Shown in pieces: positions 1 through 64,000 of a stretch of 64,000 bases of DNA (positions are counted from its first letter, which is position 1; each line of letters begins with the position of its first letter). The notes beneath the pieces are model-generated. The model was given only the letters and a program-made list of their open reading frames with translations. It ran no database searches and was not told where the DNA came from. The translations under genes and the position numbers were made by a program. The stretch spans positions 190,921 through 254,920 of the forward strand of contig NZ_LMOP01000013.1 in NCBI RefSeq assembly GCF_001423585.1. The letters run 5' to 3'. This DNA is from Xanthomonas sp. Leaf148 (GTDB taxonomy: Bacteria; Pseudomonadota; Gammaproteobacteria; Xanthomonadales; Xanthomonadaceae).

Positions 1-690
1 TTCCTGCATCAACTGGGGCAGACCCAACTGGCCGCGACCCTGTTCCCGATCGGCGATCTGGAAAAGAGCACGCTGCGCCGTATCGCCCAGGACGCCGGTC
101 TGCCGACCCACGCCAAAAAGGATTCCACCGGGATCTGCTTCATCGGCGAGCGCGACTTCCGCGAATTCCTGGGGCGCTACCTGCCCGCCCGCACCGGTGA
201 GATCCGCGACCCGCAGGGGCAGCGCATTGCCGACCATCCGGGGGTGTTCTATTTCACCCTGGGTCAGCGCGAAGGCCTGAACATCGGCGGCGTGCGTGGC
301 CGGGCAGCAGCGCCCTGGTACGTGGTGGGCAAGGATGTGGCCAGCAACGTGCTGTATGTGGATCAGGACCGCGACAGCCCCTTGCTGCAATCGCGCTGGC
401 TGCAGTCCGAGCAAGCCCACTGGGTGACCGGCGCACCGCCTGCGCGCCGCTTCAGTTGTACTGCGCAGACACGCTACCGGCAGCCGGACGAGCCGTGCAC
501 GGTGGACGTGCAGGACGATGGCAGCGTGCAGGTGTGGTTCGAGCGACCGCAGCGGGCGGTAACGCCCGGGCAGTCGCTGGTGCTGTACGACGGCGAGGAA
601 TGCCTGGGCGGCGCGGTCATTGCCGCCACCGATGCGCCGCTGGAACGCCAGCTGGCGGGATCTTCTTTTTCCTCTGAGGGTGTGGCTTGA
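1..690 (+). CDS. mnmA: tRNA-specific 2-thiouridylase MnmA (3' part, start outside window)
   Basis: MnmA is the cytoplasmic enzyme that puts sulfur on U34 of tRNA-Lys, -Glu and -Gln, using ATP and sulfur relayed from IscS. The frame is open from base 1, so the N-terminal PP-loop ATPase is missing. What remains includes the family motif [10 protein letters not shown] near base 123, whose cysteine is the catalytic persulfide residue, followed by the central and C-terminal beta-barrel domains ([13 protein letters not shown] is typical). The TGA stop at 688-690 overlaps the ATG of hflD, so the two are translationally coupled, as in many gammaproteobacteria. This is a housekeeping gene at the edge of the flagellar locus. 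Confidence 0.95.
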
Positions 691-1304
691 TGAGTGTTTC
701 CATGGAATACCGCGTGCTGGCGCTTGCCGGCGTCGCCCAGGCGTTGCAGCAGGTGCGGCGGATCGCCGAAACCGGGCATTCGGAAGCGGCGACGGTGCGC
801 ACCGCCATGGACAGCGTGTTCCGGGTGGATGCGGCCTCGCCAGAGGCCGTTTACGGCTCGGCTGAGGCGGTGGCGCCCGGTCTGCGCCTGTTGCACAACT
901 ACTTCCGCAACCAGGCTCAGGACGACGTGCTGCCGCGCCTGGCGCTGGCGGTGCTGCAACTGGAGCGCCGTTTCGTGCGCGACACCACCACCGTGTCGAC
1001 GGTGTCCAACGGCATCGAGGCAGCCGCACGCCAGGCGCAGAACCTGAACGACAGCGCTCATCCGGATGTGCTCAGTTCGCTGGGCGGGCTGTATGCGCAG
1101 ACCATCAGCCACCTGCGCCCCAAAGTCATGGTGCAGGGCAACCCGCATTACCTGGGCCAGGCAGGCGTGGTCGCGGAAATCCGCGCACTGTTGCTGGCGG
1201 CAGTGCGCTCGGCGGTCCTGTGGCGGCAGATGGGGGGCAGCTTGTGGGACTTCCTGTTCGCCAAACGCGCGATGAGCGAAGCGGTGGACCGCGTGCTGCG
1301 CTGA
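690..1304 (+). CDS. hflD: High frequency lysogenization protein HflD homolog
   Basis: This 204-residue, mostly alpha-helical protein matches the HflD family in length and in conserved stretches such as [10 protein letters not shown] and AVRSAVLW. In E. coli HflD is a peripheral inner-membrane protein that affects the lambda lysis-lysogeny choice by binding CII; its cellular role outside phage biology is poorly defined. The ATG at 690 overlaps the mnmA stop. An in-frame TTG lies one codon earlier, but the overlapping ATG is the better start. The mnmA-hflD pair is a common arrangement. Confidence 0.9.
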
Positions 1305-1396
1305 GTAGCGCAAACAAGGCGGTTTCAGGCGCCTATAACGGGCGCTAGCGTGCGCCGGCCGCAAGCGCATGGGCAAGACGATATGGCGATCGTCGC

Positions 1397-1423
1397 TAAA
1401 GACAACGGGGGTATTGCCGATAC
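1397..1423 (+). promoter_or_regulatory. Sigma28 (FliA) promoter of the chemoreceptor gene
   Basis: TAAA at 1397-1400, a 15-nt spacer, then GCCGATAC at 1416-1423, a 7/8 match to the sigma28 -10 box. Transcription should start near 1430. This rules out the upstream GTG (1350) and ATG (1383) as starts of the receptor and points to the ATG at 1452. The same TAAA-N15-GCCGATAC layout occurs before fliD. Confidence 0.8.
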
Positions 1424-1451
1424 AGCAACCGTGACTCTGCCGAGAACGCCC

Positions 1452-2642
1452 ATGTATTCACGTCCACTCATCCGTCTAGCCGCTCCTTTGGCTCTGACCT
1501 TGCTGTTTCCCTTCGCTGTCGGATTCGACTGGCCCGCCTCGGTGCGCTGGGCGATCCTGGCGACCATGACCCTTAGTTGGTTGGTTTTCGCTGCCTGGGT
1601 GACGTATTCCCAGTTCCGGCGCAACCCGGACCAGACCCGCATCCTGCGCGAGCAGGACCAACTGCTCAACGAACTGCGTACGTTCGTCAGCAACGAAGTC
1701 GATGGTTCGCGCTCGGAAGTCGAGCGTGCCCGCGAACTGATCCGCCAGGCCGTGTCCGGTCTTGGTGGCAGCTTCGAATCGATGAACCGCAAGTCGCGCC
1801 AGCAAAGCCAGGCACTGGCCCGCATCGTCGACCGCGCAGGCGACGATGGCAGTGCCGGCGTCGACGTCGCCCGCTTCGCCCAGCACGCCAGCTCCCGCAT
1901 GGAGCAATTGGTGGAAGCGCTGGAACAGGTGAGCGGCCAGAGCACCAACACCGTCCATCACATCGATGAGATGGCACAGCATCTGGATGGCATCTTCGCG
2001 TTGCTGGAAGACGTCAAGTCGATCGCCGACCAGACCAACCTGCTGGCGTTGAACGCCGCCATCGAAGCAGCACGTGCCGGTGAAGCCGGTCGTGGCTTCG
2101 CGGTGGTCGCCGACGAGGTGCGTAACCTGTCCGAACGTTCCACCACCTTCAACGAACAGATCCGCAAGCTGGCACACAGCTCCAAGGAATCGATCGCCAA
2201 GGTGCGTGAAACGGTCTCGCAGCTGGCATCGCGTCACATGGACCGCTCCCGCGAGGCGCGCCATGAATCGGCCGCCATGCTGGAGAACGTCGCTCAGATC
2301 AACGCCTCGTTGGGCGATGGCATGCGCGAAATCTCCGAGTGCGCTCGTTCCATCGATGGCAGCGTGGCCGAAGCCGTCCGCGCCCTGCAGTTCGAGGACA
2401 TTGCCACGCAGACGTTGAGCGGCATCCACACCCACCTCGATCGCCTCACCGCGATCAACCGTGAGGCGGTGGCGCTGCAGGAACTGCTGCATCGCAATGG
2501 CGGCGTGTACGACAGCGACCTGGTTGCGTCGCTGGCCAAGGTGTCCAGCCGTCTGCGCGACATGCGTGTGGAGTGGGAACGCCCGCCGCACAAGCCGGTC
2601 GCACAGCAGGGCATGGGTGCCGGCACGGTCGAGTTGTTCTAA
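1452..2642 (+). CDS. Methyl-accepting chemotaxis protein without a periplasmic sensor domain
   Basis: This 396-residue membrane-bound chemoreceptor would signal to CheA/CheW. Two hydrophobic segments (about residues 5-21 and 29-47) are separated by only a few residues, so no periplasmic ligand domain exists. The rest is cytoplasmic coiled coil. The highly conserved MCP hairpin tip is present ([20 protein letters not shown], then [14 protein letters not shown], around residues 192-225). No HAMP domain is evident. The start follows from the FliA promoter that ends at 1423. With no external sensor it may read membrane or cytoplasmic state, or work within mixed arrays; that is inference. A hairpin at 2679-2694 follows the gene. 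Confidence 0.88.
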
Positions 2643-2678
2643 GACCGATGTCTGCCCGCAGCTTCTGATCCCGACATT

Positions 2679-2694
2679 CCCCGGCTTTCCGGGG
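2679..2694 (+). terminator. Hairpin downstream of the chemoreceptor gene
   Basis: CCCCGG, a CTTT loop, then CCGGGG, with partly complementary flanks (GACAT on the left, ATTTGTC on the right). The T-tract is weak. It sits 37 bases after the receptor stop and is a plausible intrinsic terminator. Confidence 0.45.
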
Positions 2695-2728
2695 ATTTGT
2701 CGTTCCGTAACGACCCGGTGTTCCGCTC

Positions 2729-3016
2729 ATGACGCTCCTTGCCCCCACCATCGATACCGACCCCACTGCCGCATTGCAGGCAGCAGCCTTGGCCACCGCC
2801 CATGCCGAGCGCATCGCGCAAAGCGAAGCGGCCAGGCCGGTGCTGCGGCGGGTACGGTTGCCGGCCGCACTGGAACGGCTGGAGCTTGCCGCCCGCGCGG
2901 AAATCAAGGCGTTGATCAACCCGCGCCGCGATTGCAGCGAAACCGACCTGCTGTTCGCGACCGTGGCGTGGGACCTAGGCCTGGACGGCGCCGCCGTCGG
3001 CGCGTCGACACGCTGA
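2729..3016 (+). CDS. Small hypothetical protein, 95 residues
   Basis: I do not recognise a family. The protein is Ala/Arg/Leu-rich, soluble and predicted helical, with no signal peptide, membrane segment or metal-binding motif. The C-terminal half (FATVAWDLGLDG) looks folded. Codon use is GC-rich at third positions like its neighbours, and the frame is open from an ATG to a stop that is followed 10 bases later by a strong hairpin terminator. These points support a real gene. No good ribosome binding site precedes the ATG. It stands alone between two terminator-like hairpins. Confidence 0.6.
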   Translation: MTLLAPTIDTDPTAALQAAALATAHAERIAQSEAARPVLRRVRLPAALERLELAARAEIKALINPRRDCSETDLLFATVAWDLGLDGAAVGASTR

Positions 3017-3025
3017 TCCCTGCAA

Positions 3026-3065
3026 CGGCGGGGCGTGCCTCGGCAGGCGCCCCGCCGGTTGTTTT
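3026..3065 (+). terminator. Intrinsic terminator after the 95-residue gene
   Basis: A perfect 10-bp stem, CGGCGGGGCG (3026-3035) with CGCCCCGCCG (3048-3057), has a 12-nt loop that is itself partly self-complementary. It is followed by GTTGTTTT. It ends the transcript of the small gene. I see nothing else convincing between here and 3311. Confidence 0.75.
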
Positions 3066-3311
3066 GAACTGCCCGATCTCAGGCTTTCCAGCCAACCGCC
3101 TCAGGCTCGCCGGCTGTCAGTTACCCTGGGCCACAGGGCACTACGCGGACCGCGCGCACACAACTCCCCCGCCCTGGCCAATACGCCAACACGCCCCAGG
3201 GGTTGTCAGCCACAGGGACGACGCCGTTTTCATCACTCCCGGAGTGCCGGCCCATTGCCGATCAGTATGGGAAGATTGCGTTCGTCCTTAGGTTGAACGT
3301 GCTGCATATCC

Positions 3312-4016
3312 ATGAACGGAAGTCGCTTGGTTTTATTGGCTGCAGCAGCGCTCCAGTCCGCGGCATCCGCGGCAGCTGCCGCAGCATCGGCGAACGAGAG
3401 TGTGTATCTCGAATTCCTCTGGGAGGCGCGGCCGCCGCATTCGATTACGCGCCAGCAAACCATCCAATTCCTGACCGATGATCAGCACCATCATCAGATC
3501 TGTGTCGCAACCAATTTTGCCGATACCGATGTGGGCGGGTTGATGTTGAAGGCCTTCGACGCATCCGGGCGGGAAGTATCGAGCCACCAATACCCTGAGT
3601 ATCGTGGTGCAAAGCAGTGTTACGGCGCCGACCTGGGCCAAAGCGGAGCGCCTGGCTTATGGACTTTTCAAGCCCAAACAGGCGATGGGCGCACTGGCGA
3701 AAGCACCATCCAGGTCAATGCCAAACTCGAAGATTCGCCACTGTCCACCGACCCTGGAACGCCTTATGTCGTTGGCCGACCGAACTATGACGCATCGATT
3801 CCACCGGACCAGTGGCGCGGCCGCCTTGTGTGGGACATGAGGGTCGATGCGCAAGGCACGGTGACCGACGTATCCGTAGTGACCGCGGAAGGCGTCGGTC
3901 TGAAACTCCGCGACCGCGCCATCGCGGCAGGCTATTTATCGCTTTTCTTCCCTGACAAACAAAGAGAAAAAACGCCGCTGGTCTGGAGGCGCGAGCTTTC
4001 ATTTGCGCCGGAATGA
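3312..4016 (+). CDS. Secreted protein with TonB-C-like C-terminal domain
   Basis: A 234-residue protein with an N-terminal signal peptide: one positive residue, then a hydrophobic Ala/Leu stretch to about residue 27. The middle region (about 30-150) is unrecognised and has two cysteines that might pair. The last 75 residues (GRLVWDMRVDAQGTVTDVSVV onward, ending WRRELSFAPE) have the beta-alpha-beta look of a TonB C-terminal or energy-transducer-like domain. There is no N-terminal TonB anchor or proline-rich spacer, so it is probably a free periplasmic or exported protein and not an ExbB/D partner. It has no operon partners and no obvious link to flagella. Confidence 0.65.
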   Translation: MNGSRLVLLAAAALQSAASAAAAAASANESVYLEFLWEARPPHSITRQQTIQFLTDDQHHHQICVATNFADTDVGGLMLKAFDASGREVSSHQYPEYRGAKQCYGADLGQSGAPGLWTFQAQTGDGRTGESTIQVNAKLEDSPLSTDPGTPYVVGRPNYDASIPPDQWRGRLVWDMRVDAQGTVTDVSVVTAEGVGLKLRDRAIAAGYLSLFFPDKQREKTPLVWRRELSFAPE

Positions 4017-4468
4017 AAACTGCACCAGAGCGGTTAAGCGTGCTGGCTTGCGGACCTCACGTGCACCACTGACGACAGGGCTGCATGCAGATGCGATCAC
4101 TGAACGTGCCGGACATCAGCCCTGGCGGTTGGCGCGGCGTCGCAGCCAGATCCGGACTGATGATGTATTGGGAAGATGTCGCAGATGTCCATGACGCTCC
4201 GCACGGGAATCCGTGATGCGTCGCCGGATAGCAGCGTCATACATCGCGAGGCGCGCATTCGGGCGTATGCGACGTTGAGCGGAACGCGCGTCTGCCGCTG
4301 CGTTGGGAAAATGGCATGGAAGATTCTTGTGGTTCCACGCAGTCGCTTGCATTACGCGAGCTGCAAACCTTTTGTATGACGGCACGCCGCATCGGCGTAT
4401 CAAACTGCTACACGCCCTGCGCGCCATGCCGCAGCATCAAGACTGACGGTGCCAGCCAGACCAGCGCC
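4017..4468 (+). other. Intergenic stretch with no gene recognised
   Basis: About 450 bases between two convergent genes. The short open frames here lack ribosome binding sites, recognisable motifs and the third-position GC bias of the neighbours. I see no repeat, promoter motif or clear terminator, and it looks like ordinary noncoding or decayed sequence. Confidence 0.5.
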
Positions 4469-7255
4469 TCAGCTGGCGATCACCAAGCGCGCACCCAGCC
4501 GCATGCCGGCTTCGGCCTCGCGCAGCCACTGCGCCATGTCGCGCGGCGACAACGGGCGCGAGTAGAAATAGCCCTGGATCTCGTCGCAGCCTTGCTGGCG
4601 CAGCAAGGCATCTTCCTGCACGGTCTCCACGCCTTCGGCGACAACCTGCATGCCCAGCGCGTGGCCCAGATGCACGATGGCCTGGGTGACCTCGGCGGTG
4701 TTGGCGTCGTCGAGCATGCCCTGTACGAAGCTGCGGTCGATCTTGAGGCGCTGCACCGGGAAGCGGTTGAGGTAATGCAGGTTCGAGAAGCCGGTGCCGA
4801 AGTCGTCCACCGCCAGCAGCACGCCGTTTTGCTCGAACAACTCGAAGCAACGGCGCAGCGAATCCGAATCGCGAATCAGCGCCGACTCGGTCAATTCCAG
4901 TTCCAGCCGCGATGGCGGCCAGCCGTTGTCGCGGCAGATTTCCAGCACGCGCTCGGCAAAGCCGCGTTCGCGCAACTGCACGGCCGAGACATTGACCGCG
5001 ATGCGGCTGAAATGCAGCCCGGCGCGATCCCAGACCACCGCCTGGCGGCAGGCTTCACCGATCACCCATTCGCCTAGACGCACGATTTCGCCGCATTCTT
5101 CCGCGATCGGAATGAATTCGACCGGGCTGCACGGGCCATGGCCTGGGCGATTCCAGCGCATCAGCGCTTCGATCGCCGGCGATGCGTCGCCCACGGTGTT
5201 GACCAGCGGCTGGTAGACCAGCGTGAACTCTTCGCGCTCGAGCGCACCTTGCAGTGCATGCTCGAGCTCCAGCCGGCGCTGCGCACGCAGCAGCACATCC
5301 TGGCTGTAGTAATGGAAGGTGTTGCGACCGGATTCCTTGGCCGCGTACATCGCCGCATCGGCGGCGCGCAGCAGGCTGTCGAAGTCCGAAAGACCCTCTC
5401 CCTGCAGCGCAATGCCGATGCTGGCACCGAGCTTGAGGGTGATATGGTCCTTGCGTAGCGGTTCGCCCAGCGCGCTGATCAACTTGCGCGCCACGTGGCC
5501 GGCATCTTCCGGCTCGGAAAGATCGCGCAGCAGCACGATGAATTCGTCGTCGCTGAAGCGGCCGAACAGATCGCTGTTGCGCAGATGCTGATGCAGGCGC
5601 GCCGAGGCGAGCTTGAGCAAGTTGTCGCCGGTGGCATGGCCGAACGAATCATTGATGCTCTTGAAGCCATCCAGATCGATCAGCAGCATGGCCAGCACCT
5701 GGCCGCGCTCGTGCGCTTCGCGGATCGCGTTTTCTGCCTGCTCGCGCAGCAAAAAACGGTTCGGCAGGCCGGTCAACCGGTCGTAGTGCGCCAGCAGCTC
5801 GATGCGTTCGTTGGCTTCGCGCTCGCGGGTGACATCGCGGAACAGGGCGACAAACCGCGGCGGCAGCCCTTCACGACGATCCAGCTCGATCAGCACCTGC
5901 ACCCAGATGCGTTGACCGGAGTTGCGATAGAAGCACAGCTCCAGCTGCTCGGGCAGACCGCCATCGGAAATGCGCAGCAGCGCCGCTTCGAAAGCGTCGC
6001 GCGAATCCTGGGTGTACAGCGCAAGCGCCTGCTCCAGGGTGATGTTTTCCTTGCGCAAGCCGTGGATGCGGTAGCACTCCTCGGTCCACTGCATGCGACG
6101 GGTATCGACCTCGATTTCGCAACCGCCGATCTTGCCCAACGCGGACACGCGATTGAGCAGTTCGGTACGCCAACGGATCAGGGCATCGGTCTGCCGCTGC
6201 TCGGTGACGTTCTGCAACTGGCCGAGCACACGCACCATGCTGCCATCGCCATCGAACACCGGCTGCGCCCAGACCCGCAGATGATGCGGATTGACGCCGA
6301 GCAGGCCGTTGACCTCCAGCTCGAAATGCACCGGCAGGCCTTCGTGCTTGATTTTACGCCAGGCCCCGCGCAGTTGCGCCACCGAAGGCCGTGCGAGCAG
6401 ACGCAGCAGGTCGCGAACGCCGTGCAGGCGCAGCTGGGTCATGCCGAGCTGCTGCAGGAAGTCCTGCGATATCCACAGTTGGTCCTTCAGCGAATCCCAG
6501 CTCCAGCTGCCCATGCTGGCAATGCGCTGGGCTTCTTCGAGCTGGGCCTGCTGCTCGCGCAGCTGCTGCTCGAGCAATTTGTGGTGATGCACGTCGGTAT
6601 GGGTGCCGACCATGCGCAGCGGGCGGCCATCGGCGGTGCGCGAGACCACGCGACCGCGATCGAGGATCCAGCGCCATTGGCCGTCGTGCTGGCGCAGCCG
6701 GAATTCGGCTACATAGGTATCGGTGCGCCCATCCAGATGCGCCTGGACGGCTGCGCTGACCTGCGCGTGGTCGTCGGGATGAATCAACCCGGACAACGCG
6801 GTGAGATTGTTCGGTAGCGGTTGCTCGGAGTAGCCGAGCATGCGGGTCCAGCGCTCGGAGCGGTACACCACGTCGGCGGGAATATCCCAATCCCACAACC
6901 CGTGATCGGCGCTGTCCAGGCCCATTTCCCAGCGGCTGGTGCCATCGGCGCCCATCGGCTCGGGAATGCTCAGGGTGAAGGCCATGACCTTGCCGTGCTC
7001 GTCGCAGACCGCGCGCAGCCAGCCTTCCAGCCGTCCGCCGCCCGTTCCCGGCAACACGCAGGCCGCCATGCCGCCGCTGTCGGCCACCTGGGCGCGACTG
7101 CTCTCCAGCACTTCGGCATACGCACCAAGGGTTGCCGGCAGCCCGAGGGACTGCGCAACGCTATTGGCCGCCAGGGGCTGGCCATGCGCATCCAACAACA
7201 CCACCGCTGAGGTCAGCGGGTGCTGCAGCATGCTTGCAATGACGCCTGAGTCCAC
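4469..7255 (-). CDS. Multi-PAS GGDEF-EAL protein, probable c-di-GMP phosphodiesterase
   Basis: This 928-residue cytoplasmic sensor, counted from the GTG at 7255, has several PAS/PAC modules over roughly the first 500 residues (e.g. GLWDWDIPADVVYRSERW, then HPDD), followed by GGDEF and EAL domains. The GGDEF signature is degenerate, SDDEF at 568-572, so cyclase activity is unlikely. The EAL domain looks complete: EAL at 696-698, NVS, ELTES, DDFGTG, LKID and VVAEGVET. It should therefore hydrolyse c-di-GMP. A sigma28 promoter at 7302-7328 lies downstream of the longer possible ATG (7348), so I chose the GTG, which has a GGAG upstream; an ATG at 7231 is also possible. It diverges from ravS. Confidence 0.88.
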   Translation of the reverse strand: MDSGVIASMLQHPLTSAVVLLDAHGQPLAANSVAQSLGLPATLGAYAEVLESSRAQVADSGGMAACVLPGTGGGRLEGWLRAVCDEHGKVMAFTLSIPEPMGADGTSRWEMGLDSADHGLWDWDIPADVVYRSERWTRMLGYSEQPLPNNLTALSGLIHPDDHAQVSAAVQAHLDGRTDTYVAEFRLRQHDGQWRWILDRGRVVSRTADGRPLRMVGTHTDVHHHKLLEQQLREQQAQLEEAQRIASMGSWSWDSLKDQLWISQDFLQQLGMTQLRLHGVRDLLRLLARPSVAQLRGAWRKIKHEGLPVHFELEVNGLLGVNPHHLRVWAQPVFDGDGSMVRVLGQLQNVTEQRQTDALIRWRTELLNRVSALGKIGGCEIEVDTRRMQWTEECYRIHGLRKENITLEQALALYTQDSRDAFEAALLRISDGGLPEQLELCFYRNSGQRIWVQVLIELDRREGLPPRFVALFRDVTREREANERIELLAHYDRLTGLPNRFLLREQAENAIREAHERGQVLAMLLIDLDGFKSINDSFGHATGDNLLKLASARLHQHLRNSDLFGRFSDDEFIVLLRDLSEPEDAGHVARKLISALGEPLRKDHITLKLGASIGIALQGEGLSDFDSLLRAADAAMYAAKESGRNTFHYYSQDVLLRAQRRLELEHALQGALEREEFTLVYQPLVNTVGDASPAIEALMRWNRPGHGPCSPVEFIPIAEECGEIVRLGEWVIGEACRQAVVWDRAGLHFSRIAVNVSAVQLRERGFAERVLEICRDNGWPPSRLELELTESALIRDSDSLRRCFELFEQNGVLLAVDDFGTGFSNLHYLNRFPVQRLKIDRSFVQGMLDDANTAEVTQAIVHLGHALGMQVVAEGVETVQEDALLRQQGCDEIQGYFYSRPLSPRDMAQWLREAEAGMRLGARLVIAS

Positions 7256-7301
7256 TCTGGAACACTCCGAAGGATCGACCCCTGCCTCGGGGTCGCAATG
7301 G

Positions 7302-7328
7302 ATAACGGCCGTCCAGCGGATTAGTTGA
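7302..7328 (-). promoter_or_regulatory. Sigma28 (FliA) promoter of the PAS-GGDEF-EAL gene
   Basis: On the minus strand: TCAA (complement of 7325-7328), a 15-nt spacer, then GCCGTTAT (complement of 7302-7309). The -10 is identical to that of the flgM promoter in this window. The predicted start of transcription near 7295 leaves a leader of about 40 nt before the GTG at 7255. Confidence 0.6.
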
Positions 7329-7374
7329 GGCGAGTGTTTCGAGCGCAACCGAACCGGGCCGACTTACGGCTAAG

Positions 7375-9507
7375 ATGGCCGCATCGCCCGCTCCAAAGGT
7401 CGTCCGCGGACCCATGCACCAACCTGTCGCCGCGCCCGCGTTCTCGTCCCCTCCCGTGTCCCGACTTCGCCTGGCCGAACGCCTGCAGCAAGGCCTGTGG
7501 ACGCTGACCGGTCTGTACCTGCTGATCGGTGTGGTGTGGCTGCTGCTGGGTAACCGATTGCTCAATCTGGCTGGCGCGGCAGTGCCTGAACGCTGGTCCG
7601 ATGCCAGCTTTCTGCTGGTGTCGAGCATCGTGATCCATCTGGTGCTGCGGCGCTTCATGACGCTGATCGTGGAAGAACATGCGCAACTGGCGCAGTCCGA
7701 AGCCTTGCTGCAGGCCAAGTTCCTGGCCCTGCCCAGCCCGGCCTTCATCTACGACCTGGCGACCATGCGCATTCTCGACGCCAATCCGGCGGCGCTGGAA
7801 TTCTTCGGCTGGGAACGCGACGAATTCCTGCAGCAGACGCTGCAGGCGGTCTGGCCCAACGCCGATGGCGCGCGGCTGGAAGACATCATCACGGAGATCC
7901 GCGGCAAGGGCGACACCACCTGCGTTTTGAACGAAGATCTGCTGACCCGCAGTGGACTGCGGCATGTCGAGGTGCGCAGCAATCAGCTGCATCTGGCCAG
8001 CGGCCCTGCCCGTCTGGTGGTGACGGTAGACCGCAGCGAAGAACGCCAGGCGCAGCATCTGCGCGACGAAGCGCTGGAACGCCTTGAAGAAGCGCAGGGC
8101 ATCGCGCGACTGGGTTCGTGGCAACTGGATCGCGCCACCGGCCTGGGCCGCTACTCGGCGGCGGTGTATCGCATCCTGGGACGCAGCGTGCCGATGCATC
8201 GGCGCGAACATCGTCTGGAAGAGCTGCTGACCGCATCCGATACCGCCACCCAGGCGCGTATCGAACGCATGATCGAAGACATGTGCACCGGCGGCGAGGT
8301 ACAGATCGATGTGCTGCTGCCGCTCACCGGTGGCGATTCGCAACCGCGCACCGTGCATCTGCGGGCAGAGAGCGTGACCCTGCCCAGCGGCGCAAGCCAT
8401 GTGCATGGCACCTTGCAGGATGTCAGCGAACGCGAACAGTCGCGGCGTCTGCTGCGCGAGCGCGAAGAACAGTTCCGCGAGCTGGTGCGGGTGCTGCCGG
8501 ACGGCGTGCTGATCCTCGCCGACGAGCACGTGATGTACGCCAATGCGGCAGGCTCGGCCCAGTTCGGTTTTCAGGGCGAAACCATTCTGGGCGAGCCGCT
8601 GCAGACGCTGGTCGGCGATTCCGATTTATCGGTGGTGCGCGAGTATCTGCGTGCCGGCAGCGATCGTAATGAGCCGGTGTCCAGTGCACGGGCGATGCGC
8701 CGTCGCGATGGCAGCACGTTCTATGCAGGCCTGTCGGCGGGCGACATCCGTTACGGCGGGCGCAGCTGCAAGCTGCTGGTGGTACGTGACCTGAGCGAGC
8801 CCGAGCGCATGCGCGATGCCCTGGCCGAGAGCAATGCCGAGTTGCAGGCGATGGCCAAGCGGCTGTTCTCGTTGCAGGAAGACGAACGCCGTGCGATCTC
8901 GCGTGATCTGCACGACGACATCGGCCAGGCGATCACTGCAATGAAGTTGTCCGCGCATGCGGCGCTGGACGAACTCGACCCGGTCGCGCGCCGCGAAGAT
9001 CTGCTGGAAGTGGTGTCGCTGGCCGATTCCACGGTGAACAAGCTGCGCAATCTGTCGATGCTGTTGCGTCCGCCGCAACTCGATGCGCTGGGTCTGGAAG
9101 CAGCGTTACGTTGGCAGGCCTCGATGCTGTTCCGCGCCTCGCAGGTCCGGTTAGAGCTGGATATCCAGGCGCTCGACGTCCGCCCCGGCAACGAAATCGA
9201 ACAGGCCTGCTTCCGCATTGCGCAGGAAAGCCTGACCAATGCCTTGAGACACGCATGCGCCGGCGAAGTGCGCATGAGTCTGCAATCGATCGACAGCGAG
9301 ACGTTCCGTCTGGAAGTCAGCGATGACGGCGATGGCTTCGAGCCGGAAGGCCCGCGCGGACTTGGACTGATCGTGATGCGTGAGCGTGCGCAAACCGTCG
9401 GTGGCGTGCTCGCGATAGACTCAGCACCCGGAGCAGGCACGCGCGTGACGTTGCGCCTGCCCTATCACCCGGCCGGCGAGTCCGTCCACGAAGATGGTGG
9501 ACGTTGA
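7375..9507 (+). CDS. ravS: PAS sensor histidine kinase RavS (HisKA_3 type)
   Basis: A 710-residue inner-membrane sensor kinase; an ATG at 7414 is an alternative start. Two membrane segments lie at about residues 40-60 and 72-90, followed by about three PAS modules (about 115-480). The HisKA_3 dimerisation box is DERRAISRDLHDDIGQA with phospho-acceptor His513, and a HATPase_c domain follows (N-box ESLTNALRHA, then DDGDGFE and GLGLIVMRER). HisKA_3 kinases usually pair with NarL-type regulators, but here the stop is 3 bases from ravR, a GGDEF-EAL-REC protein. The pair matches RavS/RavR, described in X. campestris as a virulence and c-di-GMP system. The symbol rests on domain order and context. 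Confidence 0.82.
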   Translation: MAASPAPKVVRGPMHQPVAAPAFSSPPVSRLRLAERLQQGLWTLTGLYLLIGVVWLLLGNRLLNLAGAAVPERWSDASFLLVSSIVIHLVLRRFMTLIVEEHAQLAQSEALLQAKFLALPSPAFIYDLATMRILDANPAALEFFGWERDEFLQQTLQAVWPNADGARLEDIITEIRGKGDTTCVLNEDLLTRSGLRHVEVRSNQLHLASGPARLVVTVDRSEERQAQHLRDEALERLEEAQGIARLGSWQLDRATGLGRYSAAVYRILGRSVPMHRREHRLEELLTASDTATQARIERMIEDMCTGGEVQIDVLLPLTGGDSQPRTVHLRAESVTLPSGASHVHGTLQDVSEREQSRRLLREREEQFRELVRVLPDGVLILADEHVMYANAAGSAQFGFQGETILGEPLQTLVGDSDLSVVREYLRAGSDRNEPVSSARAMRRRDGSTFYAGLSAGDIRYGGRSCKLLVVRDLSEPERMRDALAESNAELQAMAKRLFSLQEDERRAISRDLHDDIGQAITAMKLSAHAALDELDPVARREDLLEVVSLADSTVNKLRNLSMLLRPPQLDALGLEAALRWQASMLFRASQVRLELDIQALDVRPGNEIEQACFRIAQESLTNALRHACAGEVRMSLQSIDSETFRLEVSDDGDGFEPEGPRGLGLIVMRERAQTVGGVLAIDSAPGAGTRVTLRLPYHPAGESVHEDGGR

Positions 9508-9510
9508 GTC

Positions 9511-11232
9511 ATGTGGAGCCCCGTAATCCCGCCCGGATTGGAAATCGTCAAACCGACACGCCTGGGCGCAGGCAACCCCGAATTACTGCATCTGGTCGAC
9601 GCGGCCGCATCCGGCGGCCAGCCGTTGATGATCTTCCATGTCGACATCGATCACTTTGCCTCGATCAACGAGAACATGAGTGGTGAGGTCGGCGATCAGG
9701 CACTGACGCTGGCCGCACGCCGTCTGCAGGAGTTTTTAGGCACGCGCGGCAAGTTGTGGCGCCACGGCAGCGACGAAATGATCATCGTGGCGGTGCGCCG
9801 CGACGACACGCCGCTGCCGGAAGACTTTGCCGAAGAGATTCGCCAGCAGCTGGAACTGCCGTTGTCGGTGCTGCCGTATACGTTGTTCATGACCGGCAAG
9901 GTCGGTATCAGCCTGTGCCCAGAACACTCGACCTCGCTCTCCATCCTGCTCGACTACGCCGAAGAAGCCAGCTATCAGGCCGCGCGCGAAGGCGGCAACA
10001 CGGTGCGCTTGTACACGCGTAATTCGGCGACCAACGCGCACAGCGAGAGCATCATTGCGCGGCAGATCGTCGATGCGATCCCGCATGGTGAACTGCGCCT
10101 GCGCTACCAACCGCTGGTCAGCGCACGCGACGGCCGCATCGTCGGCATGGAAGCGCTGCTGCGTTGGCAATCGCCCACGCTGGGCATGCTGGTGCCGGAG
10201 CGCTTCATGCGCACCGCAGAGCGGCTGGGCGTGATCGTGCAGATCGGCGAATGGGTGCTGCAGAACGCAGTGCGCCAGGCGCGGCTGTGGCGCGACCAGG
10301 GCTTCGACGATTTCAGCATTGCGGTCAATGTCTCCACGCTGCAATTGCTGCGGCCGGGCTTCTTCAACGAAGTGATGGCCATGCTGCAAACGGCGGGCGT
10401 GCCGGCGCAGTTCGTGACGCTGGAAATCAACGAAAGCGCGTTGACCAACAACGTCAACTTCGTCCACGAGACGATGGCCAACCTGCGCAACGAAGGCATC
10501 AGCCTGAGTCTGGACAACTTCGGCACCGGCGATTCCAGTCTGAGCGCATTGGTGCGCTACCCGGTCGACCGGCTCAAGATCGACCGCAGCTTCATCAAGA
10601 GCGCGCCGGCCGGCAGCCGCGAGGCAGCGATTGCGCGCGCCATCATTGCGATGGGCCACCAGCTGGGCATGACGGTGATCGCCAATGGCGTGGAATCGCA
10701 AGCGCAACTGGGCTTTCTGCGGCGCAACGATTGCGACATCTTCCAGGGCTATCTGTTCGGAGAACCGATGTCGGCCGAGTCCGCCGGCATGGCACTGCGT
10801 CGGCGCTATCTGCGTCCGGAATCGTTCGCCGAAAGCCGCCCGGACCGCACCTTATTGCTGCTGGACGACGAAGAAAACGTGCTGCGCTCGCTGGTACGCC
10901 TGTTCCGCCGCGACGGCTACCGCATCCTGGCGGCCGGCAACGTACGCGATGCGTTCGACCTGTTGGCCACCAACGACGTGCAGGTGATTCTGTCGGACCA
11001 GCGCATGTCGGATATGAGCGGCACCGAGTTCCTGGGCCGCGTCAAAATGCTCTATCCCGATACCGTGCGCCTGGTGCTGTCCGGCTATACCGACCTGGCC
11101 ACGGTGACCGAGGCGATCAACCGTGGCGCGATCTACCGCTTCCTGACCAAGCCGTGGAACGACGACGAACTGCGCGAGCATATTCGCCAGGCCTTCCGCA
11201 CCCATGACGAGCTACGCAACGGCCGGGAATAG
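9511..11232 (+). CDS. ravR: GGDEF-EAL-REC response regulator RavR
   Basis: A 573-residue cytoplasmic regulator of c-di-GMP turnover with the unusual order GGDEF (1-190), EAL (about 200-440), REC (450-573). The GGDEF site is degenerate (HGSDE, 85-89). The EAL domain keeps EAL (214-216), NVS, the glutamate of EINES, LKID and QGYLF. Two positions normally acidic in active enzymes are Asn: DDFG is DNFG (Asn336) and AEGVE is ANGVE (Asn392). The REC domain has the acidic pair Asp452/453, acceptor Asp496 (ILSDQRM) and the conserved FLTKPW lysine. It is probably phosphorylated by RavS and perhaps by the RavA-like kinase downstream. Confidence 0.88.
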   Translation: MWSPVIPPGLEIVKPTRLGAGNPELLHLVDAAASGGQPLMIFHVDIDHFASINENMSGEVGDQALTLAARRLQEFLGTRGKLWRHGSDEMIIVAVRRDDTPLPEDFAEEIRQQLELPLSVLPYTLFMTGKVGISLCPEHSTSLSILLDYAEEASYQAAREGGNTVRLYTRNSATNAHSESIIARQIVDAIPHGELRLRYQPLVSARDGRIVGMEALLRWQSPTLGMLVPERFMRTAERLGVIVQIGEWVLQNAVRQARLWRDQGFDDFSIAVNVSTLQLLRPGFFNEVMAMLQTAGVPAQFVTLEINESALTNNVNFVHETMANLRNEGISLSLDNFGTGDSSLSALVRYPVDRLKIDRSFIKSAPAGSREAAIARAIIAMGHQLGMTVIANGVESQAQLGFLRRNDCDIFQGYLFGEPMSAESAGMALRRRYLRPESFAESRPDRTLLLLDDEENVLRSLVRLFRRDGYRILAAGNVRDAFDLLATNDVQVILSDQRMSDMSGTEFLGRVKMLYPDTVRLVLSGYTDLATVTEAINRGAIYRFLTKPWNDDELREHIRQAFRTHDELRNGRE

Positions 11233-11363
11233 GGAATAGAGAATTGGTAGAGCAGATATCTACCGCTTGATTCTCCACGTGCCAAATCGTGCCTCAAAAT
11301 CAAAGCACCAGCGCATGCCGCGCTCCCGATTCCCTACTCCCGATTTCCCATTCCCAGCGCGTC
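11222..11363. repeat. Inverted heptamer-repeat element between ravR and ravA
   Basis: Tandem GGGAATA-type heptamers (11223-11243) face tandem complementary ATTCCC-type units (11325-11358) across about 80 bases. The RNA or DNA could fold into a long hairpin in this convergent gap, so it may double as a bidirectional terminator. The same architecture recurs at 14455-14640 and 19022-19157. Confidence 0.7.
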
Positions 11364-11367
11364 AGCG

Positions 11368-12657
11368 CTACTTCGGCTGCCGGATCGGCAACACGATGCG
11401 GAAGCTGGCGCCCTGCCCTGGCACGCTTTCGACGTCGATACGGCCGTGGTGCTTGTTGATGATGCCGTAGGAGATCGATAGCCCCAGGCCGGTGCCGCTG
11501 CCGACCGGTTTGGTGGTGAAAAACGGGTCGAAAATGCGCTGCAGCAGGTCCGGGGCGATGCCGGCGCCGCTGTCCTGGAACTGGATCCAGACGTTTTCAG
11601 CTTCATCGCGTCCGCTGGTGACGGTGATGGTGCCGCGCTCCACAATCGCCTGGCCGGCGTTGAGCAGCATGTTCATGTAGACCTGGTTGAGCTCCGATGG
11701 CAGGCATTCCACCAACGGCAGCTCGGCATAATTGCGCTCCAGCGTCACCTTGTACTTGAGCTCGTTCCAGATGATGTTGATCGTGGATTCGAGGCCGGCA
11801 TGCAGGTCCACCATCTTCCACGACTCGGAGCGGTCCGAGTACGAGAAATCCTTGAGGTCGCGCACGATGCGGGTAACCCGCTCGATACCTTCGCGCGATT
11901 CGGCCATCAACTGCGGCAGATCGCGGCTGATGAAGTCGATATCGGCACGGTTGCGGATTTCGTCGATCTCGGGAATCAACGCCTTCGGGTCCGGCGCCTG
12001 CAGCGCGCGCTCGTAGGCTTCGATCAGGGTGAACAGGCTGCGCAGGTACTCCTGCAGGCTGCCGAGATTGGAGTGCACGTAGCCGATCGGATTATTGATC
12101 TCATGCGCCACGCCGGCCGCCAACTGGCCGATGGAGGCCATTTTTTCCGACTGCAGCAGTTTGTCCTGCGCACCGTTCAAGCGCATGTAGGCCTGGCGCA
12201 GTTCGGCGTGGCGCTGTTGCAGCTCGCGCTCGTAATCCTGCTGGCCTTCGATGTTGTGGAACAACGCCAGAAAATGCCCGACGCCCTGCTCTTCGTTGTA
12301 ATACAAGTGCGCGATGACCACGCGGTCGGCTACCGGCAGGCTGCCGGTCCAGCTGCCCTTGCTGCGCGCCTGGTTCAGCGCATCCGAGGGCAGCACCTGT
12401 GAAATCCGCTCGCCCAGATTGCGATCGTCGGCGGGGTCTTCCTTGCACAGGCTCTGACGCGCAACCGCGTTGGCCAGAATCAGCTGTCCATCGGCACGGA
12501 ACAGCAGAACACCTTCAAGCATCTGGTCGCCGAATGCGCGCAGGATGGTCGAAGACGGCAACAATGCTTGATTGAGAAAAAACTTGGCGGTCACGGGACA
12601 CGGCGGCAGCAGGGACGCTTCAATATACGCCGAACCATAGGGCGGCCATATCGCCAC
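11368..12657 (-). CDS. ravA: PAS histidine kinase, RavA-like
   Basis: A soluble kinase of up to 429 residues. A GTG at 12594 (VTAKFF...) is a likely alternative start, because the first 20 residues look unstructured. It has an N-terminal PAS domain (about 35-135), a coiled-coil linker, a HisKA box (SIGQLAAGVAHEINNPIGYV, His185 from the long start) and a HATPase_c domain (N-box, DSGAGI, FFTTKPVGSGTGLGLSI). It has no membrane segment. It converges on ravR across a repeat hairpin. A RavA/RavR pair is known in X. campestris, and the position and domain content fit, so RavR may have two kinases of different families. The symbol is moderately secure. Confidence 0.75.
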   Translation of the reverse strand: MAIWPPYGSAYIEASLLPPCPVTAKFFLNQALLPSSTILRAFGDQMLEGVLLFRADGQLILANAVARQSLCKEDPADDRNLGERISQVLPSDALNQARSKGSWTGSLPVADRVVIAHLYYNEEQGVGHFLALFHNIEGQQDYERELQQRHAELRQAYMRLNGAQDKLLQSEKMASIGQLAAGVAHEINNPIGYVHSNLGSLQEYLRSLFTLIEAYERALQAPDPKALIPEIDEIRNRADIDFISRDLPQLMAESREGIERVTRIVRDLKDFSYSDRSESWKMVDLHAGLESTINIIWNELKYKVTLERNYAELPLVECLPSELNQVYMNMLLNAGQAIVERGTITVTSGRDEAENVWIQFQDSGAGIAPDLLQRIFDPFFTTKPVGSGTGLGLSISYGIINKHHGRIDVESVPGQGASFRIVLPIRQPK

Positions 12658-13030
12658 TTGGTCTTAGAGCAGCCAGCAACAGGACTGTGCGGCTACCAGG
12701 CGGGCGCGGCCGGTGCTCGGTGCGGCATGTACCGTTCGTACAGTCCGGTTCCTCCCCGCCCTCGACACACACCAAACGACTGCTCGCTACGTTTTGTTAG
12801 CCGCTCTTGTAGCCGTATTAAAGCTGCTCGATTGGCAGTTGCCAGGCGCGACCGCTGATCGGCATGGCGTGCGTGCATTGGAACAGCGGTGATTCCACGC
12901 CGTCCCTTCCCGTCGGTCGATTGCGCACGGTGTCTGCCAGCCGGCAGTGTCGACCGTAGCAAACCTGCGTGGCCTGCGTGCGCGCAGCACCTGGGTGCGT
13001 GCGCCCGCTCCCGCTGCAGTGACGGCTACC
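12658..13030. other. Intergenic stretch between ravA and flgN
   Basis: About 370 bases with no supportable gene. Neither strand has a frame with a ribosome binding site and coding-like codon use. I see no sigma54 or sigma28 promoter before the ravA-like gene, so its promoter is probably of housekeeping type and not recognisable by eye. Confidence 0.5.
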
Positions 13031-13363
13031 TCAGGCGACTGCCAGCGAACGTCCGCCGCGCAGTACGTTGGATTGGCCCTTGGCGTCGTACGAGGGCGCG
13101 CTTTCGGTTCGCCCCAGGTGACGCAGCGCCCAGTTCACTTCGCGGCGGCGGCGTGCCAGCAGCGCACCATTGGCGCGATTGGCTTCGGCCAGCTCACGCA
13201 GACGCTCTTCTTCGCCTTCGGGCATTCGCGCTTCAAGCGCGCGCAGCGCCGACAGCTTGTCCTGCGTGTGCCGCATCAACCCGTCGATGTCGTTCTCGAG
13301 TAATGCCTGGCGTTCGCCGGCCAGCGCATCGCTGAGACGTTGCAGGAACTCGTTCACGTTCAT
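13031..13363 (-). CDS. flgN: Flagellar export chaperone FlgN
   Basis: A 110-residue all-helical cytoplasmic chaperone for the hook-junction proteins FlgK and FlgL, keeping them unfolded for the export gate. The FlgN-family heptad pattern is clear (FLQRLSDALAGERQALLENDIDGLMRHTQDK read along the helix). It lies 15 bases downstream of flgM in the flgA-flgM-flgN unit, the usual order in Pseudomonas and Xanthomonas. Its clients flgK and flgL lie 11-14 kb away. It should be transcribed both from the sigma54 flgA promoter and from the sigma28 promoter before flgM. Confidence 0.88.
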   Translation of the reverse strand: MNVNEFLQRLSDALAGERQALLENDIDGLMRHTQDKLSALRALEARMPEGEEERLRELAEANRANGALLARRRREVNWALRHLGRTESAPSYDAKGQSNVLRGGRSLAVA

Positions 13364-13378
13364 CCTTTTAGTCGGGAA

Positions 13379-13690
13379 TCAACCCGCCAGTTGCTGATTC
13401 AGATCCATCATGCGGCTGGCGATGGCATCCGGGTTGATGGAGTAGCTGCCGTTCTGCAAGGCGTCTTTCACAGCCTGGACGCGACCGGTGTCGATCGCCG
13501 AGGACTGCGACAGCTCGCGCTGCAGGTTCTGCAGATTGGTGGCTTCGCCGGTCAGCTTGACGCTGTCGGTGGGCGGTAAGGCTGCAATCGGGGACGCGCG
13601 ATCTTCACCGGCCGGAACGATCTTGCTGCTCGTGGCCGCGGTGCGAAGGGTGGCAGCGGTCGGTAGATTGCCTTCAATTTTCTGGGTCAT
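13379..13690 (-). CDS. flgM: Anti-sigma28 factor FlgM
   Basis: A 103-residue FlgM holds FliA inactive until it is exported through the finished hook-basal body. The C-terminal FliA-binding half is recognisable (IDTGRVQAVKDALQNGSYSI, then NPDAIASRMMDLNQQL). The start is the ATG at 13690, which has AGGAG upstream; a longer frame beginning at 13729 would run through the FliA promoter. Between flgA and flgM sits a sigma28 promoter, giving the classical negative-feedback loop in which FliA drives its own inhibitor. Confidence 0.9.
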   Translation of the reverse strand: MTQKIEGNLPTAATLRTAATSSKIVPAGEDRASPIAALPPTDSVKLTGEATNLQNLQRELSQSSAIDTGRVQAVKDALQNGSYSINPDAIASRMMDLNQQLAG

Positions 13691-13719
13691 GTCAGGAACT
13701 CCTCTACAGGTCGTAGGGG

Positions 13720-13746
13720 ATAACGGCACCCAGAAAAAAAACTTTA
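13720..13746 (-). promoter_or_regulatory. Sigma28 (FliA) promoter of flgM
   Basis: On the minus strand: TAAA (complement of 13743-13746), a 15-nt spacer with a run of eight T, then GCCGTTAT (complement of 13720-13727). It lies in the 66-base gap between flgA and flgM and would start transcription about 22 bases before the flgM ATG. The T-run could also weaken read-through from flgA. Confidence 0.65.
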
Positions 13747-13756
13747 TAGAAAATTT

Positions 13757-14401
13757 TTACCTGGAGACCACAACGGTTCCGCTCGCTTCAACAATCCCCT
13801 GCACCACACGGCGGGACGAGGAGTTCTCGACCGAAACCCGCTCGTTTTCGCCGGCATCGGAGAGCGCGCGACCGCTCATGCGCACCTCCAGACCGCCGTT
13901 GCGCGACACCAGCGGGACGGTATCGCCGCGCCGGACCAGCCGCTGCGTCACCAGATCATTGGCCGAGAGCAGCGAGCCGGCCGGCAGGACACGGCGGGCG
14001 GACTTGCCCACTGCGGCCACCGGGTCGGCCAGTACCGCACCGACGATGCGAGCGGCGTCACGCTTCTCGATACTGATATCGGCTAACGAGATGGTTTCTC
14101 CAGCGCTGATGCCCCGACGCAGCACCAGGACATCCTGGTTGCGACGCACCTTCAATGGCACGAACAAACGCCAGCCAGCCGGCTGCGGGCAGGCCACTTC
14201 GACGGTGTTGGTGCCGGTGGGCTGGGCTTGCAGGGCGATGGGACAGGCCGGCATGCGCAGACCCGGATCGAGCGTGGCCTCGGCTTCGGCATCGGGGCCA
14301 ACCGTGGCCAGCGCCGCTGCGCGAATGGAATCGACCGACTGGTACCCATCGGCCCAGGCGGGGGCGGCGACCAACAAAATGACAAGCAGGAGCAGGCGCA
14401 T
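13757..14401 (-). CDS. flgA: Flagellar P-ring assembly chaperone FlgA
   Basis: FlgA (214 residues) is a periplasmic chaperone that helps FlgI polymerise into the P ring. An N-terminal Sec signal peptide (MRLLLLVILLVAAPAWA) is clear, and the SAF-type C-terminal domain is recognisable (LRRGISAGETISLADI, VLPAGSLLSANDL, VPLVSRNGGLEVRMSGRAL). It is the first gene of the minus-strand flgA-flgM-flgN unit and diverges from cheV. A well-matched sigma54 promoter lies 35 bases upstream of the ATG, which fits RpoN2/FleQ control like the other ring and rod genes. Confidence 0.93.
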   Translation of the reverse strand: MRLLLLVILLVAAPAWADGYQSVDSIRAAALATVGPDAEAEATLDPGLRMPACPIALQAQPTGTNTVEVACPQPAGWRLFVPLKVRRNQDVLVLRRGISAGETISLADISIEKRDAARIVGAVLADPVAAVGKSARRVLPAGSLLSANDLVTQRLVRRGDTVPLVSRNGGLEVRMSGRALSDAGENERVSVENSSSRRVVQGIVEASGTVVVSR

Positions 14402-14435
14402 GGGACCAGATCCGTAGGAAGACGCGGAAGCTCAT

Positions 14436-14449
14436 GCAAGCGGTGTGCC
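14436..14449 (-). promoter_or_regulatory. Sigma54 (RpoN) promoter of flgA
   Basis: The complement reads GGCACACCGCTTGC: GG, ten bases, GC, with the favoured GGCAC and TTGC halves. Predicted +1 is near 14424, giving a leader of about 22 nt before the flgA ATG at 14401. Confidence 0.8.
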
Positions 14450-14454
14450 TGTTT

Positions 14455-14640
14455 TCGAATAGGGAATCGGGAATGGGGAATCGGTTGGTGGCTGAAAGAT
14501 GGTCGGCCTTCGTTGCTGCCGTGCGATTTACTGGGGGAAAGCTATCAGCAGGCAAAGTCACTGCCCTTCGCCTCGGGCTTGCTGCGGAAAGCTTCATCCC
14601 TCGCTTTTACGATTCCCCATTCCCGACTCCCCATTCCCGA
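14455..14640. repeat. Inverted heptamer-repeat element between flgA and cheV
   Basis: Tandem GGGAATC/GGGAATG heptamers (14460-14482) are paired with tandem complementary ATTCCCC/GATTCCC units (14610-14640), enclosing about 125 bases of noncoding sequence. The right side begins CTTTTACGATTCC, shared word-for-word with the element at 19022-19157. It lies between the divergent flgA and cheV promoters. Confidence 0.75.
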
Positions 14641-14665
14641 CAGCGCTCCGACCAACCACAAAGCC

Positions 14666-14694
14666 CTCAAGTTTCCAGGCGGCGCTGTCGATAT
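14666..14694 (+). promoter_or_regulatory. Probable sigma28 promoter of cheV
   Basis: TCAAG beginning near 14667, a 15-nt gap, then GTCGATAT at 14687-14694. The gap is one base longer than in the TAAAG-type promoters here but identical to that before fliS. The predicted transcript start is at or within a base or two of the cheV ATG. Confidence 0.5.
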
Positions 14695-14701
14695 CTGCCC
14701 C

Positions 14702-15646
14702 ATGACCCACGATCTGCTCAACCGCATCGACCAGCGCACCCGACTGGCTGGCCACAATCGACTGGCGCTGCTGCTGTTTAGGCTAGGCGGGCGCCAGCTT
14801 TTTGGCGTCAACGTCTTCAAGGTGCAGGAAGTGCTGCGCCGCCCGGAATTGTTCCAGGTGCCCGGACTGCCGACCGAATTCGCCGGCGTTGCCGACGTGC
14901 GCGGGCGCTCGGTCCCTGTACTGGATCTGGGCCTGGCCATCGGCCACCCGGAACGCGACGCACACTCCGAAAATGGGCCCGGCTACCTGGTGGTGGCCGA
15001 GTTCAACCGCTCGGTCCAGGGATTTCTGGTCAGCGGCGTGGAGCGCATCGTCAATATTGCGGTGGAAGATATCCACCCGCCGCCGGAACTAGGCGCCGAG
15101 GCCACTTATTTGACGGCAGTGACGCGGTTCCAGGGCGAGCTGATCCAGGTGATCGACGTAGAAAGCGTGTTGGCCGACATCGCCAAGGTCAGCAAGGACG
15201 TGCAGCTGGATCCGTCGCTGCAGTTGGTGGCCTACGACCGTCAGTTCCAGGTATTGGTGGTGGACGACTCGCGGGTGGCGCGTCAGCAGATTCGCAGCGT
15301 GCTCGACCAGCTCGGCGTGTCGGCAACCTTGTTGTCCGACGGCCGTCAGGCGCTGGATCACTTGCTGCAGGTGGCGGCGTCGGGCGAAAACCCGGCCGAC
15401 CGCTATGCGATGGTGATCTCCGATATCGAAATGCCGGCAATGGACGGCTACACGCTGACGACGGAAATCCGGCGCACGCCGGGCCTGCAAGGCCTGTACG
15501 TGCTGCTGCACACCTCCTTGTCGGGCGTGTTCAACAACGCCATGGTCGAGCAGGTGGGCGCCAATGCTTTCGTGGCCAAGTACAGCGCGCACGAGCTGGC
15601 CGACTACGTGTTGGCACGCTTGAAAGTGGTTGCCGAAGCGGCCTGA
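14702..15646 (+). CDS. cheV: Chemotaxis coupling protein CheV (CheW-REC fusion)
   Basis: A 314-residue cytoplasmic adaptor that links chemoreceptors to CheA and is tuned by phosphorylation. The N-terminal CheW-like domain covers about 1-165 (LLLFRLGGRQLFGVNVFKVQEVL, GVADVRGRSVPVLDL). The REC domain covers about 180-310, with VVDDSRVAR, the acceptor in ISDIEMPAMDGYT, and a conserved lysine in FVAKYS. There is no Shine-Dalgarno sequence before the ATG, and the FliA promoter ends only 7 bases upstream, so the mRNA may be leaderless. In Pseudomonas cheR follows cheV; here no cheR is found before flgB. Confidence 0.93.
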   Translation: MTHDLLNRIDQRTRLAGHNRLALLLFRLGGRQLFGVNVFKVQEVLRRPELFQVPGLPTEFAGVADVRGRSVPVLDLGLAIGHPERDAHSENGPGYLVVAEFNRSVQGFLVSGVERIVNIAVEDIHPPPELGAEATYLTAVTRFQGELIQVIDVESVLADIAKVSKDVQLDPSLQLVAYDRQFQVLVVDDSRVARQQIRSVLDQLGVSATLLSDGRQALDHLLQVAASGENPADRYAMVISDIEMPAMDGYTLTTEIRRTPGLQGLYVLLHTSLSGVFNNAMVEQVGANAFVAKYSAHELADYVLARLKVVAEAA

Positions 15647-16193
15647 GCAAGAGGTCGACTGACCGGTTCGCCGGCGGCGGGTCGTTCGCAGCGCCGGCCG
15701 CGTGCAGGTGCCGATGACAATGAGAAGGAATGCCTTGCAGGCATTCCCGGCGTAGAACTCCGGCGACACCCAAGCTGTCTTGGCGACGCGCCTTGAGTAG
15801 ATTGGCGACGCGCATTGAATGGAAATGGATTGGCAGCCTGTTGGCGTGAATTACCGTCAATAGTGGCTTCGCAACACTCCCCACCTAATCTCGTCAGGCA
15901 AGACGCCCACATTGGGCGCAGCGCATTTCTAGAGTTGCGAGCCGTTGCCGCTGTCACCTGCCCCTTCCAGATGGTCCCGGTCTAGATAGTCACGACCGTT
16001 GCTGGCGGCAGCCGCTAGCCAAGCAGCGCCTCGCACAGGACTTGCATCAGCTAGTCCGATAGAGCCCAAGAGCCCTGAACCGGTCGTCCAGGTTCACCTT
16101 CCTGGCTGAAACCGCGGCCTTGGCCGATCAAGGCCACGCCAGGGCGCTCCAGCAGCCCTACCCGATCGACGGGTTCAGCAGGACCCCTGATTT
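15647..16193. other. Intergenic stretch between cheV and flgB
   Basis: Nearly 550 bases with no supportable gene. A perfect hairpin GGAATGCC/GGCATTCC with a 5-nt loop lies at 15727-15747 and may end the cheV transcript, although no T-tract follows. A direct repeat of TTGGCGACGCGC occurs at 15780-15791 and 15802-15813, exactly 22 bases apart (two helical turns), suggesting a possible protein-binding site. The flgB sigma54 promoter begins at 16194, so upstream activator (FleQ) sites could also lie here. Confidence 0.5.
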
Positions 16194-16207
16194 GGCACAA
16201 ACATTGC
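16194..16207 (+). promoter_or_regulatory. Sigma54 promoter of the flgBCDEF operon
   Basis: GGCACAAACATTGC, GG-N10-GC with TTGGCAC and TTGC halves. Predicted +1 is near 16219, leaving a 22-nt leader before the GTG start of flgB. Confidence 0.85.
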
Positions 16208-16240
16208 TTCTTCTCTGGCAACACTTCGCGGGAGAGCACC

Positions 16241-16642
16241 GTGTCCAATCCCTTCTCGTCCTTCCTCGGCGTCCACGGCGACGCATTGTCGCTGCGCGAG
16301 CAGCGCATGAAGCTCATTGCCAGCAACCTGAGCAATGTGGACACCCCTGGATACAAAGCCAAGGATCTCAACTTCGAAGCGGCCCTGAAGTCGGCCCAGG
16401 GCGTGCAGGATGGCGGCTTGATGCAGGCCACCGACGCCAAGCATTACGAAGTGGGCGGCGGCGCAGGGCTCAACCCGTTCCAGATCACCCGCGAATCCGA
16501 TCAGCCCAGCCTGGACGGCAACACCGTCGATCCCGATGCAGAACGCGCCGCCTACGGCCGCGCCGCGCTGGAATACCGCGCGTCGCTGAGCTTCCTCGAA
16601 TCCAAGGTGCGCTCGATGCTCACCGCGATCACGGGCCAATAA
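16241..16642 (+). CDS. flgB: Flagellar proximal rod protein FlgB
   Basis: A 133-residue rod subunit exported to the periplasm without a cleaved signal. The N-terminal flagellar-rod signature is present (LREQRMKLIASNLSNVDTPGYKAKDLNFE), and the C-terminal helix (AALEYRASLSFLESKVRSML) completes the coiled-coil core typical of axial proteins. The start is GTG at 16241, preceded by GGAGAG at 16231-16236. It is first in flgBCDEF and follows a sigma54 promoter. Confidence 0.95.
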   Translation: MSNPFSSFLGVHGDALSLREQRMKLIASNLSNVDTPGYKAKDLNFEAALKSAQGVQDGGLMQATDAKHYEVGGGAGLNPFQITRESDQPSLDGNTVDPDAERAAYGRAALEYRASLSFLESKVRSMLTAITGQ

Positions 16643-16645
16643 GTC

Positions 16646-17053
16646 ATGAGTAACCTTCCCATTTTCGATGTGGCCGGCTCGGCGCTGCATGCGCAGTCGG
16701 TCCGCCTGAGCACCATCGCCTCCAACCTGGCCAACGCCGATTCGGTGGCCGGTTCTGCAGAAGCGACCTACAAGCCGATCGAGCCGATCTTCCAGGCCCA
16801 GCAGAGCCGTCAGGACCCCAGCCTGACCTCGGTGAACGTCAAGGAGATCACCACCACCAACGCGCCGCCGATCCGTCGCTACGAGCCCGGCCACCCGCTG
16901 GCCGATGCCGACGGCTACGTGTTCTCGCCCGACGTGGACCCGGTCTCGCAGATGGTCAACATGATTTCCGCCTCGCGCAATTACCAGGCAGGCGTGGAAA
17001 TGCTCAATACCGCCAAGGAACTGGCGCTCGCGACCCTGACCATGGGTCGCTGA
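16646..17053 (+). CDS. flgC: Flagellar proximal rod protein FlgC
   Basis: A 135-residue rod subunit with the N-terminal axial motif RLSTIASNLANADS and the C-terminal signature VDPVSQMVNMISASRNYQAGVEMLNTAKELA that defines FlgC and related rod and hook proteins. It starts 3 bases after the flgB stop. It stacks with FlgB, FlgF and FliE to form the proximal rod. Confidence 0.95.
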   Translation: MSNLPIFDVAGSALHAQSVRLSTIASNLANADSVAGSAEATYKPIEPIFQAQQSRQDPSLTSVNVKEITTTNAPPIRRYEPGHPLADADGYVFSPDVDPVSQMVNMISASRNYQAGVEMLNTAKELALATLTMGR

Positions 17054-17090
17054 CCCTCCTTGCTGACCTTTTTCCTACGGACCCTTTCCA

Positions 17091-17762
17091 ATGAGCACGA
17101 TCGGTAGCGACCTCTACACCAGCCTCGGCCTGACCTCCAGCAGCGCCACATCGACGAAGAAGAAAGAAGAAGCACTCGGCCAAGCCGATTTCCTCAAGTT
17201 GATGACCGAACAGCTGCAGCACCAGGACCCGCTCAAACCGATGGAAAACAGCGCGTTTCTAGGCCAGTTGGCGCAGTTCTCCACCGTGCAGGGCATTGGC
17301 GACCTCAATACCAAGGTCGGCAATTTCTCCGATTCGATGAACGCCGACCAGGTGCTCAAGGGCGCCGCGCTGGTGGGCCACAACGTGTTGGTGCCCTCGG
17401 CGCAGGTCGCCATCGATGCCACCGGCTCGGCCAAGGGCGTGGTCGCCGCAACCTCGGCTGGCTTCGTCAATTTTGAAATCACCGATGCCAACGGCGCCTT
17501 CGTCAAACAAATCAGCGTGCCGGCCAGCGCCGCCGGTGAGGTGTCGTTCGCCTGGGATGGCACGGACGCCAACGGCAACCGCATGGCCGCCGGCAAATAC
17601 GGCATTACCGCAACCCAAACCGACACCGCCGGTGCCAAGAGCAAGTTGTCCACCTATGTCGACGCACCGGTGGACAGCGTCACGATCGGCTCGGACGGCC
17701 TGTATCTCAACCTGACCGGGCTAGGCACTTCCCCGCTCGCCAACGTGCTCCGCGTCAGCTGA
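17091..17762 (+). CDS. flgD: Hook-capping (hook scaffolding) protein FlgD
   Basis: FlgD caps the growing hook and is discarded when the filament starts. The 223-residue protein has the conserved N-terminal export/cap segment (LGQADFLKLMTEQLQHQDPLKPMENSAF, about 29-56, described here by position) followed by the FlgD tudor and Ig-like domains (EVSFAWDGTDANGNRMAAGKYGITA). It lies 37 bases after flgC and 31 before flgE, in the universal flgCDE order. Confidence 0.95.
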   Translation: MSTIGSDLYTSLGLTSSSATSTKKKEEALGQADFLKLMTEQLQHQDPLKPMENSAFLGQLAQFSTVQGIGDLNTKVGNFSDSMNADQVLKGAALVGHNVLVPSAQVAIDATGSAKGVVAATSAGFVNFEITDANGAFVKQISVPASAAGEVSFAWDGTDANGNRMAAGKYGITATQTDTAGAKSKLSTYVDAPVDSVTIGSDGLYLNLTGLGTSPLANVLRVS

Positions 17763-17793
17763 GCCGGCAACCGACACTTAAAGGAACTCATCC

Positions 17794-19017
17794 ATGGCTT
17801 TCAATACCTCGTTGTCCGGCATCAACGCAGCCAATGCCGATCTGAACGTTACTTCCAACAACATCGCCAACGTCAACACGACAGGGTTCAAGGAATCGCG
17901 CGCCGAGTTTGCCGACATGTTCCAGAGCACCAGCTACGGCCTGTCGCGCAATGCGGTCGGTTCGGGCGTGCGGGTCAGCAACGTGGCGCAGCAGTTCTCG
18001 CAGGGCAATATCGACCCGACCGGGCGCAGCCTGGATCTGGCGATCTCCGGCGAAGGCTTCTTCGCCGTGTCCTCCAACGGCGCCAAGATGTACACCCGCG
18101 CCGGTAACTTCCAGACCGATGCCAACGGGTATGTGGTCAATCCGCAGGGCGCGCGCCTGCAGGTGTTCGCGCCGAATCCCAGTGGCAATGGCTTCGACGT
18201 GGGCCGCCTGTCGGACCTGCAGCTGTTGACCACCGACAGCCCGCCCAAGTCGACCTCCACGGTCAACCTGGCCTTCACCCTGCCCGGCAACGCCACCGCA
18301 CCGACGGTGACCCCGTTCAGCCCGGCCGACGACAAGACCTACAGCCACTCCACCGGCGGCATCAATGTCTATGACTCGCTGGGTGTCAGCCACGTGCAGA
18401 CCTCCTACTTCGTCAAGACCGCCAATCCGAACGAATGGCAGGTGCACAACTATGTGGACGGCACGGCAGTCGGTGCGCCGACCACGCTGCAGTTCTCCGA
18501 CACCGGCGCGCTGACGACCCCGGCCAACGGCATCATCGCGATGGACCCGTTCACGCCCAGCACCGGTGCCGGCGTGCTGAACATGCAGCTCAACGTTAGC
18601 GGCTCGACCCAGTACGGCGAAGCCTTCGCGCTGCGCGACACCCGCCAGGACGGCTACGCCAGCGGCAAGCTCAACGAGATCAGCTTCGACACCAGCGGCG
18701 TGGTGTTCGCGCGCTACTCCAACGGCGCCGACAAGCCGCTGGGCCAGGTCGCGCTGGGCAGCTTCGTCAATCCGCAGGGTCTGCAGTCGCAGGGCAACAA
18801 CATGTGGGCCGAAAGCTACACCTCCGGCGCCGCCCGCATTGGCGCACCGGACACCTCGGACCTGGGCCAGATCGAATCCGGCTCGCTGGAAGCTTCCACG
18901 GTGGACCTGACCGAGCAGTTGGTGAACATGATCGTGGCCCAGCGCAACTTCCAGGCCAACTCGCAGATGATCTCGACCCAGGATCAGGTCACCCAGACGA
19001 TCATCAATATTCGTTAA
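17794..19017 (+). CDS. flgE: Flagellar hook protein FlgE
   Basis: The 407-residue hook subunit has the N-terminal axial motif (SGINAANADLNVTSNNIANV, then NTTGFKESRAEFADMF), the FlgE central domains, and the C-terminal motif LTEQLVNMIVAQRNFQANSQ. It is a typical length for the short polar hook class. AAGGAA lies 10 bases before the ATG. A repeat hairpin follows the stop and may attenuate transcription into flgF. The long open frame on the opposite strand is a shadow. Confidence 0.95.
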   Translation: MAFNTSLSGINAANADLNVTSNNIANVNTTGFKESRAEFADMFQSTSYGLSRNAVGSGVRVSNVAQQFSQGNIDPTGRSLDLAISGEGFFAVSSNGAKMYTRAGNFQTDANGYVVNPQGARLQVFAPNPSGNGFDVGRLSDLQLLTTDSPPKSTSTVNLAFTLPGNATAPTVTPFSPADDKTYSHSTGGINVYDSLGVSHVQTSYFVKTANPNEWQVHNYVDGTAVGAPTTLQFSDTGALTTPANGIIAMDPFTPSTGAGVLNMQLNVSGSTQYGEAFALRDTRQDGYASGKLNEISFDTSGVVFARYSNGADKPLGQVALGSFVNPQGLQSQGNNMWAESYTSGAARIGAPDTSDLGQIESGSLEASTVDLTEQLVNMIVAQRNFQANSQMISTQDQVTQTIINIR

Positions 19018-19021
19018 GGGC

Positions 19022-19157
19022 TGGGAATAGGGAATCGGGAATAGGGAATCGTAAGAGCCGGCGTCACGTCTAGCGGACAACGGCCTTACCTCCCCTCTCC
19101 CAGTCTCCAGCAATTCCGCTTTTACGATTCCCGATTCCCCACTCTCGATTCCCGGTG
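19022..19157. repeat. Inverted heptamer-repeat element between flgE and flgF
   Basis: Four tandem GGGAATA/GGGAATC units (19023-19051), continuing as GTAAGAGC, face GCTTTTACGATTCCCGATTCCCC at the right (19117-19157), so the arms pair beyond the heptamers. The element fills the whole 144-base gap within an otherwise tight operon. Confidence 0.8.
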
Positions 19158-19161
19158 TCAA

Positions 19162-19917
19162 ATGGACAAAGCCCTCTACGTCGCAATGACCGGTGCCCGT
19201 GCCTCCCTGCAGGCGCAGAGCACCGTGTCGCACAACCTTGCCAACGTCGATACGGTGGGGTTCAAGGCCGCATTGGCCAATACCGAGGCCTTCAAGATCC
19301 AGGGCAAGGGGTATCCGTCGCGGATCGATGCGCTGCACGTGGATCAGGGCTTCGATCGCAGCCAGGGCCATCAGAAAGTCACCGGCAACCCGCTGGACGT
19401 GTCGCTGCAACAGGACCGCTGGCTGGCCGTACAGTCGCCCGACGGCAGCGAGGCCTACACCCGCAACGGCGAATTGGCGCTCACCGCCAATGGCCAGCTG
19501 GTCACCGCCAACGGGCACGCGGTGCTGGATGAAGGCGGCAACCCGATGACCATCCCGCCGCACCAGGCGATGGAAATCGGCAGCGACGGCAGCATTTCCA
19601 TCATCCCGCAGGGCGAAGGCCCGCAGGCGATGGATATCGTCGGCAAGATGAAGGTGGTCGATGCGCCCGCCGACCGTTTGACGCGGCGCCCGGACGGGTT
19701 GATGCGCAATACCAGCACCGACCCGGCGCAGGCGTTTGCGGTGGCCACCGGCAAGACCGTCAACAGCGGCATGCTGGAAGGCAGCAACGTGGATGCCGCC
19801 GGCGCGCTGGTGGAGATGATCCAGCTGCAGCGCCAGTTCGAAATGCAGGTCAAGATCATCAAGAACGGCGACGACAACGCGCAATCGGCCAATTCGTTGC
19901 TGCGGGTCAGCGGCTAA
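19162..19917 (+). CDS. flgF: Flagellar proximal rod protein FlgF
   Basis: A 251-residue rod subunit that starts MDKALYVAMTGARASLQAQ, with the axial NLANVDTVGFKAALAN motif. The C-terminal signature is GSNVDAAGALVEMIQLQRQFEMQVKII. FlgF joins the proximal rod to the FlgG distal rod. It is probably the last gene read from the flgB promoter, since a repeat-filled gap of about 1 kb and a new sigma54 promoter separate it from flgG. Confidence 0.94.
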   Translation: MDKALYVAMTGARASLQAQSTVSHNLANVDTVGFKAALANTEAFKIQGKGYPSRIDALHVDQGFDRSQGHQKVTGNPLDVSLQQDRWLAVQSPDGSEAYTRNGELALTANGQLVTANGHAVLDEGGNPMTIPPHQAMEIGSDGSISIIPQGEGPQAMDIVGKMKVVDAPADRLTRRPDGLMRNTSTDPAQAFAVATGKTVNSGMLEGSNVDAAGALVEMIQLQRQFEMQVKIIKNGDDNAQSANSLLRVSG

Positions 19918-20030
19918 CAACGCCTGGCGGGCGTTGGCCACGCGGGTGCGGCCGGCGCGGAGGACCCGAGTACGCAGCGATACCTGCCGATTCCGGGCAC
20001 CGGATGCGCTTGTCTGCTGGCCATCCAGTA

Positions 20031-20066
20031 ACCGTCAGATGTTCTAAAACCGTCAGATGTTCTAAA
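20031..20066. repeat. Perfect 18-bp tandem duplication
   Basis: The word ACCGTCAGATGTTCTAAA occurs twice back-to-back (20031-20048 and 20049-20066) in the flgF-flgG gap. It is either a replication-slippage product or a duplicated site; no gene is affected. Confidence 0.9.
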
Positions 20067-20362
20067 CGTGATCGCCGAAGCGATTGCACCGTCAGGCGGG
20101 TGCCTATGGCGGTGTTTCGGCTGCTTGAAGCACGACGACCGCGTTATTGCTGGGCGTTGATCGTACCTGCCGTCTTCGGCGTCAGGCCTGAAAGCGGCCG
20201 GCCTGCAAGCGGTCCAAACGCTCAGTGCACAGTGCGCATGGAGTCGCTCCAAGCCGTTGCACCCATTCGCCAGCGAAGACATCCGTCAACGCACGGCACC
20301 TGATTCAAACGCCACGCCTATCAACGCCGCATTTATCTCAGTCACCGACCAAAACCGGCGGT

Positions 20363-20464
20363 GCTTGCGCGCGTTTAGGCGTGGGACCTTAGGCAGCATG
20401 GATGCCGCATAAGATCCTCCATGGATGGATTCACGGCGTGTCCCACGCCTACACGCGTGCAAGC
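20363..20464. repeat. REP-like palindromic repeat, first copy
   Basis: 25-bp arms (20363-20387 and 20440-20464) are inverted complements with two mismatches. They flank a core with GCATGGATGCCGC and GGATTCACGGCGTG. The same core in reverse orientation is at 20557-20664. Such hairpin repeats are common between genes in xanthomonads. No coding capacity is seen, and the 1-kb flgF-flgG gap as a whole (19918-20926) holds no gene I can support. Confidence 0.75.
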
Positions 20465-20556
20465 GCCCTCAGCAGACCGACGCATCCGCGCAAATTGGCA
20501 GCGGTGATGGTTGGAGAGCTTGTGACCGGACAGCTGTAGTAAGCGGGTTGGTCGAT

Positions 20557-20664
20557 GCGCGGCGCCGTCTCCGGGAGCGGGACACGCCGTGAATCCGTCC
20601 GTGGAGGCTCGGTAGCGGCATCCATGCCGCTACACGGTCCCGCCCCCGGAGACGACGCCGCGCT
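20557..20664. repeat. REP-like palindromic repeat, second inverted copy
   Basis: 27-bp arms (20557-20583 and 20638-20664) with two mismatches enclose a core reading ACGCCGTGAATCC and GCGGCATCCATGCCGC. This core is the reverse complement of that of the copy at 20363-20464. The outer stems of the two copies differ in sequence but conserve pairing. Confidence 0.75.
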
Positions 20665-20859
20665 TCCACGGTTGGCCACTGCTGATCGGCAAGCAATCGC
20701 GGAAGGCATCAACGTTCACTGGCTTGCTGTCTGCACCCCGCTACATCCCTGCGGTTGTCCGGCCCCTCCAGCGCAACCATGCATCGTCTCCCGGCCGCCG
20801 CGTCTCGGCCCTGCGCCGCGTGATCCACCGCACAGCCGGCAAGATTCCGACGCGGGTTT

Positions 20860-20873
20860 GGCACAGCACGTGC
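20860..20873 (+). promoter_or_regulatory. Sigma54 promoter of flgG
   Basis: GGCACAGCACGTGC, GG-N10-GC, preceded by TTT and followed by A. Predicted +1 is near 20885, about 42 bases before the flgG ATG. It gives flgGHIJKL its own start after the repeat-filled gap. Confidence 0.75.
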
Positions 20874-20926
20874 ATATACCCAGCCGTACCCGGAACACAT
20901 CCCCGGGTCTAACGAGGAATCGGGTC

Positions 20927-21712
20927 ATGAATCAGGCTTTGTGGGTCGCCAAAACCGGACTGGATGCGCAGCAGACGCGCATGTCGGTCATTTCCAACAA
21001 CCTGGCCAATACCAATACCACCGGCTTCAAGCGCGACCGTGCCGCGTTCGAAGACCTGCTCTATCAACAGGTGCGTGCGCCGGGTGGTTCCACCTCCGCG
21101 CAGACGCAGCTGCCGACCGGCCTTCAGTTGGGTACCGGTGTGCGGGTGGTTTCCACCTTCAAGGGCTTCGACCAGGGCAGCCAGCAGCAGACCGGCCGCG
21201 CGCTCGACGTGATGGTCAACGGCCGCGGCTTCTTCGAAGTGCAGATGCCCGACGGTACCTCCGCCTACACCCGCGACGGCACCTTCCAGATCAATGCGCA
21301 GGGCGAAGTCGTCACCAATAGCGGCTACCCGCTGCAGCCCGGCATCCAGGTGCCCGAAGGCGCGCAGTCGCTGACCATCGGCAACGACGGCACCATCAGC
21401 GTGACCCTGGCCGGCCAGGCCGCAGCGCAGGAAATCGGTGCGTTGACGCTGACCGACTTCATCAACCCCTCGGGTCTGCAGTCCAAGGGCGAGAACCTGT
21501 TCGTCGAAACCACCGCCTCCGGTCCCGCGCAGAACGGCACCCCCGGCCTCAATGGCCTGGGCACCACCGTGCAGGGCGCGCTGGAAGGCAGCAACGTCAA
21601 TACGGTGGAAGAGCTGGTGAGCATGATCGAGACGCAGCGCGCCTACGAAATGAATGCCAAGGCGATCTCCACCACCGACTCGATGCTCGGTTACTTGAAC
21701 AACAACGTCTGA
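20927..21712 (+). CDS. flgG: Flagellar distal rod protein FlgG
   Basis: A 261-residue distal-rod subunit starting MNQALWVAKTGLDAQQTRM, with NNLANTNTTGFKRDRAAFEDLLY and the FlgG-specific insert after it. The C-terminal signature is GSNVNTVEELVSMIETQRAYEMNAK. GAGG lies about 12 bases before the ATG. It is the first gene of the flgGHIJKL run; FlgG, FlgH and FlgI together form the driveshaft and its L and P rings. Confidence 0.95.
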   Translation: MNQALWVAKTGLDAQQTRMSVISNNLANTNTTGFKRDRAAFEDLLYQQVRAPGGSTSAQTQLPTGLQLGTGVRVVSTFKGFDQGSQQQTGRALDVMVNGRGFFEVQMPDGTSAYTRDGTFQINAQGEVVTNSGYPLQPGIQVPEGAQSLTIGNDGTISVTLAGQAAAQEIGALTLTDFINPSGLQSKGENLFVETTASGPAQNGTPGLNGLGTTVQGALEGSNVNTVEELVSMIETQRAYEMNAKAISTTDSMLGYLNNNV

Positions 21713-21750
21713 TCGGCCTGCCGGTCGCTGCCCTCTCAGGAATCCACGCC

Positions 21751-23572
<1,822 letters not shown>

Positions 23573-23573
23573 C

Positions 23574-24764
23574 ATGCGTATCGCAGCCTCGCCCATTGAT
23601 CTCAACCCGAGCACCAAGGCCGATCCCGCAAAGATCGACAAGGTCTCACGTCAGCTCGAAGGCCAGTTCGCGCAGATGCTGGTCAAGAGCATGCGCGATG
23701 CCAGCTCCGGCGACCCGATGTTTCCTGGCGAAAACCAGATGTTCCGCGAGATGTACGACCAGCAGATGGCCAAGGCGCTGACCGAAGGCAAGGGACTGGG
23801 CCTGTCGGCGATGATCTCCAAGCAGTTGAGTGGCGACACTGGCGGCCCGGCGTTGAACACCTCGCTGAGCACCGCCGAAGCGGCCAAGGCCTATGCCCTG
23901 GTCGCCGGCAAGCGCGATGCATCGCTGCCATTGCCTGCCCGCGACGGCGCGGCAACCAGCGTCGGTGCGAGCCTCGGCACAGCTGTCGGCGCCGCGGCAG
24001 GCATCGGCGCAGGCGGCCTGACCGGTATCGGCATGAGCCAGGTGCTGGATCTGATCGCCGGGCGCAGCGGCGGCAGCGATGCTGGAAGCGACGACGCGGC
24101 CGCGCTGAGCTGGCCGTCGGCCAACGATCGCTGGTCCGATGTGGCCGCCAGCGACGCCGCCGACGCCAATACCGCCGTCAACGCAAGCGCGGCCAGCACT
24201 GCCGCTGCCAGCCTGGGCGAGCGCACGCCGGAAGGCTTTGTCGCCAAGATCTGGACGCACGCACAGAAAGCCGCGCGCGAACTCGGTGTGGACCCGCGTG
24301 CGCTGGTCGCACAGGCCGCGCTGGAAACCGGCTGGGGGCGGCGCGGCATCGGCAACGGTGGCGATTCCAACAACCTGTTCGGCATCAAGGCGACCGGCTG
24401 GAGTGGCAACAAGGTCACCACCGGCACCCACGAATACGTCAACGGCGTCAAAACCACCGAAACCGCTGACTTCCGCGCCTATGGCTCGGCCGAAGAGAGC
24501 TTTGCCGACTACGTGCGCCTGCTGAAAAACAACAGCCGCTACCAATCCGCGTTGCAGGCCGGCACCGATATCAAGGGTTTTGCACGCGGCTTGCAACAGG
24601 CTGGTTACGCCACCGATCCGGGCTACGCAGCCAAGATCGCGGCGATCGCCAACGGCCCGACCATCGACCGTGCGGTCGCCGCCATCGGCAACGCAGCGGC
24701 AGATCTGTCCAACCGTTACGCCAGCACCGCCGAGCCTGCCGGGCTTGGCACCATCCGTCGTTGA
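23574..24764 (+). CDS. flgJ: Rod-capping peptidoglycan hydrolase FlgJ
   Basis: A 396-residue bifunctional protein. The N-terminal rod-cap domain covers about 15-100 (LEGQFAQMLVKSMRDASSGD, FREMYDQQMAKAL). A long Ala/Gly/Ser linker follows (about 120-225). The C-terminal glucosaminidase (GH73) domain opens a hole in the wall for the rod; the likely catalytic glutamate is Glu251 in AALETGWGRRG, and SNNLFGIKA is conserved. It starts 1 base after the flgI stop. The linker is long compared with the enteric enzyme. Confidence 0.95.
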   Translation: MRIAASPIDLNPSTKADPAKIDKVSRQLEGQFAQMLVKSMRDASSGDPMFPGENQMFREMYDQQMAKALTEGKGLGLSAMISKQLSGDTGGPALNTSLSTAEAAKAYALVAGKRDASLPLPARDGAATSVGASLGTAVGAAAGIGAGGLTGIGMSQVLDLIAGRSGGSDAGSDDAAALSWPSANDRWSDVAASDAADANTAVNASAASTAAASLGERTPEGFVAKIWTHAQKAARELGVDPRALVAQAALETGWGRRGIGNGGDSNNLFGIKATGWSGNKVTTGTHEYVNGVKTTETADFRAYGSAEESFADYVRLLKNNSRYQSALQAGTDIKGFARGLQQAGYATDPGYAAKIAAIANGPTIDRAVAAIGNAAADLSNRYASTAEPAGLGTIRR

Positions 24765-24775
24765 GGTAAACGCCC

Positions 24776-26650
24776 ATGTCCATCATGTCCACCGGGACCA
24801 GCGCGCTGATCGCCTTCCAACGGGCGTTGTCGACTGTTAGCCATAACGTCGCCAACATCAATACCGAAGGCTACAGCCGCCAACGCGTGGAATTTGCAAC
24901 GCGCACGCCCACCGACATGGGCTACGCGTTCGTGGGCAATGGCGCCAAGATCACCGATGTAGGCCGGGTGGCGGACCAGCTGGCCATCTCGCGCCTGCTC
25001 GACAGCGGCGGCGAACTCTCGCGCCTGCAGCAGCTGTCGTCGCTGTCCAACCGCGTCGACGCGCTGTATTCCAACACTGCCACCAACGTGGCCGGGCTGT
25101 GGTCGAACTTCTTCGATTCCACCAGCGCGGTGTCGTCCAATGCCTCCTCCACCGCCGAGCGCCAGAGCATGCTCGACAGCGGCAACTCGCTGGCGACGCG
25201 TTTCAAGCAGCTCAACGGGCAGATGGACAGCCTGAGCAACGAGGTCAACAGCGGATTGACGTCCTCGGTGGACGAAGTCAACCGTTTGACGCAGCAGATC
25301 GCCAAGCTCAACGGCACCATCGGCAATAGCGCGGCCAACGCTGCGCCGGACATGCTCGATCAGCGCGATGCGCTGGTGAGCAAACTGGTGGGCTACACCG
25401 GCGGCACCGCGGTGATCCAGGATGGCGGCTTCATGAATGTCTTCACCGCCGGCGGCCAAGCGCTGGTGGTGGGGACGACCTCGTCCAAGCTCACCACCGT
25501 CGCCGATCCGTACCAGCCGACCAAGCTGCAGGTGGCGATGCAGACCCAGGGGCAGAACGTCAGCCTCAGCGCCAATTCGCTAGGCGGGCAGATCGGCGGC
25601 CTGTTGGAATTCCGCAGCAGCGTGCTGGAGCCGACCCAGGCCGAACTGGGCCGCCTTGCAGTGGGCATGGCCAGCACCTTCAACGCCGGTCACGCCCAGG
25701 GTATGGACCTGTACGGCGCGATGGGCGGCAACTTCTTCAACATCGGCTCGCCCACCACTGCGGCCAACCCGAGCAATACCGGCACCGCTTCGCTGACCGC
25801 CAGTTTCAGCAACATGTCGGCCGTGGACGGGCAGAACGTCACGCTCAGCTTCGATGGCACCGCGTGGAAAGCCACCAGCGCCAGCACCGGCGCGGCCGTG
25901 CCGATGACCGGCACCGGGACCGCTGCCAACCCGCTGGTGCTCAATGGCGTGAGCATGGTGGTCGGCGGCACGCCGGCCAGCGGCGACAAATTCCTGCTGC
26001 AGCCCACTTCCGGGCTGGCCGGCACCGTGGCGGTGGCCATCACCGACCCGTCGCGCATTGCTGCAGCGACGCCGGTCAAGGCCACCGCCACCGTCGCCAA
26101 CCTGGGCTCCGGCAAGATCAGCGACGTCAAGATCACCAATGCGCAGAACCCGGCGCTGCTGACACCGTCGTCGGTGGAGTTCATCGATGCCAACCAATAC
26201 ACCATCGACGGCGCCGGCCCGTTCGCCTACACCCCCGGCCAGACCATCAGCGCCAACGGCTGGAGCTTCGCGCTGGATGGCGCGCCCAAGGCTGGCGACA
26301 CGTTTGGCGTCGGTCCGACAGGCGCCGGCTCCAGCGACAACGGCAATGCCAAGTTGCTGGCCAAGATCGACGATGCCAAAGCGCTCAGCGGCGGCACGGT
26401 CACGCTCAACGGCGCGCTGTCGGGCCTGACCACCTCGGTGGGCTCGGCCGCGCGTGCGGCCGATTACGCCGCCGACGCGCAGAAGGTCATCAACGACCAG
26501 GCGCAGGCCAGTCGCGATTCGATTTCCGGCGTCAACCTCGATGAGGAAGCCGCCAACATGCTCAAGCTGCAGCAGGCCTATCAGGCGGCCGCACAGATGA
26601 TCTCCACCGCCGACACCATCTTCCAAGCCATCCTGGGCGCCGTACGCTGA
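24776..26650 (+). CDS. flgK: Hook-filament junction protein FlgK (HAP1)
   Basis: The 624-residue first hook-associated protein has the N-terminal axial motif STVSHNVANINTEGYSRQRVE and a conserved C-terminus, GVNLDEEAANMLKLQQAYQAAAQMISTADTIFQAIL. The variable Ala/Thr/Gly-rich centre is surface-exposed. It is exported with help from FlgN. Its TGA overlaps the flgL ATG. GAGGT precedes the ATG. Confidence 0.95.
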   Translation: MSIMSTGTSALIAFQRALSTVSHNVANINTEGYSRQRVEFATRTPTDMGYAFVGNGAKITDVGRVADQLAISRLLDSGGELSRLQQLSSLSNRVDALYSNTATNVAGLWSNFFDSTSAVSSNASSTAERQSMLDSGNSLATRFKQLNGQMDSLSNEVNSGLTSSVDEVNRLTQQIAKLNGTIGNSAANAAPDMLDQRDALVSKLVGYTGGTAVIQDGGFMNVFTAGGQALVVGTTSSKLTTVADPYQPTKLQVAMQTQGQNVSLSANSLGGQIGGLLEFRSSVLEPTQAELGRLAVGMASTFNAGHAQGMDLYGAMGGNFFNIGSPTTAANPSNTGTASLTASFSNMSAVDGQNVTLSFDGTAWKATSASTGAAVPMTGTGTAANPLVLNGVSMVVGGTPASGDKFLLQPTSGLAGTVAVAITDPSRIAAATPVKATATVANLGSGKISDVKITNAQNPALLTPSSVEFIDANQYTIDGAGPFAYTPGQTISANGWSFALDGAPKAGDTFGVGPTGAGSSDNGNAKLLAKIDDAKALSGGTVTLNGALSGLTTSVGSAARAADYAADAQKVINDQAQASRDSISGVNLDEEAANMLKLQQAYQAAAQMISTADTIFQAILGAVR

Positions 26651-27855
26651 TGACCGACCGTATCTCCACCAGCATGATGTACAGCCAGTCGATCGCCTCG
26701 ATGGGCGCCAAGCAGACGCGGCTGAACCAGCTCGAATCGCAGCTGTCCAGCGGGCAGCGCCTGGTGACCGCCAAGGACGATCCGGTCGCCGCCGGCACTG
26801 CCGTGGGCCTGGATCGCGCGCTGGCCGCGATTACCCGCTTCGGCGAAAACGCCAACAACGTGCAGAACCGCCTGGGCCTGCAGGAAAACGCGCTCTCGCA
26901 AGCCGGCGACAAAATGGCGCGCGTCACCGAACTGGCGGTGCAGGCCAACAACTCCTCGCTCAGCCCCGACGACCGCAAGGCGATCGCATCGGAACTGACC
27001 GCGTTGCGCGACAGCATGGTGAGCCTGGCCAACAGCACCGACGGCACCGGGCGCTATCTGTTCGGCGGCAGCGCCGATGGCAGCGCACCGTTTATCAAGA
27101 GCAATGGCGGCGTCGTCTATAACGGCGACCAGACCCAGAAGCAGGTCGAAGTGGCGCCGGACACCTTTGTCAGCGACACCCTGCCCGGCAGCGAAATCTT
27201 CATGCGCATCCGCACCGGCGACGGCACCGTGGACGCGCACCCTTCCAACGCCAATACCGGCACCGGGCTATTGCTGGATTTCAGCCGCGATGCCAGTACC
27301 GGCAGCTGGAACGGCGGCAGCTACAGCGTGCAGTTCACCGCCGCCGACACCTACGAGGTGCGCGACAGCACCAATGCAGTGGTCAGCACTGGTACTTATA
27401 AGGATGGCGACGACATCACTGCGGCCGGCGTGCGCATGCGCATCAGCGGCGCACCGGCGGTCGGCGACAGTTTCCAGATCGGCGCCTCCACCACCAAGGA
27501 CGTGTTCTCCACCATTGACGATCTGGTTGGCGCGCTCAATTCCGACACGCTGACCAAGCCGCAGAAGGCAGCGATGATCAATACGCTGCAGACGTCCATG
27601 CGCGACATCGCGCAGGCCTCGTCGAAGATGATCGACGCGCGCGCCTCTGGCGGCGCGCAGTTGTCGGCCATCGACAATGCCAACTCCTTGCTCGAATCCA
27701 ACGAAGTCACGCTCAAGACCACTCTGTCGTCGATCCGCGATCTGGACTACGCCTCGGCGATTGGGCAGTACGAACTCGAGAAGGCCTCCTTGCAGGCCGC
27801 TCAGACCATTTTTCAGCAGATGCAGTCGTCGTCCTTGTTCAACATGATCCGCTAA
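26650..27855 (+). CDS. flgL: Hook-filament junction protein FlgL (HAP3)
   Basis: The 401-residue third hook-associated protein is related to flagellin at both ends: an N-terminus with TRLNQLESQLSSGQRLVTAKDDPVAAGT and a C-terminal helix ATGQYELEKASLQAAQTIFQQMQSSSLFNMIR in outline. ATGA overlap with flgK shows translational coupling. It is the last gene of flgGHIJKL; two hairpins follow before the fliC promoter. Confidence 0.95.
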   Translation: MTDRISTSMMYSQSIASMGAKQTRLNQLESQLSSGQRLVTAKDDPVAAGTAVGLDRALAAITRFGENANNVQNRLGLQENALSQAGDKMARVTELAVQANNSSLSPDDRKAIASELTALRDSMVSLANSTDGTGRYLFGGSADGSAPFIKSNGGVVYNGDQTQKQVEVAPDTFVSDTLPGSEIFMRIRTGDGTVDAHPSNANTGTGLLLDFSRDASTGSWNGGSYSVQFTAADTYEVRDSTNAVVSTGTYKDGDDITAAGVRMRISGAPAVGDSFQIGASTTKDVFSTIDDLVGALNSDTLTKPQKAAMINTLQTSMRDIAQASSKMIDARASGGAQLSAIDNANSLLESNEVTLKTTLSSIRDLDYASAIGQYELEKASLQAAQTIFQQMQSSSLFNMIR

Positions 27856-27864
27856 TTTGCAGCA

Positions 27865-27910
27865 GAAAACCTGCGTTTTCTTCGCTCCTGCGCGTGAGCA
27901 CTTGCGCAGG
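27865..27910 (+). terminator. Double hairpin between flgL and fliC
   Basis: The first hairpin is GAAAAC, CTGC loop, GTTTTC (27865-27880). The second is CCTGCGC (27887-27893) with GCGCAGG (27904-27910). A T-rich stretch (TTTATTTTT) follows about 10 bases later. It probably insulates fliC from the flgL transcript. Confidence 0.5.
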
Positions 27911-27947
27911 CGGACGGAGTTTATTTTTCAAAGAGTTATACCAACGC

Positions 27948-27975
27948 TAAAGATTTAAGGGGTGCTGCCGAATAA
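27948..27975 (+). promoter_or_regulatory. Sigma28 (FliA) promoter of fliC
   Basis: TAAA at 27948-27951, a 15-nt spacer, then GCCGAATAA, the consensus GCCGATAA with one extra A. Predicted +1 is near 27981, leaving an unusually long leader of about 190 nt before the fliC ATG. The leader contains a CAGTA/TACTG hairpin near 28027-28043 and GC-rich segments. Confidence 0.75.
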
Positions 27976-28173
27976 ACCAAACCCCTTGATACACAACGCT
28001 TACGCATTTCGTCCCGCAGCAGAAAAACAGTAAAAAAATACTGAATTTCGCTAAAGGTTCCCGACGCAACGCCGTTATTCATCTCAGCAGCGGCAACGGC
28101 CAACTTGATGGCCCCCCTGCGGAGGCTCCGGGCAAGTCCCCCTTGCCGGAAAAATCGCTTAGGAGAAATCAAA

Positions 28174-29373
28174 ATGGCACAGGTAATCAACACCAACGTA
28201 ATGTCGCTGAACGCTCAGCGTAACCTCACCACCAGCAGCGCCAGCATGTCGACGAGCATCCAGCGTCTGTCGTCGGGCCTGCGCATCAACAGCGCCAAGG
28301 ACGACGCCGCCGGTCTGGCGATCTCCGAGCGTTTCACCACGCAGATCCGCGGCCTGGACGTTGCCTCGCGCAACGCCAACGACGGTATCTCGCTGGCCCA
28401 GACCGCTGAAGGCGCGATGGTCGAAATCGGCAGCAACTTGCAGCGTATCCGCGAGCTGTCGGTGCAGTCGTCCAACGCCACCAACTCGGCCACCGACCGC
28501 GACGCGCTGAACTCCGAAGTCAAGCAGCTCACCGCTGAAATCGACCGCGTTGCCAACCAGACCAACTTCAACGGCACCAAGCTGTTGAACGGCGACTTCT
28601 CCGGCGCGCTGTTCCAGGTCGGCGCCGACGCTGGCCAGACCATCGGCATCAACAGCATCGTCGACGCCAATGTCGATTCGCTGGGCAAGGCCAACTTCGC
28701 TGCCGCCGTCTCCGCCGCCGGCGTGACCGGTACCGCCACCGCTTCTGGTTCGGTCAGCGGCATCAGCCTGTCGTTCAATGACGCCAGTGGTTCGGCCAAG
28801 AGCGTCACCATCGCCGACGTCAAGGTCGCTTCGGGCGACACCGCTGCCGATGTGAACAAGAAGGTTGCTGCGGCGATCAACGACAAGCTGGACCAGACCG
28901 GCATGTATGCCTCGATCAAGAGCGACGGCTCGGTGCAGATCGAATCGCTGAAGGCCGGCCAGGACTTCACGTCGCTGTCCGCTGGTACCTCCAGCGCCAC
29001 CGGCATCACCGTCGGCTCCGGCATCACCACCGCCTCGGCCGCTTCCGGCACCACCGCTTCGACCCTGAGCAGCCTGGATATCTCCACGTTCTCCGGCTCG
29101 CAGAAGGCCCTGGAAATCGTCGACAAGGCGCTGACCGCGGTCAACTCCTCGCGCGCCGACATGGGTGCGGTGCAGAACCGCTTCACCTCCACCATCGCCA
29201 ACCTGAGCGCAACCTCGGAAAACCTGTCGGCCTCGCGTAGCCGTATCCGCGACACCGACTACGCCAAGGAAACCGCCGAGCTGACCCGCACGCAGATCCT
29301 GCAGCAGGCCGGTACCGCGATGCTGGCCCAGGCCAAGTCGGTTCCGCAGAACGTGCTGAGCCTGCTGCAGTAA
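28174..29373 (+). CDS. fliC: Flagellin FliC
   Basis: The 399-residue filament subunit has the conserved D0/D1 ends (MAQVINTNVMSLNAQRNLTT; C-terminal RSRIRDTDYAKETAELTRTQ and an end in VLSLLQ) and a short variable Ser/Thr/Ala-rich centre (about 180-300), where O-glycans are expected. Residues 30-51 are the flg22-equivalent stretch recognised by plant FLS2; residue 43 is Asp. AGGAG lies 8 bases before the ATG. A strong terminator follows at 29411. It is a monocistronic, FliA-driven gene; FliS (31086) is its chaperone and the island at 36.7-48.4 kb probably glycosylates it. Confidence 0.97.
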   Translation: MAQVINTNVMSLNAQRNLTTSSASMSTSIQRLSSGLRINSAKDDAAGLAISERFTTQIRGLDVASRNANDGISLAQTAEGAMVEIGSNLQRIRELSVQSSNATNSATDRDALNSEVKQLTAEIDRVANQTNFNGTKLLNGDFSGALFQVGADAGQTIGINSIVDANVDSLGKANFAAAVSAAGVTGTATASGSVSGISLSFNDASGSAKSVTIADVKVASGDTAADVNKKVAAAINDKLDQTGMYASIKSDGSVQIESLKAGQDFTSLSAGTSSATGITVGSGITTASAASGTTASTLSSLDISTFSGSQKALEIVDKALTAVNSSRADMGAVQNRFTSTIANLSATSENLSASRSRIRDTDYAKETAELTRTQILQQAGTAMLAQAKSVPQNVLSLLQ

Positions 29374-29410
29374 CTTGCCGCAGTCGTTCAGAAGCGCTTC
29401 GCAGCAAATT

Positions 29411-29438
29411 AAAAGCCCCTCTTCGGAGGGGCTTTTTT
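29411..29438 (+). terminator. Intrinsic terminator of fliC
   Basis: AAAAGCCCCTC, a TTCG tetraloop, GAGGGGCTTTTTT: a textbook rho-independent terminator 37 bases after the fliC stop. Confidence 0.95.
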
Positions 29439-29528
29439 GTGGGTGCGGGTTTTTTGACGCCGGTCGTTTGGCGCGGCCGGCACGGAAGTTGCATCCGCTT
29501 GGTGGTCAACAAGACGCGTCGGCGCCGC

Positions 29529-29555
29529 TAAAGTCCTCCCGGATGCGGCCGATAC
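29529..29555 (+). promoter_or_regulatory. Sigma28 (FliA) promoter of fliD
   Basis: TAAA at 29529-29532, 15-nt spacer, GCCGATAC at 29548-29555. Predicted +1 is near 29562, which makes the ATG at 29610 (GAGGAA upstream) the preferred fliD start over the ATG at 29571. Confidence 0.82.
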
Positions 29556-29609
29556 CCGTCTCGTAATCCCATGCATCCGCTGTCCGGATGCCCAGACGAG
29601 GAATGCAAC

Positions 29610-30935
29610 ATGGCATCGGTGATCAGTACGTCCGGCTCCGGGCTGGATATCCCCACCGTGGTGTCCACCCTGGTATCCCGTCAGAAGGATCCGGAGCAGG
29701 CGCGCATCAACAAGGCCGGCACCGCAGCGACCACGCAGCTGTCGGCCATCAGTCAGATCAAGAGCAGCATGACCACGCTCAAGTCTGCGCTGGACAAGGT
29801 TGTCAGCAGTGCCGATACCAACGCCTACAAGGCGACGGTCCCGACCGATGCCGGCTTCACCGCCACCACCACCAGCTCGGCCGCGCCCGGTAACTATTCG
29901 GTGGAAGTGGTCTCGCTGGCCGCGTCGCAGAAACTGGCCTCCGGCGCATTCACCGCCGATGCCACGGTCGGCAGCGGCACGCTGACGATCGGCTACGGCG
30001 ACCAGAGCGTTACCGTCGACATCAGCGGCACCGACAAGCTCACCGACATCGCTGCAGCCATCAACAAGGCCGCCGGCGGCAAGGGCGTCACCGCCAGCGT
30101 GGTGACCGCCAACGATGGCCAGCACCTGGTCTTCAACGCGGTCGACTCCGGCACCAAGGGGGCGCTGACCGTCAGTGCCAGCGACCCGAGCTTGAACAGC
30201 CTCACCTTCGGCGCCGGTGTCACCGGCGGCCTGACACAGCAGGTGGCCGCCGCCGACGCGCTGGTGCGCGTGGACGGCTTCGAGCGCACCTCCAGCTCCA
30301 ACACCATCAGCGACATCGTGCCAGGCGTGGTGCTCAACCTGACCAAGGCCGCCGAAGGCACCAAGTTCAACCTGGGCGTCGCCGCCGACACCAGCGGCCT
30401 CAAGGCCAATCTGACTGCGTACGCCGCCGCCTACAACACTGCCAACACCTTGCTGGCCAAGAGCAGCGCCTACGACGCCACCACCAAGACCGCCTCGGCA
30501 CTGACCGGCGACTCACTTGTGCGTGGCCTGCAGCAGCAGTTGCGCGGCCAGGTCAGCGGCAACGTCAACGAGCTCAAGTCGCTGGGCCTGACCATCGACA
30601 AGGATGGGGTGATGAGCTTCGACGGTGCCAAGTTCGACACCGCCATCGCCTCCGACGGCGGCGCTGCCGCCGAGGTGCTCGGCAAGGACAGCAAGTTCGG
30701 CTCCGGCATGACCAAGCTGCTGGACAGCAACGTCAACGCCAACAACGGCACCTTGACCCTGCGCTCGGACAGCTTGAACAAGACCATCAAGGGCTATGAG
30801 GCCGACCTGGACGATCTGGACGCACGCATGACCAAGCTGACCGATCGTTACACCGCGCAGTTCACCGCGATGGAAACCATGATCAGCAAGCTGCAGAGCA
30901 GCGCCAGTTCGCTCAGCAGTCTGTTGAACAGCTGA
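29610..30935 (+). CDS. fliD: Filament cap protein FliD (HAP2)
   Basis: A 441-residue cap protein that inserts flagellin at the filament tip. The N-terminus MASVISTSGSGLDIPTVVSTLV matches the FliD_N domain. The C-terminal FliD_C domain ends with the coiled-coil IKGYEADLDDLDARMTKLTD and YTAQFTAMETMISKLQSSAS. An upstream in-frame ATG (29571) would leave a leader of under 10 bases, so I chose 29610. Driven by FliA, it precedes fliS as in most flagellar systems. Confidence 0.95.
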   Translation: MASVISTSGSGLDIPTVVSTLVSRQKDPEQARINKAGTAATTQLSAISQIKSSMTTLKSALDKVVSSADTNAYKATVPTDAGFTATTTSSAAPGNYSVEVVSLAASQKLASGAFTADATVGSGTLTIGYGDQSVTVDISGTDKLTDIAAAINKAAGGKGVTASVVTANDGQHLVFNAVDSGTKGALTVSASDPSLNSLTFGAGVTGGLTQQVAAADALVRVDGFERTSSSNTISDIVPGVVLNLTKAAEGTKFNLGVAADTSGLKANLTAYAAAYNTANTLLAKSSAYDATTKTASALTGDSLVRGLQQQLRGQVSGNVNELKSLGLTIDKDGVMSFDGAKFDTAIASDGGAAAEVLGKDSKFGSGMTKLLDSNVNANNGTLTLRSDSLNKTIKGYEADLDDLDARMTKLTDRYTAQFTAMETMISKLQSSASSLSSLLNS

Positions 30936-30953
30936 TTTCCGTGATGCCGATCC

Positions 30954-30981
30954 TCAAGTCCCGCAAGGGTCTTGCCGATAC
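30954..30981 (+). promoter_or_regulatory. Probable sigma28 promoter of fliS
   Basis: TCAAG near 30954, 15-nt gap, GCCGATAC at 30974-30981. The -10 is as good as that of fliD, but the -35 is the TCAAG variant with one extra spacer base. Predicted +1 near 30988 leaves a leader of about 98 nt before fliS. Confidence 0.55.
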
Positions 30982-31085
30982 AAGAAGGGCCTATCGTGAT
31001 TTCGGCCTTGCCTTCTGGCAGGAGCGTCGTCGCAGGAGCACAGCGCTCCGGGACCAGCGAAGGTCAGCCCATTGAGGAGTCATCC

Positions 31086-31499
31086 ATGTACGGTTCCAAT
31101 CGTCAATATGCCGAGCAATACCGCAAGGTCGGCGTGTCCACCAGCGTGACCGAAGCCGACCCGCACAAGCTGGTGTCGCTGCTGTTCGCTGGCGCCTGCC
31201 AGCGCATCCGTCTGGCTCAGGCCTGCCTGGCGCAGGGCGACCAGGCGCGCAAGGGCAAGGCCATTGGCGAAGCCTGCGCGATCGTCGGTCATTTGAACGG
31301 CTCGCTCGATCACGAAGCCGGTGGCGAGATCGCTGGTAACCTGTCGGCCTTGTACGACTACGTCATGCAGCGTCTGACCGCCGCCAACCTGCACAACGAC
31401 GAGACTGCGTTGACCGAAGCGCTGGAGTTGCTCAGCGAAATCGACTCGGCGTGGAACTCCATCCCCCTCGAACAACGCGGCCTCGCTGCGGTTTCCTGA
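31086..31499 (+). CDS. fliS: Flagellin export chaperone FliS
   Basis: A 137-residue, helical cytoplasmic chaperone that binds the C-terminus of flagellin and stops premature polymerisation. FliS signatures are present: YAEQYRKVGVSTSVTEADPHKLVSLLFAGA and the later IVGHLNGSLDHEAGGEIAGNLSALYDYVMQRL in outline. GAGGAG precedes the ATG. It is followed after 8 bases by the FliT-like gene, consistent with one transcript from the sigma28 promoter at 30954. Confidence 0.94.
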   Translation: MYGSNRQYAEQYRKVGVSTSVTEADPHKLVSLLFAGACQRIRLAQACLAQGDQARKGKAIGEACAIVGHLNGSLDHEAGGEIAGNLSALYDYVMQRLTAANLHNDETALTEALELLSEIDSAWNSIPLEQRGLAAVS

Positions 31500-31507
31500 G
31501 TCCAGCC

Positions 31508-31801
31508 ATGCATAACGCGCAAAGCCTTCAAGCCGAAATCGCCGATCTCCGCCTCGCCATGGCGCAAGAGGACTTCGAGGCGATGCCGTTCCTGCTCGAC
31601 AGCCATGACCTGCACCTGCGCGAGTATGCGCAGCACGTGGATCTAAGCCAGGACCGCGACGCGCTGCAGACCTTGCAGACGATGCAGCAGGACTTGATGC
31701 GGATGATGCTCGACCGTCGCCGCAAGCTGCTGGACCTGATCCGCGCGCAGCGCACCTCGTCGTCGGCCAGCCTCGCCTACGCCCGGGTCGGCCGGATCTG
31801 A
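31508..31801 (+). CDS. FliT-like flagellar chaperone (FliTX type)
   Basis: A 97-residue, acidic then basic helical protein with heptad pattern (LQAEIADLRLAMAQEDFEAM, LQTLQTMQQDLMRMMLDRRR) and no other motif. Length, helix content and the position after fliS point to a divergent FliT, the chaperone of the cap protein FliD. A gene at this site in X. oryzae has been described as fliTX and is needed for motility. Sequence alone is not diagnostic. Its TGA overlaps the next ATG. Confidence 0.7.
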   Translation: MHNAQSLQAEIADLRLAMAQEDFEAMPFLLDSHDLHLREYAQHVDLSQDRDALQTLQTMQQDLMRMMLDRRRKLLDLIRAQRTSSSASLAYARVGRI

Positions 31802-32367
31802 TGACCGCGCTCGGCACACTCGCGCCATCCGCCGATGCCGAGCTGTTTGCCGACACGCTTAGTTGCGAATTGCGTCTGCCGGCCGGGTTCCATGCCGGTG
31901 CCGACGCCGGCTCGCACAGCGCCGCAGAAACCCTGCTGCGCAGCCTAGGCCAGGTCGAAGACCTGCGTAGCGAAGAAACCAGCGAAGACCGGGGCGAACT
32001 GCCGCTGCTGGTGCAACGCATGGATGCCAAGCTCGATCTGATGCTGGCACTGATCGGCCGCCTGGTCCGCCAGGGCGACAGTGGCCTGATCCAGAATGTG
32101 GTGCATTGGTCGGTCCGCGGCATCCGCTTGAATTGCGCAACCAGCCATGCGCCGGGCACCGCGGGCAGTGTCTGCCTGCAGCCATCCGACTGGCTTCCTG
32201 AATTGGTACAGCTTCCTGCCGAGGTGCTGGCAAGCGCCAGCGATGGTCACGATCAGTGGCTGTGGCTGCGGTTCGCGCCCCTGTCGCCGGGTTTGCAGGA
32301 CGCCCTGGAACGTCATTTGTTTCGTTTACATCGCCGTCAGATCGCCGACGCCCGCCGCCAGCGCTGA
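31801..32367 (+). CDS. Atypical PilZ-domain protein, putative c-di-GMP pathway component
   Basis: A 188-residue cytoplasmic protein. A helical segment (about 68-92, LLVQRMDAKLDLMLALIGRL) precedes a beta-rich domain (about 100-165, VVHWSVRGIRLNC ... VCLQPSDW) and a C-terminal helix rich in Arg/His. This matches the architecture of the atypical tetrameric PilZ protein reported from X. campestris (XC_2249/XCC6012), in which long helices oligomerise. The canonical RxxxR and (D/N)xSxxG ligand motifs are not evident (VRGI is the nearest), so direct c-di-GMP binding is doubtful. Coupled by ATGA overlap to the FliT-like gene. Confidence 0.65.
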   Translation: MTALGTLAPSADAELFADTLSCELRLPAGFHAGADAGSHSAAETLLRSLGQVEDLRSEETSEDRGELPLLVQRMDAKLDLMLALIGRLVRQGDSGLIQNVVHWSVRGIRLNCATSHAPGTAGSVCLQPSDWLPELVQLPAEVLASASDGHDQWLWLRFAPLSPGLQDALERHLFRLHRRQIADARRQR

Positions 32368-32437
32368 TCCCGCTAGTTGGCGCCAGACGCCGGGTCGGCT
32401 AAGGTGCCCCATACCGAAAAAAGGTCTCATCTGCGCC

Positions 32438-33070
32438 GTGCGAGTCATCATCGTCGACGATCACACCCTTGTCCGTGCAGGCCTGTCCAGGCTGCTGCAA
32501 ACCTTCGCCGGCATCGATGTCGTCGCTGAGGCCAGCAACGCGCAACAAGCCCTGGATATGACATCCCTGCATCGCCCGGATCTGGTGCTGATGGACCTGT
32601 CCCTGCCCGGCCGTAGCGGTCTTGATGCCATGACCGACGTGCTGCGCGCTGCGCCGCGCACGCATGTGGTGATGATGTCGATGCACGACGACCCGGTGCA
32701 CGTGCGCGATGCGCTCGATCGCGGCGCGGTCGGTTTCGTGGTCAAGGACGCCGCACCGCTGGAGCTGGAACTGGCGCTGCGTGCCGCCGCTGCGGGCCAG
32801 GTGTTCTTGAGCCCGCAGATCTCGTCCAAGATGATCGCGCCGATGCTGGGCCGCGAAAAACCGGTCGGTATTGCCGCGCTGTCCCCGCGTCAGCGCGAAA
32901 TCCTGCGTGAGATCGGCCGCGGACAGAGCAACAAGGAAATTGCCGCCGACCTGGGCATCAGCGTCAAAACGGTCGAAACCCATCGCGCGCGCATGATGGA
33001 ATCGCTGGGCTGTCGTCGCGCCAACGACCTGGTCCTGCTCGCCGCCAAGCATCACAACGAACTGGTCTGA
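32438..33070 (+). CDS. NarL/LuxR-family response regulator
   Basis: A 210-residue two-domain regulator. The REC domain (about 1-120) has the acidic pair Asp7/Asp8, acceptor Asp53 (LVLMDLSLPG) and a conserved lysine (FVVKDA). A LuxR-type HTH covers about 145-205 (LSPRQREILREIGRGQSNKEIAADLGISVKTVETHRARM). GTG start at 32438; an AAAGG lies rather far upstream. No kinase gene is adjacent, so it is an orphan regulator at the head of the regulatory block, just before rpoN2. HisKA_3 kinases such as RavS normally pair with this class, which makes cross-talk possible. Confidence 0.85.
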   Translation: MRVIIVDDHTLVRAGLSRLLQTFAGIDVVAEASNAQQALDMTSLHRPDLVLMDLSLPGRSGLDAMTDVLRAAPRTHVVMMSMHDDPVHVRDALDRGAVGFVVKDAAPLELELALRAAAAGQVFLSPQISSKMIAPMLGREKPVGIAALSPRQREILREIGRGQSNKEIAADLGISVKTVETHRARMMESLGCRRANDLVLLAAKHHNELV

Positions 33071-33198
33071 GCGATTGCAGCCGCAATCGCCGTATCGGTC
33101 ATTCGAAGTACCCGGCGCGGCCCGCACAGGGCCGCCGCGACGAAAACAGTGACGGAATTCCGGCGGGCACGCTTGAGCTCGCCCTTCATGTCAGGGAG

Positions 33199-33244
33199 TT
33201 CCTGACAGACTGTCAGGAAAATCATGAGTCACCTCACCTGACTC
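33199..33244. promoter_or_regulatory. Two adjacent inverted repeats upstream of rpoN2
   Basis: A perfect palindrome, TTCCTGACA-GAC-TGTCAGGAA (33199-33219), is followed 6 bases later by GAGTCA-N7-TGACTC (33226-33244). They lie 80-125 bases before the rpoN2 ATG. No T-tract follows either, so an operator role is more likely than termination. The binding protein is unknown. Confidence 0.5.
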
Positions 33245-33323
33245 CCTGATTAGAAACCCGTCGCTTTGTCCTGCAAGATGCGTTCCATCGCTGCTGCATG
33301 CAGCGCCCTTCGGAAGCGCTTCC

Positions 33324-34727
33324 ATGAAGACGACCATTTCCGCCCAGCTTGGCCAGCAACTGCACCTCACCCCGCAGTTGTTGCAGTCGATCCGTCTGTT
33401 GCAATTGGACGGCATGCAGTTGGAACTGGAAATCCGTCGTGCCCTGGAAACAAATCCGTTGCTGGAGTTGGAAGAGCTGGCCGATAACGGGGATGAGGCC
33501 ACCACCAACGACGATGGCGCCGGCGATATCGCTGCGTTCGATGAGCTGCCGGAAAGCACGATGTGGGACGTGCAGAGCAGCAGTTGGAACGATGGCGACG
33601 ACGACCGCATGCAGCGCGTGGCCGCCGGCGAGTCCACCGACCCGCATGTGCGCATCCTGCGCGAACTGGCGCTGGACCTGGACGAGGCCGCTTTGGGGGC
33701 CGCCGCGTTCTGGTTGGAGCAGACCGATGACGCGGGGTATCTGACCGAGGCGCTGTCGACGCTGCAGCAGCTTGGCGCCACCCGCCTGGGTATGACCGTT
33801 GAGGCAGTGGAAGCGATCCGTCAGCGCCTGCTGCACGGCGACCCGGCCGGGCTGGCCGCCTGCGACCTGCGCGAGTGCCTGCAAGCCCAGTTGAACGCCC
33901 TGCCCGGCCGCGTCCCGGCTCGTCATCTGGCTGCGCGCATCCTGTCCGGCGATCTGGATCTGCTGGCCAGCCACGACTACGCGCTGCTGGCGCGTGCGCA
34001 CGATGCCGAAGTGGACGATGCGCGCGAAGCGGTGCGGCTGATCCTGTCGCTGCAACCGCGCCCGGGCGACGACCTGCTGCAGGAAAGCAACGCCAGCGTG
34101 ATTCCGGATGTGCTCGCCTGGCATGCCGATGGCAGCTGGCGCGTGGCGTTGAATCCGGCCACCACGCACCGCGTCAGCATCAACCCGGTACACGAACGCG
34201 CATTGGCCGAGGCCGGCGATGCCGCGCAGCCGCTGCGCGACATGCTGCAGGAAGCGCGCTGGCTGACCCGCGGGCTGTCGATGCGCTACGAAACCCTGCT
34301 GCGCGCCACGCGTGCGATCGTCGAACGCCAGGCCGCCTTCCTGGCGCGCGGCGAAGAAGCGATGGCACCGCTGACATTGAAGGAAATCGCCGACGAGATT
34401 GGCATGCACGAATCGACGATTTCGCGCATTACCACCGGCAAATACCTGCAAACCCCGCGTGGCACCTTCGAACTCAAGCATTTCTTCGCCGTGCGACTGG
34501 AAGGCGCCAGCGTCTCCGGCCAGGCGGTCAAGGCCATGGTACGTCGTTTGATCGAGAGCGAGCCGGTGGGTCGCCCGCTGGCCGACGAAGCCATCGCCGG
34601 CCTGTTGTCGCGCCAGGGCGTTAATATTGCGCGAAGGACCGTGGCCAAATACCGCGAACAACTCGAGATCGCCCCGGCCCGCGAGCGCCGCCGTAATAAC
34701 AAACCGCTGCTTGCGCGAGCGGGATAA
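33324..34727 (+). CDS. rpoN2: RNA polymerase sigma54 factor RpoN2
   Basis: A 467-residue sigma54. Region I at the N-terminus is Gln/Leu-rich (LGQQLHLTPQLLQSIRLLQ, then LELEIRRALETNPLLE). Next come an acidic region II and the core-binding domain (about 100-300). The HTH is DEIGMHESTISRITTGKY, and the RpoN box is ARRTVAKYRE (436-445). Xanthomonads have two rpoN genes; the copy next to vemR-fleQ is RpoN2, which runs flagellar genes. It would recognise the GG-N10-GC promoters listed in this window. It lies 8 bases before vemR. Confidence 0.95.
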   Translation: MKTTISAQLGQQLHLTPQLLQSIRLLQLDGMQLELEIRRALETNPLLELEELADNGDEATTNDDGAGDIAAFDELPESTMWDVQSSSWNDGDDDRMQRVAAGESTDPHVRILRELALDLDEAALGAAAFWLEQTDDAGYLTEALSTLQQLGATRLGMTVEAVEAIRQRLLHGDPAGLAACDLRECLQAQLNALPGRVPARHLAARILSGDLDLLASHDYALLARAHDAEVDDAREAVRLILSLQPRPGDDLLQESNASVIPDVLAWHADGSWRVALNPATTHRVSINPVHERALAEAGDAAQPLRDMLQEARWLTRGLSMRYETLLRATRAIVERQAAFLARGEEAMAPLTLKEIADEIGMHESTISRITTGKYLQTPRGTFELKHFFAVRLEGASVSGQAVKAMVRRLIESEPVGRPLADEAIAGLLSRQGVNIARRTVAKYREQLEIAPARERRRNNKPLLARAG

Positions 34728-34735
34728 GGACTACT

Positions 34736-35119
34736 ATGAGCAAACTCACCGTGCTGCTGGTCGACGACCACGAGGGCTTCATCAACGCTGCGATGCGTCA
34801 TTTTCGCAAAGTGGAGTGGCTCAACATCGTGGGCAGTGCCGCCAATGGACTGGAAGCGATCGAGCGCTCTGAGTCGCTGCGCCCCAATGTCGTGCTGATG
34901 GATCTGGCCATGCCCGAGATGGGCGGACTGCAGGCAACGCGTCTGATCAAGACGCAGGACGATCCGCCGTATATTGTCATCGCGAGCCACTTCGACGATG
35001 CCGAGCATCGTGAACACGCTCTTCGCGCGGGTGCTGACAATTTTGTCAGCAAGCTGTCCTATATCCAGGAAGTCATGCCAATCCTGGAGGGCCTGACGGA
35101 AGGAGCCAGGAATGAGTGA
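34736..35119 (+). CDS. vemR: Single-domain response regulator VemR
   Basis: A 127-residue stand-alone receiver domain with no output: acidic pair Asp10/Asp11, acceptor Asp56 (VVLMDLAMPE) and Lys106 (FVSKLS). A single-domain regulator between rpoN2 and fleQ is VemR in X. campestris, where it affects virulence, polysaccharide and motility and acts with FleQ. Its last 8 bases overlap fleQ, implying co-translation and possibly complex formation. The cognate kinase is not in the window. Confidence 0.9.
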   Translation: MSKLTVLLVDDHEGFINAAMRHFRKVEWLNIVGSAANGLEAIERSESLRPNVVLMDLAMPEMGGLQATRLIKTQDDPPYIVIASHFDDAEHREHALRAGADNFVSKLSYIQEVMPILEGLTEGARNE

Positions 35120-36596
35120 GTCCCGCATTCTGTTGATCGACAGTGACGCCGTGCGCGCCGAGCGCACCGTGTCGCTGCTCGAGTTCATGGACTTCAATCC
35201 CCGCTGGGTCACCGACGGCGCCGACATCAATCCTGGCCGTCACCGCCACGATGAGTGGATGGCGGTGATGGTGGGCTCGGCGCAGGACGCCGCGCAGGCC
35301 GACAAATTCTTCGACTGGCTGGCCGATGCCAAGCTGCCGCCGCCGGTGCTGTTGATGGAAGGCAGCCCGATCACGTTTGCGCAGACGCACGGCCTGCACG
35401 AAGCCAATGTCTGGGCATTGGACACCCCCCTGCGCCACGCACAGCTGGAAGCCTTGCTGCGCCGCGCCAGCCTCAAGCGCCTGGATGCCGAGCATCAGGC
35501 CGGCGTGCAGCAGGACACCGGTCCGACCGGCAACAGCGAGGCGGTCACCCGCCTGCGTCGGTTGATCGACCAGGTGGCCGCGTTCGACACCACCGTGCTG
35601 GTGCTGGGCGAATCCGGTACCGGCAAGGAAGTGGTCGCCCGCGCCATCCATCAACATTCGCCGCGCCGCGACGGGCCGTTTGTCGCAATCAATTGCGGCG
35701 CGATCCCGCCGGATCTGCTCGAAAGCGAACTCTTCGGTCACGAAAAAGGCGCCTTCACCGGCGCGCTGACCACACGCAAGGGCCGCTTCGAAATGGCCGA
35801 AGGCGGCACGTTGCTGCTGGACGAAATCGGCGACATGAGCTTGCCGATGCAGGTGAAGTTGTTGCGCGTGCTGCAGGAGCGCAGTTTCGAGCGCGTTGGC
35901 GGTGGCCAGACCATCCGCTGCAACGTGCGCGTAATCGCCGCCACCCACCGCAACCTGGAAACGCGCATCAGCGACGGGCAGTTCCGTGAGGATCTGTTCT
36001 ATCGCCTCAACGTGTTCCCGATCGAAATGCCGGCGTTGCGCGAGCGCGTCGACGATCTGGCCATCCTGGTGCAGACGATTGCCGGCCAGCTGGCGCGTAC
36101 CGGGCGCGGCGAAGTGCGCTTTGCCGATGAAGCCTTGCAGGCGCTGCGCAGCTACGACTGGCCGGGCAATGTGCGCGAACTGACCAACCTGGTGGAGCGC
36201 CTGGCGGTGCTGCATCCTGGTGGGCTGGTGCGCGTGCAGGACCTGCCGGCCCGCTATCGCGGCGATTTTGCATCGTCCATTCCGGTCGAGCTGCCGCCGG
36301 AACCAGCCTTTGTGGCGGCGCCCACTGACGCTGGCGCACTGCCGAGCAACGTGGTGACGCTGCAGCCCAAGACGGCCGATGCCGAACCGGCCGCTGCCGC
36401 CAGTCTGCCCGACGATGGCATCGACCTGCGTGGCCACATGGCCACCATCGAGCTGGCCTTGATCAACGAGGCCCTGGAACGCACTCAGGGCGTGGTTGCG
36501 CATGCGGCCCAGTTGCTCGGCCTGCGTCGCACCACGCTGGTGGAGAAGCTGCGCAAGTACGGCATCGACCGCGAGCAGACCGAGCTGGCGAACTGA
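35112..36596 (+). CDS. fleQ: Flagellar master regulator FleQ (sigma54 enhancer-binding, c-di-GMP responsive family)
   Basis: A 494-residue activator of sigma54 RNA polymerase. An N-terminal FleQ/REC-like domain (1-120) lacks a normal phosphorylation site (LLIDSDAVRAER). The AAA+ domain (about 140-385) has Walker A GESGTGKE (166-173), the sigma54-contact loop GAFTGA (213-218), Walker B GGTLLLDEIGD and an arginine-finger region. After a linker comes a C-terminal Fis-type HTH (about 450-490). FleQ homologs bind c-di-GMP at the AAA+ domain. The likely targets are the sigma54 promoters of flgA, flgB, flgG, the glycan island, fliE, fliL and fliQ. Confidence 0.95.
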   Translation: MSESRILLIDSDAVRAERTVSLLEFMDFNPRWVTDGADINPGRHRHDEWMAVMVGSAQDAAQADKFFDWLADAKLPPPVLLMEGSPITFAQTHGLHEANVWALDTPLRHAQLEALLRRASLKRLDAEHQAGVQQDTGPTGNSEAVTRLRRLIDQVAAFDTTVLVLGESGTGKEVVARAIHQHSPRRDGPFVAINCGAIPPDLLESELFGHEKGAFTGALTTRKGRFEMAEGGTLLLDEIGDMSLPMQVKLLRVLQERSFERVGGGQTIRCNVRVIAATHRNLETRISDGQFREDLFYRLNVFPIEMPALRERVDDLAILVQTIAGQLARTGRGEVRFADEALQALRSYDWPGNVRELTNLVERLAVLHPGGLVRVQDLPARYRGDFASSIPVELPPEPAFVAAPTDAGALPSNVVTLQPKTADAEPAAAASLPDDGIDLRGHMATIELALINEALERTQGVVAHAAQLLGLRRTTLVEKLRKYGIDREQTELAN

Positions 36597-36624
36597 GCGG
36601 GCCGCTGCTTCGCCAGCGCCCTCT

Positions 36625-36638
36625 GGCATAGCGCTTGC
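36625..36638 (+). promoter_or_regulatory. Sigma54 promoter of the flagellin-glycan island
   Basis: GGCATAGCGCTTGC, GG-N10-GC with TGGCA and TTGCT halves, 29 bases after the fleQ stop. Predicted +1 near 36650 gives a leader of about 64 nt before the aminotransferase ATG. It ties glycan synthesis to RpoN2 and presumably FleQ. Confidence 0.75.
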
Positions 36639-36713
36639 TTCAACAGGATCAGTCCGTCCGCAGCCACCGGTTGCGGCGGAATCCCGACATTCACCCGTCC
36701 CAGCGAGGCATTG

Positions 36714-37823
36714 ATGCCCATCCCCGTCACCAGTCCGCTGCTGCCGCCGCTGGAAGACTTTCTGCCGTATCTGGAACGGATCTGGACCAGTCGCATCCTC
36801 AGCAACGGCGGCGAGATGCACCGTGCGCTCGAGCAGGCGCTGTGCGACTACCTGGGCGTGCCGCATCTGGCCCTGTTGACCAACGGCACCACGGCATTAA
36901 TCACCGCCTTGCAGGCGCTGCGCATCACCGGCGAAGTCATCACCACGCCCTACTCCTTCGTGGCCACGGCGCACTCGTTGCTGTGGAAGAGCATCACCCC
37001 GGTGTTCGTGGATATCGACCCGGTGACGCTCAACATGGACCCGTCCAAGATCGAGGCGGCCATTACCCCGCAGACCACCGCGATCATGCCGGTGCACTGC
37101 TATGGCACCGCGTGCGACACCACTGCGATCACGCGCATCGCCGACATCTACAACCTCAAGGTGATCTACGACGCGGCGCATGCGTTCGGCGTGCGCGATG
37201 CCGGCGGTTCGATCCTGCGTCACGGCGACCTGAGCGTGTTGAGCTTTCATGCCACCAAGGTGTTCAACACTTTCGAAGGCGGCGCCATCGTGTGCCCTGA
37301 TGAGAGAACCTATCAACGCATCGGGCATCTGAAAAATTTCGGCTTCGTCGACGAAACCACGGTGGTCGCACCGGGCATCAACGGCAAGATGAATGAGATC
37401 AGCGCCGCGTTCGGCCTGCTGCAACTCAAGCACATCGACGAGGCCATTGCGCAACGCGGCGCCATCGACGCGCAGTACCGGCAGCGGCTGAGCGCAGTGC
37501 GCGGCATCCGCTGCGTGGCATCGCCGCAGCATTCCAGCGCCAATCACGCGTATTTTCCGATCCTGGTGCAGGACGACTACCCGCTGTCGCGCGATGCGTT
37601 GTATCAGTTGATGCGCGAACACGGCATCCTGGTACGGCGTTACTTCTATCCGTTGATCAGCGACTTCCCGATGTATCGCGCCCTGCCCTCGTCGGCACCG
37701 GCGTGGTTACCGGTGGCGCGCTCGGTGGCCGCACAGGTGTTGTGCCTGCCGATTTTTCCCGGCTTGCATAGCGATCAGGTCGACACCATCGCCGACCTGA
37801 TCGCCGGCGCACAGGCAACATGA
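36714..37823 (+). CDS. vioA: DegT/DnrJ/EryC1 sugar aminotransferase (VioA-like)
   Basis: A 369-residue PLP enzyme of the sugar aminotransferase family. The PLP lysine is Lys182 in SFHATKVFNTFEGGA. Other signatures are TNGTTALITALQAL, YSFVATAHSLLW, DAAHAFGV and NGKMNEISAAFGLLQL. Such enzymes make dTDP-4-amino-4,6-dideoxy sugars from 4-keto precursors, as VioA does for viosamine in P. syringae flagellin glycan. The start is ATG 36714 with GAGG upstream. It opens the island and follows a sigma54 promoter. The exact sugar isomer cannot be read from sequence. Confidence 0.82.
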   Translation: MPIPVTSPLLPPLEDFLPYLERIWTSRILSNGGEMHRALEQALCDYLGVPHLALLTNGTTALITALQALRITGEVITTPYSFVATAHSLLWKSITPVFVDIDPVTLNMDPSKIEAAITPQTTAIMPVHCYGTACDTTAITRIADIYNLKVIYDAAHAFGVRDAGGSILRHGDLSVLSFHATKVFNTFEGGAIVCPDERTYQRIGHLKNFGFVDETTVVAPGINGKMNEISAAFGLLQLKHIDEAIAQRGAIDAQYRQRLSAVRGIRCVASPQHSSANHAYFPILVQDDYPLSRDALYQLMREHGILVRRYFYPLISDFPMYRALPSSAPAWLPVARSVAAQVLCLPIFPGLHSDQVDTIADLIAGAQAT

Positions 37824-37887
37824 TCGCAACACGCTGCACCTGCATTTCAGACTTCCATCTCTTCAACAGGCAACCAGGCGAGATCGC

Positions 37888-38112
37888 ATGACCCAGGCAA
37901 CATTTATCGAGAACTTCCTCTCCGCCACCGACTTCCAGGAACCGGTGGAGGTCACGCTGGAGACCGTGCTGCTGGAATTGCCGGAGTGGGATTCGCTGGC
38001 CGCGCTGGGCGTGATCGTCATGTTCGACATGGAGTACGGCAAGACCATCACCGGCGAACATCTCACCACCGCCGTCACCGTGGGCGATCTCTACAAACTC
38101 ACCGAGGCGTAA
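37888..38112 (+). CDS. Acyl carrier protein of the glycan island
   Basis: A 74-residue acidic ACP. The phosphopantetheine serine is Ser36 in PEWDSLAALGVI. It would carry the short acyl chain made by the next genes and deliver it to the amino sugar. It is not the housekeeping AcpP, which carries a DSLD motif and sits in the fab cluster. It is followed after 5 bases by the KAS III gene. The 64-base gap after the aminotransferase has no promoter I recognise. Confidence 0.88.
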   Translation: MTQATFIENFLSATDFQEPVEVTLETVLLELPEWDSLAALGVIVMFDMEYGKTITGEHLTTAVTVGDLYKLTEA

Positions 38113-38117
38113 GCACC

Positions 38118-39158
38118 ATGCCGACCTCCACGCTGCACAACGTCCGCTTTGCCGGCATGGCGACCTGCGTGCCCAAGCGGGTCGTGTCCAATCTCACCGA
38201 CTGCCGGCCGCAGATCCGCTCCGAACGCGAGCGGCTGGTGCGCAACATCGGCATCGAGACGCGCCGCATGGCCTCGGAGTGGCAGTGCTTTTCGGACCTG
38301 GCCTTCGATGCGACGGAAGTGCTGCTGGACAAGCTGCAGTGGAAGCGCGAAGAGATCGACGCACTGATCGTGGTGACGCAATCGCCGGACTATCCGATTC
38401 CGGCCACCGCCATCATCCTGCAGGGCCGGCTCGGCCTATCGCATGCCACGGTGGCGTTCGACGTCAACCTGGGCTGCTCGGCCTACCCGTTCGGCATCAA
38501 CCTGCTCGGCTCGATGATCGCTGCCGGCGGCGTCAAAAAGGGCCTGCTGCTGGTGGGCGACCGTAGCGCGAACCTGGAAGACCCGATCTTCTCCGACTCC
38601 GGCACCGCCACCGCGCTGGAGTTCAGTGCCGATGCGCCGCCAATGTATTTCGACCTCAACAGCGATGGCAGCGGCTATAAGGCGATCATCCTGCCGGTGG
38701 GTGGTCAACGCGAACCGGTTGCCATGCAGCACCTGATTCCGTTCCGCGAAGAACCCGATGGCCCCTGGCGCCGCGCAACCGACCTGATCCTGGATGGCGT
38801 GGCGGTGTTGAGCTTCTCCACTCAACGTATTCCACCGGCGGTGCAGAAGCTGCTCGACTACACCGGCGTTTCCAAGGATGAGATCGATTACTTTGTGTTC
38901 CATCAAGCCAACCGGATGATCAACGAGACCATTCGCAAGAAGCTCGGCCTTCCGGTGGAAAAGGTGCCCTCCACGTTGCGTGATTTCGGCAACTCCAGCG
39001 GCGCGTCGCTGCCAGTTACCATGAGCGCGCGCATTAACAAGGAACTCGAAGCTGGCCCCAAGCGCGTGCTGCTGTGCGGCTTCGGCATCGGGCTGTCGTG
39101 GGGCACTTGCCTGCTCGACATCGAAGGAGCCGTTTTTCCGGATGTGATTGAATCGTGA
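38118..39158 (+). CDS. 3-oxoacyl-ACP synthase III-like (KAS III)
   Basis: A 346-residue thiolase-fold condensing enzyme with the full Cys-His-Asn triad: Cys120 (NLGCSAYPFG), His262 (FHQANRMI) and Asn292 (FGNSSGASLP). It would condense an acyl-CoA starter with malonyl-ACP, giving a 3-oxoacyl chain on the local ACP. KAS III genes occur in P. syringae flagellin viosamine islands, where the amino sugar carries a 3-hydroxybutanoyl group, so acetoacetyl-ACP is the likely product here (inference). Its TGA overlaps the GTG of the next gene. Confidence 0.88.
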   Translation: MPTSTLHNVRFAGMATCVPKRVVSNLTDCRPQIRSERERLVRNIGIETRRMASEWQCFSDLAFDATEVLLDKLQWKREEIDALIVVTQSPDYPIPATAIILQGRLGLSHATVAFDVNLGCSAYPFGINLLGSMIAAGGVKKGLLLVGDRSANLEDPIFSDSGTATALEFSADAPPMYFDLNSDGSGYKAIILPVGGQREPVAMQHLIPFREEPDGPWRRATDLILDGVAVLSFSTQRIPPAVQKLLDYTGVSKDEIDYFVFHQANRMINETIRKKLGLPVEKVPSTLRDFGNSSGASLPVTMSARINKELEAGPKRVLLCGFGIGLSWGTCLLDIEGAVFPDVIES

Positions 39159-39919
39159 GTATTGCCCCAGACCCGTTCTCGCTCGCCGGCAAACGCATCC
39201 TCGTCACCGGTGCCTCCTCGGGTATCGGCCGCCAGATCGCTATTTCCTGCGCCGAACTGGGTGCCCATTTGGCGATCAGCGGACGCGACCTTGCGCGACT
39301 AACGTCCACCCTGGAGGTGTTGCCGGGCGACGGGCACGTGGCAATTGCGGCAGACCTTGACCGGCAGGAGGACATCGATCGCTTGGTATCCGAAGTCGGC
39401 GTCTTGGACGGGATGGCGCACGCGGCCGGGATTTCCCGACTAGTCCCGCTGCGCCTGGTCAATCGGACGCATTTGGACGACATTTTTTCCAGCAACACAT
39501 TCGCACCGATGCTGCTGACTCGTGGCCTGCTGGCGAAGAAGCGCATCGCCGCGAACGGCTCGCTGGTGTTCGTCGCTTCGGTCGCTTCGCACATCGGGCC
39601 GATGGCGAGCAGCGCCTACGCAGCCAGCAAGAGCGCCCTGCTCGGCATGGTGAGATCGCTGGCGCAGGAAGTTGCCAAAAGCGGCATTCGCGCCAACTGT
39701 ATCGCCCCGGGTTACGTGCGCACGCCGCTGCTAGATGGCTTGCAGGGTAGCGGCGGCAACATGGAAGGGCTGTTCGAACTGACACCACTTGGCATGGGCG
39801 AGCCGGAGGACGTCGCCTACGCCGCCACGTTCCTGCTGGCCGATGCGAGCCGCTGGATTACGCGTAACTATTTCGTCGTGGACGGCGGCCTCACCGTGCC
39901 GATGGATATCTACGCATGA
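39155..39919 (+). CDS. Short-chain dehydrogenase/reductase, probable 3-oxoacyl-ACP reductase (first copy)
   Basis: A 254-residue classical SDR. The Rossmann motif is TGASSGIG (about 18-25) and the active site is Tyr155-x3-Lys159 ([10 protein letters not shown]) with a preceding serine (VASVAS). A late [22 protein letters not shown] segment is typical of FabG-like enzymes. It probably reduces the 3-oxoacyl chain on the island ACP. GTG start overlapping the KAS III stop, and an ATGA overlap with the next SDR, show tight coupling. It resembles the next gene closely enough to be an old tandem duplicate. Confidence 0.82.
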
Positions 39920-40653
39920 ACACGCCCGCACGCAACGCGTTTTCGCTCGAGGGCAAGACAATCCTGGTGACGGGAGCGTCGTCGGGACTGGGTCGGCAGA
40001 TCGCTATCGCCTGCGCACAGCGAGGCGCCCGTATCGTTCTCGCTGGCCGCGACAAAGACCGCCTCGCACACACCCACGCGCAGTTGCAGGGAACGGGCCA
40101 CGTTGGTGTGCTCGGCGACCTGACCAGCGCCGCCGATCGCGAGACACTGGCAGTTGCGGCTGGCGCGACGGTACATGGCGTGGTGCACTGCGCTGGCATG
40201 CAGAAGCACTGTCCGATCCGGCAACTGACCGAGGCGGCGATGACCGAGATGTACACGGTCAACTTTCTCGCTCCGGTGATGCTGACGCAGCGCCTGCTGC
40301 AAGCAAATGCCATCGCCCCGCAGGGCTCGATCGTGTTTATGCTGTCCACTGCCGCGCACCTAGGCACGCGCGGCGTGGGGCCGTATTCGGCGATGAAGGC
40401 TGGCCTTATCGGCATCATCAAGTGTCTGGCTCTGGAACAGGCCAAGCGCAGAATCCGGGTCAACGGCATTTCCCCGTCGGCCGTGGCCACGCCGATGTGG
40501 GGCGCCGACCAGCTTGAGGCGCAGAAGGCGCGGCATCCGCTGGGCCTGGGGGAGCCGCAAGACGTGGCCAACGCAGCCGTCTACCTGCTAGCCGACGCCA
40601 GCCGCTGGGTCACTGGAACCAGCCTGGTTATGGACGGTGGCGCGATCCTATGA
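39916..40653 (+). CDS. Short-chain dehydrogenase/reductase (second copy)
   Basis: A 245-residue classical SDR with [20 protein letters not shown] near the N-terminus and Tyr157-x3-Lys161 ([10 protein letters not shown]) in the active site. It shares whole phrases with its upstream neighbour ([23 protein letters not shown]), so they are paralogs. Divergence around the catalytic loop suggests that one may act on the acyl chain and the other on the sugar or an oxidised side chain; the sequence does not say which. It overlaps both neighbours by ATGA. Confidence 0.8.
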
Positions 40654-41294
40654 CTCATCCAGTTTTGATTGTTGGCGCCGGCGGATGGGGTCGCGAGGTC
40701 CTGGCGCAGATGCAGGGCGATCCGGCGTGCGGAACGCAGTGGCATCCGGTGGGCTTTCTGGACACGCGCCCCCAGATGCTGGACGGTCTTAGCTGCGAGC
40801 TCGCCATTGTCGGCAGCCCGCTAGCGTACCAGCCACAGGACGAAGAACGATTCGTCTGCGCGATCGGCGATCCGCATTCGCGCCAGCGCTACGCGCAGCC
40901 ATTGCTGGCGCAAGGCGCGCAATTCATTCCGATCATTACCGGCGCCTTCCTGAGCCCCCGCGTTCACATCGGCCAGGGCTGCTTCCTGAGCCATCGCGTA
41001 CAGCTCAGCCCCGACGTGTGGCTGGGCGACTTCGCCAACGTGCATGCCAATACCATGCTCGGGCACGACGTCCATGTCGGTGATTACGCGCAGATCGGGG
41101 CGATGACCTTCGTCGGCGGCGGCGCGCGAATCGGTAAGCACGCCATCGTGCACCCACATGCCACCATCCTGCCCGGCATCCATATCGGCGACAGCGCCGT
41201 CGTCGGCGCCGGTGCGGTCGTGGTGAAGGACGTGCCGGCAGGCGCCAGCGTATTCGGCAACCCTGCCCGAGTCATTTACCACAAGGATTCCTGA
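40650..41294 (+). CDS. NeuD/PglD/VioB-type left-handed beta-helix acyltransferase
   Basis: A 214-residue acyltransferase. The N-terminal PglD_N domain ([21 protein letters not shown], nucleotide-sugar binding) is followed by hexapeptide repeats (about 95-205) with [14 protein letters not shown] and [24 protein letters not shown]. The catalytic histidine is probably that of MLGHDVH. It would transfer an acyl group to the 4-amino group made by the aminotransferase; P. syringae VioB is the nearest functional analogue. The donor may be the island's ACP. Coupled by ATGA overlap to the second SDR. Confidence 0.8.
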
Positions 41295-41306
41295 GGAAGC
41301 CCGCCG

Positions 41307-42452
41307 ATGCGATCGCGAATGCACCCCAGCTACTACCTGTCGACGGAGATCTTCGAGCGTGAACAGCGCAAGATCTTCCGCAAGGTCTGGCTCTTTGCCG
41401 GCCTTAAGATGCTGCTGCCTGATAACAACTGTTTCATCACACGCAAGCTCGCCGGCATTCCGGTGTTGATCCAGAACTTCCATGGCCGGCTTCGCGCGTT
41501 CGAGAACGTCTGCCTGCACCGCAGCGCGCTGCTGCAGACCACTGCGGTGGGAAAGCGCCCGCTGGTCTGCCCTTACCATGCATGGAAGTACGACGCCGAC
41601 GGCCGGGTCGAGAACATCCCCGAATGCGATGCCCTCTATGGCTTCGGCAATGAGGAACGTCATGGTCTGAAGCTGCGCGAGTTCGCTTTGCGCGAGGTGG
41701 GCAATCTGCTGTTCGTCAACCTCGACGACACGCCAATCCCACTAGAGGCGCAGTTCACGCCGGAATTTCTGCGCTCGCTAGAAAGCAGTTCCAGCATCTA
41801 CGACAGCGAGGTCATGGTGACCACCTGGCAAGGCCGATATAACTGGAAGCTGGCCTACGAAAACCTGCGCGACGCAAACCATCCGCGATTCGTTCACCCA
41901 AAGAGCCTGGCGCGCACGGTCAAGTTCATTCCGCGCATCGATCGTGCGCTGCTGGAGGACTCTTCGCAGCCGCTGGCCGACACCAGCCAAGCCGGCCTCC
42001 GCCGCGAGATGGCGCGGTTCAGTAGTGGCGGCGCTGACGCCCCGCTCCCCGAGCTCAAGCACGTCGGCTGGCACGACAAGGTGCAGCGTTGGGGCGATCA
42101 AGACGTCTACTACAACTGGCTGGCGTTCCCGAACATGCACATTGCCAGCGCCAACGGCGGCCGCTCATTCACGCTGGAGAACCATACCCCGGTGGCGCCG
42201 GACCGCACCGACCTGGAGATCTACTGGTTCACGGCGCGCAAGACTCAGCCCTATGCGGGCTCGCACCAGGTGCTGCTGGCGCAAATGCACGGCAGCAAAT
42301 TGGTAGTTGGCGAAGACGTGGAAATCTTGGAGCAGGTGCAAGCTGCACTGCACGCCGACGCGCCAGTGCCATACCAGGGCGCCTACGAGTCGACCAACCG
42401 GCTGGTCGAACGCTGGTACGCAACGTTAATGGAGAGCGATCATGGCATCTAG
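41307..42452 (+). CDS. Rieske [2Fe-2S] non-heme iron oxygenase
   Basis: A 381-residue oxygenase alpha subunit like those of ring-hydroxylating and related Rieske oxygenases. The Rieske cluster motif is intact: Cys69-x-His71-x16-Cys88-x2-His91. The mononuclear iron site has NWKLAYENLRDANHPRFVH with His192 and His197, and a probable facial Asp337 (GEDVEIL). Asp189 is the bridging acid. It needs a reductase, which is not encoded nearby. Inside a sugar-modification operon it might oxidise the sugar or the N-acyl chain, adding a group not explained by the other enzymes. It overlaps the next gene by 11 bases. Confidence 0.85.
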   Translation: MRSRMHPSYYLSTEIFEREQRKIFRKVWLFAGLKMLLPDNNCFITRKLAGIPVLIQNFHGRLRAFENVCLHRSALLQTTAVGKRPLVCPYHAWKYDADGRVENIPECDALYGFGNEERHGLKLREFALREVGNLLFVNLDDTPIPLEAQFTPEFLRSLESSSSIYDSEVMVTTWQGRYNWKLAYENLRDANHPRFVHPKSLARTVKFIPRIDRALLEDSSQPLADTSQAGLRREMARFSSGGADAPLPELKHVGWHDKVQRWGDQDVYYNWLAFPNMHIASANGGRSFTLENHTPVAPDRTDLEIYWFTARKTQPYAGSHQVLLAQMHGSKLVVGEDVEILEQVQAALHADAPVPYQGAYESTNRLVERWYATLMESDHGI

Positions 42453-43065
42453 GTGGATCGTGGGCGCCGGCCCGTTCCTGGACGTGGTGGTTGACACCTG
42501 GCAGCAGGCGCTGCCGGACGAGTCGTTACAGCGGCTGGAGATCCCCATGCGCGAGGACCATACGTTCGACATCGAACCTCTTCAGCGCATCGATGGCGAC
42601 AACCGTGGTGCGTTCGTGGCGTTCGATGAGCGCTTCGGCAACTTCAGACGCATGGAGCTGATGCGCGCGGCGATGGAACGCGGGCTGCGGCTGGAGCCGT
42701 TCGTGCACCCGACCGCACTGGTTGCGCGCAACGCATCGATTGCTGCCAACGCCTTCATCGGCCCCTATGCGGTCATCGGACACGGCTGCCAGATCGGCTA
42801 CAACAGCGTGGTCCTTGCAGGCGTGCAGATAGGACACGGGACTCGTATCAAACCCTCGTGCTGGATAGAAGGAGGGGTACAGGTATGCGCGCATGTAGAG
42901 GTGGAAAGCCATTGCACCATCCGCGCCGGCACGGTGCTCCAGCGCGGCATCAAAGTCGGCCGCGGCTGCGAACTGGGGTGGCCGCAAGCCTATGCCCACG
43001 ATATCCCGGCCCGGACCGTGTTCGACCCGCGCTACGACGCACCGATCCATGTGTATGGCCAGTAA
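42442..43065 (+). CDS. Second left-handed beta-helix acyltransferase (NeuD-like)
   Basis: A 207-residue protein with an N-terminal domain resembling a degenerate PglD_N (MASRWIVGAGPFLDVVVD lacks the full glycine motif). Hexapeptide repeats follow, about 85-185 (HPTALVARNASIAANAFIGP, YAVIGHGCQIGYNSVVLAGV, IGHGTRIKPSCWIEGG). The His of AVIGHGCQIG is a candidate catalytic base. It may add a second acyl group, or serve the Rieske product. It overlaps the Rieske gene by 11 bases, so both are probably translated together. Confidence 0.75.
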   Translation: MASRWIVGAGPFLDVVVDTWQQALPDESLQRLEIPMREDHTFDIEPLQRIDGDNRGAFVAFDERFGNFRRMELMRAAMERGLRLEPFVHPTALVARNASIAANAFIGPYAVIGHGCQIGYNSVVLAGVQIGHGTRIKPSCWIEGGVQVCAHVEVESHCTIRAGTVLQRGIKVGRGCELGWPQAYAHDIPARTVFDPRYDAPIHVYGQ

Positions 43066-43083
43066 TCCATTGGAGGCGGCAAG

Positions 43084-43743
43084 ATGAAAGACTACGCGCT
43101 GAAAAGCGGCGAGCGATACCACACCCTCGACCCGAACCTTGTCGGCGGAGACCACTTGTGGCGATACCGTTACGCGGCTTCTCGCCTCGCCGGTGGCGAC
43201 CGACAGCTATTCGGCGCAGACATCTTCTGCGGCTCCGGCTATGGCGCCGCGCTGGTGGCGCGCCAAACACAGGCATCAATCCTCGCGATCGACGGATCGG
43301 AAGAAAGCATCGCTCTCGCCGGGAGCAAGATCCACGCGCCGAACATCATCTGGGCGGCCAAGTTGTTCCCCTTCGATCTTCCCGATGGATGTTTCGATTT
43401 CGTCATGAGTATGGAGTCGATGGAACACGTGAAGAATCACGAAGCATTTTTCTGGGTGTTGACGAAATCATTGAAGCGCGGCGGGCAGCTTTTCATTTCC
43501 TGTCCTAACGAAAACGTCATGCCCTACACGGGCTACAAGTGGCACTACCGCCACTTCGTTCCTGCGGAGGTGCGTGCGCTCGCTCGCGAGAATGGGCTGG
43601 AGGAAGTCGCTGCATTCTCGACCGTATGTTGCGGATTCAAGGATGGCAAGACCGCAGTGTTCTATCCGCACCAGATGGGTAATGACCAGCCGCGGGATGT
43701 CGAAGTCGGCGACACCATGTTCTTCGAATTCCGGAAGCACTGA
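43084..43743 (+). CDS. Class I SAM-dependent methyltransferase
   Basis: A 219-residue Methyltransf_11-like protein. Motif I is DIFCGSGYGAALVA, an acidic post-I residue ends ILAIDGS, motif post-II is FDFVMSMESMEHV, and LKRGGQLFISCPNE follows. In P. syringae flagellin glycan, a methyltransferase puts a methyl group on the modified viosamine; a sugar O-methyltransferase is the natural guess here. Codon use seems a little less GC-rich than in the flagellar genes. A GGAGG ribosome site precedes the ATG. Confidence 0.82.
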   Translation: MKDYALKSGERYHTLDPNLVGGDHLWRYRYAASRLAGGDRQLFGADIFCGSGYGAALVARQTQASILAIDGSEESIALAGSKIHAPNIIWAAKLFPFDLPDGCFDFVMSMESMEHVKNHEAFFWVLTKSLKRGGQLFISCPNENVMPYTGYKWHYRHFVPAEVRALARENGLEEVAAFSTVCCGFKDGKTAVFYPHQMGNDQPRDVEVGDTMFFEFRKH

Positions 43744-43744
43744 C

Positions 43745-44695
43745 ATGCGCATCTACGCCGCCGGCTGGGCTCTGCAGAGCCCAGCGCTCAACTTCTTCAA
43801 ACGATTTCTGCGACTGAATGCGATGCAGCTATCCGGCATCATCTACCCGCGCCAGATACCGGACGACCTCGACGGCATTAAGGTGCTGGACTTTGATGCC
43901 GCCCGCAGCGTGGTGCGCATGGACGACATTGTCCTTGAGTGCCACCGCCCCGGTCTGGCGGATGTGCGGCTGGGTGCCGATCTGCGGGACTTCTTCGCCA
44001 CGCTGGGAATCCGAACGCAGGGGGTTGCCGAGTTCATCAGAGACCTAGTGGACCAGGACCATGGGGACCGGTTGCGCTTCCCCCTCGCCGGCGTCACGTC
44101 GTCGGACCTGCGCAGGCTGCGCGATTGTCCCGTACCGCATCTCATCGGCAACGGCTTCGCCGATCTGCGCTCGCACCAAGTCGCCATCCAGTTGGACGCG
44201 ATCGCCAGGAGCTGCGATTGGGACCAGATGCTTGCCTTCGACGACGACCGGACGCCGGACGACGAGCTGCGCTTCTTGCTCTGCGATCTGTACGCGTATG
44301 GTGCGCTCAAGCGCGTACATGTGCTGGACACGCCATTGCCCTTTCTGGAGGCGCTGCTGAGTTGGCGAATCCAGGAGCCCGACGCCGAATTGGACGTGGA
44401 GTTGTCGACCGCTGCTGCCGAGGCGCTGGGGCCACAGCTGGAATTCTACCGGCGCAGCCTGGGCTGCCTGCCTGTCGCCGAGGCGATGACCGACGCCGTT
44501 TATCTGTCCGGTTCCGCCGACGCGATCGCTTCTCTTCACCCCGAGCGCGCCGTCGTCCCTTCGGTGTTTTTCATGCGACGTTCGATCCTGGACCTGGGCA
44601 CCCTTCGCCACGCGCTTGATTCGCGCCCGCACCGGCTCTTGCTACGTCAGCCAGACACCGATCCGGGCAACCTGATCGCAGCGCTGCTGAACTGA
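43745..44695 (+). CDS. Unrecognised 316-residue protein of the glycan island
   Basis: I do not recognise a family. The soluble, Leu/Asp/Arg-rich protein has no signal peptide or membrane segment. The first 50 residues (MRIYAAGWALQSPALNFFKRF ... GIIYPRQIPDDLDGIKVLDFD) resemble a small Rossmann-like or PglD_N-type fold. The rest is helical, with acidic patches (FDDDRTPDDEL). It starts 1 base after the methyltransferase stop, so it is an operon member. A link to sugar or flagellin modification is inferred only from position. Its last bases overlap the frame of a possible tiny ORF at 44707. Confidence 0.7.
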   Translation: MRIYAAGWALQSPALNFFKRFLRLNAMQLSGIIYPRQIPDDLDGIKVLDFDAARSVVRMDDIVLECHRPGLADVRLGADLRDFFATLGIRTQGVAEFIRDLVDQDHGDRLRFPLAGVTSSDLRRLRDCPVPHLIGNGFADLRSHQVAIQLDAIARSCDWDQMLAFDDDRTPDDELRFLLCDLYAYGALKRVHVLDTPLPFLEALLSWRIQEPDAELDVELSTAAAEALGPQLEFYRRSLGCLPVAEAMTDAVYLSGSADAIASLHPERAVVPSVFFMRRSILDLGTLRHALDSRPHRLLLRQPDTDPGNLIAALLN

Positions 44696-44706
44696 AAGGA
44701 AAGCGC

Positions 44707-44841
44707 CTGGACCCAGATGCCCTGTGGGCCGCCACCTATTGCCGAACGCCGGCCGCGTTGGACTCCCTGTTTTCGAATCTCCCCGACGAAATGTTACGAG
44801 TCCTAGTTATCCAATCCTCGAACACGGTCCGCCCGGCATGA
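44707..44841 (+). CDS. Possible small CTG-start ORF or gene remnant, 44 codons
   Basis: The frame from CTG 44707 reads LDPDALWAATYCRTPAALDS and continues to a TGA at 44839-44841 that overlaps the glycosyltransferase ATG as ATGA. AAAGGA lies 6 bases upstream of the CTG. Codons are mostly GC-ending in the first half, as in real genes here. It could be a tiny coupling ORF for the giant glycosyltransferase, a remnant of a lost gene, or chance. Confidence 0.35.
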   Translation: MDPDALWAATYCRTPAALDSLFSNLPDEMLRVLVIQSSNTVRPA

Positions 44842-47800
44842 CTTCCACCATTCTAGTCAGCATCGTCATGCCGACCTACAAACCTGCGTATTTCACGCAG
44901 GCGCTGGACAGCTTGCTGGCGCAGACCTACGCAGCGTTGGAGCTGGTGATCTGCGACGACAACGGAGATGGCGCGATTGCGGCGTTGCTGGAACTCAGGC
45001 TAGCGGATGCCACATTCCCGATCCGCTATCACCGCAATCCGTCGCGGCTAGGCGAGCTGGGCAGCACCGTTAAAGGCATAGGGCTAGCACAGGGCGAGTA
45101 CGTCAAGTTCCTGCATGACGACGATGTGCTTGAGCCGGACTGCATTGAGCAGTTGGTGGCAGCGATCGAGCGCAATCCGGGCACGGCAATGGCATCGTCG
45201 CGTCGGTTGCGCATCGACGACGACGGCGCGCCGTTGCCGGACATCCTGGCCACCTGCTTTCCGTTTGCCGACGATGCGTTGATCGATGGGCAGGAGCTGG
45301 TGTCGTTCCTGGCGGACCACACCATCAACTTCATCGGCGAGCCGAGTTGCGTGCTGTGTCGGCGCGCCGATCTGCTGGCTATGGGCGCTGACTTGATGTC
45401 GTTGAACGGTAAGCCGATCCATTGGGTCGGCGATCTGGCGATCTACGTCAAGCTGCTGCGCCACGGCAACCTGGCGCTGCTGTCCAGGCCGCTCACTCAC
45501 TTTCGGGTGTCCAATGCGCAGTTCAGCCAGGCCGGTCGTAATCAGCCCGGCATCGGCGACCAAGGCCACGAGGATCTGCGCCAGGGTATCCGCCAGCTGG
45601 GTTGGCGGCGCGAGACCGGCGACAACCGGCAGGTGCGGGTTGCGCCGCTCAGCCCGCACAAGGCGCGGGTATTCAAGTCGGTAGACCTGGTCAATGCGCT
45701 GATGCAAAGCGCCGGCATGGCCGAGCGGGTGTCGCCGGGCACCTGGCTGGGCGTGCGACACCCCAGCGATGTGCAGCGCGCGTTGATCGATGCCCGCCTG
45801 CAGGCGCATGCCGGCGGGCCACGCATTGCGGTGATGCTGATCGACCGTGATGGCGATGCCGCCGCAGTAGCCACAACCCAGGCCAGTATCGATGCGTTGG
45901 CTTGCTATCGAAATCAGCAGACCTGGGTGGTCAGCAGCGCACCGCAGCAGATGGCCGAGCACGGCGAGCATGGGGTATTGATTGGCGAGGCGGGTCTGGT
46001 GGCCTCACTCAACCAGGCCATTGCAAGGCAACAGGATGTCGATTGGGTGGTGCTGGTGGATGCCGGCAGTGTCTTTACGACCAGCGGCCTGACGATGCTG
46101 GCGCTGGGCATGATCGGGCTGCCCGAGCAGTGCCAGGCGGTCTATGCGGACGAAGTGGTCGCGCTGGACACCGCGCAGCTTGGGCTGGCGTTGCGGCCGG
46201 CGCTGTATCTGGATGCGCTGTTGAGTGCGCCGTCCACGCTGTCGCGGCACTGGCTGTTCCGCCGCAGCAGTCTGGTGGCCGACGGCGGTTTTCCGGCAGA
46301 CCTTGGGCATGCTTTCGAACTCGGCTATCAGCTTGGCCTGGTCGAGCGTTACGGCCTGGCCTGCGTGCAGCACATCGCCGAGCCCTTGTTGGTGGCCGCG
46401 GCCCAGACCCGGCACACCGATGCGGACGAGCAACATGCCATTGCCCGCCATCTGGCCGCGCGCGGGTATGCGGACGCGCGCGTGCACAGTGCCGGCCCTG
46501 GTCGGCATGCGGTGGATTACCAACATGCCCAGCAGCCGCTGGTCAGCATCCTGGTGCTGGTCGATGGCCGTTTGCCGCAGGTGCAGCGCTGCCTGGAAAG
46601 CATCCTGGCCAACACAACCTACCCGCATTACGAAGTGCTGCTGCTGGATCGCGATAGCAACGCTCCGGACCTGCGCGATTGGCTGGCCGGCATCGAAGCG
46701 CTGGGCATGCAGCAGATCCGCGTGCTGCGCTTTGCCGCCGAGACTACGCGTGAAGCGGTCTGCAACGCGGCCGCCGAGCATGCACGTGGGGACGTGCTGC
46801 TGTGGCTGTCGGCCGGCGCTGCGGTGATGAAGGCCGATTGGCTGGAGCAACTGCTCAACCACGCACTCCGTCCGGAAGTGGGTGCGGTGGCCGGCAAGCT
46901 GTTGCGCGGCGACGGCACCGTGCATCACGCCGGCCTGCTGCTGGGCCTGGGGGCACCGGTGGCGCGCGCGTTTGAAGGCAGTGCCTTCGACGAATCCGGC
47001 TATCTGCAGCGCCTGCAGCTGGATCAGAACTACACCGCCTTGAGCGGCGAGTGCCTGATGCTGCCGCGCCAGCTGTTTATCGATGCAGGCGGCTTTGCGC
47101 TGGAGCCGGCACTGGCGCAGTGGAGCGATGTCGACCTGTGCCTGCGCCTGCACCAGGCCGGGTACTTGAATGTGTTTGCCGCGCGCGCGCAGCTGTTGAT
47201 CGACCCACCCGAGCAGACGCCTGCCACTGCGCTGGACGAAGAGGCGATGTATGCACGTTGGTTGCCGGTGATGGCCAACGACCCGGCCTACAACCCGGGG
47301 TTTTCGCTGGACCCGGGCGCGGGCTTTGCGCTGGCCGACCCGCGCGCCAGCTGGCGGCCATTGCAGTCGTGGCGACCGCTACCGAGCGTGATCGCACTGC
47401 CGGCCGATATCGAAGGCTGCGGACACTACCGGGTGATCCAGCCGCTGCGCGCCCTGCGCGAGGCCGGGCTGGCCGAGGGCGTGTTGTTCAACGGCTATCT
47501 GGAGATCAGTGAGCTGGCACGTCAGGATCCCGACGTGGTGATCCTGCAACGCCAGGTGGGCGAAGCGCGGCTGGAGGCGATGCGGCGTATGAAGGCCTTG
47601 TCGCGCGCGTTCAAGGTCTACGAGCTGGACGATTACCTGCCCAACCTGCCGCTGAAAAATACCCATCGCGCGCAGATGCCCAAGGACATTCTCAAGACCG
47701 TGCGGCGCGGGCTGGGCCTGGTGGACCGCTTTGTGGTGTCCACGCCTGCGTTGGCCGAAGCGTTTGCCGGGCTGCACAGCGATATCCGCGTGGCCGAAAA

Positions 47801-48365
47801 CCGCCTGCCGCCGCATTGGTGGGACGCCTTGCCAGAGCGCGGCATCCGCCACGGCGGCAAGCCGCGGATCGGTTGGGCCGGCGGCGCCAGCCATACCGGC
47901 GACCTGGAACTGATCGCCGACGTGGTGCGCGAACTGGCCGACGAGGTCGAATGGGTGTTCATGGGGATGTACCCGTTCGCGCTGCGCCAGCACGTGCACC
48001 AGTTCCAGCCCGGCGTGCCGATCGATCACTACCCGGCCGCGCTGGCCGCGCTGGATCTGGATCTGGCGCTGGCACCGGTGGAGCAAAACCTGTTCAACGA
48101 GTGCAAAAGCAATCTGCGACTCTTGGAATATGGCGCTTGCGGTTATCCGGTGATCGCCAGCGACGTGCGTTGCTACCAGGGCAACCTGCCGGTGACGCTG
48201 GTGAAAAACCGCTACCGCGACTGGATCGGGGCGATCCGCGAGCATCTGTCCGACCCGGCCGCTTCAGCAGCGAAAGGCGCAGCGTTGCGCGAGGCAGTGC
48301 GCCGCGACTGGATGTTGAGCGGCAGCCATCTGGACACCTGGCAAGCCGCCTGGTTGCCGGACTAG
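44838..48365 (+). CDS. Giant multidomain glycosyltransferase (GT2-GT2-GT4-like), probable flagellin glycosyltransferase
   Basis: A 1175-residue cytoplasmic protein. An N-terminal GT2 domain (about 1-220) has VSIVMPTYKPAYFTQALDSL and an acidic metal site (FLHDDDVLEPD). A second GT2-like domain (about 560-800) has VSILVLVDGRLPQVQRCLES and LSGECLMLPR. A C-terminal GT-B/GT4-like domain (about 860-1175) has DIEGCGHYRVIQPLRAL, RIGWAGGASHTGD and NLRLLEYGACGYPVIASD. Three catalytic units could build a short oligosaccharide on FliC. I chose the ATG at 44838; a GTG at 44724 would add 38 unlikely residues. It is the last gene of the island. Confidence 0.85.
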   Translation: MTSTILVSIVMPTYKPAYFTQALDSLLAQTYAALELVICDDNGDGAIAALLELRLADATFPIRYHRNPSRLGELGSTVKGIGLAQGEYVKFLHDDDVLEPDCIEQLVAAIERNPGTAMASSRRLRIDDDGAPLPDILATCFPFADDALIDGQELVSFLADHTINFIGEPSCVLCRRADLLAMGADLMSLNGKPIHWVGDLAIYVKLLRHGNLALLSRPLTHFRVSNAQFSQAGRNQPGIGDQGHEDLRQGIRQLGWRRETGDNRQVRVAPLSPHKARVFKSVDLVNALMQSAGMAERVSPGTWLGVRHPSDVQRALIDARLQAHAGGPRIAVMLIDRDGDAAAVATTQASIDALACYRNQQTWVVSSAPQQMAEHGEHGVLIGEAGLVASLNQAIARQQDVDWVVLVDAGSVFTTSGLTMLALGMIGLPEQCQAVYADEVVALDTAQLGLALRPALYLDALLSAPSTLSRHWLFRRSSLVADGGFPADLGHAFELGYQLGLVERYGLACVQHIAEPLLVAAAQTRHTDADEQHAIARHLAARGYADARVHSAGPGRHAVDYQHAQQPLVSILVLVDGRLPQVQRCLESILANTTYPHYEVLLLDRDSNAPDLRDWLAGIEALGMQQIRVLRFAAETTREAVCNAAAEHARGDVLLWLSAGAAVMKADWLEQLLNHALRPEVGAVAGKLLRGDGTVHHAGLLLGLGAPVARAFEGSAFDESGYLQRLQLDQNYTALSGECLMLPRQLFIDAGGFALEPALAQWSDVDLCLRLHQAGYLNVFAARAQLLIDPPEQTPATALDEEAMYARWLPVMANDPAYNPGFSLDPGAGFALADPRASWRPLQSWRPLPSVIALPADIEGCGHYRVIQPLRALREAGLAEGVLFNGYLEISELARQDPDVVILQRQVGEARLEAMRRMKALSRAFKVYELDDYLPNLPLKNTHRAQMPKDILKTVRRGLGLVDRFVVSTPALAEAFAGLHSDIRVAENRLPPHWWDALPERGIRHGGKPRIGWAGGASHTGDLELIADVVRELADEVEWVFMGMYPFALRQHVHQFQPGVPIDHYPAALAALDLDLALAPVEQNLFNECKSNLRLLEYGACGYPVIASDVRCYQGNLPVTLVKNRYRDWIGAIREHLSDPAASAAKGAALREAVRRDWMLSGSHLDTWQAAWLPD

Positions 48366-48437
48366 CGCGGGGACGCTGCTTCAGCGTTCTCCCGCTTGCG
48401 GTGAAACGGATGCGTGGCTGTGTGAATTGACGGTGGT

Positions 48438-48606
48438 GCCCTCATCCGGCGCTGCGCGCCACCTTCTCCCGCTAGCGGGAGAAGGGAAAGCCTGGCTGCG
48501 CGCGACTGGTCGGTTGCACGCAACTGGTCGGTTGCACTGCAACTGGTCGCCCACCGGCTCCCTTCCCTCGCTTGCGGGGGAAGGTGCCCGAAGGGCGGAT
48601 GGGGGC
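48438..48606. repeat. Direct repeat, first copy (about 170 bp)
   Basis: Copy 1 of a unit repeated with a period of 231 bases. It opens with CCCTCATCCGGCGCTGCGCG, then a hairpin TTCTCCCGCTAGCGGGAGAA, then alternating CAACTGGTC/GGTTGCA words, and ends with a reversed sequence GGGGGAAGGTGCCCGAAGGG. The ends resemble the widespread CCCTCATCCGCCCTTCGGGCA intergenic repeat. No gene is seen anywhere in 48366-48907. Confidence 0.85.
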
Positions 48607-48668
48607 ATGCGTCCACACTCCGGCGCCGCGCGTTGCTCTGCCTGCAGCCGCGTGGCAATTACCGTCGC

Positions 48669-48837
48669 GCCCTCATCCGGCGCTGCGCGCCACCTTCTCC
48701 CGCCAGCGGGAGAAGGGAAAGTCTGGCTGCACGCAACTGGTTGGCTGCGCGCAACTGATCGGTTGCACTGCAACTGGTCGCCCACCGGCTCCCTTCCCTC
48801 GCTTGCGGGGGAAGGTGCCCGAAGGGCGGATGGGGGC
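48669..48837. repeat. Direct repeat, second copy (about 170 bp)
   Basis: Copy 2 of the same unit, differing at only a handful of positions, for example in the CAACTGGTC words. It ends about 70 bases before the fliE sigma54 promoter. The internal hairpins (TTCTCCCGCCAGCGGGAGAA) may end transcripts coming from the glycan island. Confidence 0.85.
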
Positions 48838-48907
48838 GATCTCGCTGCAACGTTCCCGCCGACAGGCGCGACAGGAATGCCCCGTGCCGGAATCCCGGCG
48901 CGATTTC

Positions 48908-48921
48908 GGCACGCCGCTTGC
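48908..48921 (+). promoter_or_regulatory. Sigma54 promoter of the fliEFGHIJK operon
   Basis: GGCACGCCGCTTGC, GG-N10-GC, with the ideal GGCACG and TTGCA halves. Predicted +1 near 48933 leaves about 23 nt before the fliE ATG. Confidence 0.88.
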
Positions 48922-48955
48922 ATTGGTGTGGATGCCTCCCTGGCTGACCGCACCC

Positions 48956-49327
48956 ATGAGCGACTCCGTTACCTCGATTCTTTCGCAGATCCGCAGCTAC
49001 CAGACTCAGATGGGCCAAGGCCCGATGGGTGCGGTGGGCGATGCGGCGCGCGGCAATCAGATCCAGGGATTGGCTGGCGCACAGGGAACGCCGGCAACCC
49101 AGGCGCCCAGCTTCAGCGAGACCTTGCGCGGCGCCATCGGCGGCGTCAACGAGGCCCAGCAGAAGTCAGGTGCGCTGGCCAAAGCATTCGAAATGGGCGA
49201 CCCCAGTGCCGATCTGGCACGGGTCATGGTCGCCTCCCAGCAATCCCAGGTGGCCTTCCGCGCCACTGTCGAAGTCCGCAACCGTCTCGTCCAGGCTTAT
49301 CAGGACGTCATGAACATGCCGCTGTAA
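48956..49327 (+). CDS. fliE: MS-ring/rod adapter protein FliE
   Basis: A 123-residue protein that links the FliF MS ring to the rod and is the first axial export substrate. The C-terminal half is diagnostic (FSETLRGAIGGVNEAQQKSG, DPSADLARVMVASQQSQVAFRATVEVRNRLVQAYQDVMNM in outline). The start is the ATG at 48956: an ATG 24 bases earlier would lie at the predicted transcription start. It is the first gene of fliEFGHIJK. The N-terminal extension (about 40 residues) is longer than in enterics. Confidence 0.92.
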   Translation: MSDSVTSILSQIRSYQTQMGQGPMGAVGDAARGNQIQGLAGAQGTPATQAPSFSETLRGAIGGVNEAQQKSGALAKAFEMGDPSADLARVMVASQQSQVAFRATVEVRNRLVQAYQDVMNMPL

Positions 49328-49340
49328 AGGTCGAACACCC

Positions 49341-51065
49341 ATGGCACTCGCAATCAGCAGAGAAAACATGAACCAGAACGCCGAAAAGGCGGGCCAGTGG
49401 TTCGACCGTGTCCGTAGCCTGCAGATCACCCGCAAGCTGACCATGATGGCGATGATCGCCCTGGCGGTAGGTGCCGGCCTGGCGGTGTTCTTCTGGTCGC
49501 AGCAGCCGGGCTATCAGTCGCTTTACACCGGCCTGGACGAAAAGGGCAACGCCGAGGCGGCCGACCTGCTGCGCACCGCGCAGATCCCGTTCAAGATCGA
49601 CCAGGGCACCGGCGCCATCTCGGTACCGCAGGACCGTCTGTACGACGCGCGCCTGAAGCTGGCCGGCTCCGGCCTGACCGGTAAGGAAACCGGCGGCGGT
49701 TTCGAGCTGATGGAAAAGGACCCGGGCTTCGGCGTCAGCCAGTTCGTGGAAAACGCCCGCTACCAGCACGCGCTGGAAACCGAACTCTCGCGCACCATCA
49801 GCACCCTGCGCCCGGTGCGCGAGGCGCGGGTGCATCTGGCCATTCCCAAGCCCAGCGCCTTCACCCGCCAGCGTGACGTCGCCAGCGCCTCGGTGGTGCT
49901 GGAGTTGCGCGGTGGCCAGGGTCTGGAGCGCAATCAGGTGGATGCCATCGTCAATTTGGTGGCGTCCAGCATCCCGGACATGACCCCGGAGCGGGTGACC
50001 GTGGTCGACCAGAGCGGCCGCATGCTCTCCATTGCCGACCCCAACAGCGACGCCGCCCAGCACGCCGCCCAGTTCGAACAGGTGCGTCGCCAGGAAAGCT
50101 CCTACAACCAGCGCATCCGCGAATTGCTGGAACCGATGACCGGCCCGGGCCGGGTCAACCCGGAAGTCAGCGTGGACATGGACTTCTCGGTAGTTGAAGA
50201 AGCCCGCGAACTCTATAACGGCGAGCCGGCCAAGCTGCGCAGCGAGCAGGTCAGCGACAGCAGCACCAGCGCCACCGGCCCGCAGGGCCCTCCGGGCGCC
50301 ACCAGCAACAGCCCCGGCCAGCCGCCGGCTCCGGCCGTCGCCGGTGCGCCGGGCACCCCGGCTGCCGCCAACGGCCAGGCCGCCGCCCCGGCCGCGCCGA
50401 CCGAAAGTTCCAAGAGCGCCACCCGCAATTACGAATTGGACCGAACCTTGCAACACACCCGTCAGCCGGCCGGCCGCATCAAGCGGGTGTCGGTGGCGGT
50501 GCTGCTGGACAACGTCCCGCGCCCCGGTGCCAAGGGCAAGATGGTCGAGCAGCCGCTCACCGCCGCCGAGCTCACCCGCATCGAGGGCCTGGTCAAGCAG
50601 GCGGTAGGCTTTGATGCGGCACGTGGCGACACGGTGTCGGTGATGAATGCCCCGTTTGTGCGGGAAGCGGTTGCGGGCGAGGAAGGCCCCAAGTGGTGGG
50701 AAGACCCGCGCGTGCAGAACGGTCTGCGCCTGCTGGTCGGTGCGGTGGTGGTGCTGGCGCTGCTGTTCGGCGTGGTACGCCCCACCCTGCGTCAACTCAC
50801 CGGCGTGACCGCGATCAAGGAAAAACACCGCAAGGGCGGCAACGATGGCACTCCACAGAGCGCCGACGTGCGGATGGTCAACGAAGACAACGACCTGATG
50901 CCCGGCCTGGAAGAAGACACCGCGCAGATCGGTCAGGAACGCAAGACCCCGATCGCCCTGCCGGATGCCTACGAAGAGCGCATGCGCGTGGCGCGCGAAG
51001 CAGTCAAAGCCGATTCAAAACGTGTCGCACAAGTCGTAAAGGGATGGGTCGCCAGTGAAGCCTGA
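49341..51065 (+). CDS. fliF: Flagellar MS-ring protein FliF
   Basis: A 574-residue inner-membrane ring protein with two membrane segments (about 34-54 and 459-480). The periplasmic ring-building motifs include YQSLYTGLDEKGNAEAADLL, GFELMEKDPGFGVSQFVENARYQ and the YscJ/FliF signature. A Pro/Ala/Gly-rich low-complexity segment of about 50 residues lies near 310-360, as is usual in the variable RBM3 loop. The C-terminal tail (EERMRVAREAVKADSKRVAQVVKGW) binds FliG. Its end overlaps the fliG start by 11 bases. Confidence 0.95.
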   Translation: MALAISRENMNQNAEKAGQWFDRVRSLQITRKLTMMAMIALAVGAGLAVFFWSQQPGYQSLYTGLDEKGNAEAADLLRTAQIPFKIDQGTGAISVPQDRLYDARLKLAGSGLTGKETGGGFELMEKDPGFGVSQFVENARYQHALETELSRTISTLRPVREARVHLAIPKPSAFTRQRDVASASVVLELRGGQGLERNQVDAIVNLVASSIPDMTPERVTVVDQSGRMLSIADPNSDAAQHAAQFEQVRRQESSYNQRIRELLEPMTGPGRVNPEVSVDMDFSVVEEARELYNGEPAKLRSEQVSDSSTSATGPQGPPGATSNSPGQPPAPAVAGAPGTPAAANGQAAAPAAPTESSKSATRNYELDRTLQHTRQPAGRIKRVSVAVLLDNVPRPGAKGKMVEQPLTAAELTRIEGLVKQAVGFDAARGDTVSVMNAPFVREAVAGEEGPKWWEDPRVQNGLRLLVGAVVVLALLFGVVRPTLRQLTGVTAIKEKHRKGGNDGTPQSADVRMVNEDNDLMPGLEEDTAQIGQERKTPIALPDAYEERMRVAREAVKADSKRVAQVVKGWVASEA

Positions 51066-52065
51066 AACACAACCGATGACTGGAGTGCAACGCGCCGCGG
51101 TGTTGTTGCTGTCGCTGGGTGAAAGCGATGCAGCCGAAGTGCTCAAGCACATGGACCCCAAGGAAGTGCAGAAGATCGGCATCGCCATGGCCACCATGAC
51201 CGGCATTTCGCGCGATCAGGTCGAGAAGGTGATGGACGACTTCAACGGCGAACTGGCCGGCAAGACCTCGCTGGGCGTGGGCGCCGACGACTACATCCGT
51301 AACGTGCTGATCCAGGCGCTGGGCGCCGACAAGGCCGGCGGCCTGATCGACCGCATCCTGCTGGGCCGCAACACCACCGGCCTGGATACCCTGAAATGGA
51401 TGGATCCGCGCGCGGTCGCCGACCTGGTGCGCAACGAACACCCGCAGATCATCGCCATCGTGATGGCGCATCTGGATAGCGACCAGGCCGCAGAGGCGCT
51501 GAAGCTGCTGCCCGAGCGCACCCGCGCCGACGTGCTGCTGCGCATCGCCACCCTGGACGGCATCCCGCCGAACGCGCTGAGCGAGCTCAACGACATCATG
51601 GAGCGCCAATTTGCCGGCAACCAGAACCTGAAGTCGTCCAACGTGGGCGGCATCAAGGTGGCGGCCAACATCCTCAACTTCCTGGACACCGGCCCGGAGC
51701 AAGGCGTGCTGGGCGAGATCGGCAAGATCGACGCCGACCTGGCCAGCAAGATCCAGGACCTGATGTTCGTGTTCGACAACCTGGTGGACCTGGACGACCG
51801 CGGCCTGCAGACGCTGCTGCGCGAAGTCTCCGGCGAGCGCCTGGGCCTGGCCCTGCGCGGCGCCGACACCAAGGTGCGCGAAAAGATCACCCGCAACATG
51901 TCCCAGCGCGCTGCCGAGATCCTGATCGAAGACATGGAAGCGCGTGGCCCGGTGCGCCTGGCCGACGTGGAAGCGGCGCAGAAGGAAATCCTCACCATCG
52001 TCCGCCGTCTGGCTGACGAAGGCGCTATCAGCCTCGGCGGCGCCGGTGCGGAGGCCATGGTATGA
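51055..52065 (+). CDS. fliG: Motor switch protein FliG
   Basis: A 336-residue rotor protein that contacts the stator and FliF. The GTG start at 51055 overlaps fliF; an ATG at 51076 is possible. The three FliG domains are present: N-domain (AAVLLLSLGESDAAEVLKHM), middle domain with the EHPQ motif (RNEHPQIIAIVMAHL), and C-domain with charged residues for torque (LREVSGERLGLALRGAD, REKITRNMSQRAAEILIEDME). ATGA overlap with fliH. Confidence 0.95.
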   Translation: MKPETQPMTGVQRAAVLLLSLGESDAAEVLKHMDPKEVQKIGIAMATMTGISRDQVEKVMDDFNGELAGKTSLGVGADDYIRNVLIQALGADKAGGLIDRILLGRNTTGLDTLKWMDPRAVADLVRNEHPQIIAIVMAHLDSDQAAEALKLLPERTRADVLLRIATLDGIPPNALSELNDIMERQFAGNQNLKSSNVGGIKVAANILNFLDTGPEQGVLGEIGKIDADLASKIQDLMFVFDNLVDLDDRGLQTLLREVSGERLGLALRGADTKVREKITRNMSQRAAEILIEDMEARGPVRLADVEAAQKEILTIVRRLADEGAISLGGAGAEAMV

Positions 52066-52682
52066 ACGACGTGGTCACCCGCTGGCTGGCCCCCGACCTG
52101 CACATGGCCCTGGCCGCGCCGGAACCGGAGTTCGACGAACCGGCCGTCTACGAGCCGGTGCTGCGCCCGCCGACCCTGGAAGAAATCCAGGCCATCGAAG
52201 ACGCCGCCCAGCAGGAAGGCTTTGCCCGCGGCCATGCCGAAGGCTTTGCCCAGGGCCAGTCCGAAGTGCGCCGTTTGACCGCGCAGATCGACGGCATCCT
52301 GGACAACTTCACCCGCCCGCTGGCCCGACTGGAAAACGAAGTGGTCGGCGCGCTCGGCGAGCTGGCCGTGCGCATCGCCGGTCAGCTGGTCGGGCGTGCC
52401 TACCAGGTGGAACCGCAACTGCTGGCCGACCTGGTCGGCGAGGCCGTGGATGCGGTCGGCGGCGCCGGCCGCGAGGTCGAAGTGCGCTTGCACCCGGACG
52501 ACATCACCGCGCTGCTGCCGCATCTGGCGCCCAGCAGCACCACCCGCGTGGCCCCGGACATGAGCCTGAGCCGCGGCGACCTGCGCGTACATGCCGAAAG
52601 CGTGCGCGTGGACGGCACCCTGGAAGCGCGCCTGCGGGCCGCGCTGGAGACAGTCATGCGCAAATCCGGAGCGGGCCTGTGA
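52062..52682 (+). CDS. fliH: Flagellar export ATPase regulator FliH
   Basis: A 206-residue peripheral protein that holds FliI and links it to the C ring. It includes an AxxxG-type helix (EEIQAIEDAAQQEGFARGHAEGFAQGQ) and the FliH/YscL C-terminal domain (LAVRIAGQLVGRAYQVEPQLLADLV, VRLHPDD, DGTLEARLRAALE). It overlaps fliG (ATGA) and fliI (GTGA), so stoichiometry is set by coupling. Confidence 0.92.
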   Translation: MNDVVTRWLAPDLHMALAAPEPEFDEPAVYEPVLRPPTLEEIQAIEDAAQQEGFARGHAEGFAQGQSEVRRLTAQIDGILDNFTRPLARLENEVVGALGELAVRIAGQLVGRAYQVEPQLLADLVGEAVDAVGGAGREVEVRLHPDDITALLPHLAPSSTTRVAPDMSLSRGDLRVHAESVRVDGTLEARLRAALETVMRKSGAGL

Positions 52683-54055
52683 GCGCCCTGTTCGGCGCCA
52701 CCCCGGCCGATTGGCTGGATGCACGCAATCTGCGCCTGGCCACCCGGCTGGGTACGCTTGGCCTGGAACCCACCGCCGGCCGCACGTTGATCCGCGAAGG
52801 CATCCTGCGCCGCGCCGTCGGCCTGACCCTGGAAGCCACCGGCTGCGAAGCGCCGATGGGCGCCACCTGCAAGGTCGAAGTCGATGGCGGCTGGGTGGAT
52901 GCCGAAGTGGTCGGCTTTGCCGGCGAACGGACCTATCTGATGCCCAGCGCCGAACTGCACGGCCTGCTGCCCAACGCCCGCGTGGTGCCCTCGCGGCGCC
53001 GCGGTGGCGTGGAAGTGGGCGAAGGCCTGCTCGGCCGCGTCATCGACAGCGATGGCACCCCGCTGGACGGCAAGGGCCCGATCCGCGGCGAAGGCAGCGT
53101 CAGCATGGCCGGCATGTCGATCAACCCGCTGGCGCGCGAGCCCATCACCACCTCGCTGGATGTGGGCGTGCGCGCCATCAACGCCATGCTGCCGATCGGC
53201 CGCGGTCAGCGCGTGGGCCTGTTCGCCGGCTCCGGCGTCGGTAAATCGACGCTGCTGGGCATGATGACCCGCTTCACCTCGGCCGACGTCATCGTGGTCG
53301 GCCTGATCGGCGAACGTGGCCGCGAAGTGCGCGATTTCGTCGAAACCACCCTGGGCGAAGAAGGCCTGCGCCGCGCCGTGGTCGTGGCCGCCCCGGCCGA
53401 CCGCCCGCCGCTGGCGCGCCTGCACGGCGCCTACCGCGCCACGGCGATTGCCGAATGGTTCCGCGACCAGGGCTTGAACGTGTTGTTGCTGATGGATTCG
53501 CTGACCCGCTTCGCCCAGGCGCAGCGCGAGATCGGCCTGTCGGTCGGCGAGCCGCCCACCACCCGCGGCTACCCGCCGTCGGTGTTCGCCAAATTGCCGG
53601 CGCTGGTGGAACGTGCCGGCAACGGCGCCAAGGGCCGCGGCTCGATTACTGCCTTCTACACCGTGCTGACCGAGGGCGACGACCCGCAGGACCCGATTGC
53701 CGACGCCGCCCGCGCCATTCTGGACGGCCATATCCTGCTCTCGCGTCGGGTTGCCGACAGCGGCCTGTACCCGGCCATCGACCTGGAATCGTCGGTCAGC
53801 CGCGTGGTGCAGGACATCGCCGACGAACCCTGGCGCCTGCGTATCCGCAAGCTCAAGCGCCTGCTCTCTGCCTACACCGCCAACCGCGACCTGATCGCCA
53901 TCGGCGCCTACCAGCGCGGCAGCGACCCGGCCACCGACGAAGCATTGGCGCGCTGGCCGGAGATCGTCGAATTCCTTGGCCAGGACGTCCACAAGGCATC
54001 GCTGCTGAGCGATAGCCTGTCCGCGCTGCAGCAGCTGGTGGAACCCGAGAACTAA
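52679..54055 (+). CDS. fliI: Flagellar export ATPase FliI
   Basis: A 458-residue hexameric ATPase of the export apparatus, related to the F1 beta subunit. Walker A is AGSGVGKS (183-190), Walker B is in NVLLLMDSLTRFAQAQ, and the catalytic glutamate region is VGLIGERGREVRDF. The GTG at 52679 overlaps the fliH stop as GTGA. The frame is open far upstream through fliH, but those residues do not match FliI, so the GTG is preferred. Confidence 0.95.
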   Translation: MSALFGATPADWLDARNLRLATRLGTLGLEPTAGRTLIREGILRRAVGLTLEATGCEAPMGATCKVEVDGGWVDAEVVGFAGERTYLMPSAELHGLLPNARVVPSRRRGGVEVGEGLLGRVIDSDGTPLDGKGPIRGEGSVSMAGMSINPLAREPITTSLDVGVRAINAMLPIGRGQRVGLFAGSGVGKSTLLGMMTRFTSADVIVVGLIGERGREVRDFVETTLGEEGLRRAVVVAAPADRPPLARLHGAYRATAIAEWFRDQGLNVLLLMDSLTRFAQAQREIGLSVGEPPTTRGYPPSVFAKLPALVERAGNGAKGRGSITAFYTVLTEGDDPQDPIADAARAILDGHILLSRRVADSGLYPAIDLESSVSRVVQDIADEPWRLRIRKLKRLLSAYTANRDLIAIGAYQRGSDPATDEALARWPEIVEFLGQDVHKASLLSDSLSALQQLVEPEN

Positions 54056-54058
54056 TCC

Positions 54059-54514
54059 ATGATGCAGTCCAAGCGAATCGATCCCCTGCTACGGCGGGCA
54101 CAGGAACAGGAAGACAAGGTCGCCCGCGATCTGGCCGAGCGCCAGCGCACCCTGGAGACCCATCAGTCGCGCCTGGAAGAACTGCGCCGCTACGCCGAGG
54201 AATACGCCAACAGCCAGCTGGCCGGCACCAGTGCGGTGGCGCTGAGTAACCGCCGCGCCTTTCTGGATCGGCTCGACAGCGCCGTGCTGCAGCAGGCCCA
54301 GACCGTGGAAAGCAATATCGCCAAGGTCGAATCCGAGCGCACCCGCCTGCTGCTGGCCAGCCGCGAGAAGCAGGTGCTGGAGCAACTGGCCGCCAGCTAC
54401 CGCGCCCAGGAAAACAAGGTGATCGAACGTCGCGACCAGCGCGAGATGGACGATCTTGGCGCACGCCGCTCGCGCCTGGCGCGGGCCGAAGATACTCACG
54501 GAGACTCCGTATGA
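54059..54514 (+). CDS. fliJ: Flagellar export chaperone/stalk protein FliJ
   Basis: A 151-residue, almost entirely coiled-coil protein (RIDPLLRRAQEQEDKVARDLAERQ onward) that inserts in the FliI hexamer like the gamma subunit of F1. Two adjacent ATGs (54059 and 54062) are possible starts. It lies 3 bases after fliI, and its stop overlaps the fliK ATG. Confidence 0.9.
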   Translation: MMQSKRIDPLLRRAQEQEDKVARDLAERQRTLETHQSRLEELRRYAEEYANSQLAGTSAVALSNRRAFLDRLDSAVLQQAQTVESNIAKVESERTRLLLASREKQVLEQLAASYRAQENKVIERRDQREMDDLGARRSRLARAEDTHGDSV

Positions 54515-55788
54515 ACCCCCTGTCCGCGTTTGCCGCCGGCCTTGGCGCGCTTGCCAGCACCGGCAAGAAGTCCAGCTACAGCGACCCGTCGTCCGAGCAG
54601 GACCCGGCGCAGGACCAGTTTGCGCGCATGCTCAATCCGGCCAATACGCCCAACCACGCTCCGCAGCAGGCGCCAGAGCGCGTACCGGCCAAGCAGTCCG
54701 CGGCCAAATCCAGCCAGCCCGACAAGAACCGCGGCGACGACGAACAGAACGATGACGCGCCCGGCGATGCGACCAAGCGCCCGCGCGCCCAGGATGGCGA
54801 TACCAAGTCTGCCCAGCCCGCCAAGGAACCGACGGCCAAGGACAGCACTACCGCCACCGCGACCGGCAAGAGCGCAACCGCCAGCAAGGACAGCAAGGAC
54901 GCCCCCACCGATGCTGCCACGCCGACCGAGGCCGGCTGGCCGCCAGCGGGGCTGGGCGGTTTTGGCATGAGCCTGCTGGCCCAGGCGGTACCGGGCGGCG
55001 ATGTGCTCGCCGCCGCTGCCGCCGCACTGGCCGCCAGTATGGCCAATGCGGCCGGCGCCACGCCAACCGCAACCGCACTGCCGACCGACGCCACCGCACC
55101 CACAGCCACTGCTGCCGCAACCGCCACGAGCGCCCTGCCCGCCCTGGGTGCGCTCGCGCCGGCTGCCGCCGCAGGCGCCAAGCCCACCTCGACCACGGCA
55201 GTCAGCGGCGATGCGCAAGCCGCCGCGCTGATGAGCATGGCGGTCAAGGCGCTGGACCCGGCCGACGACACCGCCGCAACGGACGCGCCGGATGCCCCGG
55301 CGTTTGTGTTGCCGACCGCCGCGCCTACGCTCACCCGCTTGCAGGACCCGGCGCCGATCTTCGCCGCCTCGCCCACCCCGACCCCGGAGATGGGCAGCGA
55401 CACCTTCGACGATGCCATCGGCGCCCGCCTGAGCTGGCTGGCCGACCAAAAGATCGGCCACGCGCACATCAAGGTTACCCCGAACGAGATGGGCCCGGTC
55501 GAGGTGCGTCTGCATCTGGACGGCGACAAGGTCAACGCCAGCTTCACCGCCGCCAACGCCGACACCCGTCAGGCCTTGGAACAGAGCCTGCCGCGGCTGC
55601 GCGAAATGCTCGGCCAGAACGGTTTCCAGCTGGGCCAGGCTGATGTCAGCCAGCAACAGCAGAGCCAGACCGGCAACCGCAACGGCGGTGGGCGCGATGG
55701 AAACGGCCTCACCCTGGACGACAGCCCGCCCGTCGGAATTCCGTCGGTGGTGTTACGCCAGCGTGGATTGCTGGACGCCTACGCCTGA
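54511..55788 (+). CDS. fliK: Hook-length control protein FliK
   Basis: A 425-residue secreted ruler. The long N-terminal region is low-complexity: charged to about 130, then Ala/Thr/Pro-rich to about 270. The C-terminal Flg_hook domain (about 305-400) is clear (IGHAHIKVTPNEMGPVEVRLHLDGDKV, FTAANADTRQALEQSLPRLREML, then LGQADVSQQQQ). The domain flips export specificity when the hook is finished. The low-complexity part probably evolves rapidly, like other FliK rulers. Last gene of fliEFGHIJK. Confidence 0.92.
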   Translation: MNPLSAFAAGLGALASTGKKSSYSDPSSEQDPAQDQFARMLNPANTPNHAPQQAPERVPAKQSAAKSSQPDKNRGDDEQNDDAPGDATKRPRAQDGDTKSAQPAKEPTAKDSTTATATGKSATASKDSKDAPTDAATPTEAGWPPAGLGGFGMSLLAQAVPGGDVLAAAAAALAASMANAAGATPTATALPTDATAPTATAAATATSALPALGALAPAAAAGAKPTSTTAVSGDAQAAALMSMAVKALDPADDTAATDAPDAPAFVLPTAAPTLTRLQDPAPIFAASPTPTPEMGSDTFDDAIGARLSWLADQKIGHAHIKVTPNEMGPVEVRLHLDGDKVNASFTAANADTRQALEQSLPRLREMLGQNGFQLGQADVSQQQQSQTGNRNGGGRDGNGLTLDDSPPVGIPSVVLRQRGLLDAYA

Positions 55789-55856
55789 GCCACCGCGCCG
55801 GATTAGCCCGGCGCGCTGCACAAACGCGCGTCGCACCGACGCTGCGGCCATCCCAA

Positions 55857-55888
55857 TCCCCACGCGACGCAAGGCTCGCGGGGGGTTT
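55857..55888 (+). terminator. Possible terminator between fliK and fliL
   Basis: CCCACGCG and CGCGGGGGG form an imperfect stem with one bulge, followed by TTTTG. It lies between the fliK stop and the fliL sigma54 promoter. Pairing is modest. Confidence 0.35.
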
Positions 55889-55930
55889 TGTGCGCGCGCG
55901 CCTGCAGCGCCAGGAAACCGTCGCGGTTTT

Positions 55931-55944
55931 GGCATGCCAATTGC
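55931..55944 (+). promoter_or_regulatory. Sigma54 promoter of the fliLMNOP operon
   Basis: GGCATGCCAATTGC, GG-N10-GC, with TTTGGCA and TTGCAT halves. Predicted +1 is near 55956, so the ATG at 55954 cannot start fliL from this promoter, whereas the GTG at 55978 (GGAG 6 bases upstream) can. Confidence 0.85.
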
Positions 55945-55977
55945 ATCCCTTGGATGAGCATTCTCCTGGAGCAGAAC

Positions 55978-56505
55978 GTGGCAGCGGCCAAGAAACCTGA
56001 AAAGACCGAAAAGACCGAAGAGAAAGACGAGAAGAAGAAAGGCGGCAAAAAGCCTCTTCTGCTGATCGCCATCGGCGTGGTCGTGCTGGCAGCGGCCGGC
56101 GGCGGCGCGTGGTTCTTTCTGGGCCACAAGGGCGATGAAAAAGGCGGCAAGCACGCCGCGCCCAAGGTCGCCGAAGTGCCCAAGCCGGCACAGTATTTTC
56201 CGATGGACCCGGCGATCGTGGTCAACCTGGCCGACCCCGGCGACGGCCCGCAGTACCTGCAGGTCGAAGTGCAGCTGGTCACCCGCGACCCGGAAGAACT
56301 CAAGCTCATCACCGAAAACGCGCCGGCCATCCGCGCACACCTGTTGATGCTGCTGTCGCAGACCAAGGCCACCGATGTGGCCGATCTGCCCGGCAAGCAG
56401 AAGCTGCAGAAGGCCGCGCTGACCGAAGCGCAAAAGGTCATGACCAGCGAAACCGGCAAGAAGTGCGTCGAAGAATTGCTGTTCACCAGTTTCGTTACCC
56501 AGTAA
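55978..56505 (+). CDS. fliL: Flagellar basal-body associated protein FliL
   Basis: A 175-residue inner-membrane protein that rings the stator. It has a Lys/Glu-rich cytoplasmic tail (about 1-25), one membrane helix (about 27-46, PLLLIAIGVVVLAAAGGGAWF), and a periplasmic domain with YFPMDPAIVVNLAD, YLQVEVQLVTRDPEELKLI and the C-terminal VEELLFTSFVTQ. I chose the GTG at 55978 because the sigma54 promoter puts transcription start after the ATG at 55954. It is the first gene of fliLMNOP. Confidence 0.92.
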   Translation: MAAAKKPEKTEKTEEKDEKKKGGKKPLLLIAIGVVVLAAAGGGAWFFLGHKGDEKGGKHAAPKVAEVPKPAQYFPMDPAIVVNLADPGDGPQYLQVEVQLVTRDPEELKLITENAPAIRAHLLMLLSQTKATDVADLPGKQKLQKAALTEAQKVMTSETGKKCVEELLFTSFVTQ

Positions 56506-56514
56506 GGCCTGCCC

Positions 56515-57528
56515 ATGAGCGTCAGTGATCTGCTTTCCCAGGACGAGATCGATGCCCTGCTGCATGGCGTGGATTCCGGTGCGGTCAATACCGAGCCGGA
56601 GCCGTTGCCCGGCGAGGCGCGGCAATACGATCTGTCCAGCCAGGACCGCATCATCCGTGGGCGCATGCCGACCCTGGAGATGGTCAACGAGCGCTTTGCG
56701 CGGCTATGGCGCATCGGCCTGTTCAACCTGATCCGGCGCTCGGCCGACCTGTCGGTGCGCGGCATCGACCTGGTCAAGTTCAACGAGTACATGCACTCGC
56801 TGTACGTGCCGACCAACCTCAACCTGATCCGCTTCAAACCGCTGCGCGGCACCGGCCTGATCGTGTTCGAACCCACGCTGGTGTTCACCGTGGTGGATAA
56901 CTTCTTCGGTGGCGATGGCCGCTTCCACACCCGCATCGAGGGCCGCGAATTCACCGCCACCGAGATGCGCGTGATCCAGCTGATGCTCAAGCAGACCTTT
57001 GCCGATCTGAAGGAAGCCTGGGCGCCGGTGATGGAGGTGGACTTCGAGTACATCAACTCCGAGATCAACCCGCACTTCGCCAACATCGTCACCCCGCGCG
57101 AGTACGTGGTGGTGTGCCGCTTCCATGTGGAGCTGGAAGGCGGCGGTGGCGAGATCCACATCACCCTGCCGTATTCGATGCTGGAACCGATCCGCGAGCT
57201 GCTCGATGCCGGCATCCAGAGCGACCGCAACGACCGCGACGACTCCTGGAACGTGATGCTGCGCGAGCAGCTCAACACCGCCGAGGTGACGCTGTCGAGC
57301 GTGCTGGCCAGCAAGCGCATGAGCCTGCGCCAGCTCACCGGTTTGAAGGTCGGCGACATCTTGCCGATCGATCTACCCGCACAGGTACCGCTGTGCGTGG
57401 AAGAAATCCCCATGTTCACCGGCGAATTCGGGGTCTCCAACGGCAACAACGCCGTGAAGATCACTGCCGTCCGCCCGCCCGGCGTGCAAGCCCCGCGTGC
57501 CGTTCCATCCCAGGACCCCAGCAAATGA
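56515..57528 (+). CDS. fliM: Motor switch protein FliM
   Basis: A 337-residue C-ring protein. The N-terminal CheY-P-binding peptide is present (LLSQDEIDALLHGV). The CheC-like middle domain (about 45-230) has RMPTLEMVNERFARLWRIGL and LIVFEPTLVFTVVDNFFGG. The C-terminal SpoA domain is about 255-325. It ends with an Arg/Pro-rich tail. The TGA overlaps the fliN ATG as ATGATGA. Confidence 0.95.
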   Translation: MSVSDLLSQDEIDALLHGVDSGAVNTEPEPLPGEARQYDLSSQDRIIRGRMPTLEMVNERFARLWRIGLFNLIRRSADLSVRGIDLVKFNEYMHSLYVPTNLNLIRFKPLRGTGLIVFEPTLVFTVVDNFFGGDGRFHTRIEGREFTATEMRVIQLMLKQTFADLKEAWAPVMEVDFEYINSEINPHFANIVTPREYVVVCRFHVELEGGGGEIHITLPYSMLEPIRELLDAGIQSDRNDRDDSWNVMLREQLNTAEVTLSSVLASKRMSLRQLTGLKVGDILPIDLPAQVPLCVEEIPMFTGEFGVSNGNNAVKITAVRPPGVQAPRAVPSQDPSK

Positions 57529-57863
57529 TGAACTCCGACATCCTCGACGCCGCGCCCGCCACTTTCGACAACCTGCAGGCCGAGCACGACCACAACGCCA
57601 CCGACCTCAATCTGGACGTCATCCTGGACGTGCCGGTGACGCTGTCGCTGGAAGTGGGCCGCGCCCGCATCCCGATCCGCAACCTGCTGCAGCTCAATCA
57701 GGGCTCGGTGGTGGAACTGGAACGCGGCGCCGGCGAACCGCTGGACGTGTACGTCAACGGCACCCTGATCGCGCATGGCGAAGTGGTGGTGATCAACGAC
57801 CGCTTCGGCATCCGCCTGACCGACGTGGTCAGCCCCAGCGAACGGATCCGGAGGCTGCGGTGA
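57525..57863 (+). CDS. fliN: Motor switch protein FliN
   Basis: A 112-residue C-ring protein with the SpoA domain over the last 80 residues (LDVILDVPVTLSLEVGRARI, LNQGSVVELERGAGEPLDVYVNG, IAHGEVVVINDRFGIRLTDVV). There are two tandem ATGs (57525, 57528). It forms the lower C ring with FliM and docks FliH. It overlaps both fliM and fliO (GTGA). Confidence 0.95.
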   Translation: MMNSDILDAAPATFDNLQAEHDHNATDLNLDVILDVPVTLSLEVGRARIPIRNLLQLNQGSVVELERGAGEPLDVYVNGTLIAHGEVVVINDRFGIRLTDVVSPSERIRRLR

Positions 57864-58267
57864 TCGGCCTGCTGGCTGCCGCCGCGCCCGTCGCGGCCAA
57901 GGCCACCCAGGTCGGCGCGCACGCGCCATCCTCGCCCAGCCTGTTTGGCGCGGTCTTTGCATTGCTGTTGGTGCTCGCGCTGATCGTCGGCCTTGGCTGG
58001 TTGCTCAAGCGCATGCCCGGCAGCGGTTTCCGCAACAGCGAGGGCCTGCGCGTGGTGACCAGCCTGGCGGTGGGTGCCAAGGAACGCGTGGTGGTGGTGG
58101 AGGTGAACGGCCAGCAGCTGCTGCTGGGTGTCACCGCCGGCGGCATCAGCACCTTGCACACCTTGCCCGAACCGCTGCCGCCCACGCCTGCACCCACCCT
58201 GCCCAATTTCAAGCAACTCCCCAATTTCGCCCAGCTGCTCGCTCAGAAGCTGCGCAAGGATCCGTGA
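57860..58267 (+). CDS. fliO: Flagellar export gate assembly protein FliO
   Basis: A 135-residue single-span membrane protein (helix about 28-49, LFGAVFALLLVLALIVGLGWLL) with the FliO cytoplasmic beta domain (LRVVTSLAVGAKERVVVVEVNGQQLLLGVTAGGI in outline). It helps FliP form its pentamer. The GTG at 57860 overlaps the fliN TGA. The tail is Pro/Gln-rich. Confidence 0.9.
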   Translation: MIGLLAAAAPVAAKATQVGAHAPSSPSLFGAVFALLLVLALIVGLGWLLKRMPGSGFRNSEGLRVVTSLAVGAKERVVVVEVNGQQLLLGVTAGGISTLHTLPEPLPPTPAPTLPNFKQLPNFAQLLAQKLRKDP

Positions 58268-58268
58268 C

Positions 58269-59114
58269 ATGTTCAGTTGTTGGAATCGCTGGGGGCGCAG
58301 CCTCCGCCTGATCTTGATCCTGCTGGTGATGAGCTGCCCGCTGCTGGCCGCCGCCACACCGGCCGCATTGCCGTCGATGGCGCAGGCCGCCGCGCCCGCT
58401 GCCGCACCGGCGGCGGTGCCGCCCGGCTCCAACCAGTTGCCGACTCTGCCGAACGTGAGCGTCGGCCGTATCGGCGACCAGCCGGTGAGCCTGCCGCTGC
58501 AAACCTTGCTGCTGATGACGGCGATCACCCTGCTGCCGTCGATGCTGCTGGTGCTCACCGCCTTTACCCGCATCACCATCGTGCTGGGCCTGCTGCGCCA
58601 GGCACTGGGTACCGGCCAGACCCCGTCCAATCAGGTGCTGCTGGGCCTGGCAATGTTTCTGACCGCCCTGGTGATGATGCCGGTGTGGCAAAAGATGTGG
58701 GGCGCCGGCCTGCAGCCGTACCTCAACAACCAGATCGACTTTTCCACTGCCTGGACGCTGACCACCCAGCCGCTGCGCGCCTTCATGCTGGCGCAGATCC
58801 GCGAAACCGATCTGATGACCTTCGCGGGCATGGCCGGCGACGGCAAATACGCCGGCCCGGACGCGGTGCCGTTCCCGGTGCTGGTGGCGTCGTTTGTGAC
58901 CAGCGAGCTGAAGACGGCATTCGAGATCGGGTTCTTGATCTTCATCCCGTTCGTAATCATCGATCTGGTGGTGGCGAGCGTGTTGATGTCGATGGGCATG
59001 ATGATGCTGTCGCCGATGTTGATCTCTGCGCCGTTCAAGATTCTGTTGTTCGTGCTGGTGGATGGGTGGGTGTTGGTGGTGGGGACGCTGGCTGCGAGCT
59101 TTAATGCGTCGTAG
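58269..59114 (+). CDS. fliP: Flagellar export gate protein FliP
   Basis: A 281-residue core component of the export gate (FliP5-FliQ4-FliR1). It has a signal peptide (about 1-29) with an Ala/Pro-rich spacer after it. Four membrane helices include LLLMTAITLLPSMLLVLTAFTRITIVLGLLRQALG, and the FliP signatures FLIFIPFVIIDLVVASVLMSMGMMMLSP and PFKILLFVLVDGW follow. In most genomes fliQ follows within a few bases; here a repeat-rich gap of nearly 1 kb intervenes, with a new sigma54 promoter. Confidence 0.95.
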   Translation: MFSCWNRWGRSLRLILILLVMSCPLLAAATPAALPSMAQAAAPAAAPAAVPPGSNQLPTLPNVSVGRIGDQPVSLPLQTLLLMTAITLLPSMLLVLTAFTRITIVLGLLRQALGTGQTPSNQVLLGLAMFLTALVMMPVWQKMWGAGLQPYLNNQIDFSTAWTLTTQPLRAFMLAQIRETDLMTFAGMAGDGKYAGPDAVPFPVLVASFVTSELKTAFEIGFLIFIPFVIIDLVVASVLMSMGMMMLSPMLISAPFKILLFVLVDGWVLVVGTLAASFNAS

Positions 59115-59316
59115 GTGTGGGCGCGCGTTGCGCGCGCGGTAGCACTTCCCCCAGCTGACTTTTGTTAAAGCGCCGGCACAGCACAGCTGTATTACTCAAG
59201 CATCTGCGACGCGTTCCGCCTTCCGCCTTTTGCCTTTTCGCTTTGTCTTTGTATTTCGCTCCGGCTTCCCGCTTCTCCGGGGCCCCATACCGCAGCGGCA
59301 GGCCATCCGGGTCAAA

Positions 59317-59759
59317 CCCCGCAGGGGCGGCGCGCATGGATGCGCGACGTTTTTCAAAGGGACATGGACGTCCCTTTGAAAAATTCCCGGATGGCATGCG
59401 GACCTGGAGCGCGTAGCGCGGAAGGCGCGAGGACGGGGTGTGCTTTCTTTTGGTTACTTTTCTTTGCACAAGCAAAGAAAAGTGACTCGCGCCCGTAGGG
59501 CGTGAAAGCCCTCGCTTGACGTTTGAGCTCCATAGAAAGCAAAGACATAAGCACAAGCAAGTGCAGAGCTTTCGGCCCCCTTCGGGGGTCGAGTTACTTT
59601 CTTTGCTTGTGCAAAGAAAGTAACCAAAGAAACACACCCCCGTCCTCGCGCCCCTCCGCGCCAAGGCGCTCCGGGTAAGCAAGCCGGGTAGAAATTTTTG
59701 TAAGGGACATCCATGTCCCTTACAAAAACGTCGCGCATCCATGCGCGCCGCCCTGCGGG
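59317..59759. repeat. Large inverted repeat between fliP and fliQ
   Basis: Two arms of about 165 bp (59317-59483 and 59596-59759) are imperfect inverted copies. Each has a CGCGCATGGATGCGCGACG box, an inner palindrome (AAGGGACAT facing ATGTCCCTT), GCGCGAGGACGGGG, and a GGTTACTTTCTTTGCACAAG-type end. The spacer is about 110 bases. No transposase is encoded. It looks like two inverted copies of an interspersed genus repeat or a MITE-like unit. No gene is supportable in 59115-60065. Confidence 0.8.
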
Positions 59760-59872
59760 TTGTATCTACCCGGCTTGCGGCTGCGGTATGGGGGATGGGA
59801 AGCCAACGGCAAAAGGCGAAGGCGAAGCTCAAAGCCAGAGCCAAAACCAAGCCAAGCCAAGCCAACGCCCAA

Positions 59873-59995
<123 letters not shown>

Positions 59996-60065
59996 CAACA
60001 CGAGGCAAGTCAGATCGTCGCTCACCTACCAATCCCAAATTCCAAATCCCCACTCCCCGCCCTTT

Positions 60066-60079
60066 GGCACCGCACTTGC
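60066..60079 (+). promoter_or_regulatory. Sigma54 promoter of fliQR
   Basis: GGCACCGCACTTGC, GG-N10-GC, with TTTGGCACC and TTGCAT halves. Predicted +1 near 60091 is only 2 bases before the fliQ ATG, so the transcript may be leaderless. Confidence 0.8.
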
Positions 60080-60092
60080 ATCAGCACTCCCC

Positions 60093-60362
60093 ATGAGCCC
60101 TGAAATCGCCTTGACTGAATTACGTGGTGGCCTGGTCACCGTCCTGTGGATTGCCGGACCGATGTTGCTGGCAGTGTTGGTCGTCGGTGTCGTCATTGGC
60201 GTGGTGCAGGCCGCGACCCAATTGAATGAACCCACCATCGGCTTCGTGGCCAAGGCCGTGGCGTTGACCGCGACCCTGTTTGCCACCGGCAGCATGCTGC
60301 TGGGGCATCTGGTGGAGTTCACCATTGCGCTGTTCCAGCGCATTCCGCATTTGATCGGTTAG
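60093..60362 (+). CDS. fliQ: Flagellar export gate protein FliQ
   Basis: An 89-residue protein with two membrane helices (about 17-40 and 52-75). Typical FliQ text is ALTELRGGLVTVLWIAGPML, VVQAATQLNEPTIGFVAKAV and the ending FQRIPHLIG. The ATG at 60093 has no Shine-Dalgarno sequence and lies 14 bases after the -12 GC of the sigma54 promoter. The frame is open upstream through the hexamer tract, but that extension is not FliQ-like. fliR follows after 13 bases. Confidence 0.93.
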   Translation: MSPEIALTELRGGLVTVLWIAGPMLLAVLVVGVVIGVVQAATQLNEPTIGFVAKAVALTATLFATGSMLLGHLVEFTIALFQRIPHLIG

Positions 60363-60375
60363 CGGACCAGACCAG

Positions 60376-61167
60376 ATGGATTCCGCTACCCAGATGGTGA
60401 TCGACGGCCAGCGCGCGTTTGCGATGGTCGGGGCGATTATGTGGACCATGCTGCGCACAGGAGCCTTGCTCACGGCCATGCCGTTGATCGGCACGCGTGC
60501 GGTGCCCGGGCGGGTGCGGGTGATGCTGGCCGGAACCTTGTCGATGGTGCTGGCGCCGATCCTGCCGCCGGTGCCGGAGTGGGATGGCTTTACTGCGCAG
60601 GCGGTGCTGAGCATCGCGCGTGAGTTGGCCGTGGGCGCCAGCATGGGCTTCATGCTGAAGCTGATCTTCGAGGCGGGCGCGCTGGCCGGCGAGTTGGTGT
60701 CGCAGTCCACCGGCCTGTCGTTTGCGCAGATGTCCGACCCGATGCGCGGGGTGACCTCCGGCGTGATCGCGCAGTGGTTCTATATCGGATTCGGCTTGCT
60801 GTTCTTTGCGGCCAACGGACACCTGGCGGTGATTTCGCTGCTGGTGGACAGCTACAAGGCGTTGCCGATCGGCACAGCCATTCCCGACGCCCGCGCGTTC
60901 GCGGAGGTGGCGCCCACCTTGTTCCTGCAGATCATGCGCGGCGGGCTGACCCTGGCCTTGCCGATGATGGTGGCGATGCTGGCGGTCAACCTGGCCTTCG
61001 GTGCCTTGGCCAAGGCGGCGCCGGCATTGAACCCGATGCAACTTGGCTTGCCGTTGACGGTCTTACTGGGGTTGTTCCTGCTGTCCAGCTTTGCAAGCGA
61101 GTTCGCGCCACCGGTGCAGCGCATGTTCGATACCGCCTTCGACTCCGCCAGAGAACTGACGGGTTAA
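60376..61167 (+). CDS. fliR: Flagellar export gate protein FliR
   Basis: A 263-residue integral membrane protein with about six helices, including AMVGAIMWTMLRTGALLTAMPLIGTRAVPGRVRVML in outline, and the family signatures GASMGFMLKLIFEAGALAGE and LALPMMVAMLAVNLAFGALAKAAPALNPM. One copy per gate, with FliP and FliQ. flhB is not in the next stretch; instead a diguanylate cyclase gene follows. Confidence 0.94.
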   Translation: MDSATQMVIDGQRAFAMVGAIMWTMLRTGALLTAMPLIGTRAVPGRVRVMLAGTLSMVLAPILPPVPEWDGFTAQAVLSIARELAVGASMGFMLKLIFEAGALAGELVSQSTGLSFAQMSDPMRGVTSGVIAQWFYIGFGLLFFAANGHLAVISLLVDSYKALPIGTAIPDARAFAEVAPTLFLQIMRGGLTLALPMMVAMLAVNLAFGALAKAAPALNPMQLGLPLTVLLGLFLLSSFASEFAPPVQRMFDTAFDSARELTG

Positions 61168-61179
61168 GCGTACGGACGC

Positions 61180-61206
61180 TCAAGTTTTGCACCAGTTCGC
61201 CGTCAA
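61180..61206 (+). promoter_or_regulatory. Possible sigma28 promoter of the diguanylate cyclase gene
   Basis: TCAA at 61180-61183, a 15-nt spacer, GCCGTCAA at 61199-61206 (6/8). Predicted +1 near 61213 gives a leader of about 48 nt. It is weaker than the fliD or chemoreceptor promoters. Confidence 0.45.
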
Positions 61207-61260
61207 CGCTGAGGACGATTGGCCCTTTCAATCGCACGCCCCCCCTTTACGCGAAAGCCG

Positions 61261-64000
61261 ATGCCCAACGTGTCTGCGCTGTTCGTTTCACCTGGTGTGC
61301 GCGGCAAGGCGCTGCGTCGTCTGGCAGCGCTTTGCCTGCTCGGATGGCTGATCGCAGGCAGTGGATGGGCGAAAACCTATAGCTTTCGCGATTACGCACA
61401 GGCCGATGGCTTGCAGGGTATGACCGTCAACAGCCTGCTCGAAGATCGACAGGGTGTGGTCTGGGTCGGCACCGAACTGGCATTGCATCGCTTCGAACGC
61501 GAACAATTCATCCCGGTCGGTCAGGAAAGCGGCCTGGACGCGCGCTACATCCGCGCGTTGACGCTGGATGCGCGCGGGCGCTTGTGGGTGGCCAGCGCCA
61601 ACGGCGTGTTCGTGCGCAATGGCACGACCTTCAGCCCGGTGCTGCATGACGGCGCGCCGATCCGTGCCGACAGCGGCAATGTGATCGCCGCGTACGCGGG
61701 CGGCGTGGTGGTGGTCAGCGAAAATCAGCTGTTGCACCTGACGCCGACCAAGCCAGGCGGCTGGAGCGCCCGGGTGCTGCCGTTGCGCCTGGACGACGGC
61801 ACCACCCTGCCCGCCGGGAAAGCCTTGCTTGCCGATGGCAGCGCGCTGTGGGCCAGTTGCGGAAAACGCGTCTGCCGCATCGATGCCAACGGACGCATCA
61901 CTCAGTTGGGCGATGCCGACGGTGTGCCGGAACGGCAATGGCGCGCGGTGTTCCGCGACCATCGTGGCGACCTGTGGCTGCGCGGTGGCGGCATGGTGAT
62001 GTCGCGCGCAGCAGGCGAGCGCGTGTTCCGCGACCATGCGCCTCCAGCCGGCACCAGGTTCGACACCTTGGCTGGCGCAACCACCTTGTCAGAGGATGCG
62101 CAGGGCCGCCTGATTACCCGCTCCGACCGCGGAATGGTGCGCTGGGAAGGCGATCACTGGCACTATTTCGGGCACGACCAGGGGCTGTCGATCAGCCCGA
62201 TGGTGGGCCCCTTGATGATGCAAAGCACCGGCCAGCTATGGATCGGCACGCGCGGGCTGGGGGTGCAGCGCTGGCTGGGCTACGGCAACATCGAGCATTG
62301 GGACGAAAGCCAGGGCCTAGCCGAATCGCCGACCTGGGCCATCCAGCGGCTGCCAAGTGGTGAGCTGCTGGTAGGCGGCGATGCCGGCTCCAATGTGCTG
62401 GATCCGCGGACCGGGCGCATGCAGCCGTGGACACTCGCCAACGGCGAGCCAATGCTGCAATCGATCTCCATCGCGCTGTCGCCGAAGGATGGCGCGGCCT
62501 GGGTGGCGCGCTCGTCGGGCGCCCTCTCCCGTCGCGACCCGCAGACGGGCAAGACCTTCGACATGCTGCAGCTTGGGCTGCCCACCAACAAGCTGTTGTT
62601 CGATTCGGGTGGCGTGCTGTGGGTCACCACGCCACGCGGCCTGTACTCCGTCGCGCCGGAGCTGCCGTTGCAGGCCAGACGCGAAGAGGCAGTGCCGGCG
62701 GCGTTCGTGGGCGATATCGATGTGGATCTTCAGGGGCGACTGTGGGCCAGTACCCGCAAAGGGCTGTATCGCCAGGAAAAAAATGGCCGCTGGCTGCAGG
62801 TGGAGGTGCACGGCAACCTGCCCAACCACGATTACTTCCTGCTGGATTTTTCGGCCGACGGCCAGCTCTGGCTGTCCTTGCGCGACACCGGGCTCTGGCA
62901 TGGCGCCGTACAGAACGCTGCGACGGTCACGCTGACCGCAGTCAACGACCCGCTGGTGTCGCGCGTGATGCCGTTTATCCTCTCTCATGACAGCAAGGGG
63001 CGCTTGTGGCTGGGCAGCAGCCAGGGCCTGGACCTGCTGGAGAATGGGCACTGGTCGCGCACCACGCGTAGCGAGGGCCTGTTGTGGGACGACGTGTCTG
63101 CCAATGCGCTGTTCGAGGACGTCGATGGCAGCGTGTGGCTCGGCAGCAGCCGCGGGTTGACCCACCTGATCGATCCGTCACGGGTGTTCGCGTCGCCGCC
63201 GCTACGGGTGGAAGTGCTGCGCGTGCGGCGTGGCGAACAGACCCTTGCGGCCGGTGCGCAGGTGCCCTGGTCGCAGGTTCCGCTGGACGTGGATCTGAGC
63301 ACGCCCGGCGCCGAAGGCGGCCCGGACCGCATCAGCTTCCGCTACCGCGTGGAAGGCCACCAGGCCAGCTGGACCAGCACCTCGCTCAGCCACATCACCT
63401 ATCCGCTGCTGCCGCCCGGCCGCTATGCGCTGGAGGTGCAGGCGGTGGACGCCGGCCAGCGCAGTGCCAGCCCGATCACACGGTTCGCCTTTGCGCTCAG
63501 TCCGCCCTGGTGGCGCAGCATTCCCGCCTTGATCGCCTATGTGCTGCTGGCGATCGCAGCGGTGATTGCGCTGTTGCGCTGGCGCACCGCCAAACTGCTG
63601 CGGCGCAAGCGCGAGCTGGAACAACTGGTTGCCGAGCGCACTGCCGAGCTGGAACAGGACAAGCGCGACCTGGAATCGGCACGTGCCGAACTTGCCTTCA
63701 AGGCCACCCACGACGAACTCACCGGCCTGCTCAACCGCGCCGGCATCCTTGCCGCGTTACGCAACATGCTGCTGCGGGCCGATGCGACGGCGCGCCCATT
63801 GGCAGTGGTGTTGATCGATCTGGATCACTTCAAACTGGTCAACGATCAGCACGGGCATCTGGCCGGCGATGCGGTGCTGGCCGGGGTCGGTCGCCGGCTG
63901 GATACGCTGGTGCGTGGCGACGACCGTATCGGCCGCTACGGCGGCGAAGAATTGCTGGCGCTGCTGCCGGGGCTGACGCACGAAGCCACGCACCGACTGG
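61261..64000 (+). CDS. Two-component-propeller diguanylate cyclase (3' end outside window)
   Basis: The first 913 residues of a membrane sensor cyclase. A signal peptide or first helix lies at about 22-37. A periplasmic beta-propeller of regulator-propeller repeats follows (GVVWVGTELALHRF, GRLWVASANGVFV, GQLWIGTRGLGVQRW, GSVWLGSSRGLTHL), then a Y_Y_Y domain (about 670-740) and a membrane helix (about 753-775). A coiled coil leads into a GGDEF domain with active-type GGEEL (894-898) and an inhibitory RxxD site exactly five residues before it (RGDD). It should make c-di-GMP in response to a periplasmic ligand, with product inhibition. Open at the window edge. Confidence 0.9.
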   Translation, partial: MPNVSALFVSPGVRGKALRRLAALCLLGWLIAGSGWAKTYSFRDYAQADGLQGMTVNSLLEDRQGVVWVGTELALHRFEREQFIPVGQESGLDARYIRALTLDARGRLWVASANGVFVRNGTTFSPVLHDGAPIRADSGNVIAAYAGGVVVVSENQLLHLTPTKPGGWSARVLPLRLDDGTTLPAGKALLADGSALWASCGKRVCRIDANGRITQLGDADGVPERQWRAVFRDHRGDLWLRGGGMVMSRAAGERVFRDHAPPAGTRFDTLAGATTLSEDAQGRLITRSDRGMVRWEGDHWHYFGHDQGLSISPMVGPLMMQSTGQLWIGTRGLGVQRWLGYGNIEHWDESQGLAESPTWAIQRLPSGELLVGGDAGSNVLDPRTGRMQPWTLANGEPMLQSISIALSPKDGAAWVARSSGALSRRDPQTGKTFDMLQLGLPTNKLLFDSGGVLWVTTPRGLYSVAPELPLQARREEAVPAAFVGDIDVDLQGRLWASTRKGLYRQEKNGRWLQVEVHGNLPNHDYFLLDFSADGQLWLSLRDTGLWHGAVQNAATVTLTAVNDPLVSRVMPFILSHDSKGRLWLGSSQGLDLLENGHWSRTTRSEGLLWDDVSANALFEDVDGSVWLGSSRGLTHLIDPSRVFASPPLRVEVLRVRRGEQTLAAGAQVPWSQVPLDVDLSTPGAEGGPDRISFRYRVEGHQASWTSTSLSHITYPLLPPGRYALEVQAVDAGQRSASPITRFAFALSPPWWRSIPALIAYVLLAIAAVIALLRWRTAKLLRRKRELEQLVAERTAELEQDKRDLESARAELAFKATHDELTGLLNRAGILAALRNMLLRADATARPLAVVLIDLDHFKLVNDQHGHLAGDAVLAGVGRRLDTLVRGDDRIGRYGGEELLALLPGLTHEATHRL

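What the first reader, a model, noticed from the sequence alone, without database searches (positions are those of the whole stretch)
36625..48365. RpoN2-driven flagellin-glycan island with an acyl-chain factory and a Rieske oxygenase
Seen: a sigma54 promoter sits 29 bases after fleQ and before a set of same-strand genes, many of them overlapping: sugar aminotransferase, ACP, KAS III, two SDRs, two beta-helix acyltransferases, Rieske oxygenase, methyltransferase, an orphan and a giant glycosyltransferase. Known: P. syringae flagellin carries a methylated viosamine with a 3-hydroxybutanoyl amide, made by an aminotransferase, KAS III, ACP, reductase, acyltransferase and methyltransferase set. 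Inference: a related N-acylated amino sugar is made here, but the second acyltransferase, the Rieske oxygenase and the orphan predict an extra, perhaps undescribed oxidised or doubly acylated sugar on FliC.
Basis: partly seen in the sequence, partly recalled or inferred. Interest (0 to 1): 0.78.

Follow-up and report, generated by a model that had tools for sequence, protein, structure and literature searches.

The report
Xanthomonas flagellin sugar-making gene island
This stretch is a gene island that very probably builds an unusual acylated sugar and attaches it to the flagellum; such islands are already known, but this one carries an unexplained oxygen-inserting enzyme with a fixed partner and a rare unnamed protein shaped like a methyl-transferring enzyme without its usual motifs.

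Summary
In detail: eleven same-strand genes follow fleQ behind a sigma54-like site that is kept in 28 of 30 Xanthomonas fleQ-vioA gaps. The core matches the P. syringae viosamine island's parts list, and a sigma54-regulated ten-gene flagellin-glycosylation island is on record for X. oryzae. The island is a known kind.

The sugar itself is inference. A P. aeruginosa flagellar island with ring-hydroxylating dioxygenases was already noted.

The parts
33324..34727 (+). rpoN2 (sigma54), upstream regulator
   Evidence: Sigma54_DBD/CBD/AID Pfam matches
35112..36596 (+). fleQ, sigma54 activator
   Evidence: Pfam FleQ + Sigma54_activat
36624..36639 (+). sigma54-like promoter site
   Evidence: TGGCATAGCGCTTGCT; kept in 28 of 30 Xanthomonas gaps; 4 matches in window vs 0.19 by chance
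36714..37823 (+). VioA-like DegT/DnrJ sugar aminotransferase, 369 aa
   Evidence: PF01041 E 4.6e-98; best NCBIfam DesI, below its cut-off
37888..38112 (+). acyl carrier protein, 74 aa
   Evidence: DSL serine; only sub-cut-off NCBIfam ACP matches and no Pfam match
38118..39158 (+). KAS III (VioS-like), 346 aa
   Evidence: PF08541, PF08545 over cut-off; Cys/HQAN/GNSSGA
39155..39919 (+). SDR 1 (VioR-like reductase)
   Evidence: PF13561; motifs
39916..40653 (+). SDR 2
   Evidence: PF13561; motifs
40650..41294 (+). LbH1, VioB/NeuD/PglD-type sugar N-acyltransferase, 214 aa
   Evidence: TIGR03570 182.7 bits, over its 160.8 cut-off; solved relatives PerB and VioB
41307..42452 (+). Rieske oxygenase alpha subunit, 381 aa
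   Evidence: PF00355, PF00848; both metal motifs; nearest solved: carnitine monooxygenase and other Rieske oxygenases
42442..43065 (+). LbH2, second left-handed beta-helix acyltransferase, 207 aa
   Evidence: PF00132; nearest solved LpxA/LpxD; downstream of Rieske in 41 of 42 loci
43084..43743 (+). class I SAM methyltransferase, 219 aa
   Evidence: PF08241
43745..44695 (+). orphan, 316 aa: FkbM-like two-domain fold without FkbM motifs
   Evidence: no match in Pfam, NCBIfam or PHROGs; fold; motif counts
44838..48365 (+). VioT-like giant glycosyltransferase, 1175 aa (two GT2 stretches and a weak GT4-like end)
   Evidence: PF00535 two stretches; only match in own genome at E <= 1e-10

Best explanation
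A sigma54/FleQ-controlled flagellin-glycosylation island of the viosamine type. Proposed route: the VioA-like enzyme makes dTDP-4-amino-4,6-dideoxyhexose from the product of RmlB encoded elsewhere; KAS III, ACP and SDR make a short 3-hydroxyacyl-ACP; LbH1 puts it on the amino group; the Rieske enzyme hydroxylates the sugar or its acyl chain and LbH2, always next to it, acylates again (most probably the new oxygen); the methyltransferase, together with its FkbM-shaped partner (the orphan), O-methylates; the giant glycosyltransferase moves the finished sugar to FliC. Shown: gene content, conserved promoter site, the linkage of Rieske with LbH2 and of methyltransferase with orphan, the orphan's predicted fold. 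Inferred: every chemical step and the acceptor.
Against: No glycan structure for any Xanthomonas was seen. Profile comparison does not link orphan and FkbM (hhalign probability 0.9% and 8.2%); 2py6 is not among the 50 rows Foldseek itself showed, and both 2py6 alignments have rmsd 6 or more. Two non-Xanthomonas loci carry FkbM as well as MT+orphan, so the pair is not simply a replacement. Six Rieske-LbH2 pairs lie apart from other island genes, so the pair can work elsewhere. No Rieske reductase partner lies in the island. Three of 31 islands seem to have one SDR.
Confidence: 0.85

Rival explanations
1. The Rieske-LbH2 pair is a passenger module serving another product (for example a lipid or lipopolysaccharide sugar) and not the FliC sugar.
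For: The pair occurs in six genomes of another Xanthomonadaceae genus in 18-kb regions with no other island gene found apart from a weak response-regulator hit.
Against: It is inside every one of 31 islands, between LbH1 and the methylation slot, often with overlapping genes.
Confidence: 0.12
2. The orphan is an active enzyme by itself, either a methyltransferase with unusual SAM binding or a different activity on this fold, and not a partner protein.
For: Its own invariant residues (K19, N25, D166, S280, Q302, D304, T305 among others) suggest a conserved site.
Against: A glycine-rich loop in the first strand-helix region was seen in 1 of 41 members and D-x-E-G in the C-terminal half in 0 of 41, while the ten FkbM slot proteins have DxGA in 10 and D[IV]EG in 9.
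Confidence: 0.35
3. The Rieske enzyme is an oxidative demethylase or amine oxygenase rather than a carbon hydroxylase.
For: Nearest solved structures by sequence include carnitine monooxygenase and a chain named demethylase; NCBIfam best (below cut-off) is glycine betaine monooxygenase.
Against: Those matches are distant and this chemistry has no clear substrate in the route.
Confidence: 0.25
4. The island makes a surface polysaccharide sugar, not a flagellin one.
For: DegT aminotransferase, SDR and hexapeptide acyltransferase families also serve O-antigen pathways.
Against: Position between fleQ and later flagellar genes, conserved sigma54 site, and reported X. oryzae flagellin data.
Confidence: 0.05

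Closest known systems
Pseudomonas syringae viosamine island (vioA, vioM, vioT, vioS, vioB, vioR, acp)
   Same: Same enzyme classes and closely similar protein sizes (Table 1 of PMC3927599)
   Different: No second SDR, Rieske, second acyltransferase or orphan listed there; gene order differs here; no direct sequence comparison was made
X. oryzae pv. oryzae gigX1-10 flagellin-glycosylation island
   Same: Ten genes, regulated by RpoN2/FleQ, affects flagellin glycosylation (review passages). My gene-count guess is vioA, acp, KAS III, two SDRs, LbH1, Rieske, LbH2, FkbM, VioT; an X. oryzae FkbM of 405 aa exists
   Different: Here MT+orphan sit where an FkbM enzyme is expected; the original paper was not held, so gene content is unchecked
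P. aeruginosa PAK/M18 flagellin-glycosylation island (MGI-IV)
   Same: Acetyltransferase, methyltransferase, sugar transaminase and ring-hydroxylating dioxygenases listed (passage)
   Different: Sequences not compared; the link of its dioxygenases to this Rieske family is untested
FkbM methyltransferase of Methylobacillus flagellatus (PDB 2py6)
   Same: Predicted fold of the orphan over nearly its full length; also full-length homologue of the FkbM enzymes of other Xanthomonas islands
   Different: No detectable sequence similarity to the orphan, whose motifs are missing

Membership tests
Viosamine-type flagellin-glycosylation island | Sugar aminotransferase, ACP, KAS III, reductase, VioB-type acyltransferase and methyltransferase together | tested here: met
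   the ACP rests on sub-cut-off matches and the DSL motif
Viosamine-type flagellin-glycosylation island | Giant VioT-type glycosyltransferase orthologous to P. syringae VioT | tested here: inconclusive
   Size and GT2 domains fit; P. syringae sequence not compared
Viosamine-type flagellin-glycosylation island | Modified viosamine found on FliC | not testable with these tools
   needs mass spectrometry
X. oryzae gigX island (sigma54/FleQ-controlled) | Downstream of rpoN2-fleQ with a sigma54 site | tested here: met
   use of the site was not tested
X. oryzae gigX island (sigma54/FleQ-controlled) | Same ten genes | not tested
   paper not held; eleven genes here
Rieske non-haem iron oxygenase, alpha subunit | Rieske [2Fe-2S] and mononuclear iron ligands, PF00355 and PF00848 | tested here: met
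FkbM methyltransferase (for the orphan) | PF05050 match | tested here: not met
   not listed among the families matched by any of 41 members at E <= 10
FkbM methyltransferase (for the orphan) | SAM-site and FkbM motifs (DxGA, D[IV]EG) | tested here: not met
FkbM methyltransferase (for the orphan) | Two-domain 2py6-type fold | tested here: met

The most novel reading that the evidence does not exclude
The orphan is a founding member of a motif-less FkbM-shaped partner that works only as a complex with its neighbouring methyltransferase, and Rieske+LbH2 form a portable 'hydroxylate, then acylate the new oxygen' module, so that this flagellin carries an oxidised, doubly acylated, methylated amino sugar not yet described.
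Probability: 0.25. Interest if true: 0.62.

Novelty: new variant of a known kind. Interest (0 to 1): 0.42.

Why it matters
Flagellin sugars can affect how plants see bacteria (reviews listed). If right, the genus-wide Rieske-LbH2 module gives a testable handle on an oxidation step in flagellin glycans whose role was not explained in anything I read, and the orphan family would be a methyltransferase-shaped protein tied to a real methyltransferase, a pairing that can be tested in vitro. The conserved-ends, exchanged-interior layout suggests glycan-type switching by recombination in Xanthomonas flagella.

Tried and rejected
Rejected: orphan as a unique ORF or non-gene (41 relatives); orphan as a phage protein (no PHROGs match); orphan as a simple stand-in for FkbM (both occur together in L004 and L006).

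Led nowhere: sequence search of solved structures with the orphan profile (4 matches, best E 0.035); profile comparison of orphan and FkbM families with 10 and then 130 FkbM sequences; wider species sampling (orphan in 1 of 369 class genomes, the window's own; Rieske at E <= 1e-65 in 1 of 369, likewise; KAS III at E <= 1e-60 in 4 of 369, the other three at 37-40% identity). Foldseek viral library gave only generic methyltransferase-like matches. Metagenome contigs could not be scanned, so the neighbours of most orphan relatives are unread.

Papers: all ten library searches used. No paper in the listings linked a Rieske enzyme to a flagellin glycan by name; led to PMC3189399, which lists ring-hydroxylating dioxygenases in a flagellar-glycosylation island.

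Full report
What is there. The window belongs to a genome of 5.2 Mb in 15 contigs. Its relatives include X. codiaei and X. floridensis, whose loci share the whole island. After rpoN2, a response regulator and fleQ, eleven + strand genes run from 36714 to 48365: DegT aminotransferase, ACP, KAS III, two SDRs, LbH1, Rieske oxygenase, LbH2, methyltransferase, orphan and giant glycosyltransferase. LbH1 passes the NCBIfam NeuD/PglB/VioB cut-off (182.7 against 160.8 bits). The ACP has only sub-cut-off matches but carries the DSL motif. RmlB, needed for the sugar nucleotide, is encoded elsewhere in the genome (509.6 bits), and the giant glycosyltransferase has no second match in the genome at E <= 1e-10.

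Promoter. The site TGGCATAGCGCTTGCT at 36624 fits the sigma54 consensus (consensus recalled). TGGCAYN5TTGCW matches 4 times in the window, 0.19 expected. In 30 fleQ-vioA gaps examined (G001 lacks this gap), 28 match a looser pattern at this place and two differ in its first base. Which of the cell's sigma54 factors reads it cannot be told from sequence.

The genus. KAS III at E <= 1e-60 and Rieske at E <= 1e-20 were found in the same 31 of 35 Xanthomonas genomes; all 35 have fliD, so four (G005, G019, G020, G030) have fliD without a detected island. I fetched the other 30 islands. Two Rieske types occur: type I (70-79% identical to the window's) in 24 genomes, the window's included, and type II (34-36%) in 8; G006 has both. 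Protein identities to the window's genes, median over the other islands, are FleQ 97%, VioA 94%, KAS III 92%, SDRs 70-71%, LbH1 55%, Rieske 72%, LbH2 50%, giant glycosyltransferase 86% (n 23 to 30 of 30). In G015, FleQ and VioA are 100% and 99.7% identical and the glycosyltransferase 96%, yet SDR1, LbH1 and LbH2 are 71%, 54% and 51%. This is the pattern of a locus whose interior is exchanged by recombination at conserved ends (inference).

Rieske and LbH2. Counting every Rieske hit in the islands and in the extra loci (31 islands, L004, L006, L104-L111), LbH2 follows on the same strand within 450 nt in 41 of 42; the exception, G008, ends its contig there. Six of these pairs (L104-L109, another Xanthomonadaceae genus) lie in 18-kb regions with no other island gene found except one weak response-regulator hit. 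I read the two as one module. The Rieske protein's close relatives (298 clusters at E <= 1e-30, best 120 listed) include Delftia, Variovorax, Pseudomonas dryadis and Pseudoxanthomonas proteins named variously as ring-hydroxylating oxygenase, glycine betaine demethylase, carnitine monooxygenase subunit or even ribosomal subunit interface protein; the names are no guide to function.

The slot. In 23 of the 30 other islands a motif-bearing FkbM protein is encoded between LbH2 and the giant glycosyltransferase; five FkbM proteins from these and related loci were confirmed by Pfam, and their profile matches 2py6 over its full length (E 3.5e-174). G013 and G018 have methyltransferase+orphan instead; G008 ends early; G007, G011, G028 and G029 were not resolved. 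So within Xanthomonas the pair and an FkbM enzyme were not seen together, but L004 (Oxalicibacterium) and L006 (Massilia) have both. My reading is that methyltransferase+orphan are one methylation unit, with the orphan as a non-catalytic, substrate-holding partner; this is inference.

What is known. In P. syringae the island's VioA, VioB, VioR and VioT are needed for modified viosamine on flagellin, VioM adds the methyl group, and the sugar is given as N-(3-hydroxy-1-oxobutyl)-2-O-methylviosamine (PMC3927599: abstract, first part of section 4, section 7). For X. oryzae, RpoN2/FleQ regulate gigx1-10 (PMC8657755, passages), and the ten-gene cluster determines flagellin glycosylation by MALDI-TOF (PMC6859632, passage); the original paper (10.1111/mpp.12543) was not held. 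An acetyltransferase in the X. oryzae flagellar region is reported as essential for flagellin glycosylation (PMC4875605, passages). P. aeruginosa M18 island MGI-IV, with a homologue in PAK, lists ring-hydroxylating dioxygenases (PMC3189399, passages). So neither the island nor an oxygenase in such an island is new. I did not see a proposed role for the oxygenase, the Rieske-LbH2 linkage or the orphan family in the passages read; the unheld X. oryzae paper may discuss the oxygenase.

Verdict. Island identity: confident. Chemistry beyond the viosamine core: inference. New here: the genus-wide Rieske-LbH2 module, the exchange of the interior, and the orphan family with its fold and its fixed partner.

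Noticed in passing
L077 (G001), 3374-5148: fliD runs into vioS at about residue 131, with rpoN2, fleQ, vioA and acp absent between them: looks like a natural deletion, or an assembly fault.
   Followed up: no
L067 (G006), 7743-11295: Two Rieske-LbH2 pairs in tandem, type II then type I.
   Followed up: no
L006, 4746-8063: One 1105-aa ORF combining TPR repeats, a GT41 glycosyltransferase domain and a DegT aminotransferase domain, next to FkbM, methyltransferase and orphan.
   Followed up: no
window 48430-48837: 177-nt direct repeat (94% identical copies) with 24-nt inverted-repeat cores between the island and the next flagellar genes.
   Followed up: partly
window about 48905-48923: A second sigma54-like site (CGGCACGCCGCTTGCA) upstream of the ORF starting at 48957, seen by eye in the sequence.
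   Followed up: no
L060 (G031), 12786-13535: Variable inserts of other islands hold a protein that looks by eye like a CMP-KDO synthetase, a gene type also listed for the P. aeruginosa M18 island.
   Followed up: no
L104-L109: Stand-alone Rieske-LbH2 pairs in another Xanthomonadaceae genus; product unknown.
   Followed up: partly
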